Source of the DNA: Cheilinus undulatus | Lineage: Eukaryota > Chordata > Actinopteri > Labriformes > Labridae | Reading direction: 5' to 3' | DNA length: 64,000 nt | NCBI RefSeq assembly: GCF_018320785.1 | Contig: NC_054868.1 | Coordinates: 398,885 to 462,884 of the forward strand | In this document: in pieces, positions 1 through 64,000 of the stretch | How the letters are laid out: each line of letters starts with the position of its first letter | Numbering within the stretch: position 1 is the stretch's first letter | Notes under the pieces: model-generated | The model's input: only the letters and a program-made list of their open reading frames with translations | What the model was told of the DNA's origin: nothing | Databases searched by the model: none | Made by a program: the position numbers and the translations under genes

Positions 1-528
1 GCCCCTTGTCCTCCCTATTTTTGCCCATTTTAAGCTGCCTTTTCTCCATTAAATATCACACCATTTCCTACTTTTATGCTCATTTTTGCCATTTCTTTTT
101 GCCACTTTTTCACCTTTTTCTTGCCACTTTTTTGCCCATTTAAGCTACATTTTACCATTAAATAACAATTGTTTCTTGTTTCTTGCCCTGTTTTGCCACC
201 CGTTTTTGCCACTTTTATCCCATTTTCTCCATTTTCACCATTTTTTGCACCTTTAAGCTACCTGTTGCCATTAAGTACCACACTGTTTCCTACTTTTTTT
301 TGCCACTTTTATTCTATTTTGCGCCTTTAATCTACTTTTGCCATTCACTACCACTTGTTTCATTTTTTTCCCCCATTTTTGCCACTCTTGTCACTCTTCT
401 TTCATTTTTCTTTTGCCGCGTTTTTGCCACTTTTGGACCACATTTTTTTCACCTCTAACTTGTTTTTTTTTTTTTTTTTTTTGGTCCCTTCCCACCCATT
501 TTTGCTACTTTCTGACCCTTTTCCACTT

Positions 529-565
<37 letters not shown>

Positions 566-812
566 ATTTTATTTAAGGGTGCCTTTCCTGACACTCAAGG
601 TCACCTTACAAAAAGTACAAAAAAGTGCATTAAAACTTTTTCTCTCCATATTTAGCCCTCGTCATCCATTTGTGCTGCTTTCTGACAATTTTTCCCACCT
701 TTAACTTATTGTTATTGCTACTTCAAGCTGTTTTTGCCACTTTCCACCACTTAGATTGTGGCTCTTGTCAAGGTATTTTTCGATAATTTGGCTCTTTGGT
801 TCAGTAACACTG
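1..812. mobile_element. T-rich hAT-like non-autonomous element, end A (other end outside window)
   Basis: Most of the stretch is a degenerate tandem repeat built from TTTTTGCCACTTTT, GCCCATTTAAGCTACC and GCCATTAAATACCAC. It closes with a unique tail that includes GATTGTGGCTCTTG and ends in CAGTAACACTG at 812. The same tail ends the complete copy at 61148-62720, which has CAG-type terminal inverted repeats and an 8-bp target duplication. By analogy this copy ends at 812, and 813-820 (AACTAAAG) would be its target duplication; the left end is not in the window. No transposase is visible. An (TAA)n retroposon tail is nested inside. ORFs here are low-complexity artefacts. Assignment to hAT is inference from termini and duplication length. 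Confidence 0.6.
529..625 (-). mobile_element. Retroposon 3' tail fragment with (TAA)n
   Basis: A run of TAA triplets is followed by TACATTTTATTTAAGGG and GACACTCAAGGTCACC. Read on the minus strand this is the familiar tail of vertebrate LINE/SINE elements: a segment resembling a GCGC/TATAAATAAA end, then an (ATT)n run. A second copy lies at 41364-41475. The fragment sits inside the T-rich hAT-like element, so it inserted there or was carried with it. The family is not resolved. Confidence 0.5.
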
Positions 813-1050
813 AACTAAAGCGTACCTGATATAAAAAGGTAAAAATAAAAAAAAAATCCACCCCTAATCATCTAATCCTGATATTTCAGCGTTATAATTG
901 GGTTTAGGATAGGCTATCAAATTAGGAGATAACTATGTCATGATTACAAAATAATCACATTCATTCATTTTATATGAATCTAAAAAAATGTCTGTCAAAG
1001 AAAACAATCTAAAATCCAAACCATTTTCAAATTATGAGCAAAAAAAGCCA

Positions 1051-2789
1051 GAAATCTGACGTTAATCTCTAAAATCTGACGTTAATCTCTAAAATCTGAC
1101 GTTAATCTCTAAAATCTAAGGTCAATCTCTAAAATCTGAGATTTATCTCTAAAAATCTGACGTTAATCTCTAAAATCAGAGATCAATCTCTAAAATCTGA
1201 TGTTAATCTCTAATATCCGAGATTGATCTCTAAAATCTGACGCTAATCTCTAGAATCAGACGTCAATCTCTAAAATCTGACGTTAATCTCTAAAATCCGA
1301 GATCAATCTCTAAAATCTGATGTTAATCTCTAATATCCGAGATTAATCTCTAATATCTGGCGCCAATCTCTGAGATTAATCTCTAAAATCTGACGGAAAT
1401 CTCTAAAATCTGACATTAATCTCTAAAATCTGGCGTTAATCTCTAAAATCTGATTGATCTCTAAAATCCGATTTTAATCTCTGAAATCCAACATTAATCT
1501 CTAAAATCTGATGTTAATCTCTAATATCCGAGATTAATCTCTAATATCTGGCGCCAATCTCTGAGATTAATCTCTAAAATCTGACATTAATCTCTAAAAT
1601 CTGGCGTTAATCTCTAAAATCTGAGATTGATCTCTAAAATCCGATTTTAATCTCTGAAATCCAACATTAATCTCTAAAATCTGACGTTAATCTCTAAAAT
1701 CCGAGATCAATCTCTAAAATCTGACATTAATCTCTGAAATCAGACATTAATCTCTGAAATCTGACGTTAATCTCTGAAGTCTGAGATCAATCTCTAAAAT
1801 CTGACTTTAATCTCTGAAATCAGACATTAATCTCTGAAATCTGACATTAATCTCTGAAATCTGACATTAATCTCTGAAATCTGACGTTAATCTCTGAAAT
1901 CTGACATTAATCTCTGAAATCTGACATTAATCTCTGAAATCTGACATTAATCTCTGAAATCTGACATTAATCTTTGAAATCTGACATTAATCTCTAAAAT
2001 CTGAGATCAATCTCTGAAATCTGACATTAATCTTTGAAATCTGACATTAATCTCTAAAATCTGACGTTAATCTCTAAAATCTGAGATCAATCTCTGAAAT
2101 CTGACGTTAATCTCTGAAATCTGACATTAATCTCTAAAATCTGACGTTAATCTCTAAAATCTGAGATCAATCTCTAAAATCTGACTTTAATCTCTGAAAT
2201 CTGACATCAATCTCTAAAAGCTGATGTTAATCTCTAAAATCTGATGTTAATCTCTAAAATCTGACGTTAATCTCTAAAATCTGAGATCAATCTCTAAAAT
2301 CTGACGTTAATCTCTAAAATCTGATGTTAATCTCTAAAATCTGACGTTAATCTCTAAAATCTGAGATCAATCTCTGAAATCTGACGTTAATCTCTGAAAT
2401 CTGACATTAATCTCTAAAATCTGACGTTAATCTCTAAAATCTGAGATCAATCTCTGAAATCTGACGTTAATCTCTAAAATCTGAGATCAATCTCTAAAAT
2501 CTGACTTTAATCTCTAAAATCTGACGTTAATCTCTAAAATCTGAGATCAATCTCTGAAATCTGACGTTAATCTCTGAAATCTGACATTAATCTCTAAAAT
2601 CTGACGTTAATCTCTGAAATCTGACATTAATCTCTAAAATCTGACGTTAATCTCTAAAATCTGAGATCAATCTCTAAAACCTGACTTTAATCTCTGAAAT
2701 CTGACATCAATCTCTAAAATCTGATGTTAATCTCTAAAATCTGACGTTAATCTCTAAAATCTGAGATCAATCTCTAAAATCTGACATTA
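1051..2789. repeat. 20-bp minisatellite, about 87 copies
   Basis: The unit is ATCTCTAAAATCTGACGTTA with variants GAGATCA, GACATTA and CTCTGAAAT. The period is exactly 20 bp, so the 60-base lines stay in register for long runs, with some slippage before 1600. Units with GACGTTA, GACATTA and GAGATCA recur in blocks, which points to higher-order duplication of several units. There is no coding potential. It lies upstream of the first TRIM gene. Confidence 0.95.
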
Positions 2790-3640
2790 TTCGCTGCCTG
2801 TCTTTCATGTAAAAATTCTGCCTGTAATGTCAGAATATTGACTTTAATCTTCAAACTCTGAATCTTCATTCTAATATTTTCAGATAAATCTTTGATTCTG
2901 TCTTTGATGTCGTTATTCTGCCTCTAATCTCAGAATTTTTACTTTCATCTTCAAACTTTGATTTTGTTCTAAAAATTCCAACATCAATCCTTAAACTTGG
3001 ACAATAATCTAAGAACTCTGATATTTCTCCTCAGAATTTCGACTTTAATTTTAGATTCTGAAAAAAGTTTTAATAATCTTCCTTTAAACCGAACCATTCT
3101 GGTACTTGTTTGATCCCTCTGTGTCCAAAATAAAAGGCATCCAGATTTTTATTAGTAATTATTTATTATCATTATCATATCTAATATTATTCTCTCTTAA
3201 TATCATTGCTGTTTCAGTCTCATTTTTAAAATATCAGACCAGCCTTTTCTGATCATTTTTACCCTAAAAAATAAATCCAACATAATTGTTGGAAGTGTTT
3301 TATTTTGAAATATGACTCCTCACCTCAGCTTAATAAATTATAACTCCTTCCTGTGACCACCAGAATGAACATGAGCACACCAGTGAGACAGGATGTGATT
3401 TAATTTAATTCAACAGCCACACAGAAACAAAATAAACTAAACCTGGGACAAGAAAAGGTCAGAAATGAAAAGTTAATTGAAGCTCACACTGACTGCTGGG
3501 GTTTGAGCTGTAGGAGGAGGATTCCTGCTGAGAAGGAGCTTTAATTCTTACCTGAGGAATCAACTTTATTCAAGCAAACACGTGTTTAATAGGTTTCAAT
3601 TCAGTATATGGGATCACAAAGCCCGGAATACGCTGATCCA
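2790..3640. other. AT-rich stretch, no gene seen
   Basis: The first 270 bases look like a decayed relative of the neighbouring array: CTGCCTGTAATGTCAG and CTGCCTCTAATCTCAG recur about 105 bp apart, with ACTTTAATCTTCAAACTC-like partners. The rest is unique AT-rich DNA with no convincing ORF, RNA gene or repeat termini. Confidence 0.5.
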
Positions 3641-3644
3641 CACT

Positions 3645-3720
3645 CACCAGTAGGTGGCGGTAATGCACCAGTTCTCTGTTTGTCAACCGTCAGTGCACGT
3701 CACCGAAGAAGAAGAAGAGA
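3645..3720. repeat. Probable fish interspersed repeat near the TRIM 5' exon
   Basis: The segment contains CAGTAGGTGGCGGTAATGCA, then a GTCAACCGTCAGTG stretch and a GAAGAAGAAGAAG run. I recall this combination (GGTGGCGGTAATGCACC followed by an AACCGCCA-like motif and a GAAGAAG tail) as a common dispersed repeat in fish genomes. The element class is not known to me. It directly precedes the candidate first exon of the TRIM gene and may lie in its promoter. Confidence 0.4.
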
Positions 3721-3721
3721 A

Positions 3722-3806
3722 GGTGTGACACTCCCGCCATGAGCAGCAGTCGGACCAGAGTCTAAAGAAATATCCACAGAGTCCGTTATCCAGGTTTTAG
3801 ATGGAG
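3722..3806 (+). other. Candidate 5' exon of the first TRIM gene
   Basis: An ATGGAG ends exactly at a strong donor (GTGAGTACC from 3807). The main TRIM exon begins immediately after a CTCTCAG acceptor at 15222 with ATGTCTGCT. Joining them gives Met-Glu-Met-Ser-Ala-Ala in frame, so translation could start two codons earlier in this exon. A short upstream ORF of eight codons (3739-3765) precedes it. The left exon edge is unknown. The link across about 11.4 kb of minisatellite is inference; only transcript data would settle it. Confidence 0.35.
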
Positions 3807-3970
3807 GTGAGTACCGCGGAGGTTTCCTTTGTTTAGAGAACTTTAATTATCAGAGTCAAACTTTATTAACAACTGAGCAGAGCTCAGAGACAACAGACCT
3901 GCTCCACTCTCACCGAGTCTGCGCCATGTTGGTTTCAACGCACGTCACTAAAAGAGGACATGCGCAGTTT

Positions 3971-4947
3971 TTATAGTTAAAAAGACTCCGTTAAATCTAC
4001 CCAGGTACACATTTTAGATAAAAGACTCAGTTAAATCTACCCAGGTACACATTTTAGATAAAAGACTCAGTTAAATCTACCCAGGTACACATTTTAGATA
4101 AAAGACTCAGTTAAATCTACCCAGGTACACATTTTAGATAAAAGACTCAGTTAAATCTACCCAGGTACACATTTTAGTTAAAAAGACTCAGTTAAATCTA
4201 CCCAGGTACACATTTTAGATAAAAGACTCAGTTAAATCTACCCAGGTACACATTTTAGATAAAAGACTCAGTTAAATCTACCCAGGTACACATTTTAGTT
4301 AAAAAGACTCAGTTAAATCTACCCAGGTACACATTTTAGTTAAAAAGACTCAGTTAAATCTACCCAGGTACACATTTTAGATAAAAGACTCAGTTAAATC
4401 TACCCAGGTACACATTTTAGATAAAAGACTCAGTTAAATCTACCCAGGTACACATTTTAGTTAAAAAGACTCAGTTAAATCTACCCAGGTACACATTTTA
4501 GTTAAAAAGACTCAGTTAAATCTACCCAGGTACACATTTTAGATAAAAGACTCAGTTAAATCTACCCAGGTACACATTTTAGTTAAAAAGACTCAGTTAA
4601 ATCTACCCAGGTACACATTTTAGATAAAAGACTCAGTTAAATCTACCCAGGTACACATTTTAGATAAAAGACTCAGTTAAATCTACCCAGGTACACATTT
4701 TAGATAAAAGACTCAGTTAAATCTACCCAGGTACACATTTTAGATAAAAGACTCAGTTAAATCTACACAGGTACACATTTTAGTTAAAAAGACTCAGTTA
4801 AATCTACACAGGTACACATTTTAGATAAAAAGACTCAGTTAAATCTACACAGGTACACATTTTAGTTAAAAAGACTCAGTTAAATCTACACAGGTACACA
4901 TTTTAGTTAAAAAGACTCAGTTAAATTTACCCAGGTACACATTTTAG
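3971..4947. repeat. 40/41-bp minisatellite, about 24 copies
   Basis: Each unit reads GACTCAGTTAAATCTACCCA followed by GGTACACATTTTAGATAAAA. Two length forms alternate: TTTTAGATAAAAGA (40 bp) and TTTTAGTTAAAAAGA (41 bp). The last units carry CTACACAGG instead of CTACCCAGG. Copies are nearly identical, so the expansion is recent. It lies inside the presumed first intron of the TRIM gene. Confidence 0.95.
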
Positions 4948-5127
4948 CTCCAGAAACACATTAACCAACATAAAAATGAAAGTCTAAAGGGTTTACCTCC
5001 ATAGTTTGAAAGAGGATTAGAACACTTTCAGATTTTCCAGACAAGAAGTTCAAGAACAGTAGGAAATTTTAAGGGCCATAAAGTGACGTAGAGAAAAAAC
5101 CCCAGTATTTCTCTAAAAGTGGTTTTA

Positions 5128-8100
5128 CACTAAAATGTGAGGACTGTTATGGACTACAACTAGACTAAAATGTGAGGACTGTTATGGACTAAAACTAGAC
5201 TAAAATGTGAGGACTGTTATGGACTAAAACTAGACTAAAATGTGAGGACTGTTATGGACTAAACTAGACTAAAATGTGAGGACTGTTATGGACTAAAACT
5301 AGACTAAAATGTGAGGACTGTTATGGACTAAAACTAGACTAAAATGTGAGGACTGTTATGGACTAAAACTAGACTAAAATGTGAGGACTGTTATGGACTA
5401 AAACTAGACTAAAATGTGAGGACTGTTATGGACTAAAACTAGACTAAAATGTGAGGACTGTTATGGACTAAAACTAGACTAAAATGTGAGGACTGTTATG
5501 GACTAAAACTAGACTAAAATGTGAGGACCGTTATGGACTAAAACTAGACTAAAATGTGAGGACTGTTATGGACTAAAACTAGACTAAAATGTGAGGACTG
5601 TTATGGACTAAAACTAGACTAAAATGTGAGGACTGTTATGGACTAAAACTAGACTAAAATGTGAGGACTGTTATGGACTAAAACTAGACTAAAATGTGAG
5701 GACTGTTATGGACTAAAACTAGACTAAAATATGAGGACTGTTATGGACTAAAACTAGACTAAAATGTGAGGACTGTTATGGACTTAAACTAGACTAAAAT
5801 GTGAGGACTGTTATGGACTAAAACTAGACTAAAATGTGAGGACTGTTATGGACTAAAACTAGACTAAAATGTGAGGACTGTTATGGACTTAAACTAGACT
5901 AAAATGTGAGGACTGTTATGGACTAAAACTAGACTAAAATGTGAGGACTGTTATAGACTAAAACTAGACTAAAATGTGAGGACTGTTATGGACTAAAACT
6001 AGACTAAAATGTGAGGGCTGTTATGGACTAAAACTAGACTAAAATGTGAGGACTGTTATGGACTAAAATTAGACTAAAATGTGAGGACTGTTATGGACTA
6101 AAACTAGACTAAAATGTGAGGACCGTTATAGACTAAAACTAGACTAAAATGTGAGGACCGTTATGGACTAAAACTAGACTAAAATGTGAGGACAGTTAAA
6201 GACTAAAATGTGAGGACTGTTATGGACTAAAACTAGACTAAAATGTGAGGACTGTTATGGACTAAAACTAGACTAAAATGTGAGGACTGTTATGGACTAA
6301 AACTAGACTAAAATGTGAGGACTGTTATGGACTAAAACTAGACTAAAATGTGAGGACCGTTATGGACTAAAACTAGACTAAAATGTGAGGACTGTTATGG
6401 ACTAAAACTAGACTAAAATGTGAGGACTGTTATGGACTAAAACTAGACTAAAATGTGAGGACTGTTATGGACTAAAACTAGACTAAAATGTGAGGACTGT
6501 TATGGACTAAAACTAGACTAAAATGTGAGGACTGTTATGGACTAAAACTAGACTAAAATGTGAGGACTGTTATGGACTAAAACTAGACTAAAATGTGAGG
6601 ACTGTTATGGACTAAAACTAGACTAAAATGTGAGGACTGTTATGGACTAAAACTAGACTAAAATCTGAGGACTGTTATGGACTAAAACTAGACTAAAATG
6701 TGAGGACTGTTATGGACTAAAACTGGACTAAAATATGAGGACTGTTATGGACTAAAACTAGACTAAAATCTGAGGACTGTTATGGACTAAAACTAGACTA
6801 AAATGTGAGGACTGTTATGGACTAAAACTAGACTAAAATGTGAGGACTGTTATGGACTAAAACTGGACTAAAATGTGAGGACTGTTATGGACTAAAACTA
6901 GACTAAAATGTGAGGACTGTTATGGACTAAAACTAGACTAAAATGTGAGGACTGTTATGGACTAAAACTAGACTAAAATGTGAGGACTGTTATGGACTAA
7001 AACTAGACTAAAATGTGAGGACTGTTATGGACTAAAACTAGACTAAAATGTGAGGACTGTTATGGACTAAAACTAGACTAAAATGTGAGGACTGTTATGG
7101 ACTAAAACTAGACTAAAATGTGAGGACTGTTATGGACTAAAACTAGACTAAAATATGAGGACTGTTATGGACTAAAACTAGACTAAAATGTGAGGACTGT
7201 TATGGACTAAAACTAGACTAAAATGTGAGGACCGTTATGGACTAAAACTAGACTAAAATGTGAGGACTGTTATGGACTAAAACTAGACTAAAATGTGAGG
7301 ACTGTTATGGACTAAAACTAGACTAAAATGTGAGGACTGTTATGGACTAAAACTAGACTAAAATGTGAGGACTGTTATGGACTAAAACTAGACTAAAATG
7401 TGAGGACTGTTATGGACTAAAACTAGACTAAAATGTGAGGACCGTTATGGACTAAAACTAGACTAAAATGTGAGGACCGTTATGGACTAAAATGTGAGGA
7501 CTGTTATGGACTAAAACTAGACTAAAATGTGAGGACCGTTATGGACTAAAACTAGACTAAAATGTGAGGACTGTTATGGACTAAAACTAGACTAAAATGT
7601 GAGGACTGTTATGGACTAAAACTAGACTAAAATGTGAGGACTGTTATGGACTAAAACTAGACTAAAATGTGAGGACTGTTATGGACTAAAACTAGACTAA
7701 AATGTGAGGACTGTTATGGACTAAAACTAGACTAAAATGTGAGGACTGTTATGGACTAAAACTAGACTAAAATATGAGGACTGTTATGGACTAAAACTAG
7801 ACTAAAATGTGAGGACTGTTATGGACTAAAACTAGACTAAAATGTGAGGACTGTTATGGACTAAAACTAGACTAAAATGTGAGGACTGTTATGGACTAAA
7901 ACTAGACTAAAATGTGAGGACTGTTATGGACTAAAACTAGACTAAAATGTGAGGACTGTTATGGACTAAAACTAGACTAAAATGTGAGGACTGTTATGGA
8001 CTAAAACTAGACTAAAATGTGAGGACTGTTATGGTCTAAAACTAGACTAAAATGTGAGGACTGTTATGGACTAAAACTAGACTAAAATGTGAGGACTGTT

Positions 8101-11100
8101 ATGGACTAAAACTAGACTAAAATGTGAGGACTGTTATGGACTAAAACTAGACTAAAATGTGAGGACTGTTATGGACTAAAACTAGACTAAAATGTGAGGA
8201 CTGTTATGGACTAAAACTAGACTAAAATGTGAGGACTGTTATGGTCTAAAACTAGACTAAAATGTGAGGACTGTTATGGACTAAAACTAGACTAAAATGT
8301 GAGGACTGTTATGGACTAAAACTAGACTAAAATGTGAGGACTGTTATGGACTAAAACTAGACTAAAATGTGAGGACTGTTATGGACTAAAACTAGACTAA
8401 AATGTGAGGACTGTTATGGACTAAAACTAGACTAAAATGTGAGGACTGTTATGGACTAAAACTAGACTAAAATGTGAGGACTGTTATGGACTAAAACTAG
8501 ACTAAAATGTGAGGACTGTTATGGACTAAAACTAGACTAAAATGTGAGGACTGTTATGGACTAAAACTAGACTAAAATGTGAGGACTGTTATGGACTAAA
8601 ACTAGACTAAAATGTGAGGACTGTTATGGACTAAAACTAGACTAAAATGTGAGGACTGTTATGGACTAAAACTAGACTAAAATGTGAGGACTGTTATGGA
8701 CTAAAACTAGACTAAAATGTGAGGACTGTTATGGACTAAAACTAGACTAAAATGTGAGGACTGTTATGGACTAAAACTAGACTAAAATGTGAGGACTGTT
8801 ATGGACTAAAACTAGACTAAAATGTGAGGACTGTTATGGACTAAAACAAGACTAAAATGTGAGGACTGTTATGGACTAAAACTAGACTAAAATGTGAGGA
8901 CTGTTATGGACTAAAACTAGACTAAAATGTGAGGACTGTTATGGACTAAAACTAGACTAAAATGTGAGGACTGTTATGGACTAAAACTAGACTAAAATGT
9001 GAGGACTGTTATGGTCTAAAACTAGACTAAAATGTGAGGACTGTTATGGACTAAAACTGGACTAAAATGTGAGGACTGTTATGGACTAAAACTAGACTAA
9101 AATATGAGGACTGTTATGGTCTAAAACTGGACTAAAATATGAGGACTGTTATGGTCTAAAACTAGATTAAAATGTGAGGACTGTTATGGACTAAAACTGG
9201 ACTAAAATGTGAGGACTGTTATGGACTAAAACTAGACTAAAATGTGAGGACTGTTATGGACTAAAACTAGACTAAAATGTGAGGACTGTTATGGACTAAA
9301 ACTAGACTTAAATGTGAGGACTGTTATGGACTAAAACTAGACTAAAATGTGAGGACTGTTATGGACTAAAACTAGACTAAAATGTGAGGACTGTTATGGA
9401 CTAAAACTAGACTTAAATGTGAGGACTGTTATGGACTAAAACTAGACTTAAATGTGAGGACTGTTATGGACTAAAACTAGACTAAAATATGTGGACTGTT
9501 ATGGACTAAAACTAGACTAAAATGTGAGGACTGTTATGGACTAAAACTAGACTAAAATATGAGGACTGTTATGGACTAAAACTAGACTAAAATATGAGGA
9601 CTGTTATGGACTAAAACTAGACTAAAATGTGAGGACTGTTATGGACTAAAACTAGACTAAAATATGAGGACTGTTATGGACTAAAACTAGACTAAAATGT
9701 GAGGACTGTTATGGACTACAACTAGACTAAAATGTGAGGACTGTTATGGACTAAAACTAGACTAAAATGTGAGCACTGTTATGGACTAAAACTAGACAAA
9801 AATGTGAGGACTGTTATGGACTTAAACTAGACTAAAATGTGAGGACTGTTATGGACTAAAACTAGACTAAAATGTGAGGACTGTTATGGACTTAAACTAG
9901 ACTAAAATGTGAGGACTGTTATGGTCTAAAACTAGACTTAAATGTGAGGACTGTTATGGACTAAAACTAGACTAAAATATGAGGACTGTTATGGACTAAA
10001 ACTAGACTAAAATGTGAGGACTGTTATGGACTACAACTAGACTAAAATGTGAGGACTGTTTTGGACTAAAACTAGACTAAAATGTGAGGACTGTTATGGA
10101 CTTAAACTAGACTAAAATGTGAGGACTGTTATGGTCTAAAACTAGACTAAAATGTGAGGACTGTTATGGACTAAAACTAGACTAAAATGTGAGGACTGTT
10201 ATGGACTAAAACTAGACTAAAATATGAGGACTGTTATGGACTAAAACTAGACTAAAATGTGAGGACTGTTATGGACTAAAACTAGACTTAAATGTGAGGA
10301 CTGTTATGGACTAAAACTAGACTAAATTGTGAGGACTGTTATGGACTTAAACTAGACTAAAATGTGAGGACTGTTATGGACTAAAACTAGACTTAAATGT
10401 GAGGACTGTTATGGACTAAAACTAGACTAAAATGTGAGGACTGTTATGGACTAAAACTAGACTAAAATGTGAGGACTGTTATGGACTAAAACTAGACTTA
10501 AATGTGAGGACTGTTATGGACTAAAACTAGACTAAATTGTGAGGACTGTTATGGACTAAAACTAGACTAAAATATGGGGACTGTTATGGACTAAAACCAG
10601 ACTAAAATGTGAGGACTGTTATGGACTAAAACTAGACTAAAATGTGAGGACTGTTATGGACTAAAACTAGACTAAAATGTGAGGACTGTTATGGACTAAA
10701 ACTAGACTAAAATGTGAGGACTGTTATGGTCTAAAACCAGACTAAAATGTGGGGACTGTTATGGACTAAAACTAGACTTAAATGTGAGGACTGTTATGGA
10801 CTAAAACTAGACTAAAATGTGAGGACTGTTATGGACTAAAACTAGTCTAAAATGTGAGGACTGTTATGGTCTAAAACTAGACTAAAATGTGAGGACTGTT
10901 ATGGACTAAAACTAGACTAAAATGTGAGGACTGTTATGGACTAAACTAGACTAAAATGTGAGGACTGTTATGGACTAAAACTAGACTAAAATATGAGGAC
11001 TGTTATGGACTAAAACTAGACTAAAATATGAGGACTGTTATGGACTAAAACTAGACTAAAATGTGAGGACTGTTATGGACTAAAACTAGACTAAAATGTG

Positions 11101-14100
11101 AGGACTGTTATGGACTAAAACTAGACTAAATTGTGAGGACTGTTATGGACTTAAACTAGACTAAAATGTGAGGACTGTTATGGACTAAAACTAGACTTAA
11201 ATGTGAGGACTGTTATGGACTAAAACTAGACTAAAATATGAGGACTGTTATGGACTAAAACTAGACTAAAATGTGAGGACTGTTATGGACTAAAACTAGA
11301 CTAAAATGTGAGGACTGTTATGGACTAAAACTAGTCTAAAATGTGAGGACTGTTATGGTCTAAAACTAGACTAAAATGTGAGGACTGTTATGGACTAAAA
11401 CTAGACTAAAATGTGAGGACTGTTATGGACTAAACTAGACTAAAATGTGAGGACTGTTATGGACTAAAACTAGACTAAAATATGAGGACTGTTATGGACT
11501 AAAACTAGACTAAAATATGAGGACTGTTATGGACTAAAACTAGACTAAAATGTGAGGACTGTTATGGACTAAAACTAGACTAAAAGTTTTAGTCTATGGT
11601 CTACTGTTATGGTCTAAAACTAGACTAAAATGTGAGGACTGTTATGGACTAAAACTAGACTAAAATGTGAGGACTGTTATGGACTAAAACTAGACTAAAA
11701 TGTGAGGACTGTTATGGTCTAAAACTAGACTAAAATGTGAGGACTGTTATGGTCTAAAACTAGACTAAAATGTGAGGACTGTTATGGACTTAAACTAGAC
11801 TAAAATGTGAGGACTGTTATGGTCTAAAACTAGACTAAAATGTGAGGACTGTTATGGACTAAAACTAGACTTAAATGTGAGGACTGTTATGGACTAAAAC
11901 TAGACTAAAATATGAGGACTGTTATGGACTAAAACTAGACTAAAATGTGAGGACTGTTATGGACTTAAACTAGACTAAAATGTGAGGACTGTTATGGACT
12001 AAAACTAGACTAAAATATGTGGACTGTTATGGACTAAAACTAGACTTAAATGTGAGGACTGTTATGGACTAAAACTAGACTTAAATGTGAGGACTGTTAT
12101 GGACTAAAACTAGACTAAAATATGAGGACTGTTATGGACTAAAACTAGACTTAAATGTGAGGACTGTTATGGACTAAAACTAGACTAAAATATGAGGACT
12201 GTTATGGACTAAAACTAGACTAAAATGTGAGGACTGTTATGGACTTAAACTAGACTAAAATGTGAGGACTGTTATGGACTAAAACTAGACTAAAATATGA
12301 GGACTGTTATGGACTAAAACTAGACTAAAATGTGAGGACTGTTATGGACTACAACTAGACTAAAATGTGAGGACTGTTATGGACTAAAACTAGACTAAAA
12401 TGTGAGGACTGTTATGGACTAAAACTAGACAAAAATGTGAGGACTGTTATGGACTTAAACTAGACTAAAATGTGAGGACTGTTATGGACTAAAACTAGAC
12501 TAAAATGTGAGGACTGTTATGGACTTAAACTAGACTAAAATGTGAGGACTGTTATGGTCTAAAACTAGACTTAAATGTGAGGACTGTTATGGACTAAAAC
12601 TAGACTAAAATATGAGGACTGTTATGGACTAAAACTAGACTAAAATGTGAGGACTGTTATGGACTACAACTAGACTAAAATGTGAGGACTGTTATGGACT
12701 AAAACTAGACTAAAATGTGAGGACTGTTATGGACTTAAACTAGACTAAAATGTGAGGACTGTTATGGTCTAAAACTAGACTAAAATGTGAGGACTGTTAT
12801 GGACTAAAACTAGACTTAAATGTGAGGACTGTTATGGACTAAAACTAGACTAAAATATGAGGACTGTTATGGACTAAAACTAGACTAAAATGTGAGGACT
12901 GTTATGGACTAAAACTAGACTTAAATGTGAGGACTGTTATGGACTAAAACTAGACTAAATTGTGAGGACTGTTATGGACTAAAACTAGACTAAAATATGG
13001 GGACTGTTATGGACTAAAACCAGACTAAAATGTGAGGACTGTTATGGACTAAAACTAGACTAAAATGTGAGGACTGTTATGGACTAAAACTAGACTAAAA
13101 TGTGAGGACTGTTATGGACTAAAACTAGACTAAAATGTGAGGACTGTTATGGTCTAAAACCAGACTAAAATGTGGGGACTGTTATGGACTAAAACTAGAC
13201 TAAAATGTGAGGACTGTTATGGACTAAAACTAGACTAAAATGTGAGGACTGTTATGGACTAAAACTAGACTAAAATGTGAGGACTGTTATGGTCTAAAAC
13301 TAGACTAAAATGTGAGGACTGTTATGGACTAAAACTAGACTAAAATGTGAGGACTGTTATGGACTAAAACTAGACTAAAATGTGAGGACTGTTATGGACT
13401 ACAACTAGACTGAAATGTGAGGACTGTTATGGTCTAAAACTAGACTAAAATGTGAGGACTGTTATGGACTAAAACTGGACTAAAATGTGAGGACTGTTAT
13501 GGACTAAAACTAGACTAAAATGTGAGGACTGTTATGGTCTAAAACTAGACTAAAATGTGAGGACTGTTATGGACTAAAACTAGACTAAAATGTGAGGACT
13601 GTTATGGACTAAAACTAGACTGAAATGTGAGGACTGTTATGGACTAAAACTAGACTAAAATGTGAGGACTGTTATGGACTAAAACTAGACTAAAATGTGA
13701 GGACTGTTATGGTCTAAAACTAGACTAAAATGTGAGGACTGTTATGGACTAAAACTAGACTGAAATGTGAGGACTGTTATGGACTAAAACTAGACTAAAA
13801 TGTGAGGACTGTTATGGACTAAAACTAGACTAAAATGTGAGGACTGTTATGGACTAAAACTAGACTGAAATGTGAGGACTGTTATGGTCTAAAACTAGAC
13901 TAAAATATGAGGACTGTTATGGACTAAAACTAGACTAAAATGTGAGGACTGTTATGGACTAAAACTAGACTAAAATGTGAGGACTGTTATGGACTAAAAC
14001 TAGACTAAAATGTGAGGACTGTTATGGACTAAAACTAGACTAAAATGTGAGGACTGTTATGGTCTAAAACTAGACTAAAATGTGGGGACTGTTATGGACT

Positions 14101-14876
14101 AAAACTTGACTAAAATGTGAGGACTGTTATGGACTAAAACTAGACTAAAATGTGAGGACTGTTATGGACTAAAACTAGACTAAAATGTGAGGACTGTTAT
14201 GGTCTAAAACTAGACTAAAATGTGAGGACTGTTATGGACTAAAACTGGACTAAAATGTGAGGACTGTTATGGACTAAAACTAGACTAAAATGTGAGGACT
14301 GTTATGGACTAAAACTAGACTAAAATGTGAGGACTGTTATGGACTAAAACTGGACTAAAATGTGAGGACTGTTATGGACTAAAACTAGACTGAAATGTGA
14401 GGACTGTTATGGACTAAAACTAGACTAAAATGTGAGGACTGTTATGGACTAAAACTGGACTAAAATGTGAGGACTGTTATGGACTAAAACTAGACTAAAA
14501 TGTGAGGACTGTTATGGTCTAAAACTAGACTAAAATGTGAGGACTGTTATGGTCTAAAACTAGACTAAAATGTGAGGACTGTTATGGACTAAAACTAGAC
14601 TAAAATGTGAGGACTGTTATGGACTAAAACTAGACTAAAATGTGAGGACTGTTATGGACTAAAACTAGACTAAAATGTGAGGACTGTTATGGTCTAAAAC
14701 TAGACTAAAATGTGAGGACTGTTATGGACTAAAACTAGACTTAAATGTGAGGACTGTTATGGACTAAAACCAGACTAAAATGTGAGGACTGTTATGGTCT
14801 AAAACTAGACTAAAATGTGAGGACTGTTATGGACTAAAACCAGACTAAAATGTGAGGACTGTTATGGACTAAAACT
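5128..14876. repeat. Giant 35-bp minisatellite, about 279 copies, 9.7 kb
   Basis: The unit is GACTAAAACTAGACTAAAAT followed by GTGAGGACTGTTATG. Copies are nearly identical, with recurrent point variants (ATATGAGG, GACTTAAAC, GGTCTAAAAC, ACCAG, CTACAACTAG) and a few 34-bp units (GACTAAACTAG). Variant combinations recur at about 489 bp and about 2.4-2.6 kb, showing higher-order duplication. One unit at 11579-11593 is rearranged into a fold-back. All forward frames are closed. It lies in the presumed 5' intron of the TRIM gene. Copy number is from length divided by period. Confidence 0.97.
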
Positions 14877-15221
14877 TAAAAATGATAGAAATTACTGAAC
14901 TGTCACCAAAACTGAAATGCGTTTCACTTGAAGACTTAAAAACTAAAATAGAGATAGCTGCCAACCTCACAGTGATTTAACATTACAAACATTTGGTAAT
15001 TATTGAAAACTGAAGAGATTTGCTGTTAAGACGGTGGTGTTGGGTTCTGAAGCCGTCCCAGTAGAGAACCACTGTTTTAACATGATTTTAACTTTAAATG
15101 TGGGTAGCAGGAGGACTTAAACTATTGTAAACCAGCCCGTTTTAGTACAGGACCTTTCCCTAACCCTTTAACCCTATAATGAATTAAAGACTTTCTGTAA
15201 CGCTCTGTCTGCTGCTCTCAG

Positions 15222-16829
15222 ATGTCTGCTGCCCGGAGTCTTCTGTCGGAAGATACCTTCCTGTGCCCCGTCTGTCTGGATACCTTCACTGATCCTGTCA
15301 GCACACCTTGTGGTCACAACTTTTGCAAAACCTGCATCAGTGAAAACTGGAACACTAAAGACCAGTACCTGTGTCCACTATGTAAAGAGGACTTTAGCAG
15401 AAAACCCAACCTAAAAGTCAACATGTTGCTCTCTGGGATGGTTGCAGCTCGACTGGAGTCCAGCAGCAGCTCAGAGCACCAAGAGTCTGAACCAGGAGAA
15501 GTTCTCTGTGATGCCTGTACTAGCCCCAAACTGACGGCCCTGAAGTCCTGCATGGACTGCCTGGTCTCCTACTGTGAGGCTCACCTGGAGCCTCACCTGA
15601 CAGCTCCACGGCTGAAAAGACACCAGCTGATGGACCCCGTGGAGAACCTGGAGGACAGGATGTGTACGAAGCATGAGAAACCTCTGGAGCTGTTCTGTCA
15701 GACCGATCAGACCTGCGTCTGCATGCTCTGCTCCGTTCTGGACCACAAGAACCACGAGTTTGTTCCTCTGAAGGACGAATATCGAGAGAAGAAGGCAGAG
15801 CTGGAGGAGAAAGACGCTAAAATCCAGCAGATGATCGATCAAAGACGTCTGAAGATTCAGGAGATTGAGCACTCGGTCCACCTCAGTAAGGACGCTGCAG
15901 ACAGGGAGATCGCAGAAGGTGTTCGAGTCTTCACCGCTCTGAAGGAGTCTGCTGAGAGAGGCCAGGCCGAGCTCATCAACACCATCCAGAAGAAACAGGA
16001 GACTACAGAGAAGCAGGCCGAAGCATTCATCCAGGAGCTGGAGCAGGAAATCTCAGAGCTGATGAAGAGAAGTGCTAAGGTGGAGCAGCTCTCTCGCTCC
16101 AAAGACCACCTCCATCTGATCAGGACCGCCGTATCTCTGAGCAGTACTGTGTCCTCCAGAGACTGGACCAAGGTCACTGTCCCCCCACCTCTTTATGACC
16201 GCACTGTGGTGAAAGCTGTGGCTCAGCTGGAGGAGACTCTCAGAGAGGAGATGAAGAAGTTGGATCAGATTGCATTAAGGAGACTCCAGCAGTACGCCGT
16301 GGATGTAACTCTGGACCCTGATTCTGCACATGCTCAGCTCCTCCTGTCGGATGATGGGAAACAAGTGCGCTATGGTGACCTTAGGAGGGATGTTCCCAGT
16401 AACCCCAAAAGGTTTTCCTCTTCTCCGAGTGTTTTAGGAAACCAGAGTTTCTCCTCAGGTCAGTTTTATTACGAGGTCCAGGTAACAGGAAAGACCGGCT
16501 GGGATTTAGGAGTGGCCCGAGATTTCAGTAAAAGGAAAGGAACGATCACTCTGAGTCCTCAGAGAGGTTTCTGGACTCTGGGCTTGAGAAATGGACATCA
16601 TTATGAAGCTTCTGCTGACCCGATAAATCACCTCCCTCTGGAGTCTCGTCCTGAGAAGATCGGTGTGTTCGTGGACTACGATAAGGGTCTGGTCTCCTTT
16701 TATGACGTGAACGCTGCAGCCCTGATCCACAGCTATAGAGACTGCTCCTTCACGAGGAAGCTCTACCCGTACTTCAGTCCCTGTGGTGGCGGTTCTGATG
16801 AGAACTCTGCACCCATGATCATCTCTTAA
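15222..16829 (+). CDS. TRIM E3 ubiquitin ligase, bloodthirsty-like (RING, B-box, coiled coil, PRY-SPRY)
   Basis: The main coding exon encodes 535 residues. A C3HC4 RING has C15, C18, C30, H32, C35, C38, C51 and C54. A first B-box-like zinc region lies at about 96-134 and a B-box 2 at about 148-183 (CTKHEKPLELFC). A coiled coil spans about 185-300, PRY about 361-408, and SPRY follows to the end with GFWTLGL and GVFVDYDKGLVSFYDV. Such proteins transfer ubiquitin through the RING, oligomerise through the coiled coil and bind targets through PRY-SPRY. The fish bloodthirsty-like group is thought to act in antiviral and inflammatory signalling. The exon starts right at a CTCTCAG acceptor, so a 5' exon is expected; the candidate at 3801-3806 would add two residues. 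The order and near-identity to the gene at 28241 mark a tandem pair. The exact member name cannot be given. Confidence 0.9.
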   Translation: MSAARSLLSEDTFLCPVCLDTFTDPVSTPCGHNFCKTCISENWNTKDQYLCPLCKEDFSRKPNLKVNMLLSGMVAARLESSSSSEHQESEPGEVLCDACTSPKLTALKSCMDCLVSYCEAHLEPHLTAPRLKRHQLMDPVENLEDRMCTKHEKPLELFCQTDQTCVCMLCSVLDHKNHEFVPLKDEYREKKAELEEKDAKIQQMIDQRRLKIQEIEHSVHLSKDAADREIAEGVRVFTALKESAERGQAELINTIQKKQETTEKQAEAFIQELEQEISELMKRSAKVEQLSRSKDHLHLIRTAVSLSSTVSSRDWTKVTVPPPLYDRTVVKAVAQLEETLREEMKKLDQIALRRLQQYAVDVTLDPDSAHAQLLLSDDGKQVRYGDLRRDVPSNPKRFSSSPSVLGNQSFSSGQFYYEVQVTGKTGWDLGVARDFSKRKGTITLSPQRGFWTLGLRNGHHYEASADPINHLPLESRPEKIGVFVDYDKGLVSFYDVNAAALIHSYRDCSFTRKLYPYFSPCGGGSDENSAPMIIS

Positions 16830-16913
16830 GTCAGACTGAAATATTGTCCTGGTCGGTGTATTTTTGGATTTTAATTTGAAATGAGAAAAACAAAACCAAG
16901 AACAAAAACGTAA

Positions 16914-16919
16914 AATAAA
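16914..16919 (+). promoter_or_regulatory. Poly(A) signal of the first TRIM gene
   Basis: A canonical AATAAA lies 85 bases after the stop codon. Another AATAAA follows near 17637 and could give a longer 3' UTR. Confidence 0.5.
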
Positions 16920-17122
16920 CCTGCAGATAACATTCTCTCCATCTTTCAAGGCAGAGCTTGTTAAAATTGGAATCTGATAAAAAACAAAAACAGTTTTAGT
17001 TTCTTTTACTGTTTTTACTTGTTTCTATTTTCCAAAAAGAGTTTAAATCAATGAGAAAAGTTCATTTTTCACCTTTATATGTTTTTATGTTCTGATCAGA
17101 TCAGAAGGAGCAAAAAATGGAA

Positions 17123-17474
17123 TAGGGATGCAGGATATTATCCGTCTGGTATCGGCAGGTATCAAAATTTCTGCCAGTATTTACATGATATTTTACCTGT
17201 GCATTTCAGTGTAGATCGACTGTAAATTTTATCCATATATCCTAATAAATCAGTGGAGTTTTAGTCTGAACCAACAGACCTGTGTCAGGTAAGGTCTTTT
17301 CTTTATTCATCCTCATTCTTTAAAGTATTTTTAAGGACTAAAGTTTGTTTCCTTGGTCATCCTTAAACCTTAGTGTCCTAAAGCACTGACATTTTTAAAT
17401 ATCCGTATCGGCTAAAATGAATCTGAATATCGGCATATTGAATATTGGCAGAAATCCAATATCATGCATCCCTA
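17123..17474. mobile_element. hAT-like MITE, 352 bp, with 8-bp target duplication
   Basis: The ends are inverted: TAGGGATGCAGGATATT at the left and, read on the other strand, TAGGGATGCATGATATT at the right, 16 of 17 identical. The flanks AAATGGAA (17115-17122) and GAATGGAA (17475-17482) match at 7 of 8 positions, the 8-bp duplication expected of hAT transposition. The interior has GGTATCGGCAG-type motifs and no ORF. It lies just beyond the 3' end of the first TRIM gene. A related interior fragment (CGGCCAATATATCAGATATC) appears near 26855. Confidence 0.75.
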
Positions 17475-17566
17475 GAATGGAACACTGGTGATGTAACATT
17501 CCTTTCCTGTTGACCTGCTGCAGATGTTGTGAGAAAAAGAATGTTACATTACCAGTGCTCTGTTCT
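17474..17566. repeat. Inverted repeat (28-bp arms) beside the MITE
   Basis: Arms 17474-17501 and 17539-17566 are reverse complements at about 24 of 28 positions and share CACTGGTRATGTAACATTC. They enclose a 37-base spacer. This may be a small foldback element or a remnant into whose edge the 17123-17474 MITE inserted. No coding content. Confidence 0.6.
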
Positions 17567-17922
17567 TTGACCTTCCTGTGTTGATCAGGACAGAAGACAG
17601 GAAGATGAAGGATGAACCGTTACTGTTTTTGGTTAAAATAAAGGAATTCTTTTCAGTTTCCTGATTCCCACTAATGTATAAACTTCCAGGCCAGGGGCGG
17701 GGTTTTCCATGTTTTGTGTTTTCCTATATTTGAACAGTACCTGGGAGACGGATCGATTCTTGATTCTGATTTTCTCATTTCAACCAGAAATCCACTGACC
17801 TGAAAAATCCACTGACCTTTCCCATTTCTGTTGTTTTTAAGGCTCATTAAGGCTTACCCTCAAATTCCACATACTCTGCATTCTCTGGTCAACCTGAAGT
17901 CTGCATCACATGTCCTGGTCTG

Positions 17923-19622
17923 TCAGGATTCAGAGATCAGAGTCAGGATTCAGAGATCAGAGTCAGGATTCAGAGACCAGAGTCAGGATTCAGAGATCAG
18001 AGTCAGGATTCAGAGACCAGAGTCAGGATTCAGAGATCAGAGTCAGGATTCAGAGATCAGAGTCAGGATTCAGAGATCAGAGTCAGGATTCAGAGACCAG
18101 AGTCAGGATTCAGAGACCAGAGTCAGGATTCAGAGATCAGAGTCAGGATTCAGAGACCAGAGTCAGGATTCAGAGATCAGAGTCAGGATTCAGAGATCAG
18201 AGTCAGGATTCAGAGATCAGAGATTCAGAGATCAGAGTCAGGATTCAGAGACCAGAGTCAGGATTCAGAGATCAGAGTCAGGATTCAGAGACCAGAGTCA
18301 GGATTCAGAGACCAGAGTCAGGATTCAGAGATCAGAGTCAGGATTCAGAGACCAGAGTCAGGATTCAGAGATCAGAGTCAGGATTCAGAGACCAGAGTCA
18401 GGATTCAGAGACCAGAGTCAGGATTCAGAGACCAGAGTCAGGATTCAGGGACCAGAGTCAGGATTCAGAGACCAGAGTCAGGATTCAGAGACCAGAGTCA
18501 GGATTCAGAGATCAGAGTCAGGATTCAGAGACCAGAGTCAGGATTCAGAGACCAGAGTCAGGATTCAGAGATCAGAGTCAGGATTCAGAGATCAGAGTCA
18601 GGATTCAGAGATCAGAGTCAGGATTCAGAGACCAGAGTCAGGATTCAGAGATCAGAGTCAGGATTCAGAGACCAGAGTCAGGATTCAGAGACCAGAGTCA
18701 GGATTCAGAGATCAGAGTCAGGATTCAGAGACCAGAGTCAGGATTCAGAGATCAGAGTCAGGATTCAGAGACCAGAGTCAGGATTCAGAGACCAGAGTCA
18801 GGATTCAGAGATCAGAGTCAGGATTCAGAGACCAGAGTCAGGATTCAGGGACCAGAGTCAGGATTCAGAGATCAGAGTCAGGATTCAGAGATCAGAGTCA
18901 GGATTCAGAGATCAGAGTCAGGATTCAGAGATCAGAGTCAGGATTCAGAGACCAGAGTCAGGATTCAGAGATCAGAGTCAGGATTCAGAGACCAGAGTCA
19001 GGATTCAGAGACCAGAGTCAGGATTCAGAGATCAGAGTCAGGATTCAGAGACCAGAGTCAGGATTCAGGGACCAGAGTCAGGATTCAGAGATCAGAGTCA
19101 GGATTCAGAGATCAGAGTCAGGATTCAGGGACCAGAGTCAGGATTCCGAGACCACAGTCAGGATTCTGAGATCAGAGTCAGGATTCAGGGACCAGAGTCA
19201 GGATTCAGGGACCAGAGTCAGGATTCCGAGATCAGAGTCAGGATTCAGGGACCAGAGTCAGGATTCCTAGATCAGAGTCAGGATTCCGAGTTCAGAGTCA
19301 GGATTCAGAGATCAGAGTCAGGATTCAGAGATCAGAGTCAGGATTCCGAGATCAGAGTCAGGATTCAGGGACCAGAGTCAGGATTCAGAGATCAGAGTCA
19401 GGATTCAGGGACCAGAGTCAGGATTCAGAGACCAGAGTCAGGATTCAGAGACCAGAGTCAGGATTCAGAGACCAGAGTCAGGATTCAGAGACCAGAGTCA
19501 GGATTCAGAGACCAGAGTCAGAGATCAGAGTCAGGATTCAGAGACCAGAGTCAGGATTCAGAGACCAGAGTCAGGATTCAGAGACCAGAGTCAGGATTCA
19601 GAGACCAGAGTCAGGATTCAGG
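17923..19622. repeat. 20-bp minisatellite, about 85 copies
   Basis: The unit is GATTCAGAGATCAGAGTCAG, with ATC/ACC as the main variant and GGGACC, CCGAGATC and shortened units toward the right. Since 20 is not a multiple of 3 the array cycles through three frames and stays open by chance. The long frames over it translate to a perfect 20-residue repeat and are not genes. Confidence 0.95.
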
Positions 19623-20319
19623 GATTAATGCCGTTGTTTTCTGAAGCAGGATTGGTGAGAGAGCCGTTTGACAACGTTTGAACTTTGAACCACCGTTTGA
19701 ACTTCCTGCTGCAGAGTCCTGACTAAAGTCAGAATTAGTTTCTATGTTCAGGTCTAACTCACGCTAGAGCGGGGCAGTTCATCCAAAAGAATGATCTAGA
19801 GTCTCTGACCGCCATAACTCTGTGGTGTCTATTATTTTGATTTTTCCCCCTTGTAAATCCCCCCCCCCCCCACACCAACTACTGGCTGTCTCATGATAGG
19901 TAGCCAAGTGAAGCAAGGCCTGTAGCCTGCTGGAAACCCAAGAGAAGAAGTTCTAGTTATGCACTTATTCCCATCCAGTCTGTAAGCAGCAAAGTTTTCT
20001 ACTTTCTATACAACAGCAAAAAGATAATTTATTTTGTTAGCAAGAAAAAAAAGTTTATTTTCTACTTTTCTTGGAAAATTTGACTGAAACAGAGATTTTC
20101 ATTTCAGCTGTTGTGTTTTGAGTTGAAATGTTTCAATAAATAACCATAAATAGTTAACCTGTGCCTGTTCCTGTCCTTTTTTGAGCTAAAAAGTTCAAAT
20201 TGTGATTTGGATTTTTGCCATAATCGCCCAGCCCTAACCCACGGCACTAACCAAAGCGACTGTGGTGACCAGCACCACCTTACATGTAGTCGACTACCTA
20301 CATCATAGTCGACTAATCG
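19623..20319. other. Intergenic stretch with repeat ends, no gene seen
   Basis: There is a poly-C run at about 19859-19870. A segment ends near 20240 in CCATAATCGCCCAGCCCTAA, which resembles a common fish repeat terminus (its reverse starts TTAGGGCTGGGCGATTATGG). It is followed by GTCGACTA motifs that introduce the next array. No ORF with support. Confidence 0.4.
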
Positions 20320-23184
20320 CTCCACTGCCCAGCTGCAAGCTGACTAATCGTTTCTGTGGCCGATGTCTGGTCAACTAAAGGTTTTCGGGGGGGGGGTGTC
20401 TAGGCAAGTAATTGTTTCTGGTGGGTGGGTGGTATAATCCTAATGGTTTCGGCAGCTGGGGTCTAGTTGACCATAAGAATGGTGGCATCCCTGCGGAGGT
20501 GGGTCGGAGGTGTCTAGTTGACTAGTTGTTTTAGTGTCTGTTGTCTGGTTGGCTAATGGTTTTGGTGGTCTGTGTCTAGTTGACTAATGGTTCCAGTGGT
20601 TGGGGTCTAGTTGACTAATGGTTTTAGTGGTCGGTGTCTAGTTGACTAATGGTTTTAGTGGTCTGTGTCTAGTCCACTAATGGTTTTAGTGGTCTGTGTC
20701 TAGTTGACTAATGGTTTCAGTGTTCGGTGTCTAGCTGACTAATGGTTTCAGTGGTTGGGGTCTAGTCCACTAATGGTTTTAGTGGTCGGTGTCTAGTTGA
20801 CTAATGGTTTTAGTGGTCGGTGTCTAGTTGACTAATGGTTCCAGTGGTTGGGGTCTAGTCCACTAATGGTTTTAGTGGTCGGTGTCTAGTTGACTAATGG
20901 TTTCAGTGGTCGGTGTCTAGTTGACTAATGGTTTCAGTGGTCGGTGTCTAGTTGACTAATGGTTCCAGTGGTTGGGGTCTAGTCCACTAATGGTTTTAGT
21001 GGTCGGTGTCTAGTTGACTAATGGTTTCAGTGGTTGGTGTCTAGTTGACTAATGGTTTCAGTGGTCGGTGTCTAGTTGACTAATGGTTTTAGTGGTCGGT
21101 GTCTAGTCCACTAATGGTTTTAGTGGTCGGTGTCTAGTTGACTAATGGTTTCAGTGGTTGGGGTCTAGTCCACTAATGGTTTTAGTGGTCGGTGTCTAGT
21201 TGACTAATGGTTTCAGTGGTTGGTGTCTAGTCCACTAATGGTTTTAGTGGTCGGTGTCTAGTTGACTAATGGTTTTAGTGGTCGGTGTCTAGTTGACTAA
21301 TGGTTTTAGTGGTCGGTGTCTAGTTGACTAATGGTTTTAGTGGTCGGTGTCTAGTTGACTAATGGTTTTAGTGGTCGGTGTCTAGTTGACTAATGGTTTT
21401 AGTGGTCGGTGTCTAGTTGACTAATGGTTTTAGTGGTCGGTGTCTAGTTGACTAATGGTTTTAGTGGTCGGTGTCTAGTTGACTAATGGTTTTAGTGGTC
21501 GGTGTCTAGTTGACTAATGGTTTCAGTGGTCGGTGTCTAGTTGACTAATGGTTTCAGTGGTCGGTGTCTAGTTGACTAATGGTTTCAGTGGTCGGTGTCT
21601 AGTTGACTAATGGTTTCAGTGGTTGGGGTCTAGTCTGACTAATGGTTTTAGTGGTCGGTGTCTAGCTGACTAATGGTTTCAGTGGTCGGTGTCTAGCTGA
21701 CTAATGGTTTCAGTGGTCGGTGTCTAGTTGACTAATGGTTTCAGTGGTCGGTGTCTAGTTGACTAATGGTTTTAGTGGTCGGTGTCTAGTCCACTAATGG
21801 TTTTAGTGGTCGGTGTCTAGTTGACTAATGGTTTCAGTGGTTGGGGTCTAGTCCACTAATGGTTTTAGTGGTCGGTGTCTAGTTGACTAATGGTTTCAGT
21901 GGTTGGGGTCTAGTCCACTAATGGTTTTAGTGGTCGGTGTCTAGTTGACTAATGGTTTTAGTGGTCGGTGTCTAGTTGACTAATGGTTTCAGTGGTTGGT
22001 GTCTAGTCCACTAATGGTTTTAGTGGTCGGTGTCTAGCTGACTAATGGTTTCAGTGGTCGGTGTCTAGTCCACTAATGGTTTTAGTGGTCGGTGTCTAGC
22101 TGACTAATGGTTTCAGTGGTCGGTGTCTAGTCCACTAGTGGTTTTAGTGGTCTGTGTCTAGTTGACTAATGGTTTCAGTGGTTGGGGTCTAGTCCACTAA
22201 TGGTTTTAGTGGTCGGTGTCTAGCTGACTAATGGTTTCAGTGGTCGGTGTCTAGTTGACTAATGGTTTCAGTGGTCGGTGTCTAGTCCACTAATGGTTTT
22301 AGTGGTCGGTGTCTAGCTGACTAATGGTTTCAGTGGTCGGTGTCTAGTCCACTAGTGGTTTTAGTGGTCTGTGTCTAGTTGACTAATGGTTTCAGTGGTC
22401 GGTGTCTAGTCCACTAGTGGTTTTAGTGGTCTGTGTCTAGTTGACTAATGGTTTTAGTGGTCGGTGTCTAGTCCACTAGTGGTTTTAGTGGTCTGTGTCT
22501 AGTTGACTAATGGTTTCAGTGGTCGGTGTCTAGTCCACTAGTGGTTTTAGTGGTCGGTGTCTAGTTGACTAATGGTTTTAGTGGTCGGTGTCTAGTCCAC
22601 TAGTGGTTTTAGTGGTCGGTGTCTAGTTGACTAATGGTTTCAGTGGTCGGTGTCCAGTTGACTAATGGTTTTAGTGGTCTGTGTCTAGTTGACTAATGGT
22701 TTTAGTGGTCGGTGTCTAGTTGACTAATGGTTTTGGTGGTCGGTGTCTAGTTGACTAATGGTTTTGGTGGTCGGTGTCTAGTTGACTAATGGTTTTGGTG
22801 GTCGGTGTCTAGTTGACTAATGGTTTCAGTGGTCGGTGTCCAGTTGACTAATGGTTTTAGTGGTCTGTGTCCAGTTGACTAATGGTTTTAGTGCTCGGTG
22901 TCTAGTTGACTAATGGTTTTGGTGGTCGGTGTCTAGTTGACTAATGGTTTTGGTGGTCGGTGTCTAGTTGACTAATGGTTTCAGTGGTCGGTGTCCAGTT
23001 GACTAATGGTTTTAGTGGTCTGTGTCCAGTTGACTAATGGTTTCAGTGGTCGGTGTCCAGTTGACTAATGGTTTTAGTGGTCTGTGTCTAGTTGACTAAT
23101 GGTTTTGGTGGTCTGTGTCTAGTTGACTAATGGTTTTGGTGCTCGGTGTCTAGTCGGCCATAGGAATAGTGGTCGGTGACATCC
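20320..23184. repeat. 31-bp minisatellite, about 92 copies, apparently inside a MITE-like repeat
   Basis: The unit is GTGGTCGGTGTCTAGTTGAC followed by TAATGGTTTTA, with variants TCCACTAATGG, GCTGACTAATGG, TTTCAGTGG and GGTTGGGGTC. Edges are degenerate: GTCGACTAATCG before 20330 and GTCGGCCATAGGAATAGTGG before the terminal GGTGACATCCCTAC. The latter looks like the end of a dispersed element, so the array probably grew from an internal segment of it. Units with TCCACTAATGGTTTTAGTGG carry a 7-bp dyad. Confidence 0.92.
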
Positions 23185-23390
23185 CTACTCACGGGGCCAA
23201 GCGCTGTTTCCCCGTCTGTGCTGTAGATGGAGTTAATCCTTAGTAGATGGTTGATCACCAAAATTAATTTTTTACTGCCTGATCAGTTTCAACAATCTTT
23301 GTCTTGATTACGGTGCGGTGGATATTTATCCAACAAATCAGTAAATATAGCTTATTATTTTAAAATGTGTAAATTTGTGGTTTTTAATTA

Positions 23391-25000
<1,610 letters not shown>

Positions 25001-25002
25001 TA

Positions 25003-25368
25003 AATCACTGTCAGATACAGTCATTGTTAAATATGAGCCTAACTCACTGACCAGCCAACAGATGACACCAAAACATGCAACTAAATCAACCAGCCATAAA
25101 AACTAGTGAACACAGCGGTACGAGCTGGAACTGAATACTCTGATAGGTCCGTTAATGTCCACTATAAATGATTTTAAGACTAGAGTGATCAGTTCTGTTA
25201 GAGTATTCTGATGTGAGAGGCTTTCATGAATGTATGAACGATTGTAAAAGGACTTTGGATTGTTGTAAACGCTGATCTGGTTTTACAGGTATGTCATCCT
25301 AAATCAGACCAATCACAGAGCTGCAGTTAGAGGCGGAGCAGTACGAGAGATTCAGCGTTTACTGTGAG
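25003..25368. other. Intergenic stretch upstream of the second TRIM gene
   Basis: I see unique, moderately AT-rich sequence with no ORF, RNA gene or recognisable repeat termini. It probably contains the promoter of the second TRIM gene near its right end. Confidence 0.4.
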
Positions 25369-25379
25369 GAAATGAAACT
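25369..25379 (+). promoter_or_regulatory. IRF/ISRE-like motif
   Basis: GAAATGAAACT contains an interferon regulatory factor core (AANNGAAA). It is close to an ISRE half-pair, but with one base rather than two between the GAAA blocks. It lies about 110 bases before the candidate first-exon donor of the second TRIM gene. Interferon induction is common in TRIM genes, so the position is sensible, but a motif this short can occur by chance. Confidence 0.3.
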
Positions 25380-25399
25380 TAAAGTCAGTCGGGGTGTTG

Positions 25400-25482
25400 G
25401 CCACACAGCTGTTCATAGAAGTCTCTGTCTTTGAGTCAGATTAATCCATCAGATCTTTCTCAGCAGCATCTCTGTCAAAGCG
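25400..25482 (+). other. Candidate 5' untranslated exon of the second TRIM gene
   Basis: GTCAAAGCG is followed by a good donor (GTGAGTGC from 25483). The main coding exon starts after an acceptor at 28238 (TCCTCTGTGTAG) two bases before its ATG. Splicing between them would give a short non-coding leader. The left edge is arbitrary. Evidence is splice-site logic only. Confidence 0.35.
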
Positions 25483-26886
25483 GTGAGTGCAGATGAGCAT
25501 TTTTAGATTTAAACTGTCAGGATTTAAACTAAACTCCACATGTTTGACTCTTCTATGGGGTTGTAAAACTAACTCCAACTGTTCTGATCATAGAGTTAGA
25601 TGAACCAGAAACACCGTCTGCCCGCTCTCAGGACTAAGGTTAATGGCTGATGTAGAGATTAATGATGTGGGCAGGATGTCCTGTCTGTGGCGGTAGAGAC
25701 TACTGAAGAGGGCAAACATGCAGGACAATAGGAGTTTACCTTTTATTGTTGATTATTATAGCGTTTCACAGATTAATCATCATCGTAAATGGAGCCGCTA
25801 TATGAACTTTTAACTTTGTCTGCTGTCTCTGCTCCTGTCGCTCTGTGTTGTGTCTCCATGCTGAACTCAGCCCGAGTGCCTGTGTCCTCCGGAGGCCGAG
25901 CAGCAGCTCTCCCTCACTCAGTGGGAACTTCGCGACTTTGTCGCGATATTTAGCGAGTTTTCAGACCCCTCTGGCGACTCTTTAAAAAGAGCAACTAGAG
26001 ACAAATCTAGCGACTTTTCTGGTGTTACTGGAGAGTTTTGGAGACTCTGACGTGAAAGCGCTGCTGCCGTGGGCCTCTCTCCGCCCCTAAGCACTCACAG
26101 GCAGCCTCGTCTGGCAGTTTGGCTGCAGAGTAGAGGACTAGCGCTGGTCTCAGACTGGGGCCGTGTTTTGCTGCTCGCGCGTGCCAGCTCAGGTTCCCGC
26201 CGGTGCGGCTTTCACACTGGGAGCTAGTTTTCTGTCAGCCTGGCCCTGCTCTCAGAGCCCTGTCCTTCATAAGTTTCACCTCAGTAAACACCGCTGAAAG
26301 CTACTTGATTTAGTGTACAGAGGAAGTGTGTCGGGAACCTTTCAAAATAAAAGCATTCTGTATAAGTGAACGGAGTTTCTCTATAGAAATGCTAAACCGG
26401 GCTTTTACTTTGAAAAACACAAAACAGAAAACTATTCATACGGTGTTTATCTTTCCTGTGACATATTCTACCAGTGTGGAGACAGAAAGCTTGACTAATA
26501 GTAGATCTTTAGAGGACAGATTTAAAAAACAGGCGCATTTAAGCTTGTGGCCTTCCTCAGGGTTATCAAGAAATACACTGTAAACATATTCTATGTGCAT
26601 ATTTGCCACAACCATGTAAATACGGCTCTCCATTTATCACTTTCCTGTCTAACATGGTCCACAGCCACAATATAAGACTATTATACAGCGTTTTAATGTT
26701 GTTTAAGTTGCATCTTTGTGAAACAAACAAAGATGAATGCAACTGGTTATTCACATGTCCACATTTGTGTTCATGTACAGTAAATATCCTGTTTATCAGT
26801 GTTCTCTTTCATATATCTGCCAAAATATCAGTTATCAGCCAATGTATCCGATCGGCCAATATATCAGATATCGGCTTTTCTTTAGC
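25483..26886. other. Presumed first intron of the second TRIM gene, left part
   Basis: Mostly unique sequence. At about 25920-26060 a GCGACTTTGTCGCGATATTT and GCGACTTTTCTGG region is repetitive in style but unidentified. At about 26820-26880 a short CGGCCAATATATCAGATATC segment resembles the interior of the hAT-like MITE at 17123. Short ORFs have no recognisable product. Confidence 0.35.
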
Positions 26887-27780
26887 TCCCAATATCCATC
26901 CATCCATCCATCCATCCATCCATCCATCCACCCATCCATCCACCCACCCATCAATCCATCCATCCATCCATCATCCATCCATCCACCCACCCATCAATCC
27001 ATCCATCCATCCATCCATCCATCCATCCATCCATCCACCCATCCATCCATCCATCCATCCACCCACCCATCAATCCATCCATCCATCCATCCATCCGTAC
27101 ATCCATCCATCCACCCATCCATCCATCCATCCATCCACCCATCCATCCATCCATCCATCCATCATCCATCCATCCGTACATCCACCCACCCATCAATCCA
27201 TCCATCCATCCATCCATCCGTACATCCATCCATCCACCCATCCATCCATCCATCCATCCACCCATCCATCCACCCACCCATCCATCCATCCATCCATCCA
27301 TCCATCCATCCATCCATCCATCCATCCACCCACCCATCCATCCATCCATCCATCCATCCATCCGTACATCCATCCATCCATCCATCCATCCATCCATCCA
27401 TACACCCATCCATCCATCCATCCATCCATCCATCCATCCATCCATCATCCATCCATCCACCATCCATCCACCCACCCATCCATCCATCCATCCATCCATC
27501 CGTACATCCATCCATCCATCCATCCACCCATTCATCCATACACCCATCCATCCATCCATCCATCCATCCATCCGTACATCCATCCACCCATCCATCCACC
27601 CATCCATCCACCCACCCATCCATCCATCCATCCATCCATCCATCCGTACATCCATCCACCCATCCATCCACCCATCCATCCATCCACCCATCCATCCACC
27701 CACCCATCCATCCACCCACCCATCCATCCATCCACCCATCCATCCACCCACCCATCCATCCATCCATCCATCCATACATC
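26887..27780. repeat. (ATCC)n tetranucleotide array, 0.9 kb
   Basis: CATCCATCC repeats are broken by CCACCCACCCATC, ATCAATCC, CATCATCC and, seven times, GTACATCC. The interruptions recur in similar order, so larger blocks have duplicated. The frames stay open in both directions (Ile-His-Pro-Ser and Met-Asp-Gly-Trp repeats) because the motif has no stop; they are not genes. It lies in the presumed intron of the second TRIM gene. Confidence 0.95.
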
Positions 27781-27781
27781 C

Positions 27782-28100
27782 AGAGAGAGAGCCTGGACAT
27801 CCTGTGGAGGAATCTCATTTCGGCAGCCTGTATCTCGTTCTTTCAGTCACCACCCACAGCTCATGGCCATAGGTGAGGATAGGAACGTAGATCAACTGGT
27901 AAATCGAGAGCTTCGCCTTTCGACTCAGCTTTCTCCACCCTGACAGACCGATGCAGAGACCGCATCACTGCCAACGCCGAGATACTTGAACTCCTCCACT
28001 TGGGGCAGGATCTCATTCCCAACCTGGAGAGGGAATTCCACCCTTTTCCGACCGAGGACCATGGTCTCAGATTTGGAAGTTTGATTATTTCCCAACAGAA
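27782..28100 (-). mobile_element. LINE reverse-transcriptase ORF fragment, antisense and deleted
   Basis: Read on the minus strand, two blocks match a fish non-LTR retrotransposon ORF2 as I recall it. One includes ETMVLGRKRVEFPLQVGNEI and LPQVEEFKYLGV; a second, after a deletion and frame change, includes [20 protein letters not shown]. These lie in the C-terminal part of reverse transcriptase. The fragment has no intact ends and is a fossil in the TRIM intron. The clade is not certain. Confidence 0.7.
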
Positions 28101-28240
28101 AAAAGAGGTTTCCTACTAAGCAAACCAAAACCAGGGCTCTGTGGACCATTATATGTGACACTTAAACCTACCCATCTTTATGCCCAATGTGTTGCCTTTT
28201 TTAACCAAAATGTGTGTCTTCTGTCCTCCTCTGTGTAGAT

Positions 28241-29902
28241 ATGGCTGCTGCAAACCCTCATCAGTCTGAGGACCAGTTCCTGTGCTCCATCTGTCTAGAT
28301 GTCTTCACTCATCCTGTCACCATACCATGTGGACACAACTTCTGCAAAACCTGCATCAGTGAACACTGGAACACTAAAGACCAGTACCTGTGTCCACTAT
28401 GTAAGAAGGCCTTTAACACCAAACCTGAGCTGTACGTCAACACGTTCATCTCTGAGATAGTCAGTCAGTTCAGAGACAGAGCTCAGCAGGAGGCCAGCAG
28501 CAGCTCAGAGCAACCAGAGTCTGAACCAGAAGTTCTCTGTGACATCTGTACTGGAACCAAACTGACGGCCCTGAAGTCCTGCATGGACTGCCTGGTCTCC
28601 TACTGTGAGGCTCACCTGGAGCCTCACCTGACAGCTCCACGGCTGAAAAGACACCAGCTGATGGACCCCGTGGAGAACCTGGAGGACAGGATGTGTACGA
28701 AGCATGAGAAACCTCTGGAGCTGTTCTGTCAGACCGATCAGACCTGCGTCTGCATGCTCTGCTCCGTTCTGGACCACGTGACGCACAAGTTTGTTCCTCT
28801 GAAGGATGAATATGAAGGAAAGAAGGCAGAGCTGGAGGAGAAAGACGCTAAAATCCAGCAGATGATCAAGAAAAGACGACTGAAGATTCAGGAGATTGAA
28901 CACTCGGTCCACCTCAGTAAGGACGCTGCAGACAGGGAGATCGCAGAAGGTGTTCGAGTCTTCACCGCTCTGAAGGAGTCTGCTGAGAGAGGCCAGGCCG
29001 AGCTCATCAACACCATCCAGAAGAAACAGGAGACTACAGAGAAGCAGGCCGAAGCATTCATCCAGGAGCTGGAGCAGGAAATCTCAGAGCTGATGAAGAG
29101 AAGTGCTAAGGTGGAGCAGCTCTCTCGCTCCAAAGACCACCTCCATCTGATCCAGAGAGTCCGGTCTCTCAGTTATACTCCTCTCGCCAAGGACTGGACC
29201 AGGGTTAATGTCCGCCAGCCCCTTTATGAGGGGACGGTGGTGGCTCAGCTGAAGGAGACTCTCAGAGCGGAGATGAAGAAGCTAAATGAAATAGAGCTGA
29301 AGAAAATCCAGCAGTATGAAGTGGATGTAACTCTGGACCCTGATACCGCTTATCCTCAGCTCATCCTGTCTAAGGATAGGAAACAAGTCCGCTATGGTGA
29401 TGTTACGAGGAATGTTCCCAAAACCCCCAAAAGATTTTCTTATGTCCCCAGTGTTTTAGGAAAGCAGAGTTTCTCCTCAGGCAGATTTTATTATGAGGTC
29501 CAGGTTAAAGGGAGGACAGAGTGGACTTTAGGAGTGACCAGAGATCTGAGTAAAAGGAAGGGAGAGATCACTCTGAGTCCTCAGAAAGGTTTCTGGACTC
29601 TGGGTTTGACGAAGGGAAATAAGTACGAAGCTCTTGAGGAGGATTCGCTTCTTCTCTCTCTGGAGTCTCATCCTGAGAAGATCGGGGTGTTCGTGGACTA
29701 CGATAAGGGTCTGGTCTCCTTTTATGATGTGGACTCTGCAGCCCTGATCTACAGCTTTAGAGACTGCTCCTTCATGAGGAAGCTCTACCCGTACTTCTGT
29801 TTCGTTGGTTGTGGTGATAGTGATGATGATGATGATAGTGATGATGATGATGATGGTGACTCTGTACCTCTGGTCATCTCTCCTGTCTATGTGAAGTTAT
29901 AA
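28241..29902 (+). CDS. TRIM E3 ubiquitin ligase, bloodthirsty-like, paralogue 2
   Basis: The coding exon encodes 553 residues from the ATG at 28241. That ATG lies two bases after a TCCTCTGTGTAG acceptor and puts the RING cysteines at the same residue numbers as the paralogue (C15 to C54). An ATG at 28214 would lie in the intron. Domain order is RING, B-box-like, B-box 2 (CTKHEKPLELFC), coiled coil and PRY-SPRY (GFWTLGL; GVFVDYDKGLVSFYDV). The B-box and coiled-coil region is nearly identical in DNA to the gene at 15222, while the RING and PRY-SPRY differ clearly. Near the C-terminus a GAT-repeat insertion gives two runs of five aspartates, followed by PLVISPVYVKL. It is probably a ubiquitin ligase in innate immune signalling, inferred from the family. 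Confidence 0.9.
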   Translation: MAAANPHQSEDQFLCSICLDVFTHPVTIPCGHNFCKTCISEHWNTKDQYLCPLCKKAFNTKPELYVNTFISEIVSQFRDRAQQEASSSSEQPESEPEVLCDICTGTKLTALKSCMDCLVSYCEAHLEPHLTAPRLKRHQLMDPVENLEDRMCTKHEKPLELFCQTDQTCVCMLCSVLDHVTHKFVPLKDEYEGKKAELEEKDAKIQQMIKKRRLKIQEIEHSVHLSKDAADREIAEGVRVFTALKESAERGQAELINTIQKKQETTEKQAEAFIQELEQEISELMKRSAKVEQLSRSKDHLHLIQRVRSLSYTPLAKDWTRVNVRQPLYEGTVVAQLKETLRAEMKKLNEIELKKIQQYEVDVTLDPDTAYPQLILSKDRKQVRYGDVTRNVPKTPKRFSYVPSVLGKQSFSSGRFYYEVQVKGRTEWTLGVTRDLSKRKGEITLSPQKGFWTLGLTKGNKYEALEEDSLLLSLESHPEKIGVFVDYDKGLVSFYDVDSAALIYSFRDCSFMRKLYPYFCFVGCGDSDDDDDSDDDDDGDSVPLVISPVYVKL

Positions 29903-30355
29903 TTTGCAGAGATGTGATGTTTAAACGTTCCAGTGATCATTAAAACAGTTCTACTTCTGTATCAGTTATAGAGTACATACCGTCTGTAAATATGAGTTCG
30001 GTGTGACTGTAATTAACATAACCAGGGGTTAAATCAGCTGTCAGCAGCTCCACTCTTCATCCATGTGTGTGGAGGTTATCAGTCATGTTTGGTGACTAAC
30101 CTAAGAGAGAATATTAGTTCATTGAATGTAGTTTTGTTTAGAAAGGTTTATGAAAATGGTCAGAATTTGTAGGAATGTTCTCAGCTGGGTGTATGAACTA
30201 CCAAATACTCCATGAACTCACACTGAGCTTCATTTGTCCACCACTGAGAACAGCTGTGGGTCTTTGCTCATGTATTCACTGATACTCTGTGGATCTTTTT
30301 GTTATTGTGTTATTTTATATCTGTATTTTATAGATGTTGTAAAGTGAATGGTAAT

Positions 30356-30361
30356 AATAAA
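30356..30361 (+). promoter_or_regulatory. Poly(A) signal of the second TRIM gene
   Basis: AATAAA lies about 450 bases after the stop codon. The AT-rich interval between holds no other ORF of note and is the likely 3' UTR. Confidence 0.5.
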
Positions 30362-30642
30362 TTTGTATTGTGTCTTCTTTAATACACTTTTAATAACTAC
30401 TACTACGAACTACTACTAATAATCACTCTTAATATTTTTTGTCATTAAGTTCTGCTGAAATGGACTGTATGTCAAACAAATCTGTAAATTACTATAAACC
30501 CCTCCATTTGAAACAGTGTGTAGAGAATAGATGTTCAAACGTATACAAAGTTACAAAGTTTACGAAAACGGGTTTACAGTTAAAAAATTCAATATTGTAC
30601 TACAGCATAAATAAATTAGATTCATGTTTTTTTCTTTAATAA

Positions 30643-32209
30643 TACTAAAAAGGTACTTTAACAGTACTACTGGGTACTTTAGTAATACTAAAAATGCACT
30701 TAAACAGTACTAATGGGTACTTTAATAGTACTGAAAGGTACTTAAACCATACTAATGGGTACTTTAATAGTACTGAAAGGTACTTTAATAGTACTAATGG
30801 GTACTTTAATAGTACTGAAAGGTACTTAAACAGTACTAACGGGTACTTTAATAGTACTGAAAGGTACTTTAATAGTACTAATGGGTACTTTACCAGAACT
30901 AAAAGGTACTTTAACACTTCTAATGGGTACTAAAAGGTACTTAAACAGTACTAATGGGTACTTTAATTGTACTGAAAGGTACTTAAACAGTACTGATGGG
31001 TACTTTAATAGTACTAATGGGTACTTTAATCATACTAATGGATTACTTTGACAATACTGAAAGGTGCTTTTATAACACTAATGGGTATTTTATTAATACT
31101 GAAAGGTGCTTTCACAATACCAATGGATACTTTAATAGTACTGATGGGTACTTAAATAGTACTAATGGGTACTTTAATAATACTAAGGGGTACTTTGATA
31201 GAACTAAAAGGTACTTTGAAAGAACCAGTGGGTACATTGATATAACTAAAATGTACTTTGATAGTACTAAAAGGTACTTCAATAGTACTGAAAGGTACTT
31301 TAGTAGAACTAATAGGTCCTTTGATAGTACTTTAAGATACTTTGATAGAACTAAAGGGCACTTTGATAATACTTAAAGGTACTTTAATAGAACTAATGGG
31401 TACCTTGATAGTACTAAAAGGAACTGTAATAGAACTAGTGGGTACTGTAATTGTTCCAATGGGTACTTTGATAGTACTAAAAAGTACTTTAATAGTACTG
31501 AAATGTACTTTAGTAGTACTAACGGGTGCTTTAATAGTACTAAAAGGTACTTTAATAGTGCTGAAAGGTACTTTAATAGTACTAATGAGTACTTTAATAG
31601 TACTGAAAGGTACTTTAATAGTACTAATGGGTACTTTACCAGAACTAAAAGGTACTTTAATACTTCTAATGGGTACTAAAAGGTACTTAAATACTACTAA
31701 TTGGTACTTTAATAGTACTGAAAGGTATTTTAACAGTACTAATAGTTACTTTACCAGAACTTAAATGTACTTTAATACTACTAATGGGTACTTTACCAAA
31801 ACTAAAAGGTACTTTAATAGTACTAATGGGTACTTTGATAGTACCAGTGGGCACTTTAATAGTACTGAAAGGTACCTTAATAGTACTAATCAGTACTTTA
31901 ATAGTACTAAAAGGTACTTTAATAGTAGTAATGGGTACTTTAACAGTACTGAAAGGTACTGTAGTAGTACTAATGGGTCCTTTAATAGAACAAATGGGTA
32001 TTTTAATAGAACTAATGGGTGCTTTAATAGAACTAATGGGTACTTTAATAAAACTAATGGGTACTTTAATAGTACTAATCGGTCCTTTTATAGAACCAAA
32101 AGGTACTTTAATAGTACTAATGGTAACTAAAAGGTACTTTAATTGTAGTAATGGGTTACTTTGATAGTACTGAAAGGTGCTTTAGTAGTACTAATGGGTA
32201 CTTTCAGAG
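30643..32209. repeat. 21-bp minisatellite, about 75 copies
   Basis: The unit is GGTACTTTAATAGTACTAATG, alternating between an ACTAATGGG form and ACTGAAAGG or ACTAAAAGG forms, so much of the array behaves as a 42-bp higher-order unit. The period is a multiple of three, so long frames stay open in several phases (for example Asn-Ser-Thr-Glu-Arg-Tyr-Phe repeats). They are artefacts. The array separates the second TRIM gene from gtpbp2. Confidence 0.95.
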
Positions 32210-32259
32210 TGATGAATCTTGCTGTCTTACTTTGAAATATAAGCCGGTTTCTTATCTGG

Positions 32260-32508
32260 AAACTTATTTTGAAAGGATCACCAGGATGCAGTATGGCGCA
32301 CAGTGACGCCCGCCTGACGGTCCCGATGATGCTGAGGAGAGAGCATCCTCCGCGGCAGGTTTCTCCTCACACAGGCCCCGTTTTCATGGATGTAATGTTA
32401 GAAATCAGAGAATTATTAATGCTAAATACCACATTACTACCGTGAGTTCACGCTGCTCCCGGTAATCTCCCGGTAATCTCGGGCTGCTGTAACTCTCCGA
32501 GCTCAGCC
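32260..32508 (+). promoter_or_regulatory. gtpbp2: CpG-rich promoter and 5' UTR region of gtpbp2
   Basis: Base composition shifts abruptly from AT-rich repeats to GC-rich, CpG-containing sequence (GACGCCCGCCTGACGG, CCTCCGCGGCAGG). It continues through the first coding exon to about 33020. No TATA box is evident, as usual for a housekeeping-type CpG promoter. The transcription start is not defined by sequence alone. Confidence 0.5.
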
Positions 32509-33476
32509 ATGGTGGATTTATCCGGGAATGGTGCAGTGTCGCCGGGACACACCAGACACGGACAGAGCTCCGGAAATAACGGGAGGAAAACGTCGAAAAA
32601 GTCCCGAACGAGAAGAGGCAAACGGGGCCGGAGGAGACGGAACAAAAAGAACAACCGCAACAACAAAACCCCACCACCGTATTTCCCGCCGGAGGTAGCT
32701 TCCTTTAGCCTGGGGATTAACGGAACTTCAGCCCGCTAAAGCAGCCGGTGTTGTGTTTTAAAATGTGACCGTGTTAACCGGAGACTTCCAGCCGGATGTG
32801 TATGTAGATGTAGTGCTGCAAATCACGCCGAAGGCAAAAACTTTGCTTTTATTTATCAAATTTTAGTACGCAGACTAGAAATAAACATTAGTGCCTGTAG
32901 AAAGTTAAAGAAATAGGTAAAAGAAATGACGCTTTCAATCTTCAACTTCCGTCTTTAACTACCATGACCGCAGACGCATTTGGCTGGAGAACACCAGATA
33001 CCATGGTCACGACTTTGTTCATTACACCGGCTAAGTTAGCTAGTGGAAATGTAGCACAGTGCATGATAGTTTCAGGCTAAAGATTGTTACTTTAACTTTA
33101 AATCGCACTAATAAACTCAATGTCTAAGATGGCGGGAAAAACGTTATTTATAGCTCGTCATTCAAACCCCCAACCCTACCCGCCGTCCTCTAGGCAAGAG
33201 AGTATGTCACACCAAAATACAGCAATTTATCATGTTTTTGGCTTAAATCTTACGGTTTAAAGGCTAAAACAGCAAACAGAAGACATTATCCGCGACAAGG
33301 AAAAACATTTACTGGTACGGCTGGTTTATCTTTAACAACAAACTTGTTCTATCATTATAACTGTCATCTTTACAAAGTTTTACTGCTGTATTCAGAGGCG
33401 GATTTGGCAAGTTTGGGGCCTTAGGGCAGTGTTTTCCTTTGCCCCCCCACACACCCCTGCCCACACACACCCACAC

Positions 33477-33510
<34 letters not shown>

Positions 33511-36500
33511 TTGTATTTAAAGACAACTAACCCCTACCCCCAGGACTCAGTTAAATTAAACATAATTTTTAGGTGTTGTTATCCCAACATGATATGACTA
33601 CAGACACTTGTTCTTGAGAGGGGATCTGTGTATAAACTATCTAATATTATGATCATTTATTAGGGTTACTGGAGGAAAAAAATAGAAAGGTCTGTTTTTG
33701 TTTTACCTCTTAGGCTGGCCCTGTATGTTTTATGATCATGATTGTTTTATTTATATATATTTTATTATATATTATATATATACACACACACTAAGAGTGG
33801 CCCAGGGTTATTTCAGAAATTTATGAAAAAGTAAAGAAGAGCAAAACTTGAATAAAAATATGTCATAACACATGAATATCAGAAGTTTTCCCATAATAAT
33901 TAAAATTTCTGGTACATTTTGATTCACATGCAGTAAATTCAAATGGTAGTTGTTTTCGTAGAACTGTTTCATGAGGCAAAACTAAATGTATTAAAATGGA
34001 AATTCGAATACAATAGACACTCAAAGTGACAACAAAAACAGCTTGAAGTAGCAATAAAAATAAGTTAAAGGCAGAGGTGTCAGAAGTCTTCACCTTCATT
34101 CCTCAGGTAGAAGTATAGATACTAGGGTTTAAAAGACTTCTGTAGAAGTATAGATACTAGGGTTTAAAAGACTTCTGTAGAAGTATAGATACTAGGGTTT
34201 AAAAGACTTCTGTAGAAGTATAGATACTAGGGTTTAAAAGACTTCTGTAGAAGTACAAATTCTAGGGTTTAAAAAGACTTCTGTAGAAGTATAGATACTA
34301 GGGTTTAAAAGACTTCTGTAGAAGTATAGATACTAGGGTTTAAAAGACTTCTGTAGAAGTATAGATACTAGGGTTTAAAAGACTTCTGTAGAAGTATAGA
34401 TACTAGGGTTTAAAAGACTTCAGTAGAAGTATAGATACTAGGGTTTAAAAGACTTCAGTAGAAGTACAGATACTAGAGTGTAAAAGACTTCAGTAGAAGT
34501 ATAGATACTAGGGTTTAAAGACTTCTGTAGAAGTATAGATACTAGGATGTAAAAGACTTTTGTAGAAGTATAGATACTAGGGTTTAAAAGACTTTTGTAG
34601 AAGTATAGATACTAGGGTGTAAAAGACTTCTGTAGAAGTATAGATACTAGGGTTTAAAAAGACTTCTGTAGAAGTATAGATACTAGGGTTTAAAAGACTT
34701 CTGTAGAAGTATAGATACTAGGGTTTAAAAGACTTCTGTAGAAGTATAGATACTAGGGTTTAAAAGACTTCTACAGAAGTATAGATACTAGGGTTTAAAA
34801 GACTTCTGTAGAAGTATAGATACTAGGGTTTAAAAGACTTCTGTAGAAGTATAGATACTAGGGTTTAAAAGACTTCTGTAGAAGTATAGATACTAGGGTT
34901 TAAAAGACTTCTGTAGAAGTATAGATACTAGGGTTTAAAAGACTTCTGTAGAAGTATAGATACTAGGGTTTAAAAGACTTCTGCAGAAGTATAGATACTA
35001 GGGTTTAAAAGACTTCTGTAGAAGTATAGATTCTAGGGTTTAAAAGACTTCTGTTAAAGTATAAATTCTAGGGTTTAAGAAGACTTCTGTAGAAGTATAG
35101 ATACTAGGGTTTAAAAGACTTCTGCAGAAGTACAAATTCTAGGGTTTAAAAGACTTCTGTAGAAGTACAAATTCTAGGGTTTAAAAAGACTTCTGTAGAA
35201 GTATAGATACTAGGGTTTAAAAGACTTCTGTAGAAGTATAGATACTAGGGTTTAAAAGACTTCTGTAGAAGTATAGATACTAGGGTTTAAAGACTTCAGT
35301 AGAAGTATAGATACTAGGGTTTAAAAGACTTCAGTAGAAGTATAAATACTAGGGTTTAAAAAGACTTGAAAAAGTATAGATACTAGGGTTTTAAAGACTT
35401 CTACAGAATTATAGATACTAGGGTTTAAAAAGACTTCTGTAGAAGTATAGATACTAGGGTTTAAAAAGACTTTTGTAGAAGTATAGATACTAGGGTTTAA
35501 AGACTTCTGTAGAAGTATAGATACAAGGGTTTTAAAGACTTCTACAGAAGTATAGATACTAGGGTTTAAAAGACTTCTGTAGAAGTATAGATACTAGGGT
35601 TTAAAGACTTCTGTAGAAGTATAGATACTAGGGTTTAAAAGACTTCTGTAGAAGTATAGATACTAGGGTTTAAAAGACTTCTGTAGAAGTATAGATACTA
35701 GGGTTTAAAAGACTTCTGTAGAAGTATAGATACTAGGGTTTAAAAGACTTCTGTAGAAGTATAGATACTAGGGTTTAAAGACTTCTGTAGAAGTATAGAT
35801 ACTAGGGTTTAAAGACTTCTGTAGAAGTATAGATACTAGGGTTTAAAGACTTCTGTAGAAGTATAGATACTAGGGTTTAAAGACTTCTGTAGAAGTATAG
35901 ATACTAGGGTTTAAAAGACTTCTGTAGAAGTATAGATACTAGGGTTTAAAAGACTTCTGTAGAAGTATAGATACTAGGGTTTAAAAGACTTCTGTAGAAG
36001 TATAGATACTAGGGTTTAAAAGACTTCTGTAGAAGTATAGATACTAGGGTTTAAAAGACTTCTGTAGAAGTATAGATACTAGGGTTTAAAAGACTTCTGC
36101 AGAAGTATAGATACTAGGGTTTAAAAGACTTCTGCAGAAGTATAGATACTAGGGTTTAAAAGACTTCTGTAGAAGTATAGATACTAGGGTTTAAAAGACT
36201 TCTGCAGAAGTATGGATACTAGGGTTTAAAAGACTTCTGTAGAAGTACAAATTCTAGGGTTTAAAAGACTTCTGTTAAAGTATAAATTCTAGGGTTTAAG
36301 AAGACTTCTGTAGAAGTACAAATTCTAGGGTTTAAAAAGACTTCTGTAGAAGTATAGATACTAGGGTTTAAAAAGACTTCTGTAGAAGTATAGATACTAG
36401 GGTTTAAAAGACTTCTGCAGAAGTACAAATTCTAGGGTTTAAAAGACTTCTGTTAAAGTATAAATTCTAGGGTTTAAAAGACTTCTGTAGAAGTACAAAT

Positions 36501-39500
36501 TCTAGGGTTTAAAAAGACTTCTGTAGAAGTATAGATACTAGGGTTTAAAAGACTTCTGCAGAAGTATAGATACTAGGGTTTAAAAGACTTCTGTAGAAGT
36601 ACAAATTCTAGGGTTTAAAAGACTTCTGTTAAAGTATAAATTCTAGGGTTTAAGAAGACTTCTGTAGAAGTACAAATTCTAGGGTTTAAAAGACTTCTGT
36701 AGAAGTATAAATTCTAGGGTTTAAAAGACTTCTGTTAAAGTATAAATTCTAGGGTTTAAGAAGACTTCTGTAGAAGTACAAATTCTAGGGTTTAAAAGAC
36801 TTCTGTAGAAGTATAAATTCTAGGGTTTAAAAGACTTCTGTTAAAGTATAAATTCTAGGGTTTAAGAAGACTTCTGTAGAAGTACAAATTCTAGGGTTTA
36901 AAAGACTTCTGTAGAAGTACAAATTCTAGGGTTTAAAAGACTTCTGTTAAAGTATAAATTCTAGGGTTTAAGAAGACTTCTGTAGAAGTATAGATACTAG
37001 GGTTTAAAAGACTTCTGTAGAAGTATAGATACTAGGGTTTAAACGATGACAAGCCGGAATTAAAACGAGCCATAATAAAACAGGAGCAATGAGGCTAATC
37101 ATAAAATGTAAGGAGTAGAAGTAAAAAGACGGCTGAAAAATAATTACTCCAGTAAAGTATAGATACCCAAAATTTCTTCTGAAGTAAGGTAACAAAGTAT
37201 TTGTCTGGTTAAAGGGGGGGATAATGGTCCAAAAGTGGCAAAAATGTGGTAAAAAAAAAAAAAAAAGAGAGAAAAGTGACTAAAATGGGATAGAAGCACT
37301 CAAGAGTGGCAAACATGAGCAAAAAACAGGAAACAAGTAGTATTTAAGGGCAAAAGTAGCTTAAATGGACAAAAATGGGATAAAAGTGGCTAAAGAAGTT
37401 GCAAAAAGAGAAAACAAGTGGCATTTAATGGCAAAAGGTAGCTTATATGGGTGAAAAGTGGTGAAAAACATGGTGAAAATGGGACAAAAGGGGTACTTAA
37501 TGGCAAAAGTAGCTTAAATGGGCAAAAAGTGCCAAAAAATGTGAAAAAGGGTAAAAATGGGCAAGAAGTAGTGGCAAAAGTGGGCACAAAAGTAGGGAAA
37601 AAGTAGTATTTAATGGTAGAGGAAGCTTATTTGGGTGAAAAGTGGCAGAAAATGGCGAAATGGGATAGCCTAAATGTGGCAAAAATGAGAAAATTATGTC
37701 TGACATTTAAAGCCTTCTGTATCAGTCTGGGAAACAAACAGATTAATGTGGTTAACTTCTGAGGTCGAAGTTTCCCCTTTTAAGGTTTTCTGGGGGAATA
37801 ATATTTAGAATTAAGACTAGAAAGAGCCACAGGTTGAGTATGACTGGTTTAAATCTTTGTATTTATAATTGCCTTATTTAGACAGTCCTATGGTGTTAAT
37901 GCTTTGGCCGTGAGAATAAAATAAATATAACCCTCTTATAAACAAAGAGCCTATCTGTGCTCTGAATAAACATCTGGTGAAATCTGAGCTTTGTTAAACT
38001 AAGTTTAAAGGAGTATTTTAACAACAATGGACAATTTATTCAGAAAAAAAATCCATTTATGTTTTTTCTTTCTGGTCATGTTTCATCCAATATTTTTCTT
38101 TTACATTTTTGTCATTTAGAGCTGGATTTTATTCCACTACAACATGACGAAGTTTAGCTGATATTTCTCACTTGAATGAGTGTTTAAAATGTCAAACAGG
38201 CAGAATCCAGGCCAGTACAGGAGGAGGAGGTAACCTAGCAGTGCTGGGCTCCAGGTTTCTGCCCACCTTTGCCAGATGGTAAAGTCTAATTCTGTCCTGT
38301 ACTTCAGACAAAAAGGCCTCAGGAAAAAAGGCATCAGGATTCAGTCTTCGGTGTTTTTATCAGCCACATTAGCCGCTGTTGTTTACTGTTAAATCTTCAT
38401 CTCTTGTTTCTGTCTCCTTCCAGGCTGAAGAAGGAAACATCGAGTACAAGGTAGCTCACCCTCCATGCTCTGCTGGTTGTTGTTGGTCGCTGCACATGTA
38501 GTTAAGCAGAAAGTAAAAAGTCTATGTTTGTGGCTCTCTGCAGGTTTTTCCTGCTCAGCTTGTCTGCAGGAACTTCTCTGAAGCGCTGGCTTTAAACATT
38601 CTAGATTTAAACTGAGTTTGATCTCTTTTGTCCCCTCTGCTGTTGCCGTAGTTGAAGCTGGTTAATCCCACTCAGTATCGCTTCGAGCACCTGGCCACGC
38701 AGCTGAAATGGCGTCTGCAGGAGGGCCGCGGCGAGGCCGTCTACCAGATCGGAGTGGAGGACAACGGCCTGCTGGTGGGCCTGACCGAGGCGGACATGAG
38801 GGCGTCGCTGAAGACCTTGAAGAGGATGGCAGAGAAGTAGGTCACATGATCAGAACGTACCCCATCTGCTTTCTGAGCTCCGAAGGTCAGAAAAGTGATT
38901 TTTGTTCTGATCATCAGAGTCGGAGCCGACATCACGCTCCTCAGAGAGAGGGAGGTGGACTACGACTCGGACAGAAACACTCGCAAAATTGCTGAAGTCC
39001 TGGTCCGAAAAGTTCCTGATGACCAGCAGGTGAGAGGCCGGTTCGTCCTGATGACTTCCTGTTTCTCTACATCTAATTCTGTAGATGTAGAGAAACAGGA
39101 AGTCATCCCAGGACCCTCAGAGTCTAACTCTACTCTAGTCCACTCAAGTTAGCGTGACATTTCCACCTAAAACGGACCCAAACATTCATTTCACGCTCAT
39201 CCTGCCACTTTCAGTGTCTTTGGTTTGATCGGATTCATTTCTGTAGGACCAAACACGTCTGACAATGGCGTGAGGTGTTCAAAACCACCACATTCTACAT
39301 CATGTTGTCGTTCTCCTGGCTTGTCTAACACCGTATGTTAAAGACGTGTTTGTGTTGGCTTGGGCAGTTCCTGGATCTGCGGGTGGCGGTGCTGGGGAAC
39401 GTGGACTCGGGGAAGTCGACCCTGCTGGGCGTGTTGACGCAGGGCGAGCTGGACAACGGCAGAGGACGAGCTCGACTCAACCTCTTCAGACACCTGCACG

Positions 39501-42500
39501 AGATCCAGACGGGACGGACGTCCAGCATCAGCTTCGAGATCCTCGGCTTCAACAGCAAAGGAGAGGTGAGAGGAAGTGGGAGGGGAAAAACGCCGCAGGA
39601 GTGCCAGAGCAGCGTTCCTCAACCCTGCTCAGACAAAGAGCCAAACCGTTGAAAATTACATTTGCAAGAGCCACAGTCTAAGAGGTGGACATTAGAGGTG
39701 GTCAATTAAAATAAGTTAAAGGTGGCGAGAAAGGGCAGAAAGCAGTAAACACTGGGGAAAAGTGGCAAAAATGAGTGAAAAGTGATTAAAATGGGCAACA
39801 ATCAGAAAAAAAGGTGGCAAAAATGGGCAAAAAGTGGCATGTAGTTGCAAAAGGCAGCTCAAATGGGCGAGGAATGGCAAGTGACTAAAGGGAGTGGCAA
39901 TAATGGGCTTAAAGTAGCAAAAACTGGGAAAAAAATGGGTGGAAAGTGGCAAATGGATGGGGAAGCAACCAAAAAAATTAGTTAAAGGTGGCACTAATGG
40001 TCCCCAAAGTGGCAAAAACATTGCAAAAATGAGTCAAAAGTAACTAAAATGAGCAAAAATCAGAAAAAAAGGGGAAAAATGGGCAAAAAAGGGAATTTAG
40101 TTGCAAAAGGCAGCTTAAATTGGCGAGAAGTGGCAAATAAATGCAAAAAGCAGGATAAAAGTGTCAAAAAGGGGAGAAAAGCGACTAAAGGGAGTGGCAA
40201 AAATGGGCTTAAAGTGTCAAACACTGGAGAAAAGTGGCAAAACAGGGCAGAAATTGGAAAATGGATGAGGAAGTGCCTAAAAAATTAGTTAAAGGTGGCA
40301 ATATTGGTCCCAAAAGTGACAAAAATGTTGCAAAATTGAATGGAAAGGGACTAAAATGGGCAAAAATCAGAAACAAAGGTGGGAAAAATGGGTGAAAAGT
40401 GGGATTCAATACCAAAAGGCAGCTTACATGGGCGAGAACTGGCAAAGAAAATGAAAAATAGGGGCAAGAATTTGCAAAAAGCAGGATAAAAGTGTCAAAA
40501 ATGGGCTGAAAGCAGTAATAAAATAAGTAGCAACAAAAATGCAAATAAGGGCGATGGAAATATGCAGACAACAAATAGAGGTGGACAGTTAAAGCTGCTG
40601 TAGACGTGTGGGAAACAAACTGGTTAATGTGGCTCATTTCTGAGGTCAAAGTTCCTTTTTTAGGGTTTTCTGGGGGAATGATATTTCAGATTTAGACATA
40701 AAAGAGCCACAGGTTGAGTATGACTGTACTAGAGTGATGATGAACGGGGGGCGGTCACATGATCTTAAAGCTTAAATAGAGTGGGGGCGTGGCCTCTTTG
40801 TTGACGGTTTGCTCTGGAACCTGCTGCAGGTGGTGAACTACAGCGAGTCTCGGACAGCGGAGGAGATCTGTGAGAGCTCGTCTAAGATGATCACCTTCAT
40901 CGACCTGGCCGGACACCACAAGTACCTGAAAACGACCATCTTTGGCCTCACTAGCTACTGCCCCGACTTCGCCATGCTGGTGGTGAGCGCCAACACGGGC
41001 ATCGGTGAGCTGCAGAGTCATTCATATGCTTTCAGAGGATAAACAGGTTCATATTTCTGTTTAAAGGTGTTGCATCCCTTCATAAGAAGATCTTTGTTTA
41101 CAAGACCTGAGCATGAATGAAGCTCCTGAAGCTCCTGAAGCTCTTGAAGCTTTCTGATCTCCTAACCAGGGCTGATCAGCTGTAAAAAACAAACTAATGT
41201 TTGTCCTCAGATGTTGGAAAGGAATCTATTCTTAAAAAGGAGTATTCAGAAGTTTTCCTGCATCTTTTATTAACAAATCGAGGAATGAACCGCTCTCAGG
41301 TGTAGACTCGAACGTTCTCAGGTACAGAGGGTACGGTGTTAGAGAGCCTAAGACTTCACAGAGTTAATAATAATGATAATAATGATAATAATAATAATAA
41401 TGATAATAAAATGATATAATAATAATACATTTTTATTTATAAACGCCTTCCTGAACACTCAGGGTCACTTTACAGATGAAAACAAGTTCAGTAGAAACAA
41501 CAGATGAAAGATAACACAGCAGAGTTCTTCATTAGTTTCAGTAAAATCAGAGTTTGATTTTCTGTTTTTATGGCTGCTCTGGTTTCCTGATGTCTGTGAT
41601 GATTAAAGGCTTCAGTTTAGAGCAGGGGTGGTACAGTGACACCATATTTTTGTTATAACTGACCCTAAAATCTGAGGTCTGCAGATTTCCTCCAGTATAA
41701 AAATGTAAACTAAATCTGGATAATTTAAGATATCCTTAAGTCATCAAAATGTGAAAAAAATTAAAGAGTAAAAATAATAAGACAAAAAGAAACATGAAAA
41801 AAGAAATTCATTTGTGTATTCATTTCATATTTTCAATTTTGCATTCCATAATAATGACTTTAATTGATTATTTGTGCTTTTATTTCACATTTTAAACTTT
41901 TACATTTATCATTTTTACTTTTTATCTCGTATTTGAACCTTTTAAACTTATAATTTTGACTTTATCTAATGATTTAAGCTTTTTCAATTTATAATTCAGA
42001 ACTTTTATCTCATATTTTGACTTTGTGAATTTTTTTATTTTCAGTTTTATCTTTTCAATTTATTATTTTGTTTTTTATCTGATATTTTGACATTTTAGTC
42101 GACCCTTTTATCTTGTAAGTCATATCTTTGCCTTTTAAACATGATTGTGACTTTGTTTTTTATGTATTTTAAAGGCATTATTTTAACATCTAATTTTTGT
42201 GTTTTAACCTTTCAGACGTATAAGTTTGACTTTTAATCTCAGATTTTGAGCCTTTTTACTCATCATTTACCATCAGTGCTAGTTTTTTATTACTGGTGAA
42301 AATGAGGTTAACAGTTTGGTTGAATGTGGACCCTGTTAGGCCCTCAGGCTAGACCTGAATCCAGAATCCGGCCCCTGCTGTGTCTGAGTCTGACACCCCT
42401 GGTTTAGAGTTTAAATCCTGAGTAGAAATTCAGTAGAAGACACTGAAACGGCTTCTATAACCACCAGCAGAGGTCAGCAGTGAGCCGTGATCAGATTTAA

Positions 42501-45500
42501 GGTTTTCATGAATAGATTTACTGCTGCTTTATTTTTTATTGGTTCAGCTGCTGTTTGTTTTCTAGAAGTATTAAAAGATCATAATTATGCCCCAAAATAT
42601 TCCCAAACAGCCGTCCCATCCTCTAGAATTCCAAAGACCTGGTTTAGATGTTTTATTCTGCAGCCAGTTTAATTTCAAACCTTAATATGCAAACACAGAT
42701 AAAAGAGTTTGAATAAGAGAATCCATCTGTTTATATGAAGCATCCTTTAAGGCTGATCATCAACAGGTGGTCTGGGGGCCATATCAGGCCCCTTAAAGCT
42801 CCCCCTCGGCCACCAGAAGATGGAAATGTGCAGAGGATGGAAGATTTTGTAGTCTTTGGGGCGGGGGTCAACAAGTACAAGCACAAGGGCCAGATTTAGT
42901 CTGGACAGAGACTCTGGGGGCCGGACTTTCAAATAAACCCAAGTTAAATGAATATTTTGCTCTGATTAATGTTATTGTATGATTATTGTATTGTATTGTA
43001 CACTATTGTAGTAGTATTTGTATTTCCTTTCAAACGCAGACATTTTTAGGCATTAGTGAGATCTAACCCTGCCCCTGGACCCCTGAAAATCCCAGAGAAT
43101 GGGCCCTCCCCCTCTGGGATTAAGCACCAGTATTAACTCTTTTTTTAACCCTCCGTTCACGACTTAATCGTTACTTACAACCATTTCTGCAGCGTTTTTA
43201 CCCTTCCTATTCCATTGTGGTCATTTTTGTCCCTTTTAAACCAACTAACAGTGTGTCGCTGTTAAACTCCTTTATGCAACTTTCCTGACGTTTATTGCCC
43301 GTGTGCCGCTCTTTAACCGCTTTTCACTACTTTGCCAGGATATTTTTACAGCTTTTAACCAATTGTTGATACTTTTTGCCTCTTTCACCTACATTTTTCC
43401 TTTTTTAACCCATTTTAAAACACTTTTCCTACATGTTTTATCCCTTTTGTGCCACTCTTGTACCCATATTTTCCACTTGTCATCTTTTTTTTATCATGTT
43501 TTAACCTCTTTGCATTCCTTTTTTTGCACCATTTTTGCCACTTTAACCCATTTTTGATACAATTTTCTGTCTTTAACCCTATTTTTTCCTTTTTAACCCC
43601 TTTTAAACCACTTTTCCTGCATGTTTTATCCCTTTTGTGCCACTCTTGTATCCATTTTTTCTACTTTTTAATCTATTTTTGTCCCGTTTTATCTCTTTTC
43701 ATTACTTTTTTTGAACCGTTTTTGCCCCTTTAGCCTATTTTTGGTACTCTTTGCCCCTGTTTCCCCTTTTACCATTTTTTGCACACATTTTTCCCTCTTT
43801 TCACCACTTGTCCTGACAGTTTTTGTCCCTTTGTGCCACTTATTTTGCCACTCTCTAATCCCTTTTCATCACTTAATCTGTCATTTTTCCAACATTTCTG
43901 CCAGTCTTAGCCCGTTTTTAGAATATTTACTAACAATGGCTGACAGGTGAGTTTCAGTAAAGCAGATAAAAGTTACATCATTCTGAAACTATTTTAGCAT
44001 TAACTGTTTTTGGGTTGATTTAACAGCTGCAGACATTCAGAGCCAAAAGATCCTCTTAACACCACAGCATCTTCTTTTTCTCCTTCTCTGAGTTCAGAGA
44101 TCTTCTGGGAGCTTTGGGCGGCCTGAGATGGCCCTCGGGCCACCAGTTGATGATCTTTAGTCTTTTACTTCAAGCCTGATCCGTTTCATCAGGTACTTTA
44201 TCAGGAAATCAGGAATCCAGCCCTGATTAAATCTGCAGTTTTCTGTGTCAGCTTTAAGCTTTAAAATGTTTTTTCCTGCCTGAGAATCCAAACAAAAGTC
44301 TGGTTTCCCGCTCCTGTTTTTAACCAATCACAACACAGTGTGCAGTATCAGACCCAGTGGTTTCATAAAATACCTTTGGACAAAAATACAGGTCCTATTA
44401 AAGTTAGACGTTAATTAGAACAGAATGATTTTAAAACCACCAATCAGATTTCTCTTATAAAATTTACTGTTTTTACCATAAAAACCAGGACCAATCAGAG
44501 AGACGGGACAAACAGGTATGCTATAATGTTCCCCTGCAGCGGGCCCAGTGGTTTCTGGGTAATGAAGTCCTTTATCCTGATGTCAGCTTCCTCTCTTCTG
44601 TCCAGCCGGAACGACCAGAGAACACCTGGGTCTGGCCATGGCGCTGAAAGTTCCCATCTTCATCGTGGTCAGTAAAGTGGACCTGTGCTCGCGCGGCACC
44701 GTGGACAGGACGGTCCGTCAGCTGGAGCGGGTCCTGAAGCAACCGGGCTGCAACAAGGTTCCCATGGTGATATCGAACCCCGACGACGCCGTGACGGCCG
44801 CGCAGCAGTTCGCACAGTCTGCATGGTACGCGTGAATACTGAAAATATTATAAATAAGACTGAAAATATTATAAATAAGAATTAAAAATATTGTAAATAA
44901 TACTGAAAATATTATAAATAATACTGAAAATATTATAAATACTACTGAAAATATTATAAATAATACTGAAAATATTATAAATAATACTGAAAATATTATA
45001 AATACTACTGAAAATATTAGAAGTGAAACAGAAAATATTATAAATAATACTGAAAATATTATGAATAAGACTGAAAATATTATAAATAATACTGAAAATA
45101 TTATGAATAAGACTGAAAATATTATAAATAATACTGAAAATATTATAAATAATATTGAAAATGTTATAAATAATACTGAAAATGTTATAAATAATACTGA
45201 AAATATTATAAATAATACTGAAAATGTTATAAATAATACTGAAAATATTAGAAGTGAAACAGAAAATATTATAAATAATACTGAAAATATTATGAATAAG
45301 ACTGAAAATATTATAAATAATACTGAAAATATTATAAATAATACTGAAAATATTATAAATAATACTGAAAATATCATGAATAAGACTGAAAATATTATAA
45401 ATAATACTGAAAATATTATAAATAATACTGAAAATATTATAAATAATACTGAAAATATTATAAATAATACTGAAAATATCATGAATAATACTGAAAATAT

Positions 45501-47818
45501 TATAAATAATACTGAAAATATCATGAATAAGACTGAAAATATTATAAATAATACTGAAAATATTATAAATAATACTGAAAATGTTATAAATAATACTGAA
45601 AATATTATAAATACTACTGAAAATATTAGAAGTGAGAAGCATCCGGTCTTGTGTGTGTGTGCAGCATCACGCCCATCTTCACCTTGTCCAGTGTGTCTGG
45701 AGAGAGTCTGGACCTGCTGAAGGTTTTCCTGAACATCCTCCCTCCTCTGAGCAACAGTAAGGAGCAGGAGGAGCTGATGCAGCAGCTTACCGAGTTCCAG
45801 GTACAACGACGGCTACACACACACACACCCACACACACACACAGACACACACACACCCCTAAACACACACACACTAACAATGGAACAATGGAAATAAATA
45901 AATACTTCCTAAACTATCTAAATCTTAGAAGCTTGGAGCTGATTTCAGCCAGGACCCCTGGTAAAGAAACCCATGATTAGCAGTGATAAATAATTATTAA
46001 TCAGCTCTTATTACCGGTATTCACGTTTGGCGGTGTGGCTGTTCCAGGACCCCCCTCCCTTCCATGAGCCTGTGTGGAAAGCATCAAGCAGCACACGTTC
46101 CTGCCTTTCCTGTCTTAGAAGGAACGCCTGAGGCAGCGAGCAGAGCAGGCATCACTGATGGAGTCAGAGGCAGAATAAAGGAGGAGCTGGGGAGGAGGAG
46201 GGTTGAAAAAAGTGGCTTTCAGAGGGAGCAGCGAGGCGTGGCCAGGCCGGAGCGGTTTAGATACGGCAGCATGAGTGTGATTAGCCAATAGCGTGCTTAG
46301 AGTGGATCAGCTGATCCCTGATGTCTGAACTATACTGTTGATTTGTCATACGTCTCAGAGACAACATGAACATTTAAACTGACAGATGAAGGACTCTGAG
46401 ATTCTGATTGTGTGTTTGCAGGTGGATGAGATCTACTCTGTCCCTGATGTCGGCACCGTGGTGGGAGGAACTCTGTACAGGTGAGGAACCAATCACAGCG
46501 GCCAGAGACTAATATGAGAACCTTTATGACAACATTACTGAAACTGAAACGTGGCGCTCTAACTCTGGCCAAGTGACCTGAAGAGATGGCGGTCTCTGTC
46601 AGGATCTGAACCCGGAGGTTAGGGTGGAGTTGGACTTTTCGTTTTGAAGCAGTGAAACAGCCCCAGACTTGTCTTTACGGCTTTATCTTCTTCGTTATTG
46701 TCTGAGATCGTTAGCCTGCTTGTCTCTTTTGCTCGGGTTTAGCGGCTGCAGAGAACCTCGGTCTGGTGGAATCCGGGCCCTTTGGTCCTGGATTCTGAAC
46801 TCTTTGTGTGTGTTTCAGCGGAGTGTGTCGGGAGGGCGAGCGGCTGGTGGTCGGCCCCACAGACGAGGGTCGGTTCCTGCGTCTGAAGGTGGGCAGCATC
46901 CAGAGGAACCGCTCGGCCTGCAGGGTGCTGAGGGCCGGACAGGCCGCCACGCTCGCTTTGGGGAACTTTGACCGCTCGCTGCTGCGTAAGGTAAGAGGAC
47001 TTAAAACCCAGCCCCCAGGGCAAATGTAGGCGTGTTTAAGGTCACGATTATATGTCGTTACAGGCTGACTCTCTGTTGCAGTTTGACTGTTCTTCTTCAA
47101 GGTTCTTGGTGTATGGAGTCATTATTGTTGCAAATCTCAAGAATGTATTTTAGCATCTTGATGTTGGTCTCTTACCATTCAGAGCTGAGCAGAGCCCAGA
47201 ATCACTGAGTCATGATCTCAGAATGTTAAAAGGAGCTCTGGAGTTTTGTGACAATAATGACCCCATAGACTGTACAAAGACCCCTGCTCCATCTGCAGCC
47301 TCAGAAACACAGCGCTGATGTCAGCGTGTTCTCTGTGATGATGCTGATGTGTGATTGGTTGCTGCAGGGCATGGTGATGGTCAGCCCTAAGATGAACCCG
47401 ACCATCTGCTGTCAGTTTGAAGCCGCCATCGTGCTCCTCTTCCACGCCAAGACCTTCCGCCGGGGCTCACAGGTCACCGTCCACGTCGGCAACGTGCGGC
47501 AGACTGCCATTGTGGAGTGTCTCCACGGGAAGGTGGGTGTTGCCTCATTTTAGACACATAAAGATGGTGGTTAGGGCGCCACCCTGCTGCCATGGTAACC
47601 ACGTGTCTGTCCTGCAGGAGGAGCTGCGTACGGGCGAGAGAGCCGTGGTCCGCTTCCGCTTCATCAAACACCCCGAGTACCTGCGACTGGGCGCCAAGCT
47701 GCTCTTCAGGGAGGGCGTCACCAAAGGCATCGGCCACGTTGCCCGTCTGCTGCCTCCCTCCCAGAACCATGACCAGAACCAGAACCAAAACCATGACCAG
47801 AACCTGCAGGAGCCCTGA
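32509..47818 (+). CDS. gtpbp2: GTP-binding protein 2, GTPBP1/2-type translational GTPase (12 coding exons)
   Basis: Exons: 32509-32694, 38424-38450, 38652-38836, 38918-39029, 39368-39565, 40830-41004, 44606-44825, 45665-45800, 46422-46480, 46819-46990, 47368-47532, 47618-47818. All junctions are GT-AG and keep frame, giving 611 residues (recalled human protein 602). The Arg/Lys-rich N-terminus is followed by [14 protein letters not shown]. The GTPase core has G1 GNVDSGKST (180-188), G3 DLAGH (261-265) and G4 SKVD (317-320). Beta-barrel translation-factor domains with [12 protein letters not shown] follow. GTPBP2 is known to act with Pelota in resolving stalled ribosomes. The ATG at 32509 has a good context (GCCATGG). 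The last residues are an Asn/Gln/Asp-rich tail encoded by a simple repeat, unlike the human end. Long introns are built mainly of repeats. Identity is firm; the teleost a/b copy is not assigned. Confidence 0.95.
33100..34100. other. gtpbp2 intron 1, left part
   Basis: This part contains a (CA)n microsatellite at 33479-33509 and a TA-rich tract near 33755-33785. A CAGAGGCGGATTTGGCAAG segment at about 33395 resembles the terminus of a dispersed repeat. Near 34074 GCAGAGGTGTCAGAAGTCTT begins the element from which the next array seems to have grown. No exon is visible. Confidence 0.45.
34101..37038. repeat. 35-bp minisatellite, about 84 copies, in gtpbp2 intron 1
   Basis: The unit is AGACTTCTGTAGAAGTATAG followed by ATACTAGGGTTTAAA, with variants ACAAATTCTAGG, GTTAAAGTATAAATTC and CTGCAGAAG. 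Every standard unit contains the dyad ACTTCT-GT-AGAAGT; the CTGCAG variant makes it a perfect 14-bp palindrome. The flanks (AGAAGTCTTCACCTTCATTC on the left, AGTATAGATACCCAAAATTT and ACAAAGTATTTG on the right) look like the two ends of one dispersed fish element, so the array probably expanded inside it. Unrelated in sequence to the 35-bp array at 5128. Confidence 0.95.
37220..37846. mobile_element. T-rich hAT-like family, fragment B, reversed
   Basis: AAAGTGGCAAAAATGGG and AAGTAGTATTTAATGGCA repeats are the reverse complement of element A. The right end, GAGCCACAGGTTGAGTATGA ending in CTG at 37846, is shared with copy C at 39610-40726, including about 130 bp of unique sequence before it (GGTTTTCTGGGGGAAT). 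The left end is missing or merged with the adjacent array. It lies in gtpbp2 intron 1. Confidence 0.65.
37850..38423. other. gtpbp2 intron 1, right end
   Basis: Unique AT-rich sequence leads to the polypyrimidine tract and acceptor TGTCTCCTTCCAG before exon 2. No ORF or repeat of note. Confidence 0.4.
39050..39107. repeat. Perfect 26-bp inverted repeat (hairpin) in gtpbp2 intron 4
   Basis: Left arm 39050-39075 (GATGACTTCCTGTTTCTCTA then CATCTA) is the exact reverse complement of right arm 39082-39107, with a 6-base loop ATTCTG. It starts 20 bases downstream of the exon 4 end, within a 338-bp intron. It could be a fold-back mutation, a tiny MITE or an RNA hairpin. The short loop does not favour a standard pre-miRNA. 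Confidence 0.95.
39610..40726. mobile_element. T-rich hAT-like element, copy C, in gtpbp2 intron 5
   Basis: It starts CAGCGTTCCTCAACCCTG and ends, read in reverse, CAGTCATACTCAACCTG, as hAT-type inverted termini. Flanks TGCCAGAG (39602-39609) and TACTAGAG (40727-40734) agree at 6 of 8 positions, both differences being transitions, consistent with an aged 8-bp target duplication. The interior is AAAGTGGCAAAAATGGGC-type degenerate repeat with no transposase. The element makes up 1117 of the 1264 bases of the intron. Confidence 0.75.
41005..41622. other. gtpbp2 intron 6, left part with retroposon tail
   Basis: At 41364-41475 a (TAA/TGA)n tract followed by TACATTTTTATTTATAAACG and CACTCAGGGTCACTTTACA is a second antisense LINE/SINE-type 3' tail like that at 529-625. 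The rest is unique sequence without an exon. Confidence 0.5.
41623..42401. mobile_element. hAT-like element with perfect 8-bp target duplication, gtpbp2 intron 6
   Basis: It begins CAGGGGTGGTACAGTGACAC and ends TCTGACACCCCTG, whose reverse is CAGGGGTGTCAGA. Flanks GTTTAGAG (41615-41622) and GTTTAGAG (42402-42409) are identical. The right end has AATCCGGCCCCTGCTG, matching the copy at 58384-59187. The interior is a degenerate AT-rich series (ATTTTGACTTT, TCATATTT) without ORF. Non-autonomous. Confidence 0.85.
42755..44155. mobile_element. Composite hAT-like repeat with T-rich core, gtpbp2 intron 6
   Basis: GATCATCAACAGGTGGTCTG at the left and its counterpart ending 44155 (reverse: GATCATCAACTGGTGGCCCG) form long inverted termini, followed on both sides by a GGGCCATMTCAGGCC block. 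A second GGGGGTCAACAAGTACAAGC terminus-like segment occurs at about 42860. The core (43140-43940) is CCACTTTTGCC/CCCTTTTAACC repeat similar in style to elements A-F. The target duplication is not clear. Probably nested insertions. Confidence 0.6.
44833..45640. repeat. 21-bp minisatellite filling gtpbp2 intron 7
   Basis: The unit is ACTGAAAATATTATAAATAA plus T, with variants GAATAAGACTG, AATGTTATAAA and AGAAGTGAAACAG. It takes up about 800 of 839 intron bases. Because 21 is a multiple of 3, several frames stay open over hundreds of codons on both strands. They are artefacts; the frames run through true exon sequence only in wrong phases. Confidence 0.95.
45814..45875. repeat. (CA)n microsatellite
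   Basis: An imperfect ACACAC tract directly follows the exon 8 donor of gtpbp2. Confidence 0.9.
47112..47267. mobile_element. Small MITE in gtpbp2 intron 10
   Basis: The left end TATGGAGTCATTATTGTTGC and right end (reverse: TATGGGGTCATTATTGTCAC) form inverted repeats of about 30 bp, including CAAA-CTC-AGAG continuations. A relative lies at 56813-56918. The element is 156 bp with no ORF. Target duplication not determined. Confidence 0.65.
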
Positions 47819-49012
47819 AGACGTCCATCCTGCATCAAGAACTTTCAGGCGGGCTCCTCCCCTGCCACGTGTCGGCGTATGTCTCCGCCCCTCCTGGATC
47901 TTTCATTCTGTCCTTGTTCTGTCCCGCTGTGATGTCATCGGCGCCCTCTTCCTCTCTGCAGACTTTCGTGTCTTGACTCGGAGCTGGCTGACCTCGTGGA
48001 CTTAAGCCTCGACCGTTAATCTGAGGCCGTGGCGTGAGAAGGCGGCGGGATTATTTTGGGGGGATTTGAGGAACGGATGGATGTAACTGTGCTCGGGGAG
48101 GATTGACCCCTCGGTCGGCCCCCTCCTCAACATCAAATCTGCACGCGCTCAGAGGGAACATGGCGCTCTGGAGAGGAGGATTATTCCCTCAAACATTCAG
48201 GACTGTGATGGTTTCACATTTTCAGCTCAAACTTCAAAAACAGAAGATTTAACGCCACATTTTTAAGAGTACGGTGGCTGACGAGGGTCATTTTTAGACA
48301 TTTTATGTTGAAAAGATACACACATAAATCCACTCTGAGTGAAAATTGGAGAAGGAAAGACGGTTAAAGAAGTTTCTACTGGAATGTTTTTATTCATGTA
48401 ACTGAAGAGTTCAAAGGGCATTCAGAAGACATAAAGACAGAAGTAGAAGCTAATCACAATAATTACCTTCAGATCAACATGTTTTTGTCCCTTCAGAGCC
48501 TCCGTATGTTTCAGATCAACTCTCTTTCAGACTGAACTTTGAATTTGTGCGTCTACAGACGACTGTGGCTGAAATGTTTGCATCCTGGTTTCCGGTTCGT
48601 TCTCTCTGTCCGTGTTTCGTGCTGATATTAAAGTTTGTAGGTTTGATGTAAACGGCAGCTTTCTGCAGCTAAAAACATAACCTGCATGCTCTCTGACCGG
48701 CGGTGGAAACTTTAACTCCTGTTTATGAGATGAAACGTGTATCCGCTGTTGAACCTGCTTCTGGTTTTTATTCCCAGGTTCTGTGTAAGCCTAAATATGG
48801 AATGTACTCTCCATGGATCCTGTGCAGCATCCTGAAATGCTCACTGTTCAGATGGAGTTAGTGTTGACTTTGCACTTTGCTTTCTGATTCTGCATGCGTG
48901 TCCACGGCGGCGTGGGCGGTCCCGCAGCTCGATGAGTGATGACGTGTGAGACTGAACCTTTACAGAGTGGATTTATCAGTTTGTTTTCCTGACTGTCACT
49001 CTAGCTAATAAA
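47819..49012 (+). other. gtpbp2: gtpbp2 3' UTR with poly(A) signal
   Basis: After the TGA at 47816-47818 there is about 1.2 kb of unique sequence ending in GCTAATAAACC (AATAAA 49007-49012). An earlier ATTAAA near 48628 could serve as an alternative site. No further ORF of note. Confidence 0.6.
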
Positions 49013-49800
49013 CCTTAAAACAGCACAGGTTCAGTGTGTTTCTTTATTTCACTGGAAGAATTAAAGCTACCTGTTCTTCCTTCAGTCAGCGCGAGCCCGG
49101 TTTCAACCTTTGAAGGCATTCCTGAGATGTTGCGTCCGTAAACAGGTGATGAACATGAGGCCCGTTCAGGTCGAGTCATGTTGGACCCCCTCAGAGACGC
49201 GGAGGTGTTCAGATCAGACATTTTTACCTGCCTGCTAGAGAAAGAACGGACATGGAGCCTCTAAAAGAAGAACAGCACCCAGAGGAAGGTCATTAGAGTT
49301 TTATTTTCAAAAATCCATCTGTTCATGAGTCCATCAGCGGTAAAGCAGTCTCCTGTCTGCGGTTACAGTACAGAGATAAGGCTGGGATGTGTTAGCGTAG
49401 CTAGCACAAAGACTGGAAGCAGATGGAAACTGCTAGCCTAGCTCTAACGTGAAAAATAAACCGTAGTGACATTCTCTGATCGGTGAAGAGCTTTGGAGTC
49501 CGTATGAGCAGATCAGGCTTCATCTCTACCCAATAACAGAACAGAACCCCCATTTAAGCAGACCAAACCTATCAGGCTACACACCACGCCGTTTAACCCT
49601 CGCCTTAACGCCCGCTGGGTGGAGCGGCTCGAGTCAAGCTTGTTAACGACTTCCTGTCCAAATAATCCTCAAGGATGTGATGAAAATACGATTATTTTAC
49701 TGCTCAGGATAAAACCGTCCTCACTATATACTCCTTTACCTCCGTTCATTTCCACGGGATGGTTGGACGAAGTCTGCACACATCTGAGAAATCACACCGT
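49013..49800. other. Convergent intergenic stretch between gtpbp2 and tp53bp2
   Basis: At about 49388-49450, GTTAGCGTAGCTAGCACAAA and GACTGGAAGCAGATGGAAAC with CTGCTAGCCTAGCTC look like a dispersed sequence I recall from many fish transcripts (class uncertain). TTTATT motifs near 49042 and 49299 are possible minus-strand poly(A) signals. No gene seen. Confidence 0.4.
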
Positions 49801-50330
49801 CAGATCCTCACTATTTTTTGCCATTTTATGCAACTTCTTTTTGCCAAATTTTTGCCACTTTTCATCCAAATAAGCTAAATTGTGCCATTAAATACCACTT
49901 GTTTCCTTTTTTCCAAATTTTTGCCTCTTCATTTTGCCACTTTTTTCCCCATTTTTGCCCTTTTTTTCCTGTTTGTAACCCATTTTTTCCCTTTTTCACA
50001 ATTTTTATCCCATTTTTGTCCATTCAAGCTATCTTTTGCCATTAAATACCCATTTTTTGCCCATTTTTGCAACTTCTTTTTGCCACTTTTTGCCAATGTT
50101 TTGCCACTTTTCATCCAAATAAGCTACCTTGTGCCAGTAAATACCACTCATTCCCTTTTATTACAAATTTTTGCCTCTTCATTTTGCCACTTTTTTCTCA
50201 TTTTTGCTACTTTTCCCATTTCCCCCCCACTTTTTGCCCATTTAAGCAACCTTTTACCATTAAATACCACTTGTTTCCTATTGTTCCACTCTTGACTGCT
50301 CCTTGCCCATTTCAGTCACGTTTCACTCAT
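49801..50330. mobile_element. T-rich hAT-like family, fragment E
   Basis: Repeats of TTTTTGCCACTTTT, AAATAAGCTA and GCCATTAAATACCAC match elements A-F. It opens with CAGATCCTCA, close to the CAGTGATCCTCA start of copy F, but the usual tail is absent, so it is a truncated copy. Confidence 0.55.
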
Positions 50331-50810
50331 CTAACGTTGAAGCTGTCCTCAGCTCTCCTGGGTTTTTAAAACCAGCCTGGGTTTAAATGGTCTGATGTGT
50401 AGCCAGATGAAATCTCCATTAAAACAAACAGGTTAATGAAAAACAACAGAAAAGACTCCACAAACTCAAAAACAAGATCTTTTTTTAACACAGGAAGTGT
50501 TTGAATTCATGAAACACTGACGGCTCAAATACAGAACTACCATGAAGAAGACCTGGGTCAGTCTGAGGTCCATAAACGGGTCTGATGAAGTCCTAACAGG
50601 GCACCAGATTTCCTTCATCAAAGACAAAATAAATAACAGCATGGCCTCCACGTACTCTCAGCCCTGGCCGTCTTTAAACATTTATTAACAGATTATTTCA
50701 GGTTCTGAGTTTCCACATGAAACAGTTCTCCATAAACATTTCAGTGCCCACAATTCAAGCTTTTTATTTTTATTATCATAAAGATCACCTCCGTTTGGGT
50801 CCCTGATCCT

Positions 50811-52206
50811 CAGACCATGAGCTCAGGTCTAAGGTTTACCAGATCCTGTAGTTAGACCATGAGCTCAGGTCTCAGGTAAACCAGATCCTGTAGTTAGACC
50901 ATGAGCTCAGGTCTCAGTTAAACCAGATCCTGTAGTTAGACCATGAGCTCAGGTCTAAGGTTTACCAGATCCTGTAGTTAGACCATGAGCTCAGGTCTCA
51001 GTTAAACCAGATCCTGTAGTTAGACCATGAGCTCAGGTCTCAGGTAAACCAGATCCTGTAGTTAGACCATGAGCTCAGGTCTAAGGTTTACCAGATCCTG
51101 TAGTTAGACCATGAGCTCAGGTCTAAGGTTTACCAGATCCTGTAGTTAGACCATGAGCTCAGGTCTAAGGTTTACCAGATCCTGTAGTTAGACCATGAGC
51201 TCAGGTCTAAGGTTTACCAGATCCTGTAGTTAGACCATGAGCTCAGGTCTCAGTTAAACCAGATCCTGTAGTTAGACCATGAGCTCAGGTCTCAGTTAAA
51301 CCAGATCCTGTAGTTAGACCATGAGCTCAGGTCTCAGGTTAACCAGATCCTGTAGTTAGACCATGAGCTCAGGTCTCAGGTTAACCAGATCCTGTAGTTA
51401 GACCATGAGCTCAGGTCTAAGGTTTACCAGATCCTGTAGTTAGACCATGAGCTCAGGTCTCAGGAGGTTTACCAGATCCTGTAGTTAGACCATGAGCTCA
51501 GGTCTCAGGTAAACCAGATCCTGTAGTTAGACCATGAGCTCAGGTCTCAGGTTAACCAGATCCTGTAGGTAGACCATGAGCTCAGGTCTCAGGTAAACCA
51601 GATCCTGTAGTTAGACCATGAGCTCAGGTCTCAGGAGGTTTACCAGATCCTGTAGTTAGACCATGAGCTCAGGTCTCAGGTTAACCAGATCCTGTAGTTA
51701 GACCATGAGCTCAGGTCTCAGGAGGTTTACCAGATCCTGTAGGTAGACCATGAGCTCAGGTCTCAGGAGGTTTACCAGATCCTGTAGTTAGACCATGAGC
51801 TCAGGTCTCAGGTTAACCAGATCCTGTAGTTAGACCATGAGCTCAGGTCTCAGGAGGTTTACCAGATCCTGTAGTTAGACCATGAGCTCAGGTCTCAGGA
51901 GGTTTACCAGATCCTGTAGTTAGACCATGAGCTCAGGTCTCAGGTTAACCAGATCCTGTAGTTAGACCATGAGCTCAGGTCTCAGGAGGTTTACCAGATC
52001 CTGTAGGTAGACCATGAGCTCAGGTCTCAGGAGGTTTACCAGATCCTGTAGTTAGACCATGAGCTCAGGTCTCAGGTTAACCAGATCCTGTAGTTAGACC
52101 ATGAGCTCAGGTCTCAGGTTAACCAGATCCTGTAGTTAGACCATGAGCTCAGGTCTCAGGTTAACCAGATCCTGTAGGTAGACCATGAGCTCAGGTCTCA
52201 GGAGGT
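50811..52206. repeat. 41-45-bp minisatellite, about 33 copies, 3' of tp53bp2
   Basis: The unit begins GTTAGACCATGAGCTCAGGT, continues CTCAGGTTAACCAGATCC and ends TGTA, with AAGGTTTACC, AGTTAAACC and AGGAGGTTTACC variants giving 41-45 bp. GACC-A-TGAGCTCA-GGTC in each unit is an almost perfect 17-base dyad. The last unit runs into CAGGTCTCAGGAGGTTAA, the same 18 bases that end the piggyBac-like element at 59593. If minus-strand signals at 50763 or 50681 are used, the array lies within the tp53bp2 3' UTR. Confidence 0.95.
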
Positions 52207-52666
52207 TAAAAAGACATTGTGATGAGTTGGCAGCTATTTTTCAATAATTAGAGTTAAACTCAACAAAAACCTTGAAACCCAAAGAACAGCAGCTTTAGCT
52301 AACCACTTAGCATTTGCTGATCCCTCACATCCTCTCAGCGTCACCGTCTAATCTAAAAACGTCTCTTTATCAACAAAAACCAAGATGGAGGCCAACAGGC
52401 CGACCCCAAGGGTCAAAGCAGCGAGTGACAGCGCTGTCTTGTAAATCGATCTCTGGACTGGCGCTCAGACTGAAGCTGGTCAATGAAGTCCTGGTGTTGG
52501 GACAGGATGTAGATGAGTTGTCGTTTCTTCTTCTTTAGTCACAGTTCACATTCTTTGTCCTGATTGGCCGGTCATTTAACATGTCCGTCTGTGTTTTTGC
52601 GTCCCTCCTGACTCCATAGTTCCGTTCCTCCTCAGAGCGCCGGGTCCTGGATTTGTCAGCCGTGGG
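52207..52666 (-). other. tp53bp2: Proximal tp53bp2 3' UTR
   Basis: Unique sequence follows the TAA at 52667-52669 on the minus strand. No AATAAA is seen here; the nearest minus-strand candidates (TTTATT on the plus strand) are at 50763-50768 and 50681-50686, beyond the array. The plus-strand ORF in this stretch has no recognisable product. Confidence 0.45.
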
Positions 52667-55600
52667 TTAAGCCAGGCTCCTCTGCCTGGGTCTGATCCTC
52701 AGATACAGCTGTGAAGGAGACGTCTCATTAAAACTCCATTGAGATAAATCCTCTCTTATGTAACTGTTGGGTAAACCTGATTAAAACAGACCACAGATTG
52801 ACACCAGCAGGGTTTGAACTTTAGAGATTTATGAAGAGTGGAGGAAACTTTATTTAAAACATGCAGCAGTTACACTTTAACATCCAGTCTGACTGATTTT
52901 AATCCTTTAAAAATCTTTGTGCCTCTTCCACTAACACCTCCAGCTCCACGAGACTGGATCTACATTGCTGCTGTGGTCCAGTAAAACAAACTAATCCTGA
53001 TTTAAAAACAACAGTTTTTACTGACTCTTGTTTTCAGAAGAGTTGTTTTTGTTGTGCTAACGTTTAAAGGACAAACTTCCTCTCTCACCCCCAGCAGGTT
53101 TCGGGGGATGTAGCCCTCCCGGTCTCCACATCTGGCCCACCACCACTCCGTCTCTTTGTCGTCGTCACGCTTCAACACCGTCATGCAGTCGCCCTCGCTG
53201 AAGCCCAGCTCGTCCTCATTCTGAGGCTCGTAGTCCCACAGAGCGTAGACCACGCCGCGGTTCATCACGCCCATCTTCTCCTGAACACCTGAGGTCACAA
53301 ACAGGAAGCAGGGACCAATCAGAGCCTGAGCCTTCCTAGATTCATTTATTTTAGTATCAGATCCTCGTCTTCCTTTTAAATGCCCCTAAAGGACTCCAGA
53401 ACCACTCTGGTGACCCTGTTATATGTTCTGTCTCACCATAGAGGAACTGGGAGCACTGGGCATAGCCGTCCTCCATCTCCTCACATTTGTCGGCGGCCGT
53501 CTGCTGGTCGCTGTACGTTGTGGCGAACACCGCCGCTCCTGACTCCACTAGGAACTTACAGACCTGGACGTTGTTACAGGAAGCAGCGCAGTGGAGCGGC
53601 GTCCTGAAAACAGAGGGGAATATTCCGACATTAGCCCGTTAAGGATGACTGGATCACTTCAACGTCTTCAGCCTCATCAGCTGACTGCTAAGCTTCCTAT
53701 TGGCTAAACACACTCAAACTGCCACATCTAAGCAGCTCTGGCCTGCCGTCTCTTTGCTGCTCCCTCTGTCAGCTGCTCTTACCACCCTCCTCCACCCCAG
53801 CCCCTCCACTATAATAACCCTCCTCCACCCCAGCCCCTCCATTATAATATTCCTCCTCCATCCCAGCCCCTCCGTAAAAATACCCCTCCTCCACCCAAGC
53901 CCCTCTACTATAATAACCCTCCTCCACCCCAGCCCCTCCATTATAATATTCCTCCACATCCCCAGCCTCTCCATTATAATACCTCCCTGCCCTCCTCCAT
54001 CCCAGCCCCTCCATTTTATACTACCCCTCCTCCACCCCCCAGCTCCTGCATTATAATACCCCTCCTCCACCCCAGCCCCTCCACTATAATAACCCTCCTC
54101 CACCCCAGCCCCTCCATTATAATATTCCTCCACATCCCCAGCCTCTCCATTATAATACCTCCCTGCCCTCCTCCATCCCAGCCCCTCCATTTTATACTAC
54201 CCTCCTCCACCCCAGCTCCTGCATTATAATACCCCTCCTCCACCCCAGCCCTCCACTATAATAACCCTCCTCCACCCCACCCCCTCCATTATAATATTCC
54301 TCCTCCATCCCAGCCCCTCCGTAATAATACCCCTCCTCCACCCAAGCCCCTCTACTATAATAACCCTCCTCCACCCCAGCCCCTCCATTATAATATTCCT
54401 CCACATCCCCAGCCTCTCCATTATAATACCTCCCTGCCCTCCTCCATCCCAGCCCCTCCATTTTATACTACCCCTCCTCCACCCCCCAGCTCCTGCATTA
54501 TAATACCCCTCCTCAAACCCCAGCCCCTCCAATATACTACCCCTCCTCCACCCCAGCTCCTCCATTATAATACCTCCCTGCCCTCCTCCACCCCAGCCCC
54601 TCCATTTTATACTACCCCTCCTCCGCCCCCCAGCTCCTGCATTATTATTCCCCTCCTCAAACCCCAGCCCCTCCAATATAATACCCCTCCTCCACCCAAG
54701 CTCCTCCATTATAATACCTACCAGCCCTCCTCCACCCCAGCTCCTCCATTAAAATACCCTCCTCCACCCCAGCCCCTCCATTAAACTACCCTCCTCCACC
54801 CCAGCTCCTCCATTATGATACCCTTCTTAACCCCAGCCCCTCCGTTAAAAATACCCTCCTCCACCCCAGCCCCTCCACTATAATACCCCTCCTCCACCCA
54901 AGCCCCTCTACTATAATAACCCTCCTCCACCCCAGCTCCTCCATTATAATATTCCTCCACACCCCCAGCCTCTCCATTATAATACCTCCCTGCCCTCCTC
55001 CACCCCAGCCCCTCCATTTTATACTACCCCTCCTCCGCCCCCCAGCTCCTGCATTATAATACCCCTCCTCAAACCCCAGCCCCTCCAATATACTACCCCT
55101 CCTCCACCCCAGCTCCTCCATTATAATACCTCCCTGCCCTCCTCCACCCCAGCCCCTCCATTAAAATACCCCTCCTCCACCCCAGCCTCTCCACTATAAT
55201 ACCCCTCCTCATCCCCAGCCCCTCCATTAAAATACCCCTCCTCCACCCCAGCCCCTCCATTAAACTACCCCTCCTCCACCCCAGCTCCTCCATTATGATA
55301 CCCTCCTCCACCCCAGCCCCTCCGTTAAAATACCCTCCTCCACCCCAGCCCTCCACTATAATACCCCTCCTCCACTCCCCACTCCTCCACTATAATACCT
55401 CTCCTCCACCCCAGCCCCTCCGTTATAATACCCCTCCTCCACCCCAGCCCCTCCACTATAAAACCCCTCCTCCACTCCCCATCCCTCAGTTATAATACCC
55501 CTCCTCCACCCCAGCCGCTCCGTTATAATACCCCTCCTCCACCCCCACCCCTCCACTATAATACCCCTCCTCATCCCCAGCCCCTCCGTTATAATACCCC

Positions 55601-58600
55601 TCCTCCACTCCCCATCCCTCTATTATAATACCCCTCCTCCACCCCAGCCCCTCTGTTATAATACCCCCTTCCACCCCAGTGCCTCCGTTATAATACTCCT
55701 CCTCAACTCCAGCCCCTCCGTTATGATACCTCTCCTCCAACCCAGCCCCTCTGTTATGATACCCCTCCACCCCACCCTCCACTATAATACCCCTACTCAT
55801 CCCCAGCCCCTCCATTATAATACCCCTCTTCCACCCCAGCCCCTCTGTTATAATACCCCTCTTCCACCCCAGCCCCTCTGTTATAATACCCCTCTTCCAC
55901 CCCAGCCCCTCTGTTATAATACCCCTCTTCCACCCCAGTCCCTCCGTTATGATACCCTCCTCCACCCCCACCCTCCACTATAATACCCTCCTCATCCCCA
56001 GCCCCTCCGTTATAATACCTCCCTGCCTTCCACCACCCCAGCCCCTCTGATATAATACCCCTCTTCCACCCCAGTCCCTCCGTTATAATACCCCTCTTCC
56101 ACCCCAGTCCCTCCGTTATAATACCCCTCCTCCACCCCAGCCCCTCCGTTATACTAGTGGGGCAGTTATCAGCGGGGATGCCCCTAGTGGGCCAGTTTTC
56201 AGCCAGGACCCTCAGTCACCCCCCCACCCCGCAGCTCTTTAACTCACCAGCCGTCACTGTCAGCGGCGTTGGCGTTGACTCCAAACTGAACCAGAAACTT
56301 CACAATCTCCGTGTGGCCAGCACAGACGGCGTTATGCAGCGCCGTGATTCCCTCGTCATTGGGCATGCTCGGGTCTTCAACCTGCAGGATGGACATGTGA
56401 TTAAATACCTAAGAACAATTATGAACGTCACATCAGCCCCTTTAAACCCCCAGACTCCAGTGAAGGAAACAGTTTCCAGTCTGTCAGCTTCCAGACTGTT
56501 CCAGTACATGCTGAGGTGACCACCTACTACCTGACGTCTAACTACCTATCTAACTTCCTGTTGATGATCCGTCTATATGGCGTCTGTTAGACCTGATAAC
56601 GTGACCAGACTCACATCGTAAATGACCCTCTGGACCAGGTCGTACTCGCCCTCCAGAGACGAGTCCAGCAGCAGGGCCAGAGGGTTGAACTTGACCCGGG
56701 TGCTGCGGTCGGTCCGCTCTGAGCCGGCCTTACGGAGGATGGACTTCTTCCCCTGCAGAGAGAAGATTCAGAGTTATTGATCGGTGGTCAAAGAGCTGAT
56801 CAGAAACTGGGTTATGGAGGCATTACTGTCGCAAAACTCAAGAGTGCATTGTTTTTAAGGTTTTAAGATCAAAATGTTGACATGTGCTCTGGAGTTTGGC
56901 GACAACACTGACTCCATACAGTTCATCGTTTCTCACCGGGGGCAGGGTGACCAGTCCCGTGACCTCTGGTGGCTGCAGGTGCCCGTCATCCCCATGCTCA
57001 GCCTCTCCCCCGCTGGGGTAGGGTGGGGGCGGGTACGGGGGGAACTCCTCTAAATACGGTTCCTTTGTTACCTGGGCAGGTGGACGCACCTCCTCCTTTT
57101 CCTCCTTGTCCTCTGGAGGCGGGGCCAGGGGGCGTGAGGAGGCAGGGTCTGGGATGGGTGAGCGGGGTGGCAGAGGGGGCGGGGTGAGGCTTTCCTCTGG
57201 ACTACTATCTGGAGGTTGACAGAAATCGTCCACCTTTGGCGTCTCTTCTTCTTGGACCCCAGGCTGGGTGAGCGCCCCTCCTGGAACGGCCGTCTCCATG
57301 GGGATGGTTTCCATGGCGGCGAGAGTGGTCTTCTGATAAAGCAGCTTCTGGATATTGGGCCCCGCCGGGCCCTCAGGCTCCGTGATAGAGCTGCGTTTCT
57401 TCAGGGGCCGGGGGGCGTGGTGCAGCCGGCGGCGTAGGGCCTCCAGGTCGGCGTCGCTGGGGTTCCGGTGAGAGTTGGAGATGAAGGGGAGGAGCTTGGT
57501 GGGGCTGAGAGGTCGAGGGGTGGAGCGTTCAGATGTCTCAGCTGTGACACCTTCACTGTTACCAAGGCAACTGTTGTCAGCCTCGCTCCCGTCAGAAACC
57601 GTGGACCCGGAGTTCACGGTGGCGCTGTCTGAGGAGACGCTGGACTTCTTTGGTTTCCCGTAAACTGAGACCAAGAAGAAAAGCTTCAGTCAAAGAAAGA
57701 ACAAATCAACAGCTGGACTGCCCTCATTGGTCAGAGATCACAACTGTTGCTAGGCAGAGTTCAAGCTAAGGTTCAGCTACCCTGGGATTTCAGGAAATGC
57801 CTTTATGACATCATATAAGATGTAAGGATAAGACACGCCTACTTTCTCCTTCCTACTGTCCCTAATCAGCTACAACATCCTTCAGTCTGTGCCGCTTTTA
57901 GATTAAATATTTATAATATTTCAAAACATTTGATTCTGTGAAAACAACGGCAGTAAAAAACGGAGAAAAAAGCAGAAGAGAAAAAAGGAAGAAGACTGTT
58001 GACGTATTTCTTTAACCTCCTCAGACCCTGCGTCCACATATGAGGACATCACATTCTGGCTTTGCTACATTATAGCAATCATTTCTGGTATTAGAATTAA
58101 TGTCATAATTCTCCAAAAAGTCCGTTCAAGTTTAAGTTATTTGCTTGAAATGTTGGGAAAATTTGGTGTTTGAATATTTTAGGGAATTTGCTCTGGCGTT
58201 TTAAGAATTTTTATGGAAATTAACAGGATACGTTTGTGTATTTTGAAAGGTTTGATTGCTTTGAATTTAATTCAATTTTTTATGCATTTTTATGGGAATA
58301 TGGGGAAATTATTACGAAATCGTTGGATTGGGACTTCGGGGTTCAGGATTGTCCTGCAGGATTTTTCAAACAAAACTTTAGGACACAGGTGTCAAACTCA
58401 AGGCCCAGGGGCCAAATCCGGCCCATGGAACAGTTAAATCCGGCCCCCAAGATGATGTCATATTTCTGCTCTAACTGTCCCATCAGTCTGAGGTCTGCAG
58501 ATTTCCTCAAGTATAAAAATGTGAACTTATCCTGATGGTTTAAGATTTCCTTGTTAAGTCACGAAATCTGAAAAATTAAGGAGTAAAAATATTTCGATAA

Positions 58601-61600
58601 GAAGTCAGGAATGTGGGAAAAGAAACTAATTTGTGTTTTATTTCACATTTTCAATTTTGCATCTCACAATTAGGACTCAAACTCAGGATTTTGAATTTTA
58701 ATTTCAAACTTGAGCATTTAAACTCATAATTTTGACTTCTCATATAATATTTGAGCTTTAAGATGCATAATTTTATTTTTAAGTGATAGTTTGACCTTTT
58801 TAACCAAATTATTTTGTATTTTACTTCATATTTTCAACTCCAAACTTTGACTTCATAATCCCATAGTTTGACCTTTTAGACTCACAATTAAAAACTTTGA
58901 ATCATATTTTGACTTTTAATTTCATTATTACAAATTTTATTTCATATTTTGACCTTTTTGAACTAATAAATTGACTTTTCTCAGATTGTGAGCCTTTAAA
59001 TGGATCTCTTTAACTTTTTAAATATCAAAATTATTTATCATCAGTGCTAAGTTTTTTGTTTTTTCATATTTTATTAACGGTAAAATAAGGCTGACAGTTT
59101 CTGGTTTAAAAGGTGACCCTGTTAGGCCCTCAGGTTAGTCCTGAATCCAGAATCCGGCCCCTGCAGTGACTGAGTTTGACACCCCTGCTTTTCATGGAAT
59201 TTTGGAGAATGTTTTCTAAAATGTCTAGAATTTGCCAAGAAATTTAAGGGGGAATTTACTTCAAAATTTGGAGAATTTATTTAAAATTTTTCAGGAATTT
59301 GCACGGAATTTTGGAGGAAGTTTTTAATGGAATTTTCAGGCTCTATGAGGAATTTTCACTGAAAGATTTGAGGACCACCTAAAGAAATATTTGGGAACTT
59401 TTCATGAGATATTTTATAAGAATTTCCAAATACTTTTTTTAATTATGGAATTTTGGGGTTTTGGAAAGGAAAATCTCCAAGAAATTCCCATTCAATGACA
59501 AGACTGATATTTGAACTTATCAGACCGTATTTATCCCAAATAAGTGGGAGAAAATCAAAATGCACTCCAAACAAAGGCGCAGGTCTCAGGAGGTTAAGAT
59601 GATAAAAACTACGTATCCCAGAATCCACTGGGATTCATCTATTCATTGTTAATCATTGCTTTTCAAGCTTTCAAACCACATAGTAGTGATTTTATTTTAA
59701 ATAATGTTATAATATCCTAGTTTGAGCATTGTGACATCATTGTGTCGTCATCAGTGATCAACAGGTGGTGATGGTAGACACTGTGACACTCTGGGATTGT
59801 GGGTAATGTAGTATTTTTGGCTTTTATGGTGTATAATCTTTGTTTTTCTGTGATATCTTTCAGCATAGACCAGCGTTCTACTCTCAGGTAGCTCGCTGTC
59901 AGTCTACGATATTCCTGATCCTATGGCTGACAGTCAGACCTGCTCTGGAGGACCTGAATGTGGTTTTACGTCCAGAACCAGACTGTGGAGCTCTAGAAAG
60001 TATCGGAGAATCACCTCTGCGGGTTAGTGTGCCCTGGCCGCCCGGCTGGTAGCCCTTCCCTGGCGTGGCCTGCTGGGTGTACATGGAGTAGATGAACGAT
60101 GCCGTCAGAGTCTGCGGCTTCTGAAGCACGGGGGGCGGAGCCTCAGAGAGCTCGGGGGTGTAGGGGCGAACGGCGGCGGCCGGCGGGCTCTCCTGTTTGT
60201 GGGGGAGGGGGAGGGTGCTGCTGTGGGTGAAGAGGACGCCCGCCGATGCCCTGGAGAGGTGACCGCCGACTTGGCGAGCTTTACCGGGGAAGGTTCCGGT
60301 GCTGTAGGCGGGCTTTGAGAAGTTGGGAGGGCTGGAGGAGGAGAAAGGCTTGGGTTTGGAGGGAAGTGGGGGTGGAGCCGCCATCTTTGATTGACCTTTA
60401 GTCGCCTGAAGAGAAATACAGAGTGATTTCAGAGGTGAGAGGCAGTTCTTTGGGTTTAATAAGGATAAAGTTTGTTTGTGACTGAGCTGTGAGACTCCTG
60501 TGATACCTGGCTGTCTCTGAGCAGGTTATCAGTGCTGTGATTGGTCCGTGAGGGGACAGGAGGCGGGATGTCCGACCCAGAGAGGCCCTTCTGATCGGAG
60601 AGGTTTTTACCACCTACAGGAGAAGAAATGATCAGAATTAAACTTCCTTTTCTTCTCCATGGGGTTTCAGGAATAAAAGATCTACTCAGGATTATTAGTA
60701 ACAGAATTTCAGATCATTTTCCCGCTTCTTTAGGTCGTTAAAACTCATTTATTTCATCAGAGGCTGTAAAATCAGTCAACAACACTCTAGGGAAAGTAAT
60801 GTTGTTTCTATTTCTCTAACTGAACCAAAGACTGGTGGGCGGAGCGGCCATACTGTTTGCTAAGATAAGGTCACATGTTTCAGACTGACCTGAGCTGTGA
60901 GCGGACGTGCGAGGCAGCGTGGACGAGTGGCTGAAACCGCCGCCAGATTCAGACGATGAGCCGCTCCACTCTGACACTTTGGTGATTTTTGTCGTGGCAA
61001 AACCTGCAGAGAGTGAAAAAACAGGTCTAATAAAATAGTCAGGGTACAAGCTCCTGGGAGGAAAACCTAAAAACTCAGGTCCACTGTTGGCAAAATGGAG
61101 CCCAACATCCCCAGCTTCACCAACATCTGCCTGTAAGGCCTTTAGAACAGTGATCCTCAGTGTGTGGCTCTAAAGCCTTTTTGGAACTAAATGCCACTTT
61201 TTGCCAATTTTCCACCTTTTTTCTGATTTTTGCCCATTTTAGTCACTTTTCACTCATTTTTAGACACTAGAGGACCATCTTTGCCACCTGTAACTCTTTT
61301 TTTTTTACAACTTCTCACCCATTTTTGCCATTTTCTGCCCTTTTTTGCCACTTTTTCTCCCCATTTTTCCCCTTTTTTCCCAGTGTTTGCCCCTTTTTGC
61401 CTCTTCTTGCCCATGAAAGCTGCCTTTTGCAATTAAATGCCACTTTTTGCCATTTTCTGAAGCGTTGTTCAGATTTTTGCCACTTTTCCCTCAGTGTTTG
61501 CCACTTCCAGACCATTTAAGCTGCCTTTTGCAATTAAATGCCACTTTTTACCCATTTCTCCACATTTTTTCATATTTTTGTCAATTTCTCCAACTTTGTT

Positions 61601-63727
61601 CAGATTTTTGCCACTTTTCACAATTTTTTGCCACCTTTAACTTATTTTTTGGTCCCTCCCCCCCCATTCTTGACATATTCTGCCCTTTGTTGCTACTTTT
61701 CTCCCAGTGTTTGCTGCTTTTTGACCATCTTTCTCACCTGTAATTCTTTTTTTTGGTCACTTTTCATTATGCACCCATTTTTGCCACTTTCTGCACTTTT
61801 TTTCCACTTTTGCTCCCAAATTTTTTCCCTCAGTGTTTGACCCTTTTGCCTTTTTTTGCTTCCTCTTTCCCATTTAAGCTGTCTTTTGCAATTAACTGCC
61901 ACTTTTTGCCCATTTTTCCCATATTTTTCTAGATTTTTGTCGATTTTCCCCACATTTTTTCAGAATTTTGCTGATTGTCCCCATATTTTTTCAGATTTTT
62001 GTCAATTTCTCCACATTTGTTCAGATTTTTGCCACTTTCTGCACTTTTTTTCCACTTTTGCTCCCAAATTTTTTCCCTCAGTGTTTGACCCTTTTGCCTT
62101 TTTTTGCTTCCTCTTTCCCATTTAAGCTGTCTTTTGCAATTAACTGCCACTTTTTGCCCATTTTTCCCACATTTCTTCAGATTTTTGTCGATTTTTCCTA
62201 CATTTTTCCAGATTTTTGCCAATTTTCCCCACATTTTTCTAGATTTTTGTCGATTTTCCCTACATTTTTTCAGAATTTTGCCGATTGTCCCCACATTTTT
62301 TCAGATTTTTGCCAATTTTCCCCATATTTTTTCAGATTTTTGTCATATTTTCCTACATTTTTTCAGATTTTTCCCACATTTTGTCAGATTTTTCCCACAA
62401 TTTTCAGATTTTTGTCTATTTCTCAAACTTTTTTTCAGATTTTTGCCACTTTTTCACAATTTTTTACCACCTATAACTCATTTTTGGTCCCTTCCCCCCC
62501 ATTCTTGACATAGTTTGCCCCTTGTGGCTACTTTTCTCCCAGTGTTTGCTGCTTTTTGACCATCTTTGCCACCTGTAACTCATTTTTTTGTCACTTTCCA
62601 CCCATTTTTGCCACTTTCTGCCCTAACTTTAACTGATTTTATTGCCACTTTTTACCACTTAGATTGTGGCTCTTGCAAATTTATTTTTTAACAATTTTGC
62701 TCTTCGGCTGAGTAACACTGCTTTAGAATCTAAAACATCTCTAACGGGGCTAGATCCTGCCTGTTTCCTCTGAAGGTTATCTACATGTAGCATAAACATG
62801 CTACCTGAATGTCAGAGGCAGACATGGACCTCTTACTGGTCTGCCTAAACTGGTCTATGAGCTGTGGAGTCTAGGGATAGAAATCCAGTCATTTCTTTGA
62901 CCAGTACCTGCTGCTGGTTTTACTGGTCGCGGAGGCGGTTTCAGGGCCGAGTCTGGCATGGGGAGGGTGGCGGTGCCGTCTGGGTACGCCGGCTTCACCA
63001 GAGCTTCCTGTCGAGCCGGCACAGGAGGCCCCTGAGAGCTGGTAGTGGAGGACGACTGGATGTAGGGCCCCACCGCTGCCACTCTGGAGCCCCCGCAGTG
63101 CTGAGGGGCCACGCCGTCTGAACTCACCTGCAGGGACGGAAGTAAAGCTGAGTAAGGAGAAAAACCGGCTGATAGAAAGTTAGCTTTGCACCGACCGTCT
63201 CCATGCTTACCGGCACGTTCTCCTTCTGCTGCAGGGCCGCCTTCTTCTTCCAGAGCCGCTGTCGGAGCTCGGCCAGCCGTCGGTCCATGGCGGCCACTTC
63301 CAGGTTCCTCTTGTTCAGACTGTCTCTCTGCTGCTGCAGCCGGCCGCTCTGGTCCTGGTTCAGCTTGTTCCTTAGCTACGAGGTCAGAGATGGAGCTCAG
63401 TGAAAACAAGGAGGCTAGTACTGAAACGCTACAGTGACCTGCCGTGACTAGCTAGTCAGGCTTAGCTCGCTAATAAACCAGGCACCAGGAGGACCTGGCT
63501 CTGGTTTTATGTCTGAGCTCTCACCTGCAGCTCCTTATAAAGGCGCTCCAGCTCGGCGGTGGAGGAGGTGGTGTGGTGGTAAAGAGTTGAATTAGGGAAA
63601 GGAAGCTCAAATCTGTTGCTCCTCAGCGCCTCCAGCTGGTCGCTGAGCTCCTCCACCCTGGACACGGCCACCAGCAGCTCTCTCTGCTTCTGCTGGAACA
63701 GTCCGGTCATCTGCTCGATCTCCTCCA
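52667..63727 (-). CDS. tp53bp2: TP53BP2/ASPP2, C-terminal 868 residues (12 exons; N-terminus outside window)
   Basis: Exons, N- to C-terminal: 63727-63525, 63375-63211, 63127-62908, 61003-60890, 60613-60507, 60405-60015, 57664-56937, 56752-56615, 56381-56248, 53603-53437, 53288-53089, 52708-52667. Junctions are GT-AG and in frame. The protein runs from a coiled coil ([14 protein letters not shown]) through [31 protein letters not shown], a proline-rich block ([11 protein letters not shown]), the PP1-binding RVKF, ankyrin repeats ([31 protein letters not shown]), SH3 ([15 protein letters not shown]) and [17 protein letters not shown]2 stimulates p53 at apoptotic promoters, targets PP1 and supports PAR3-dependent cell polarity. 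[13 protein letters not shown] and [16 protein letters not shown] favour ASPP2 over ASPP1. Human ASPP2 has about 1130 residues, so some 260 are missing with the upstream exons. The donor of exon 60015 (GTGATT) is weak. The teleost a/b copy is unresolved. Confidence 0.93.
53783..56154. repeat. C-rich minisatellite of about 33 bp filling a tp53bp2 intron
   Basis: The unit is TTATAATACCCCTCCTCCAC followed by CCCAGCCCCTCCG or CCA, 31-35 bp, more diverged than the other arrays, with TCCACATCCCCAG and CTCCCTGCC sub-variants and larger duplicated blocks (for example 53783-54060 resembles 54060-54340). It occupies about 2.4 of the 2.6 kb between exons 53603 and 56248. Both strands show long open frames (Glu-Gly-Leu-Gly-Trp-Arg-Arg repeats), which are artefacts. 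Confidence 0.95.
56813..56918. mobile_element. Small MITE in a tp53bp2 intron
   Basis: TATGGAGGCATTACTGTCGC at the left and, in reverse, TATGGAGTCAGTGTTGTCGC at the right are inverted ends related to the MITE at 47112-47267. It is about 106 bp and fills more than half of the 184-bp intron, ending 18 bases from the donor side of exon 57664-56937. Confidence 0.6.
57665..58015. other. tp53bp2 intron, right of the MITE insertion site
   Basis: Unique AT-rich intron sequence with a TTTAACC junction at the right where the piggyBac-like element begins (TTAA 58012-58015). No exon or RNA gene seen. Confidence 0.4.
58016..59593. mobile_element. piggyBac-like MITE with TTAA flanks, containing a nested element
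   Basis: Flanking TTAA occurs at 58012-58015 and 59594-59597. The left end CCTCCTCAGACCCTGCGTCC and right end (reverse: CCTCCTGAGACCTGCGCCTT) form inverted repeats. TTAA duplication with a CC-starting terminus is typical of piggyBac. The interior is GGAATTTT-rich degenerate repeat without ORF. Subtracting the nested hAT-like insertion leaves about 770 bp. It lies in a tp53bp2 intron. Confidence 0.7.
58384..59187. mobile_element. hAT-like element nested in the piggyBac-like MITE
   Basis: The left end CACAGGTGTCAAACTCAAGG and right end (reverse: CAGGGGTGTCAAACTCAGTC) are inverted. Both ends continue into GGGGCC-AATCCGGCCC-type sequence. It belongs to the same family as 41623-42401, sharing GTTAGGCCCTCAGG and ATCCAGAATCCGGCCCC near the right end. 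An 8-bp duplication is not clear (CTTTAGGA versus CTTTTCAT). No ORF. Confidence 0.7.
59598..60014. other. tp53bp2 intron, unique part
   Basis: No repeat termini or ORF with support. It ends at the weak donor of the exon at 60015-60405. Confidence 0.35.
61148..62720. mobile_element. T-rich hAT-like element, complete copy F, 1573 bp, perfect 8-bp target duplication
   Basis: It starts CAGTGATCCTCAGTGTGTGG and ends CTGAGTAACACTG (reverse: CAGTGTTACTCAG). CTTTAGAA flanks it on both sides (61140-61147 and 62721-62728), an exact 8-bp duplication. The interior is degenerate TTTTTGCCACTTTT, CAGATTTTTGCC and AATTAAATGCCACTTT repeats, including an exact internal duplication of about 130 bp (61791 and 62039). 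No transposase frame; the open frames are Phe/Leu-rich artefacts. It sits in a tp53bp2 intron and defines the ends of the family seen at 1, 37220, 39610 and 49801. Confidence 0.85.
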
Positions 63728-64000
63728 CTGATCAATACACACCAGAGCAATAACATGACATCATATCTGATCACTGGTACTGATAACATCTGAGAAGTCT
63801 TCTATGATTACCACACAAACCAGAACACCTGAGAGGTAATCCCCTCTCTAGGCCCATCTGACCAAAGAGCCAGGATGCACCAGGTCTGAATTAGTGATGA
63901 TAAAGACTCAGTAGCAGTCACTTCAGAAATATATTTCATTTTAATTGGCGGCGAGTATGTCTGTGTTGATTTGCTCGCCACACCATTGCTCCAATTGTTC
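63728..64000 (-). other. tp53bp2: tp53bp2 intron at the window edge
   Basis: The acceptor TTGATCAG precedes the exon ending at 63727 on the minus strand. The remaining bases hold no exon that I can recognise. Confidence 0.45.

Follow-up and report, generated by a model that had tools for sequence, protein, structure and literature searches.

Does a 1.6-kb tract of degenerate, T-rich repeat at positions 61148–62720 of the window (the whole 64,000-nucleotide stretch of Cheilinus undulatus DNA analyzed here) belong to the simple repeats, or does it move as a unit between defined ends? Our analysis leads us to regard the tract, which we call copy F, as a member of a non-autonomous hAT family that is abundant in the genome, the probability being about 0.93.

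Borders and structure of copy F

Copy F has hAT-type ends and lies on the plus strand between identical 8-bp duplicates, CTTTAGAA, at 61140–61147 and 62721–62728 (8/8 matches). Its ends, CAGTGATCCTCA and CAGTGTTACTCA, begin with CAG and match in inverted orientation at 10 of 12 positions. In one border search the element scored 14, while the best of 150 random placements scored 11; the four highest null scores all fell within tandem arrays, and chance borders were rejected on this basis. When 300 bp on each side of F were compared, 6 of 85,849 octamer pairs were identical, one of them lying exactly at the ends. The perfect target duplication and inverted CAGTG termini of the initial annotation are thus both confirmed.

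The element is of a short-5′ form, in which a 5′ tip of ~29 bp that includes GTGGCTCT directly abuts the body. The quasi-satellite body (61177–62640, plus strand) bears the recurrent anchor AAGCTGCCTTTTGCAATTAAATGCCACTT, and is followed by the 3′ end region (62641–62720, plus strand), matching copy A (below) at 82.9% over 82 bp. The 1.5-kb body is, as had been proposed, a degenerate T-rich repeat; it contains internal duplications, among them a 248-bp tandem duplication at 61777–62282 with 92% matches. By eye, the open frames within F are read-throughs of the repeat. Around it are minus-strand frames that seem to belong to a gene with an SH3 end matching ASPP/53BP2 proteins; F probably sits in an intron of this apparent gene.

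Other copies in the window and a nested element

Four further copies had been described as sharing body or ends with F, and this holds in part. Copy A (1–812, plus strand) has its 3′ end at 812, with flank AACTAAAG, and its left part lies outside the window. It is broken near 530–612 by a (TAA)n-tailed repeat, whose end, again next to (TAA)n, is found a second time at 41364–41474. Copy D (39610–40726, minus strand) is of a long-5′ form and has both ends, with a 6/8 duplication TGCCAGAG / TACTAGAG; on either side are exon-like sequences, which may be GTPBP1/2-like. Copy B has its 5′ part at 37216–37846 on the minus strand, with the 5′ tip at 37846. It is a family member but was wrongly taken to end near 37220, as it resumes beyond a nested element (34072–37207), in a stretch put provisionally, as to its left limit, at 34033–34071 (minus strand); no 3′ tip of B was found there. 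Copy E (49801–50330, plus strand) shares the body only, and the border search found no border there. Copies A, B, D, E and F each contain a 29-bp anchor word (≤11 mismatches) four to six times, compared with 0–0.13 per shuffled sequence, and is absent from a tract at 43.1–43.9 kb.

The nested 3.1-kb element in copy B has CAG..CTG tips and is flanked by perfect 8-bp duplicates, GTTAAAGG, at 34064–34071 and 37208–37215. Most of it is a 35-bp minisatellite (34107–37043). With the insert removed, the joined flanks of copy B align with A, D and F at seven sites, the alignments running across the junction. The tips match at only 5 of 12 positions, and the element is therefore hAT-like by virtue of its CAG/CTG tips and 8-bp duplication rather than of a good inverted repeat.

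Several other features of the window were noted. The tract at 43110–43920 is unbordered and T-rich, with family-like composition and A-tracts phased near 10.3 bp; it was rejected as a family member since both anchor and ends are absent. Many long minisatellite arrays lie between 1052 and 56153, the largest having a 35-bp unit in ~279 copies (5129–14876). Borders were sought at the other long arrays and rejected, the nested element alone being convincing. There is also a Tc1/Sleeping Beauty-type transposase frame at 23696–24607, and two TRIM-type genes (15201–16829 and 28205–29902; RING, B-box, coiled coil, PRY/SPRY) with stretches that are closely alike.

The family across the genome

How general are these borders? 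In the 1.17-Gb host assembly the 26-bp 5′ end gives 2578 matches and the short 3′ end 1697 (each with ≤2 mismatches), while the reversed-pattern controls give none. With the first 153 bases of F as query there were 1229 first-look candidates, of which 40 were scored, yielding 53 matches. From these a sample of 40 loci was assembled, consisting of F and 39 matched loci, all selected by similarity to F; L048 was excluded because it added no new match, and L002–L008 duplicate loci that are represented by a longer version. A pair of ends encloses the body in 13 of the 40, a single kind of end is present in 22 and neither in five. Thus 27 loci are without one or both recognizable ends at the threshold used; seven of these are members of a composite described below, mostly with a shorter 5′ tip. 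The expectation that most copies carry CAG termini is borne out by the thousands of ends, but by only 13 of 40 loci as complete pairs. There are two forms of the 3′ end, one short and one 10 bp longer, and the 5′ end likewise has long and short forms.

The flanking octamers are identical in at least 6 of 8 positions in 8 of the 13 pairs, against a null of 233/25,297 (0.92%); six pairs reach at least 7/8 and two 8/8. The remaining five (L019, L038, L039, L044 and L045) have only 3–5 matches, so that the predicted duplications are found in most pairs but not all. Perhaps some of the five have mis-set ends, and that of L038 was probably set 10 bp short. Beyond the 13 there are extra pairs in L016 (7/8), L021 on the plus strand (8/8) and L037 (7/8). 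The eight pairs with at least 6/8 duplication have element lengths of 601–1573 bp. One exact-to-exact end pair, of 644 bp, was found on C4 from coordinates only, with 2 of the 26 3′ places listed for C4 excluded. The flank octamers are TA-centered at 21 of 22 5′ ends and 20 of 30 3′ ends, against a TA background of 7.4% in the window. The Buster group of hAT elements has the target nnnTAnnn, and by its TA-centered target the F family is presumably Buster-like.

Paralogous empty sites were sought by joining the flanks of 14 records and aligning them to the sampled loci. Spanning relatives were found for six records, corresponding to three insertions; for the other eight, F included, these loci contained none. 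The ancestor of the composite has empty sites in L044 and L036, with alignments that run through the junction. An empty site for L011 is found in L026, again aligned through the junction, while its L018 relative is gapped at the site. The empty relatives of the L016 insertion, L010 and L046, are weaker, the alignment having small indels.

These data bear on the possibility that the tract is an ordinary satellite or simple repeat lying by chance between CAG-like words. Borderless tracts of this kind do exist, as seen in copy E, in five of the 40 loci and in the tract at 43.1–43.9 kb. Yet the border score of F exceeds every random placement, ends number thousands against none in the controls, and both duplications and empty sites recur; we consider this explanation to have almost nothing left to recommend it. 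Paired ends, duplications and paralogous empty sites together uphold the proposal of a T-rich, hAT-like, repeat-bodied family that moves as a unit. The family has the 8-bp duplication and CAG inverted ends of the hAT superfamily, and like MITEs it is short, non-coding, defined by its ends and present in high copy number.

In a wider scan, 4 of 41 arrays had CAG..CTG borders with a duplication, compared with 15 of 820 in the null. One of these (L037) belongs to the F family, and two are taken as chance. The fourth, L040, is another hAT-like element (5252–5935 of that locus); its ends are CAGGGGTGTCAAACTC, its flanking octamers agree at 7/8 positions and it encloses an 83-bp tandem repeat. The family end patterns had no matches in viral contigs, and none was found in phage records.

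A composite element and change in array length

Seven loci (L009, L018, L022, L023, L026, L030 and L041) have flanks in common on one or both sides. In this composite an F-family element lies at the same place within an outer hAT-like element, with ends like CAGGGGYGTAGC. L018 (AGCTCAGT) and L023 (ACCGGACC) have a perfect outer duplication and L022 has none (4/8); we could not place the left end of the outer element in L009, L026, L030 or L041. The inner element measures ~288, 372, 591, 697, 742 and 868 bp, with one to four anchors, in six of the loci; L026 has lost the inner 5′ end, and the left-flank match is poor in L009 and L041. The simplest reading is that the composite derives from one insertion that was spread by the outer element, the array length changing later. 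Since these siblings have kept their borders while the body ranges from ~288 to 868 bp, the array changes length in place.

On the preferred reading of a non-autonomous hAT family, a transposase encoded elsewhere would cut at the CAG ends and reinsert the whole element. Transposition would need the ends alone, and for that reason arrays of any length could travel. The body may lengthen or shorten by slippage, unequal exchange or imperfect gap repair following excision. Some copies are also carried inside another hAT-like element.

Repeat units and helical phasing of the body

Successive anchors are 191–365 bp apart in 38 of 51 cases. The body units are 59–64% alike on average, with few in each copy, and the copies are dispersed; they do not form the long, homogeneous head-to-tail arrays of a satellite. 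The nearest relative of a monomer lies in the same copy in 11 of 26 cases; when labels were shuffled 5000 times, this value was reached 68 times. The T-rich strand of 14 bordered copies, 10 of them end-paired and four composite, has a T content of 0.35–0.47 and a C content of 0.23–0.27, and is thus pyrimidine-biased.

The A-runs are spaced by ~10.3 bp. Their local coherence in 13 copies is 0.724, compared with 0.604 (sd 0.015) for interval-shuffled sequences, and none of 100 shuffles reaches the observed value; L021 on the minus strand (phase ratio 1.8) was left out of this set. The copies share ancestry and so do not amount to 13 independent tests; the phasing could go back to a single ancestral unit. 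Phasing is weak in copies A and B of the window, whose values are reached in 2 and 6 of 200 shuffles, and the non-family tract at 43.1–43.9 kb and a 21-bp array are likewise phased.

Could the body have a function in transposition? It might be an expanded array of subterminal transposase sites, helically phased and docking a multimeric hAT transposase. In the short-5′ copies the subterminal zone required by hAT elements would then be the repeat itself, and by eye the tip preceding the body is only ~15–55 bp in F, L025 and the composite. The sequence AAGTGGC occurs 1–15 times per copy and not in the flanks in the same 14 bordered copies, where AAGT is found 12–34 times on the A-rich strand against 0–5 on the opposite strand. 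Within the body of F there are 13 AAGTGGC, compared with 0.34 expected from shuffles, and the A-run coherence at 10.3 bp is in keeping with such an array. According to PMC10368747, the BED domains of Hermes read AAGT, GTGGC having been proposed earlier; Hermes needs ~220 bp of both ends, and with a scrambled left end there was little or no movement. The same paper indicates that Hermes needs AT-rich DNA directly after AAGT, where the family has GGC, and that ~70% of activity was kept when the left-end sites were mutated. Moreover, enrichment of its own words is expected of any tandem repeat, and the non-family tract and 21-bp array are phased as well. We therefore think a docking function unlikely. 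A more elaborate version, in which the quasi-satellite is a self-expanding phased docking array that replaces the subterminal region, its growth tuning mobility and distal recombination feeding that growth, is a little less likely again.

The phased A-tracts might instead serve the host or its chromatin, as putative curved DNA or in intron anti-silencing, the transposon being a mere carrier. The phasing lies near the helical repeat, and F and D are located in gene regions. However, non-family arrays are also phased, the coherence may have come down from a single ancestral unit through repeated copying, and copies A and B and the minus strand of L021 are only weakly phased. We regard a host role as improbable, more so than either form of docking.

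Chromosomal distribution and source of transposase

The family is concentrated toward the ends of contigs. Of the 39 relatives of F, 33 are no more than 5 Mb away from the end of a contig, where 20% would be expected. Among the matches listed, the same is true for 59 of 72 exact 5′ ends (expected 18%; from the first 100 exact places listed, with 28 on C4 and C9 left out) and for 66 of 74 exact 3′ ends (expected 17%; from the first 100, with 26 on C4 left out), counting contigs of known length. For hAT transposase domains the figure is 36 of 101, again counting contigs of known length and so leaving out 49 of 150 places. The concentration may reflect a preference in insertion, selective retention or a higher rate of recombination. 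These 150 Dimer_Tnp_hAT places were scored out of 765 candidates in the genome. Comparing them by eye with the family ends, we found no autonomous element with such ends among the matches listed, where none of the 150 is linked to a family end and the closest of the listed exact ends is 11.6 kb away from a listed domain place, on C7.

Relationship to known elements

In CAG ends, 8-bp duplication and high copy number the F family resembles the non-autonomous hAT elements and MITEs, with a TA-centered target like that of Buster-like members and no coding seen. It differs from hAT MITEs in having a body of variable length that is almost wholly degenerate tandem repeat. hAT groups are treated in PMC3942097 and coral MITEs described in PMC2872659. 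According to PMC9659126, MITEs and Helitrons can carry or seed satellites, and miDNA4 of Xenopus tropicalis and the Xmix/Xstir MITEs carry and spread tandem repeats as the F family does. There miDNA4 is listed as Tc1-mariner and Xmix/Xstir under another superfamily or none, in contrast to the hAT-like F family, and their satellite motif lies within the MITE or at the TIR, whereas here it is the body itself. The Helitron DINEs (PMC9659126) and the foldback element Tetris of Drosophila virilis (PMC4079207) also have internal tandem repeats, central in the DINEs, but both differ in their ends, and the DINEs in mechanism. In Tol2 and Hermes, as here, short words recur many times internal to the tips of the hAT ends; there they lie in the terminal few hundred bases (PMC10368747), while in the F family they occur throughout. 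Nematode introns bear periodic clusters of A/T with a period of ~10 bp, resembling the F family in A-tract period and intronic location; these clusters are not known as a transposon.

The claim that a transposon made of quasi-satellite is unusual thus needs qualifying: the nearly all-repeat body supports it, but the repeat-carrying elements in PMC9659126 are precedents. Tandem-repeat-carrying MITEs are known; what is new is the nearly all-repeat body, the phasing and the scale. We found no report of a comparable hAT element, from fish or bearing a satellite, in the literature covered, which took in little of the subscription journals and repeat databases, and the end and body words of the family had no match in the full texts searched. 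The family may well be already catalogued in those databases or in the subscription literature.

The repeat tract F is a transposon copy with fixed ends, and DNA that would usually be dismissed as simple repeat is therefore mobile. Masking of simple repeats could hide thousands of such tracts, which would then be overlooked as transposons. The composite provides a rare natural experiment, in which a single insertion has been copied and its array length has since diverged. With the distal concentration and helical phasing of the family, a link between transposon, minisatellite and distal recombination becomes directly testable.
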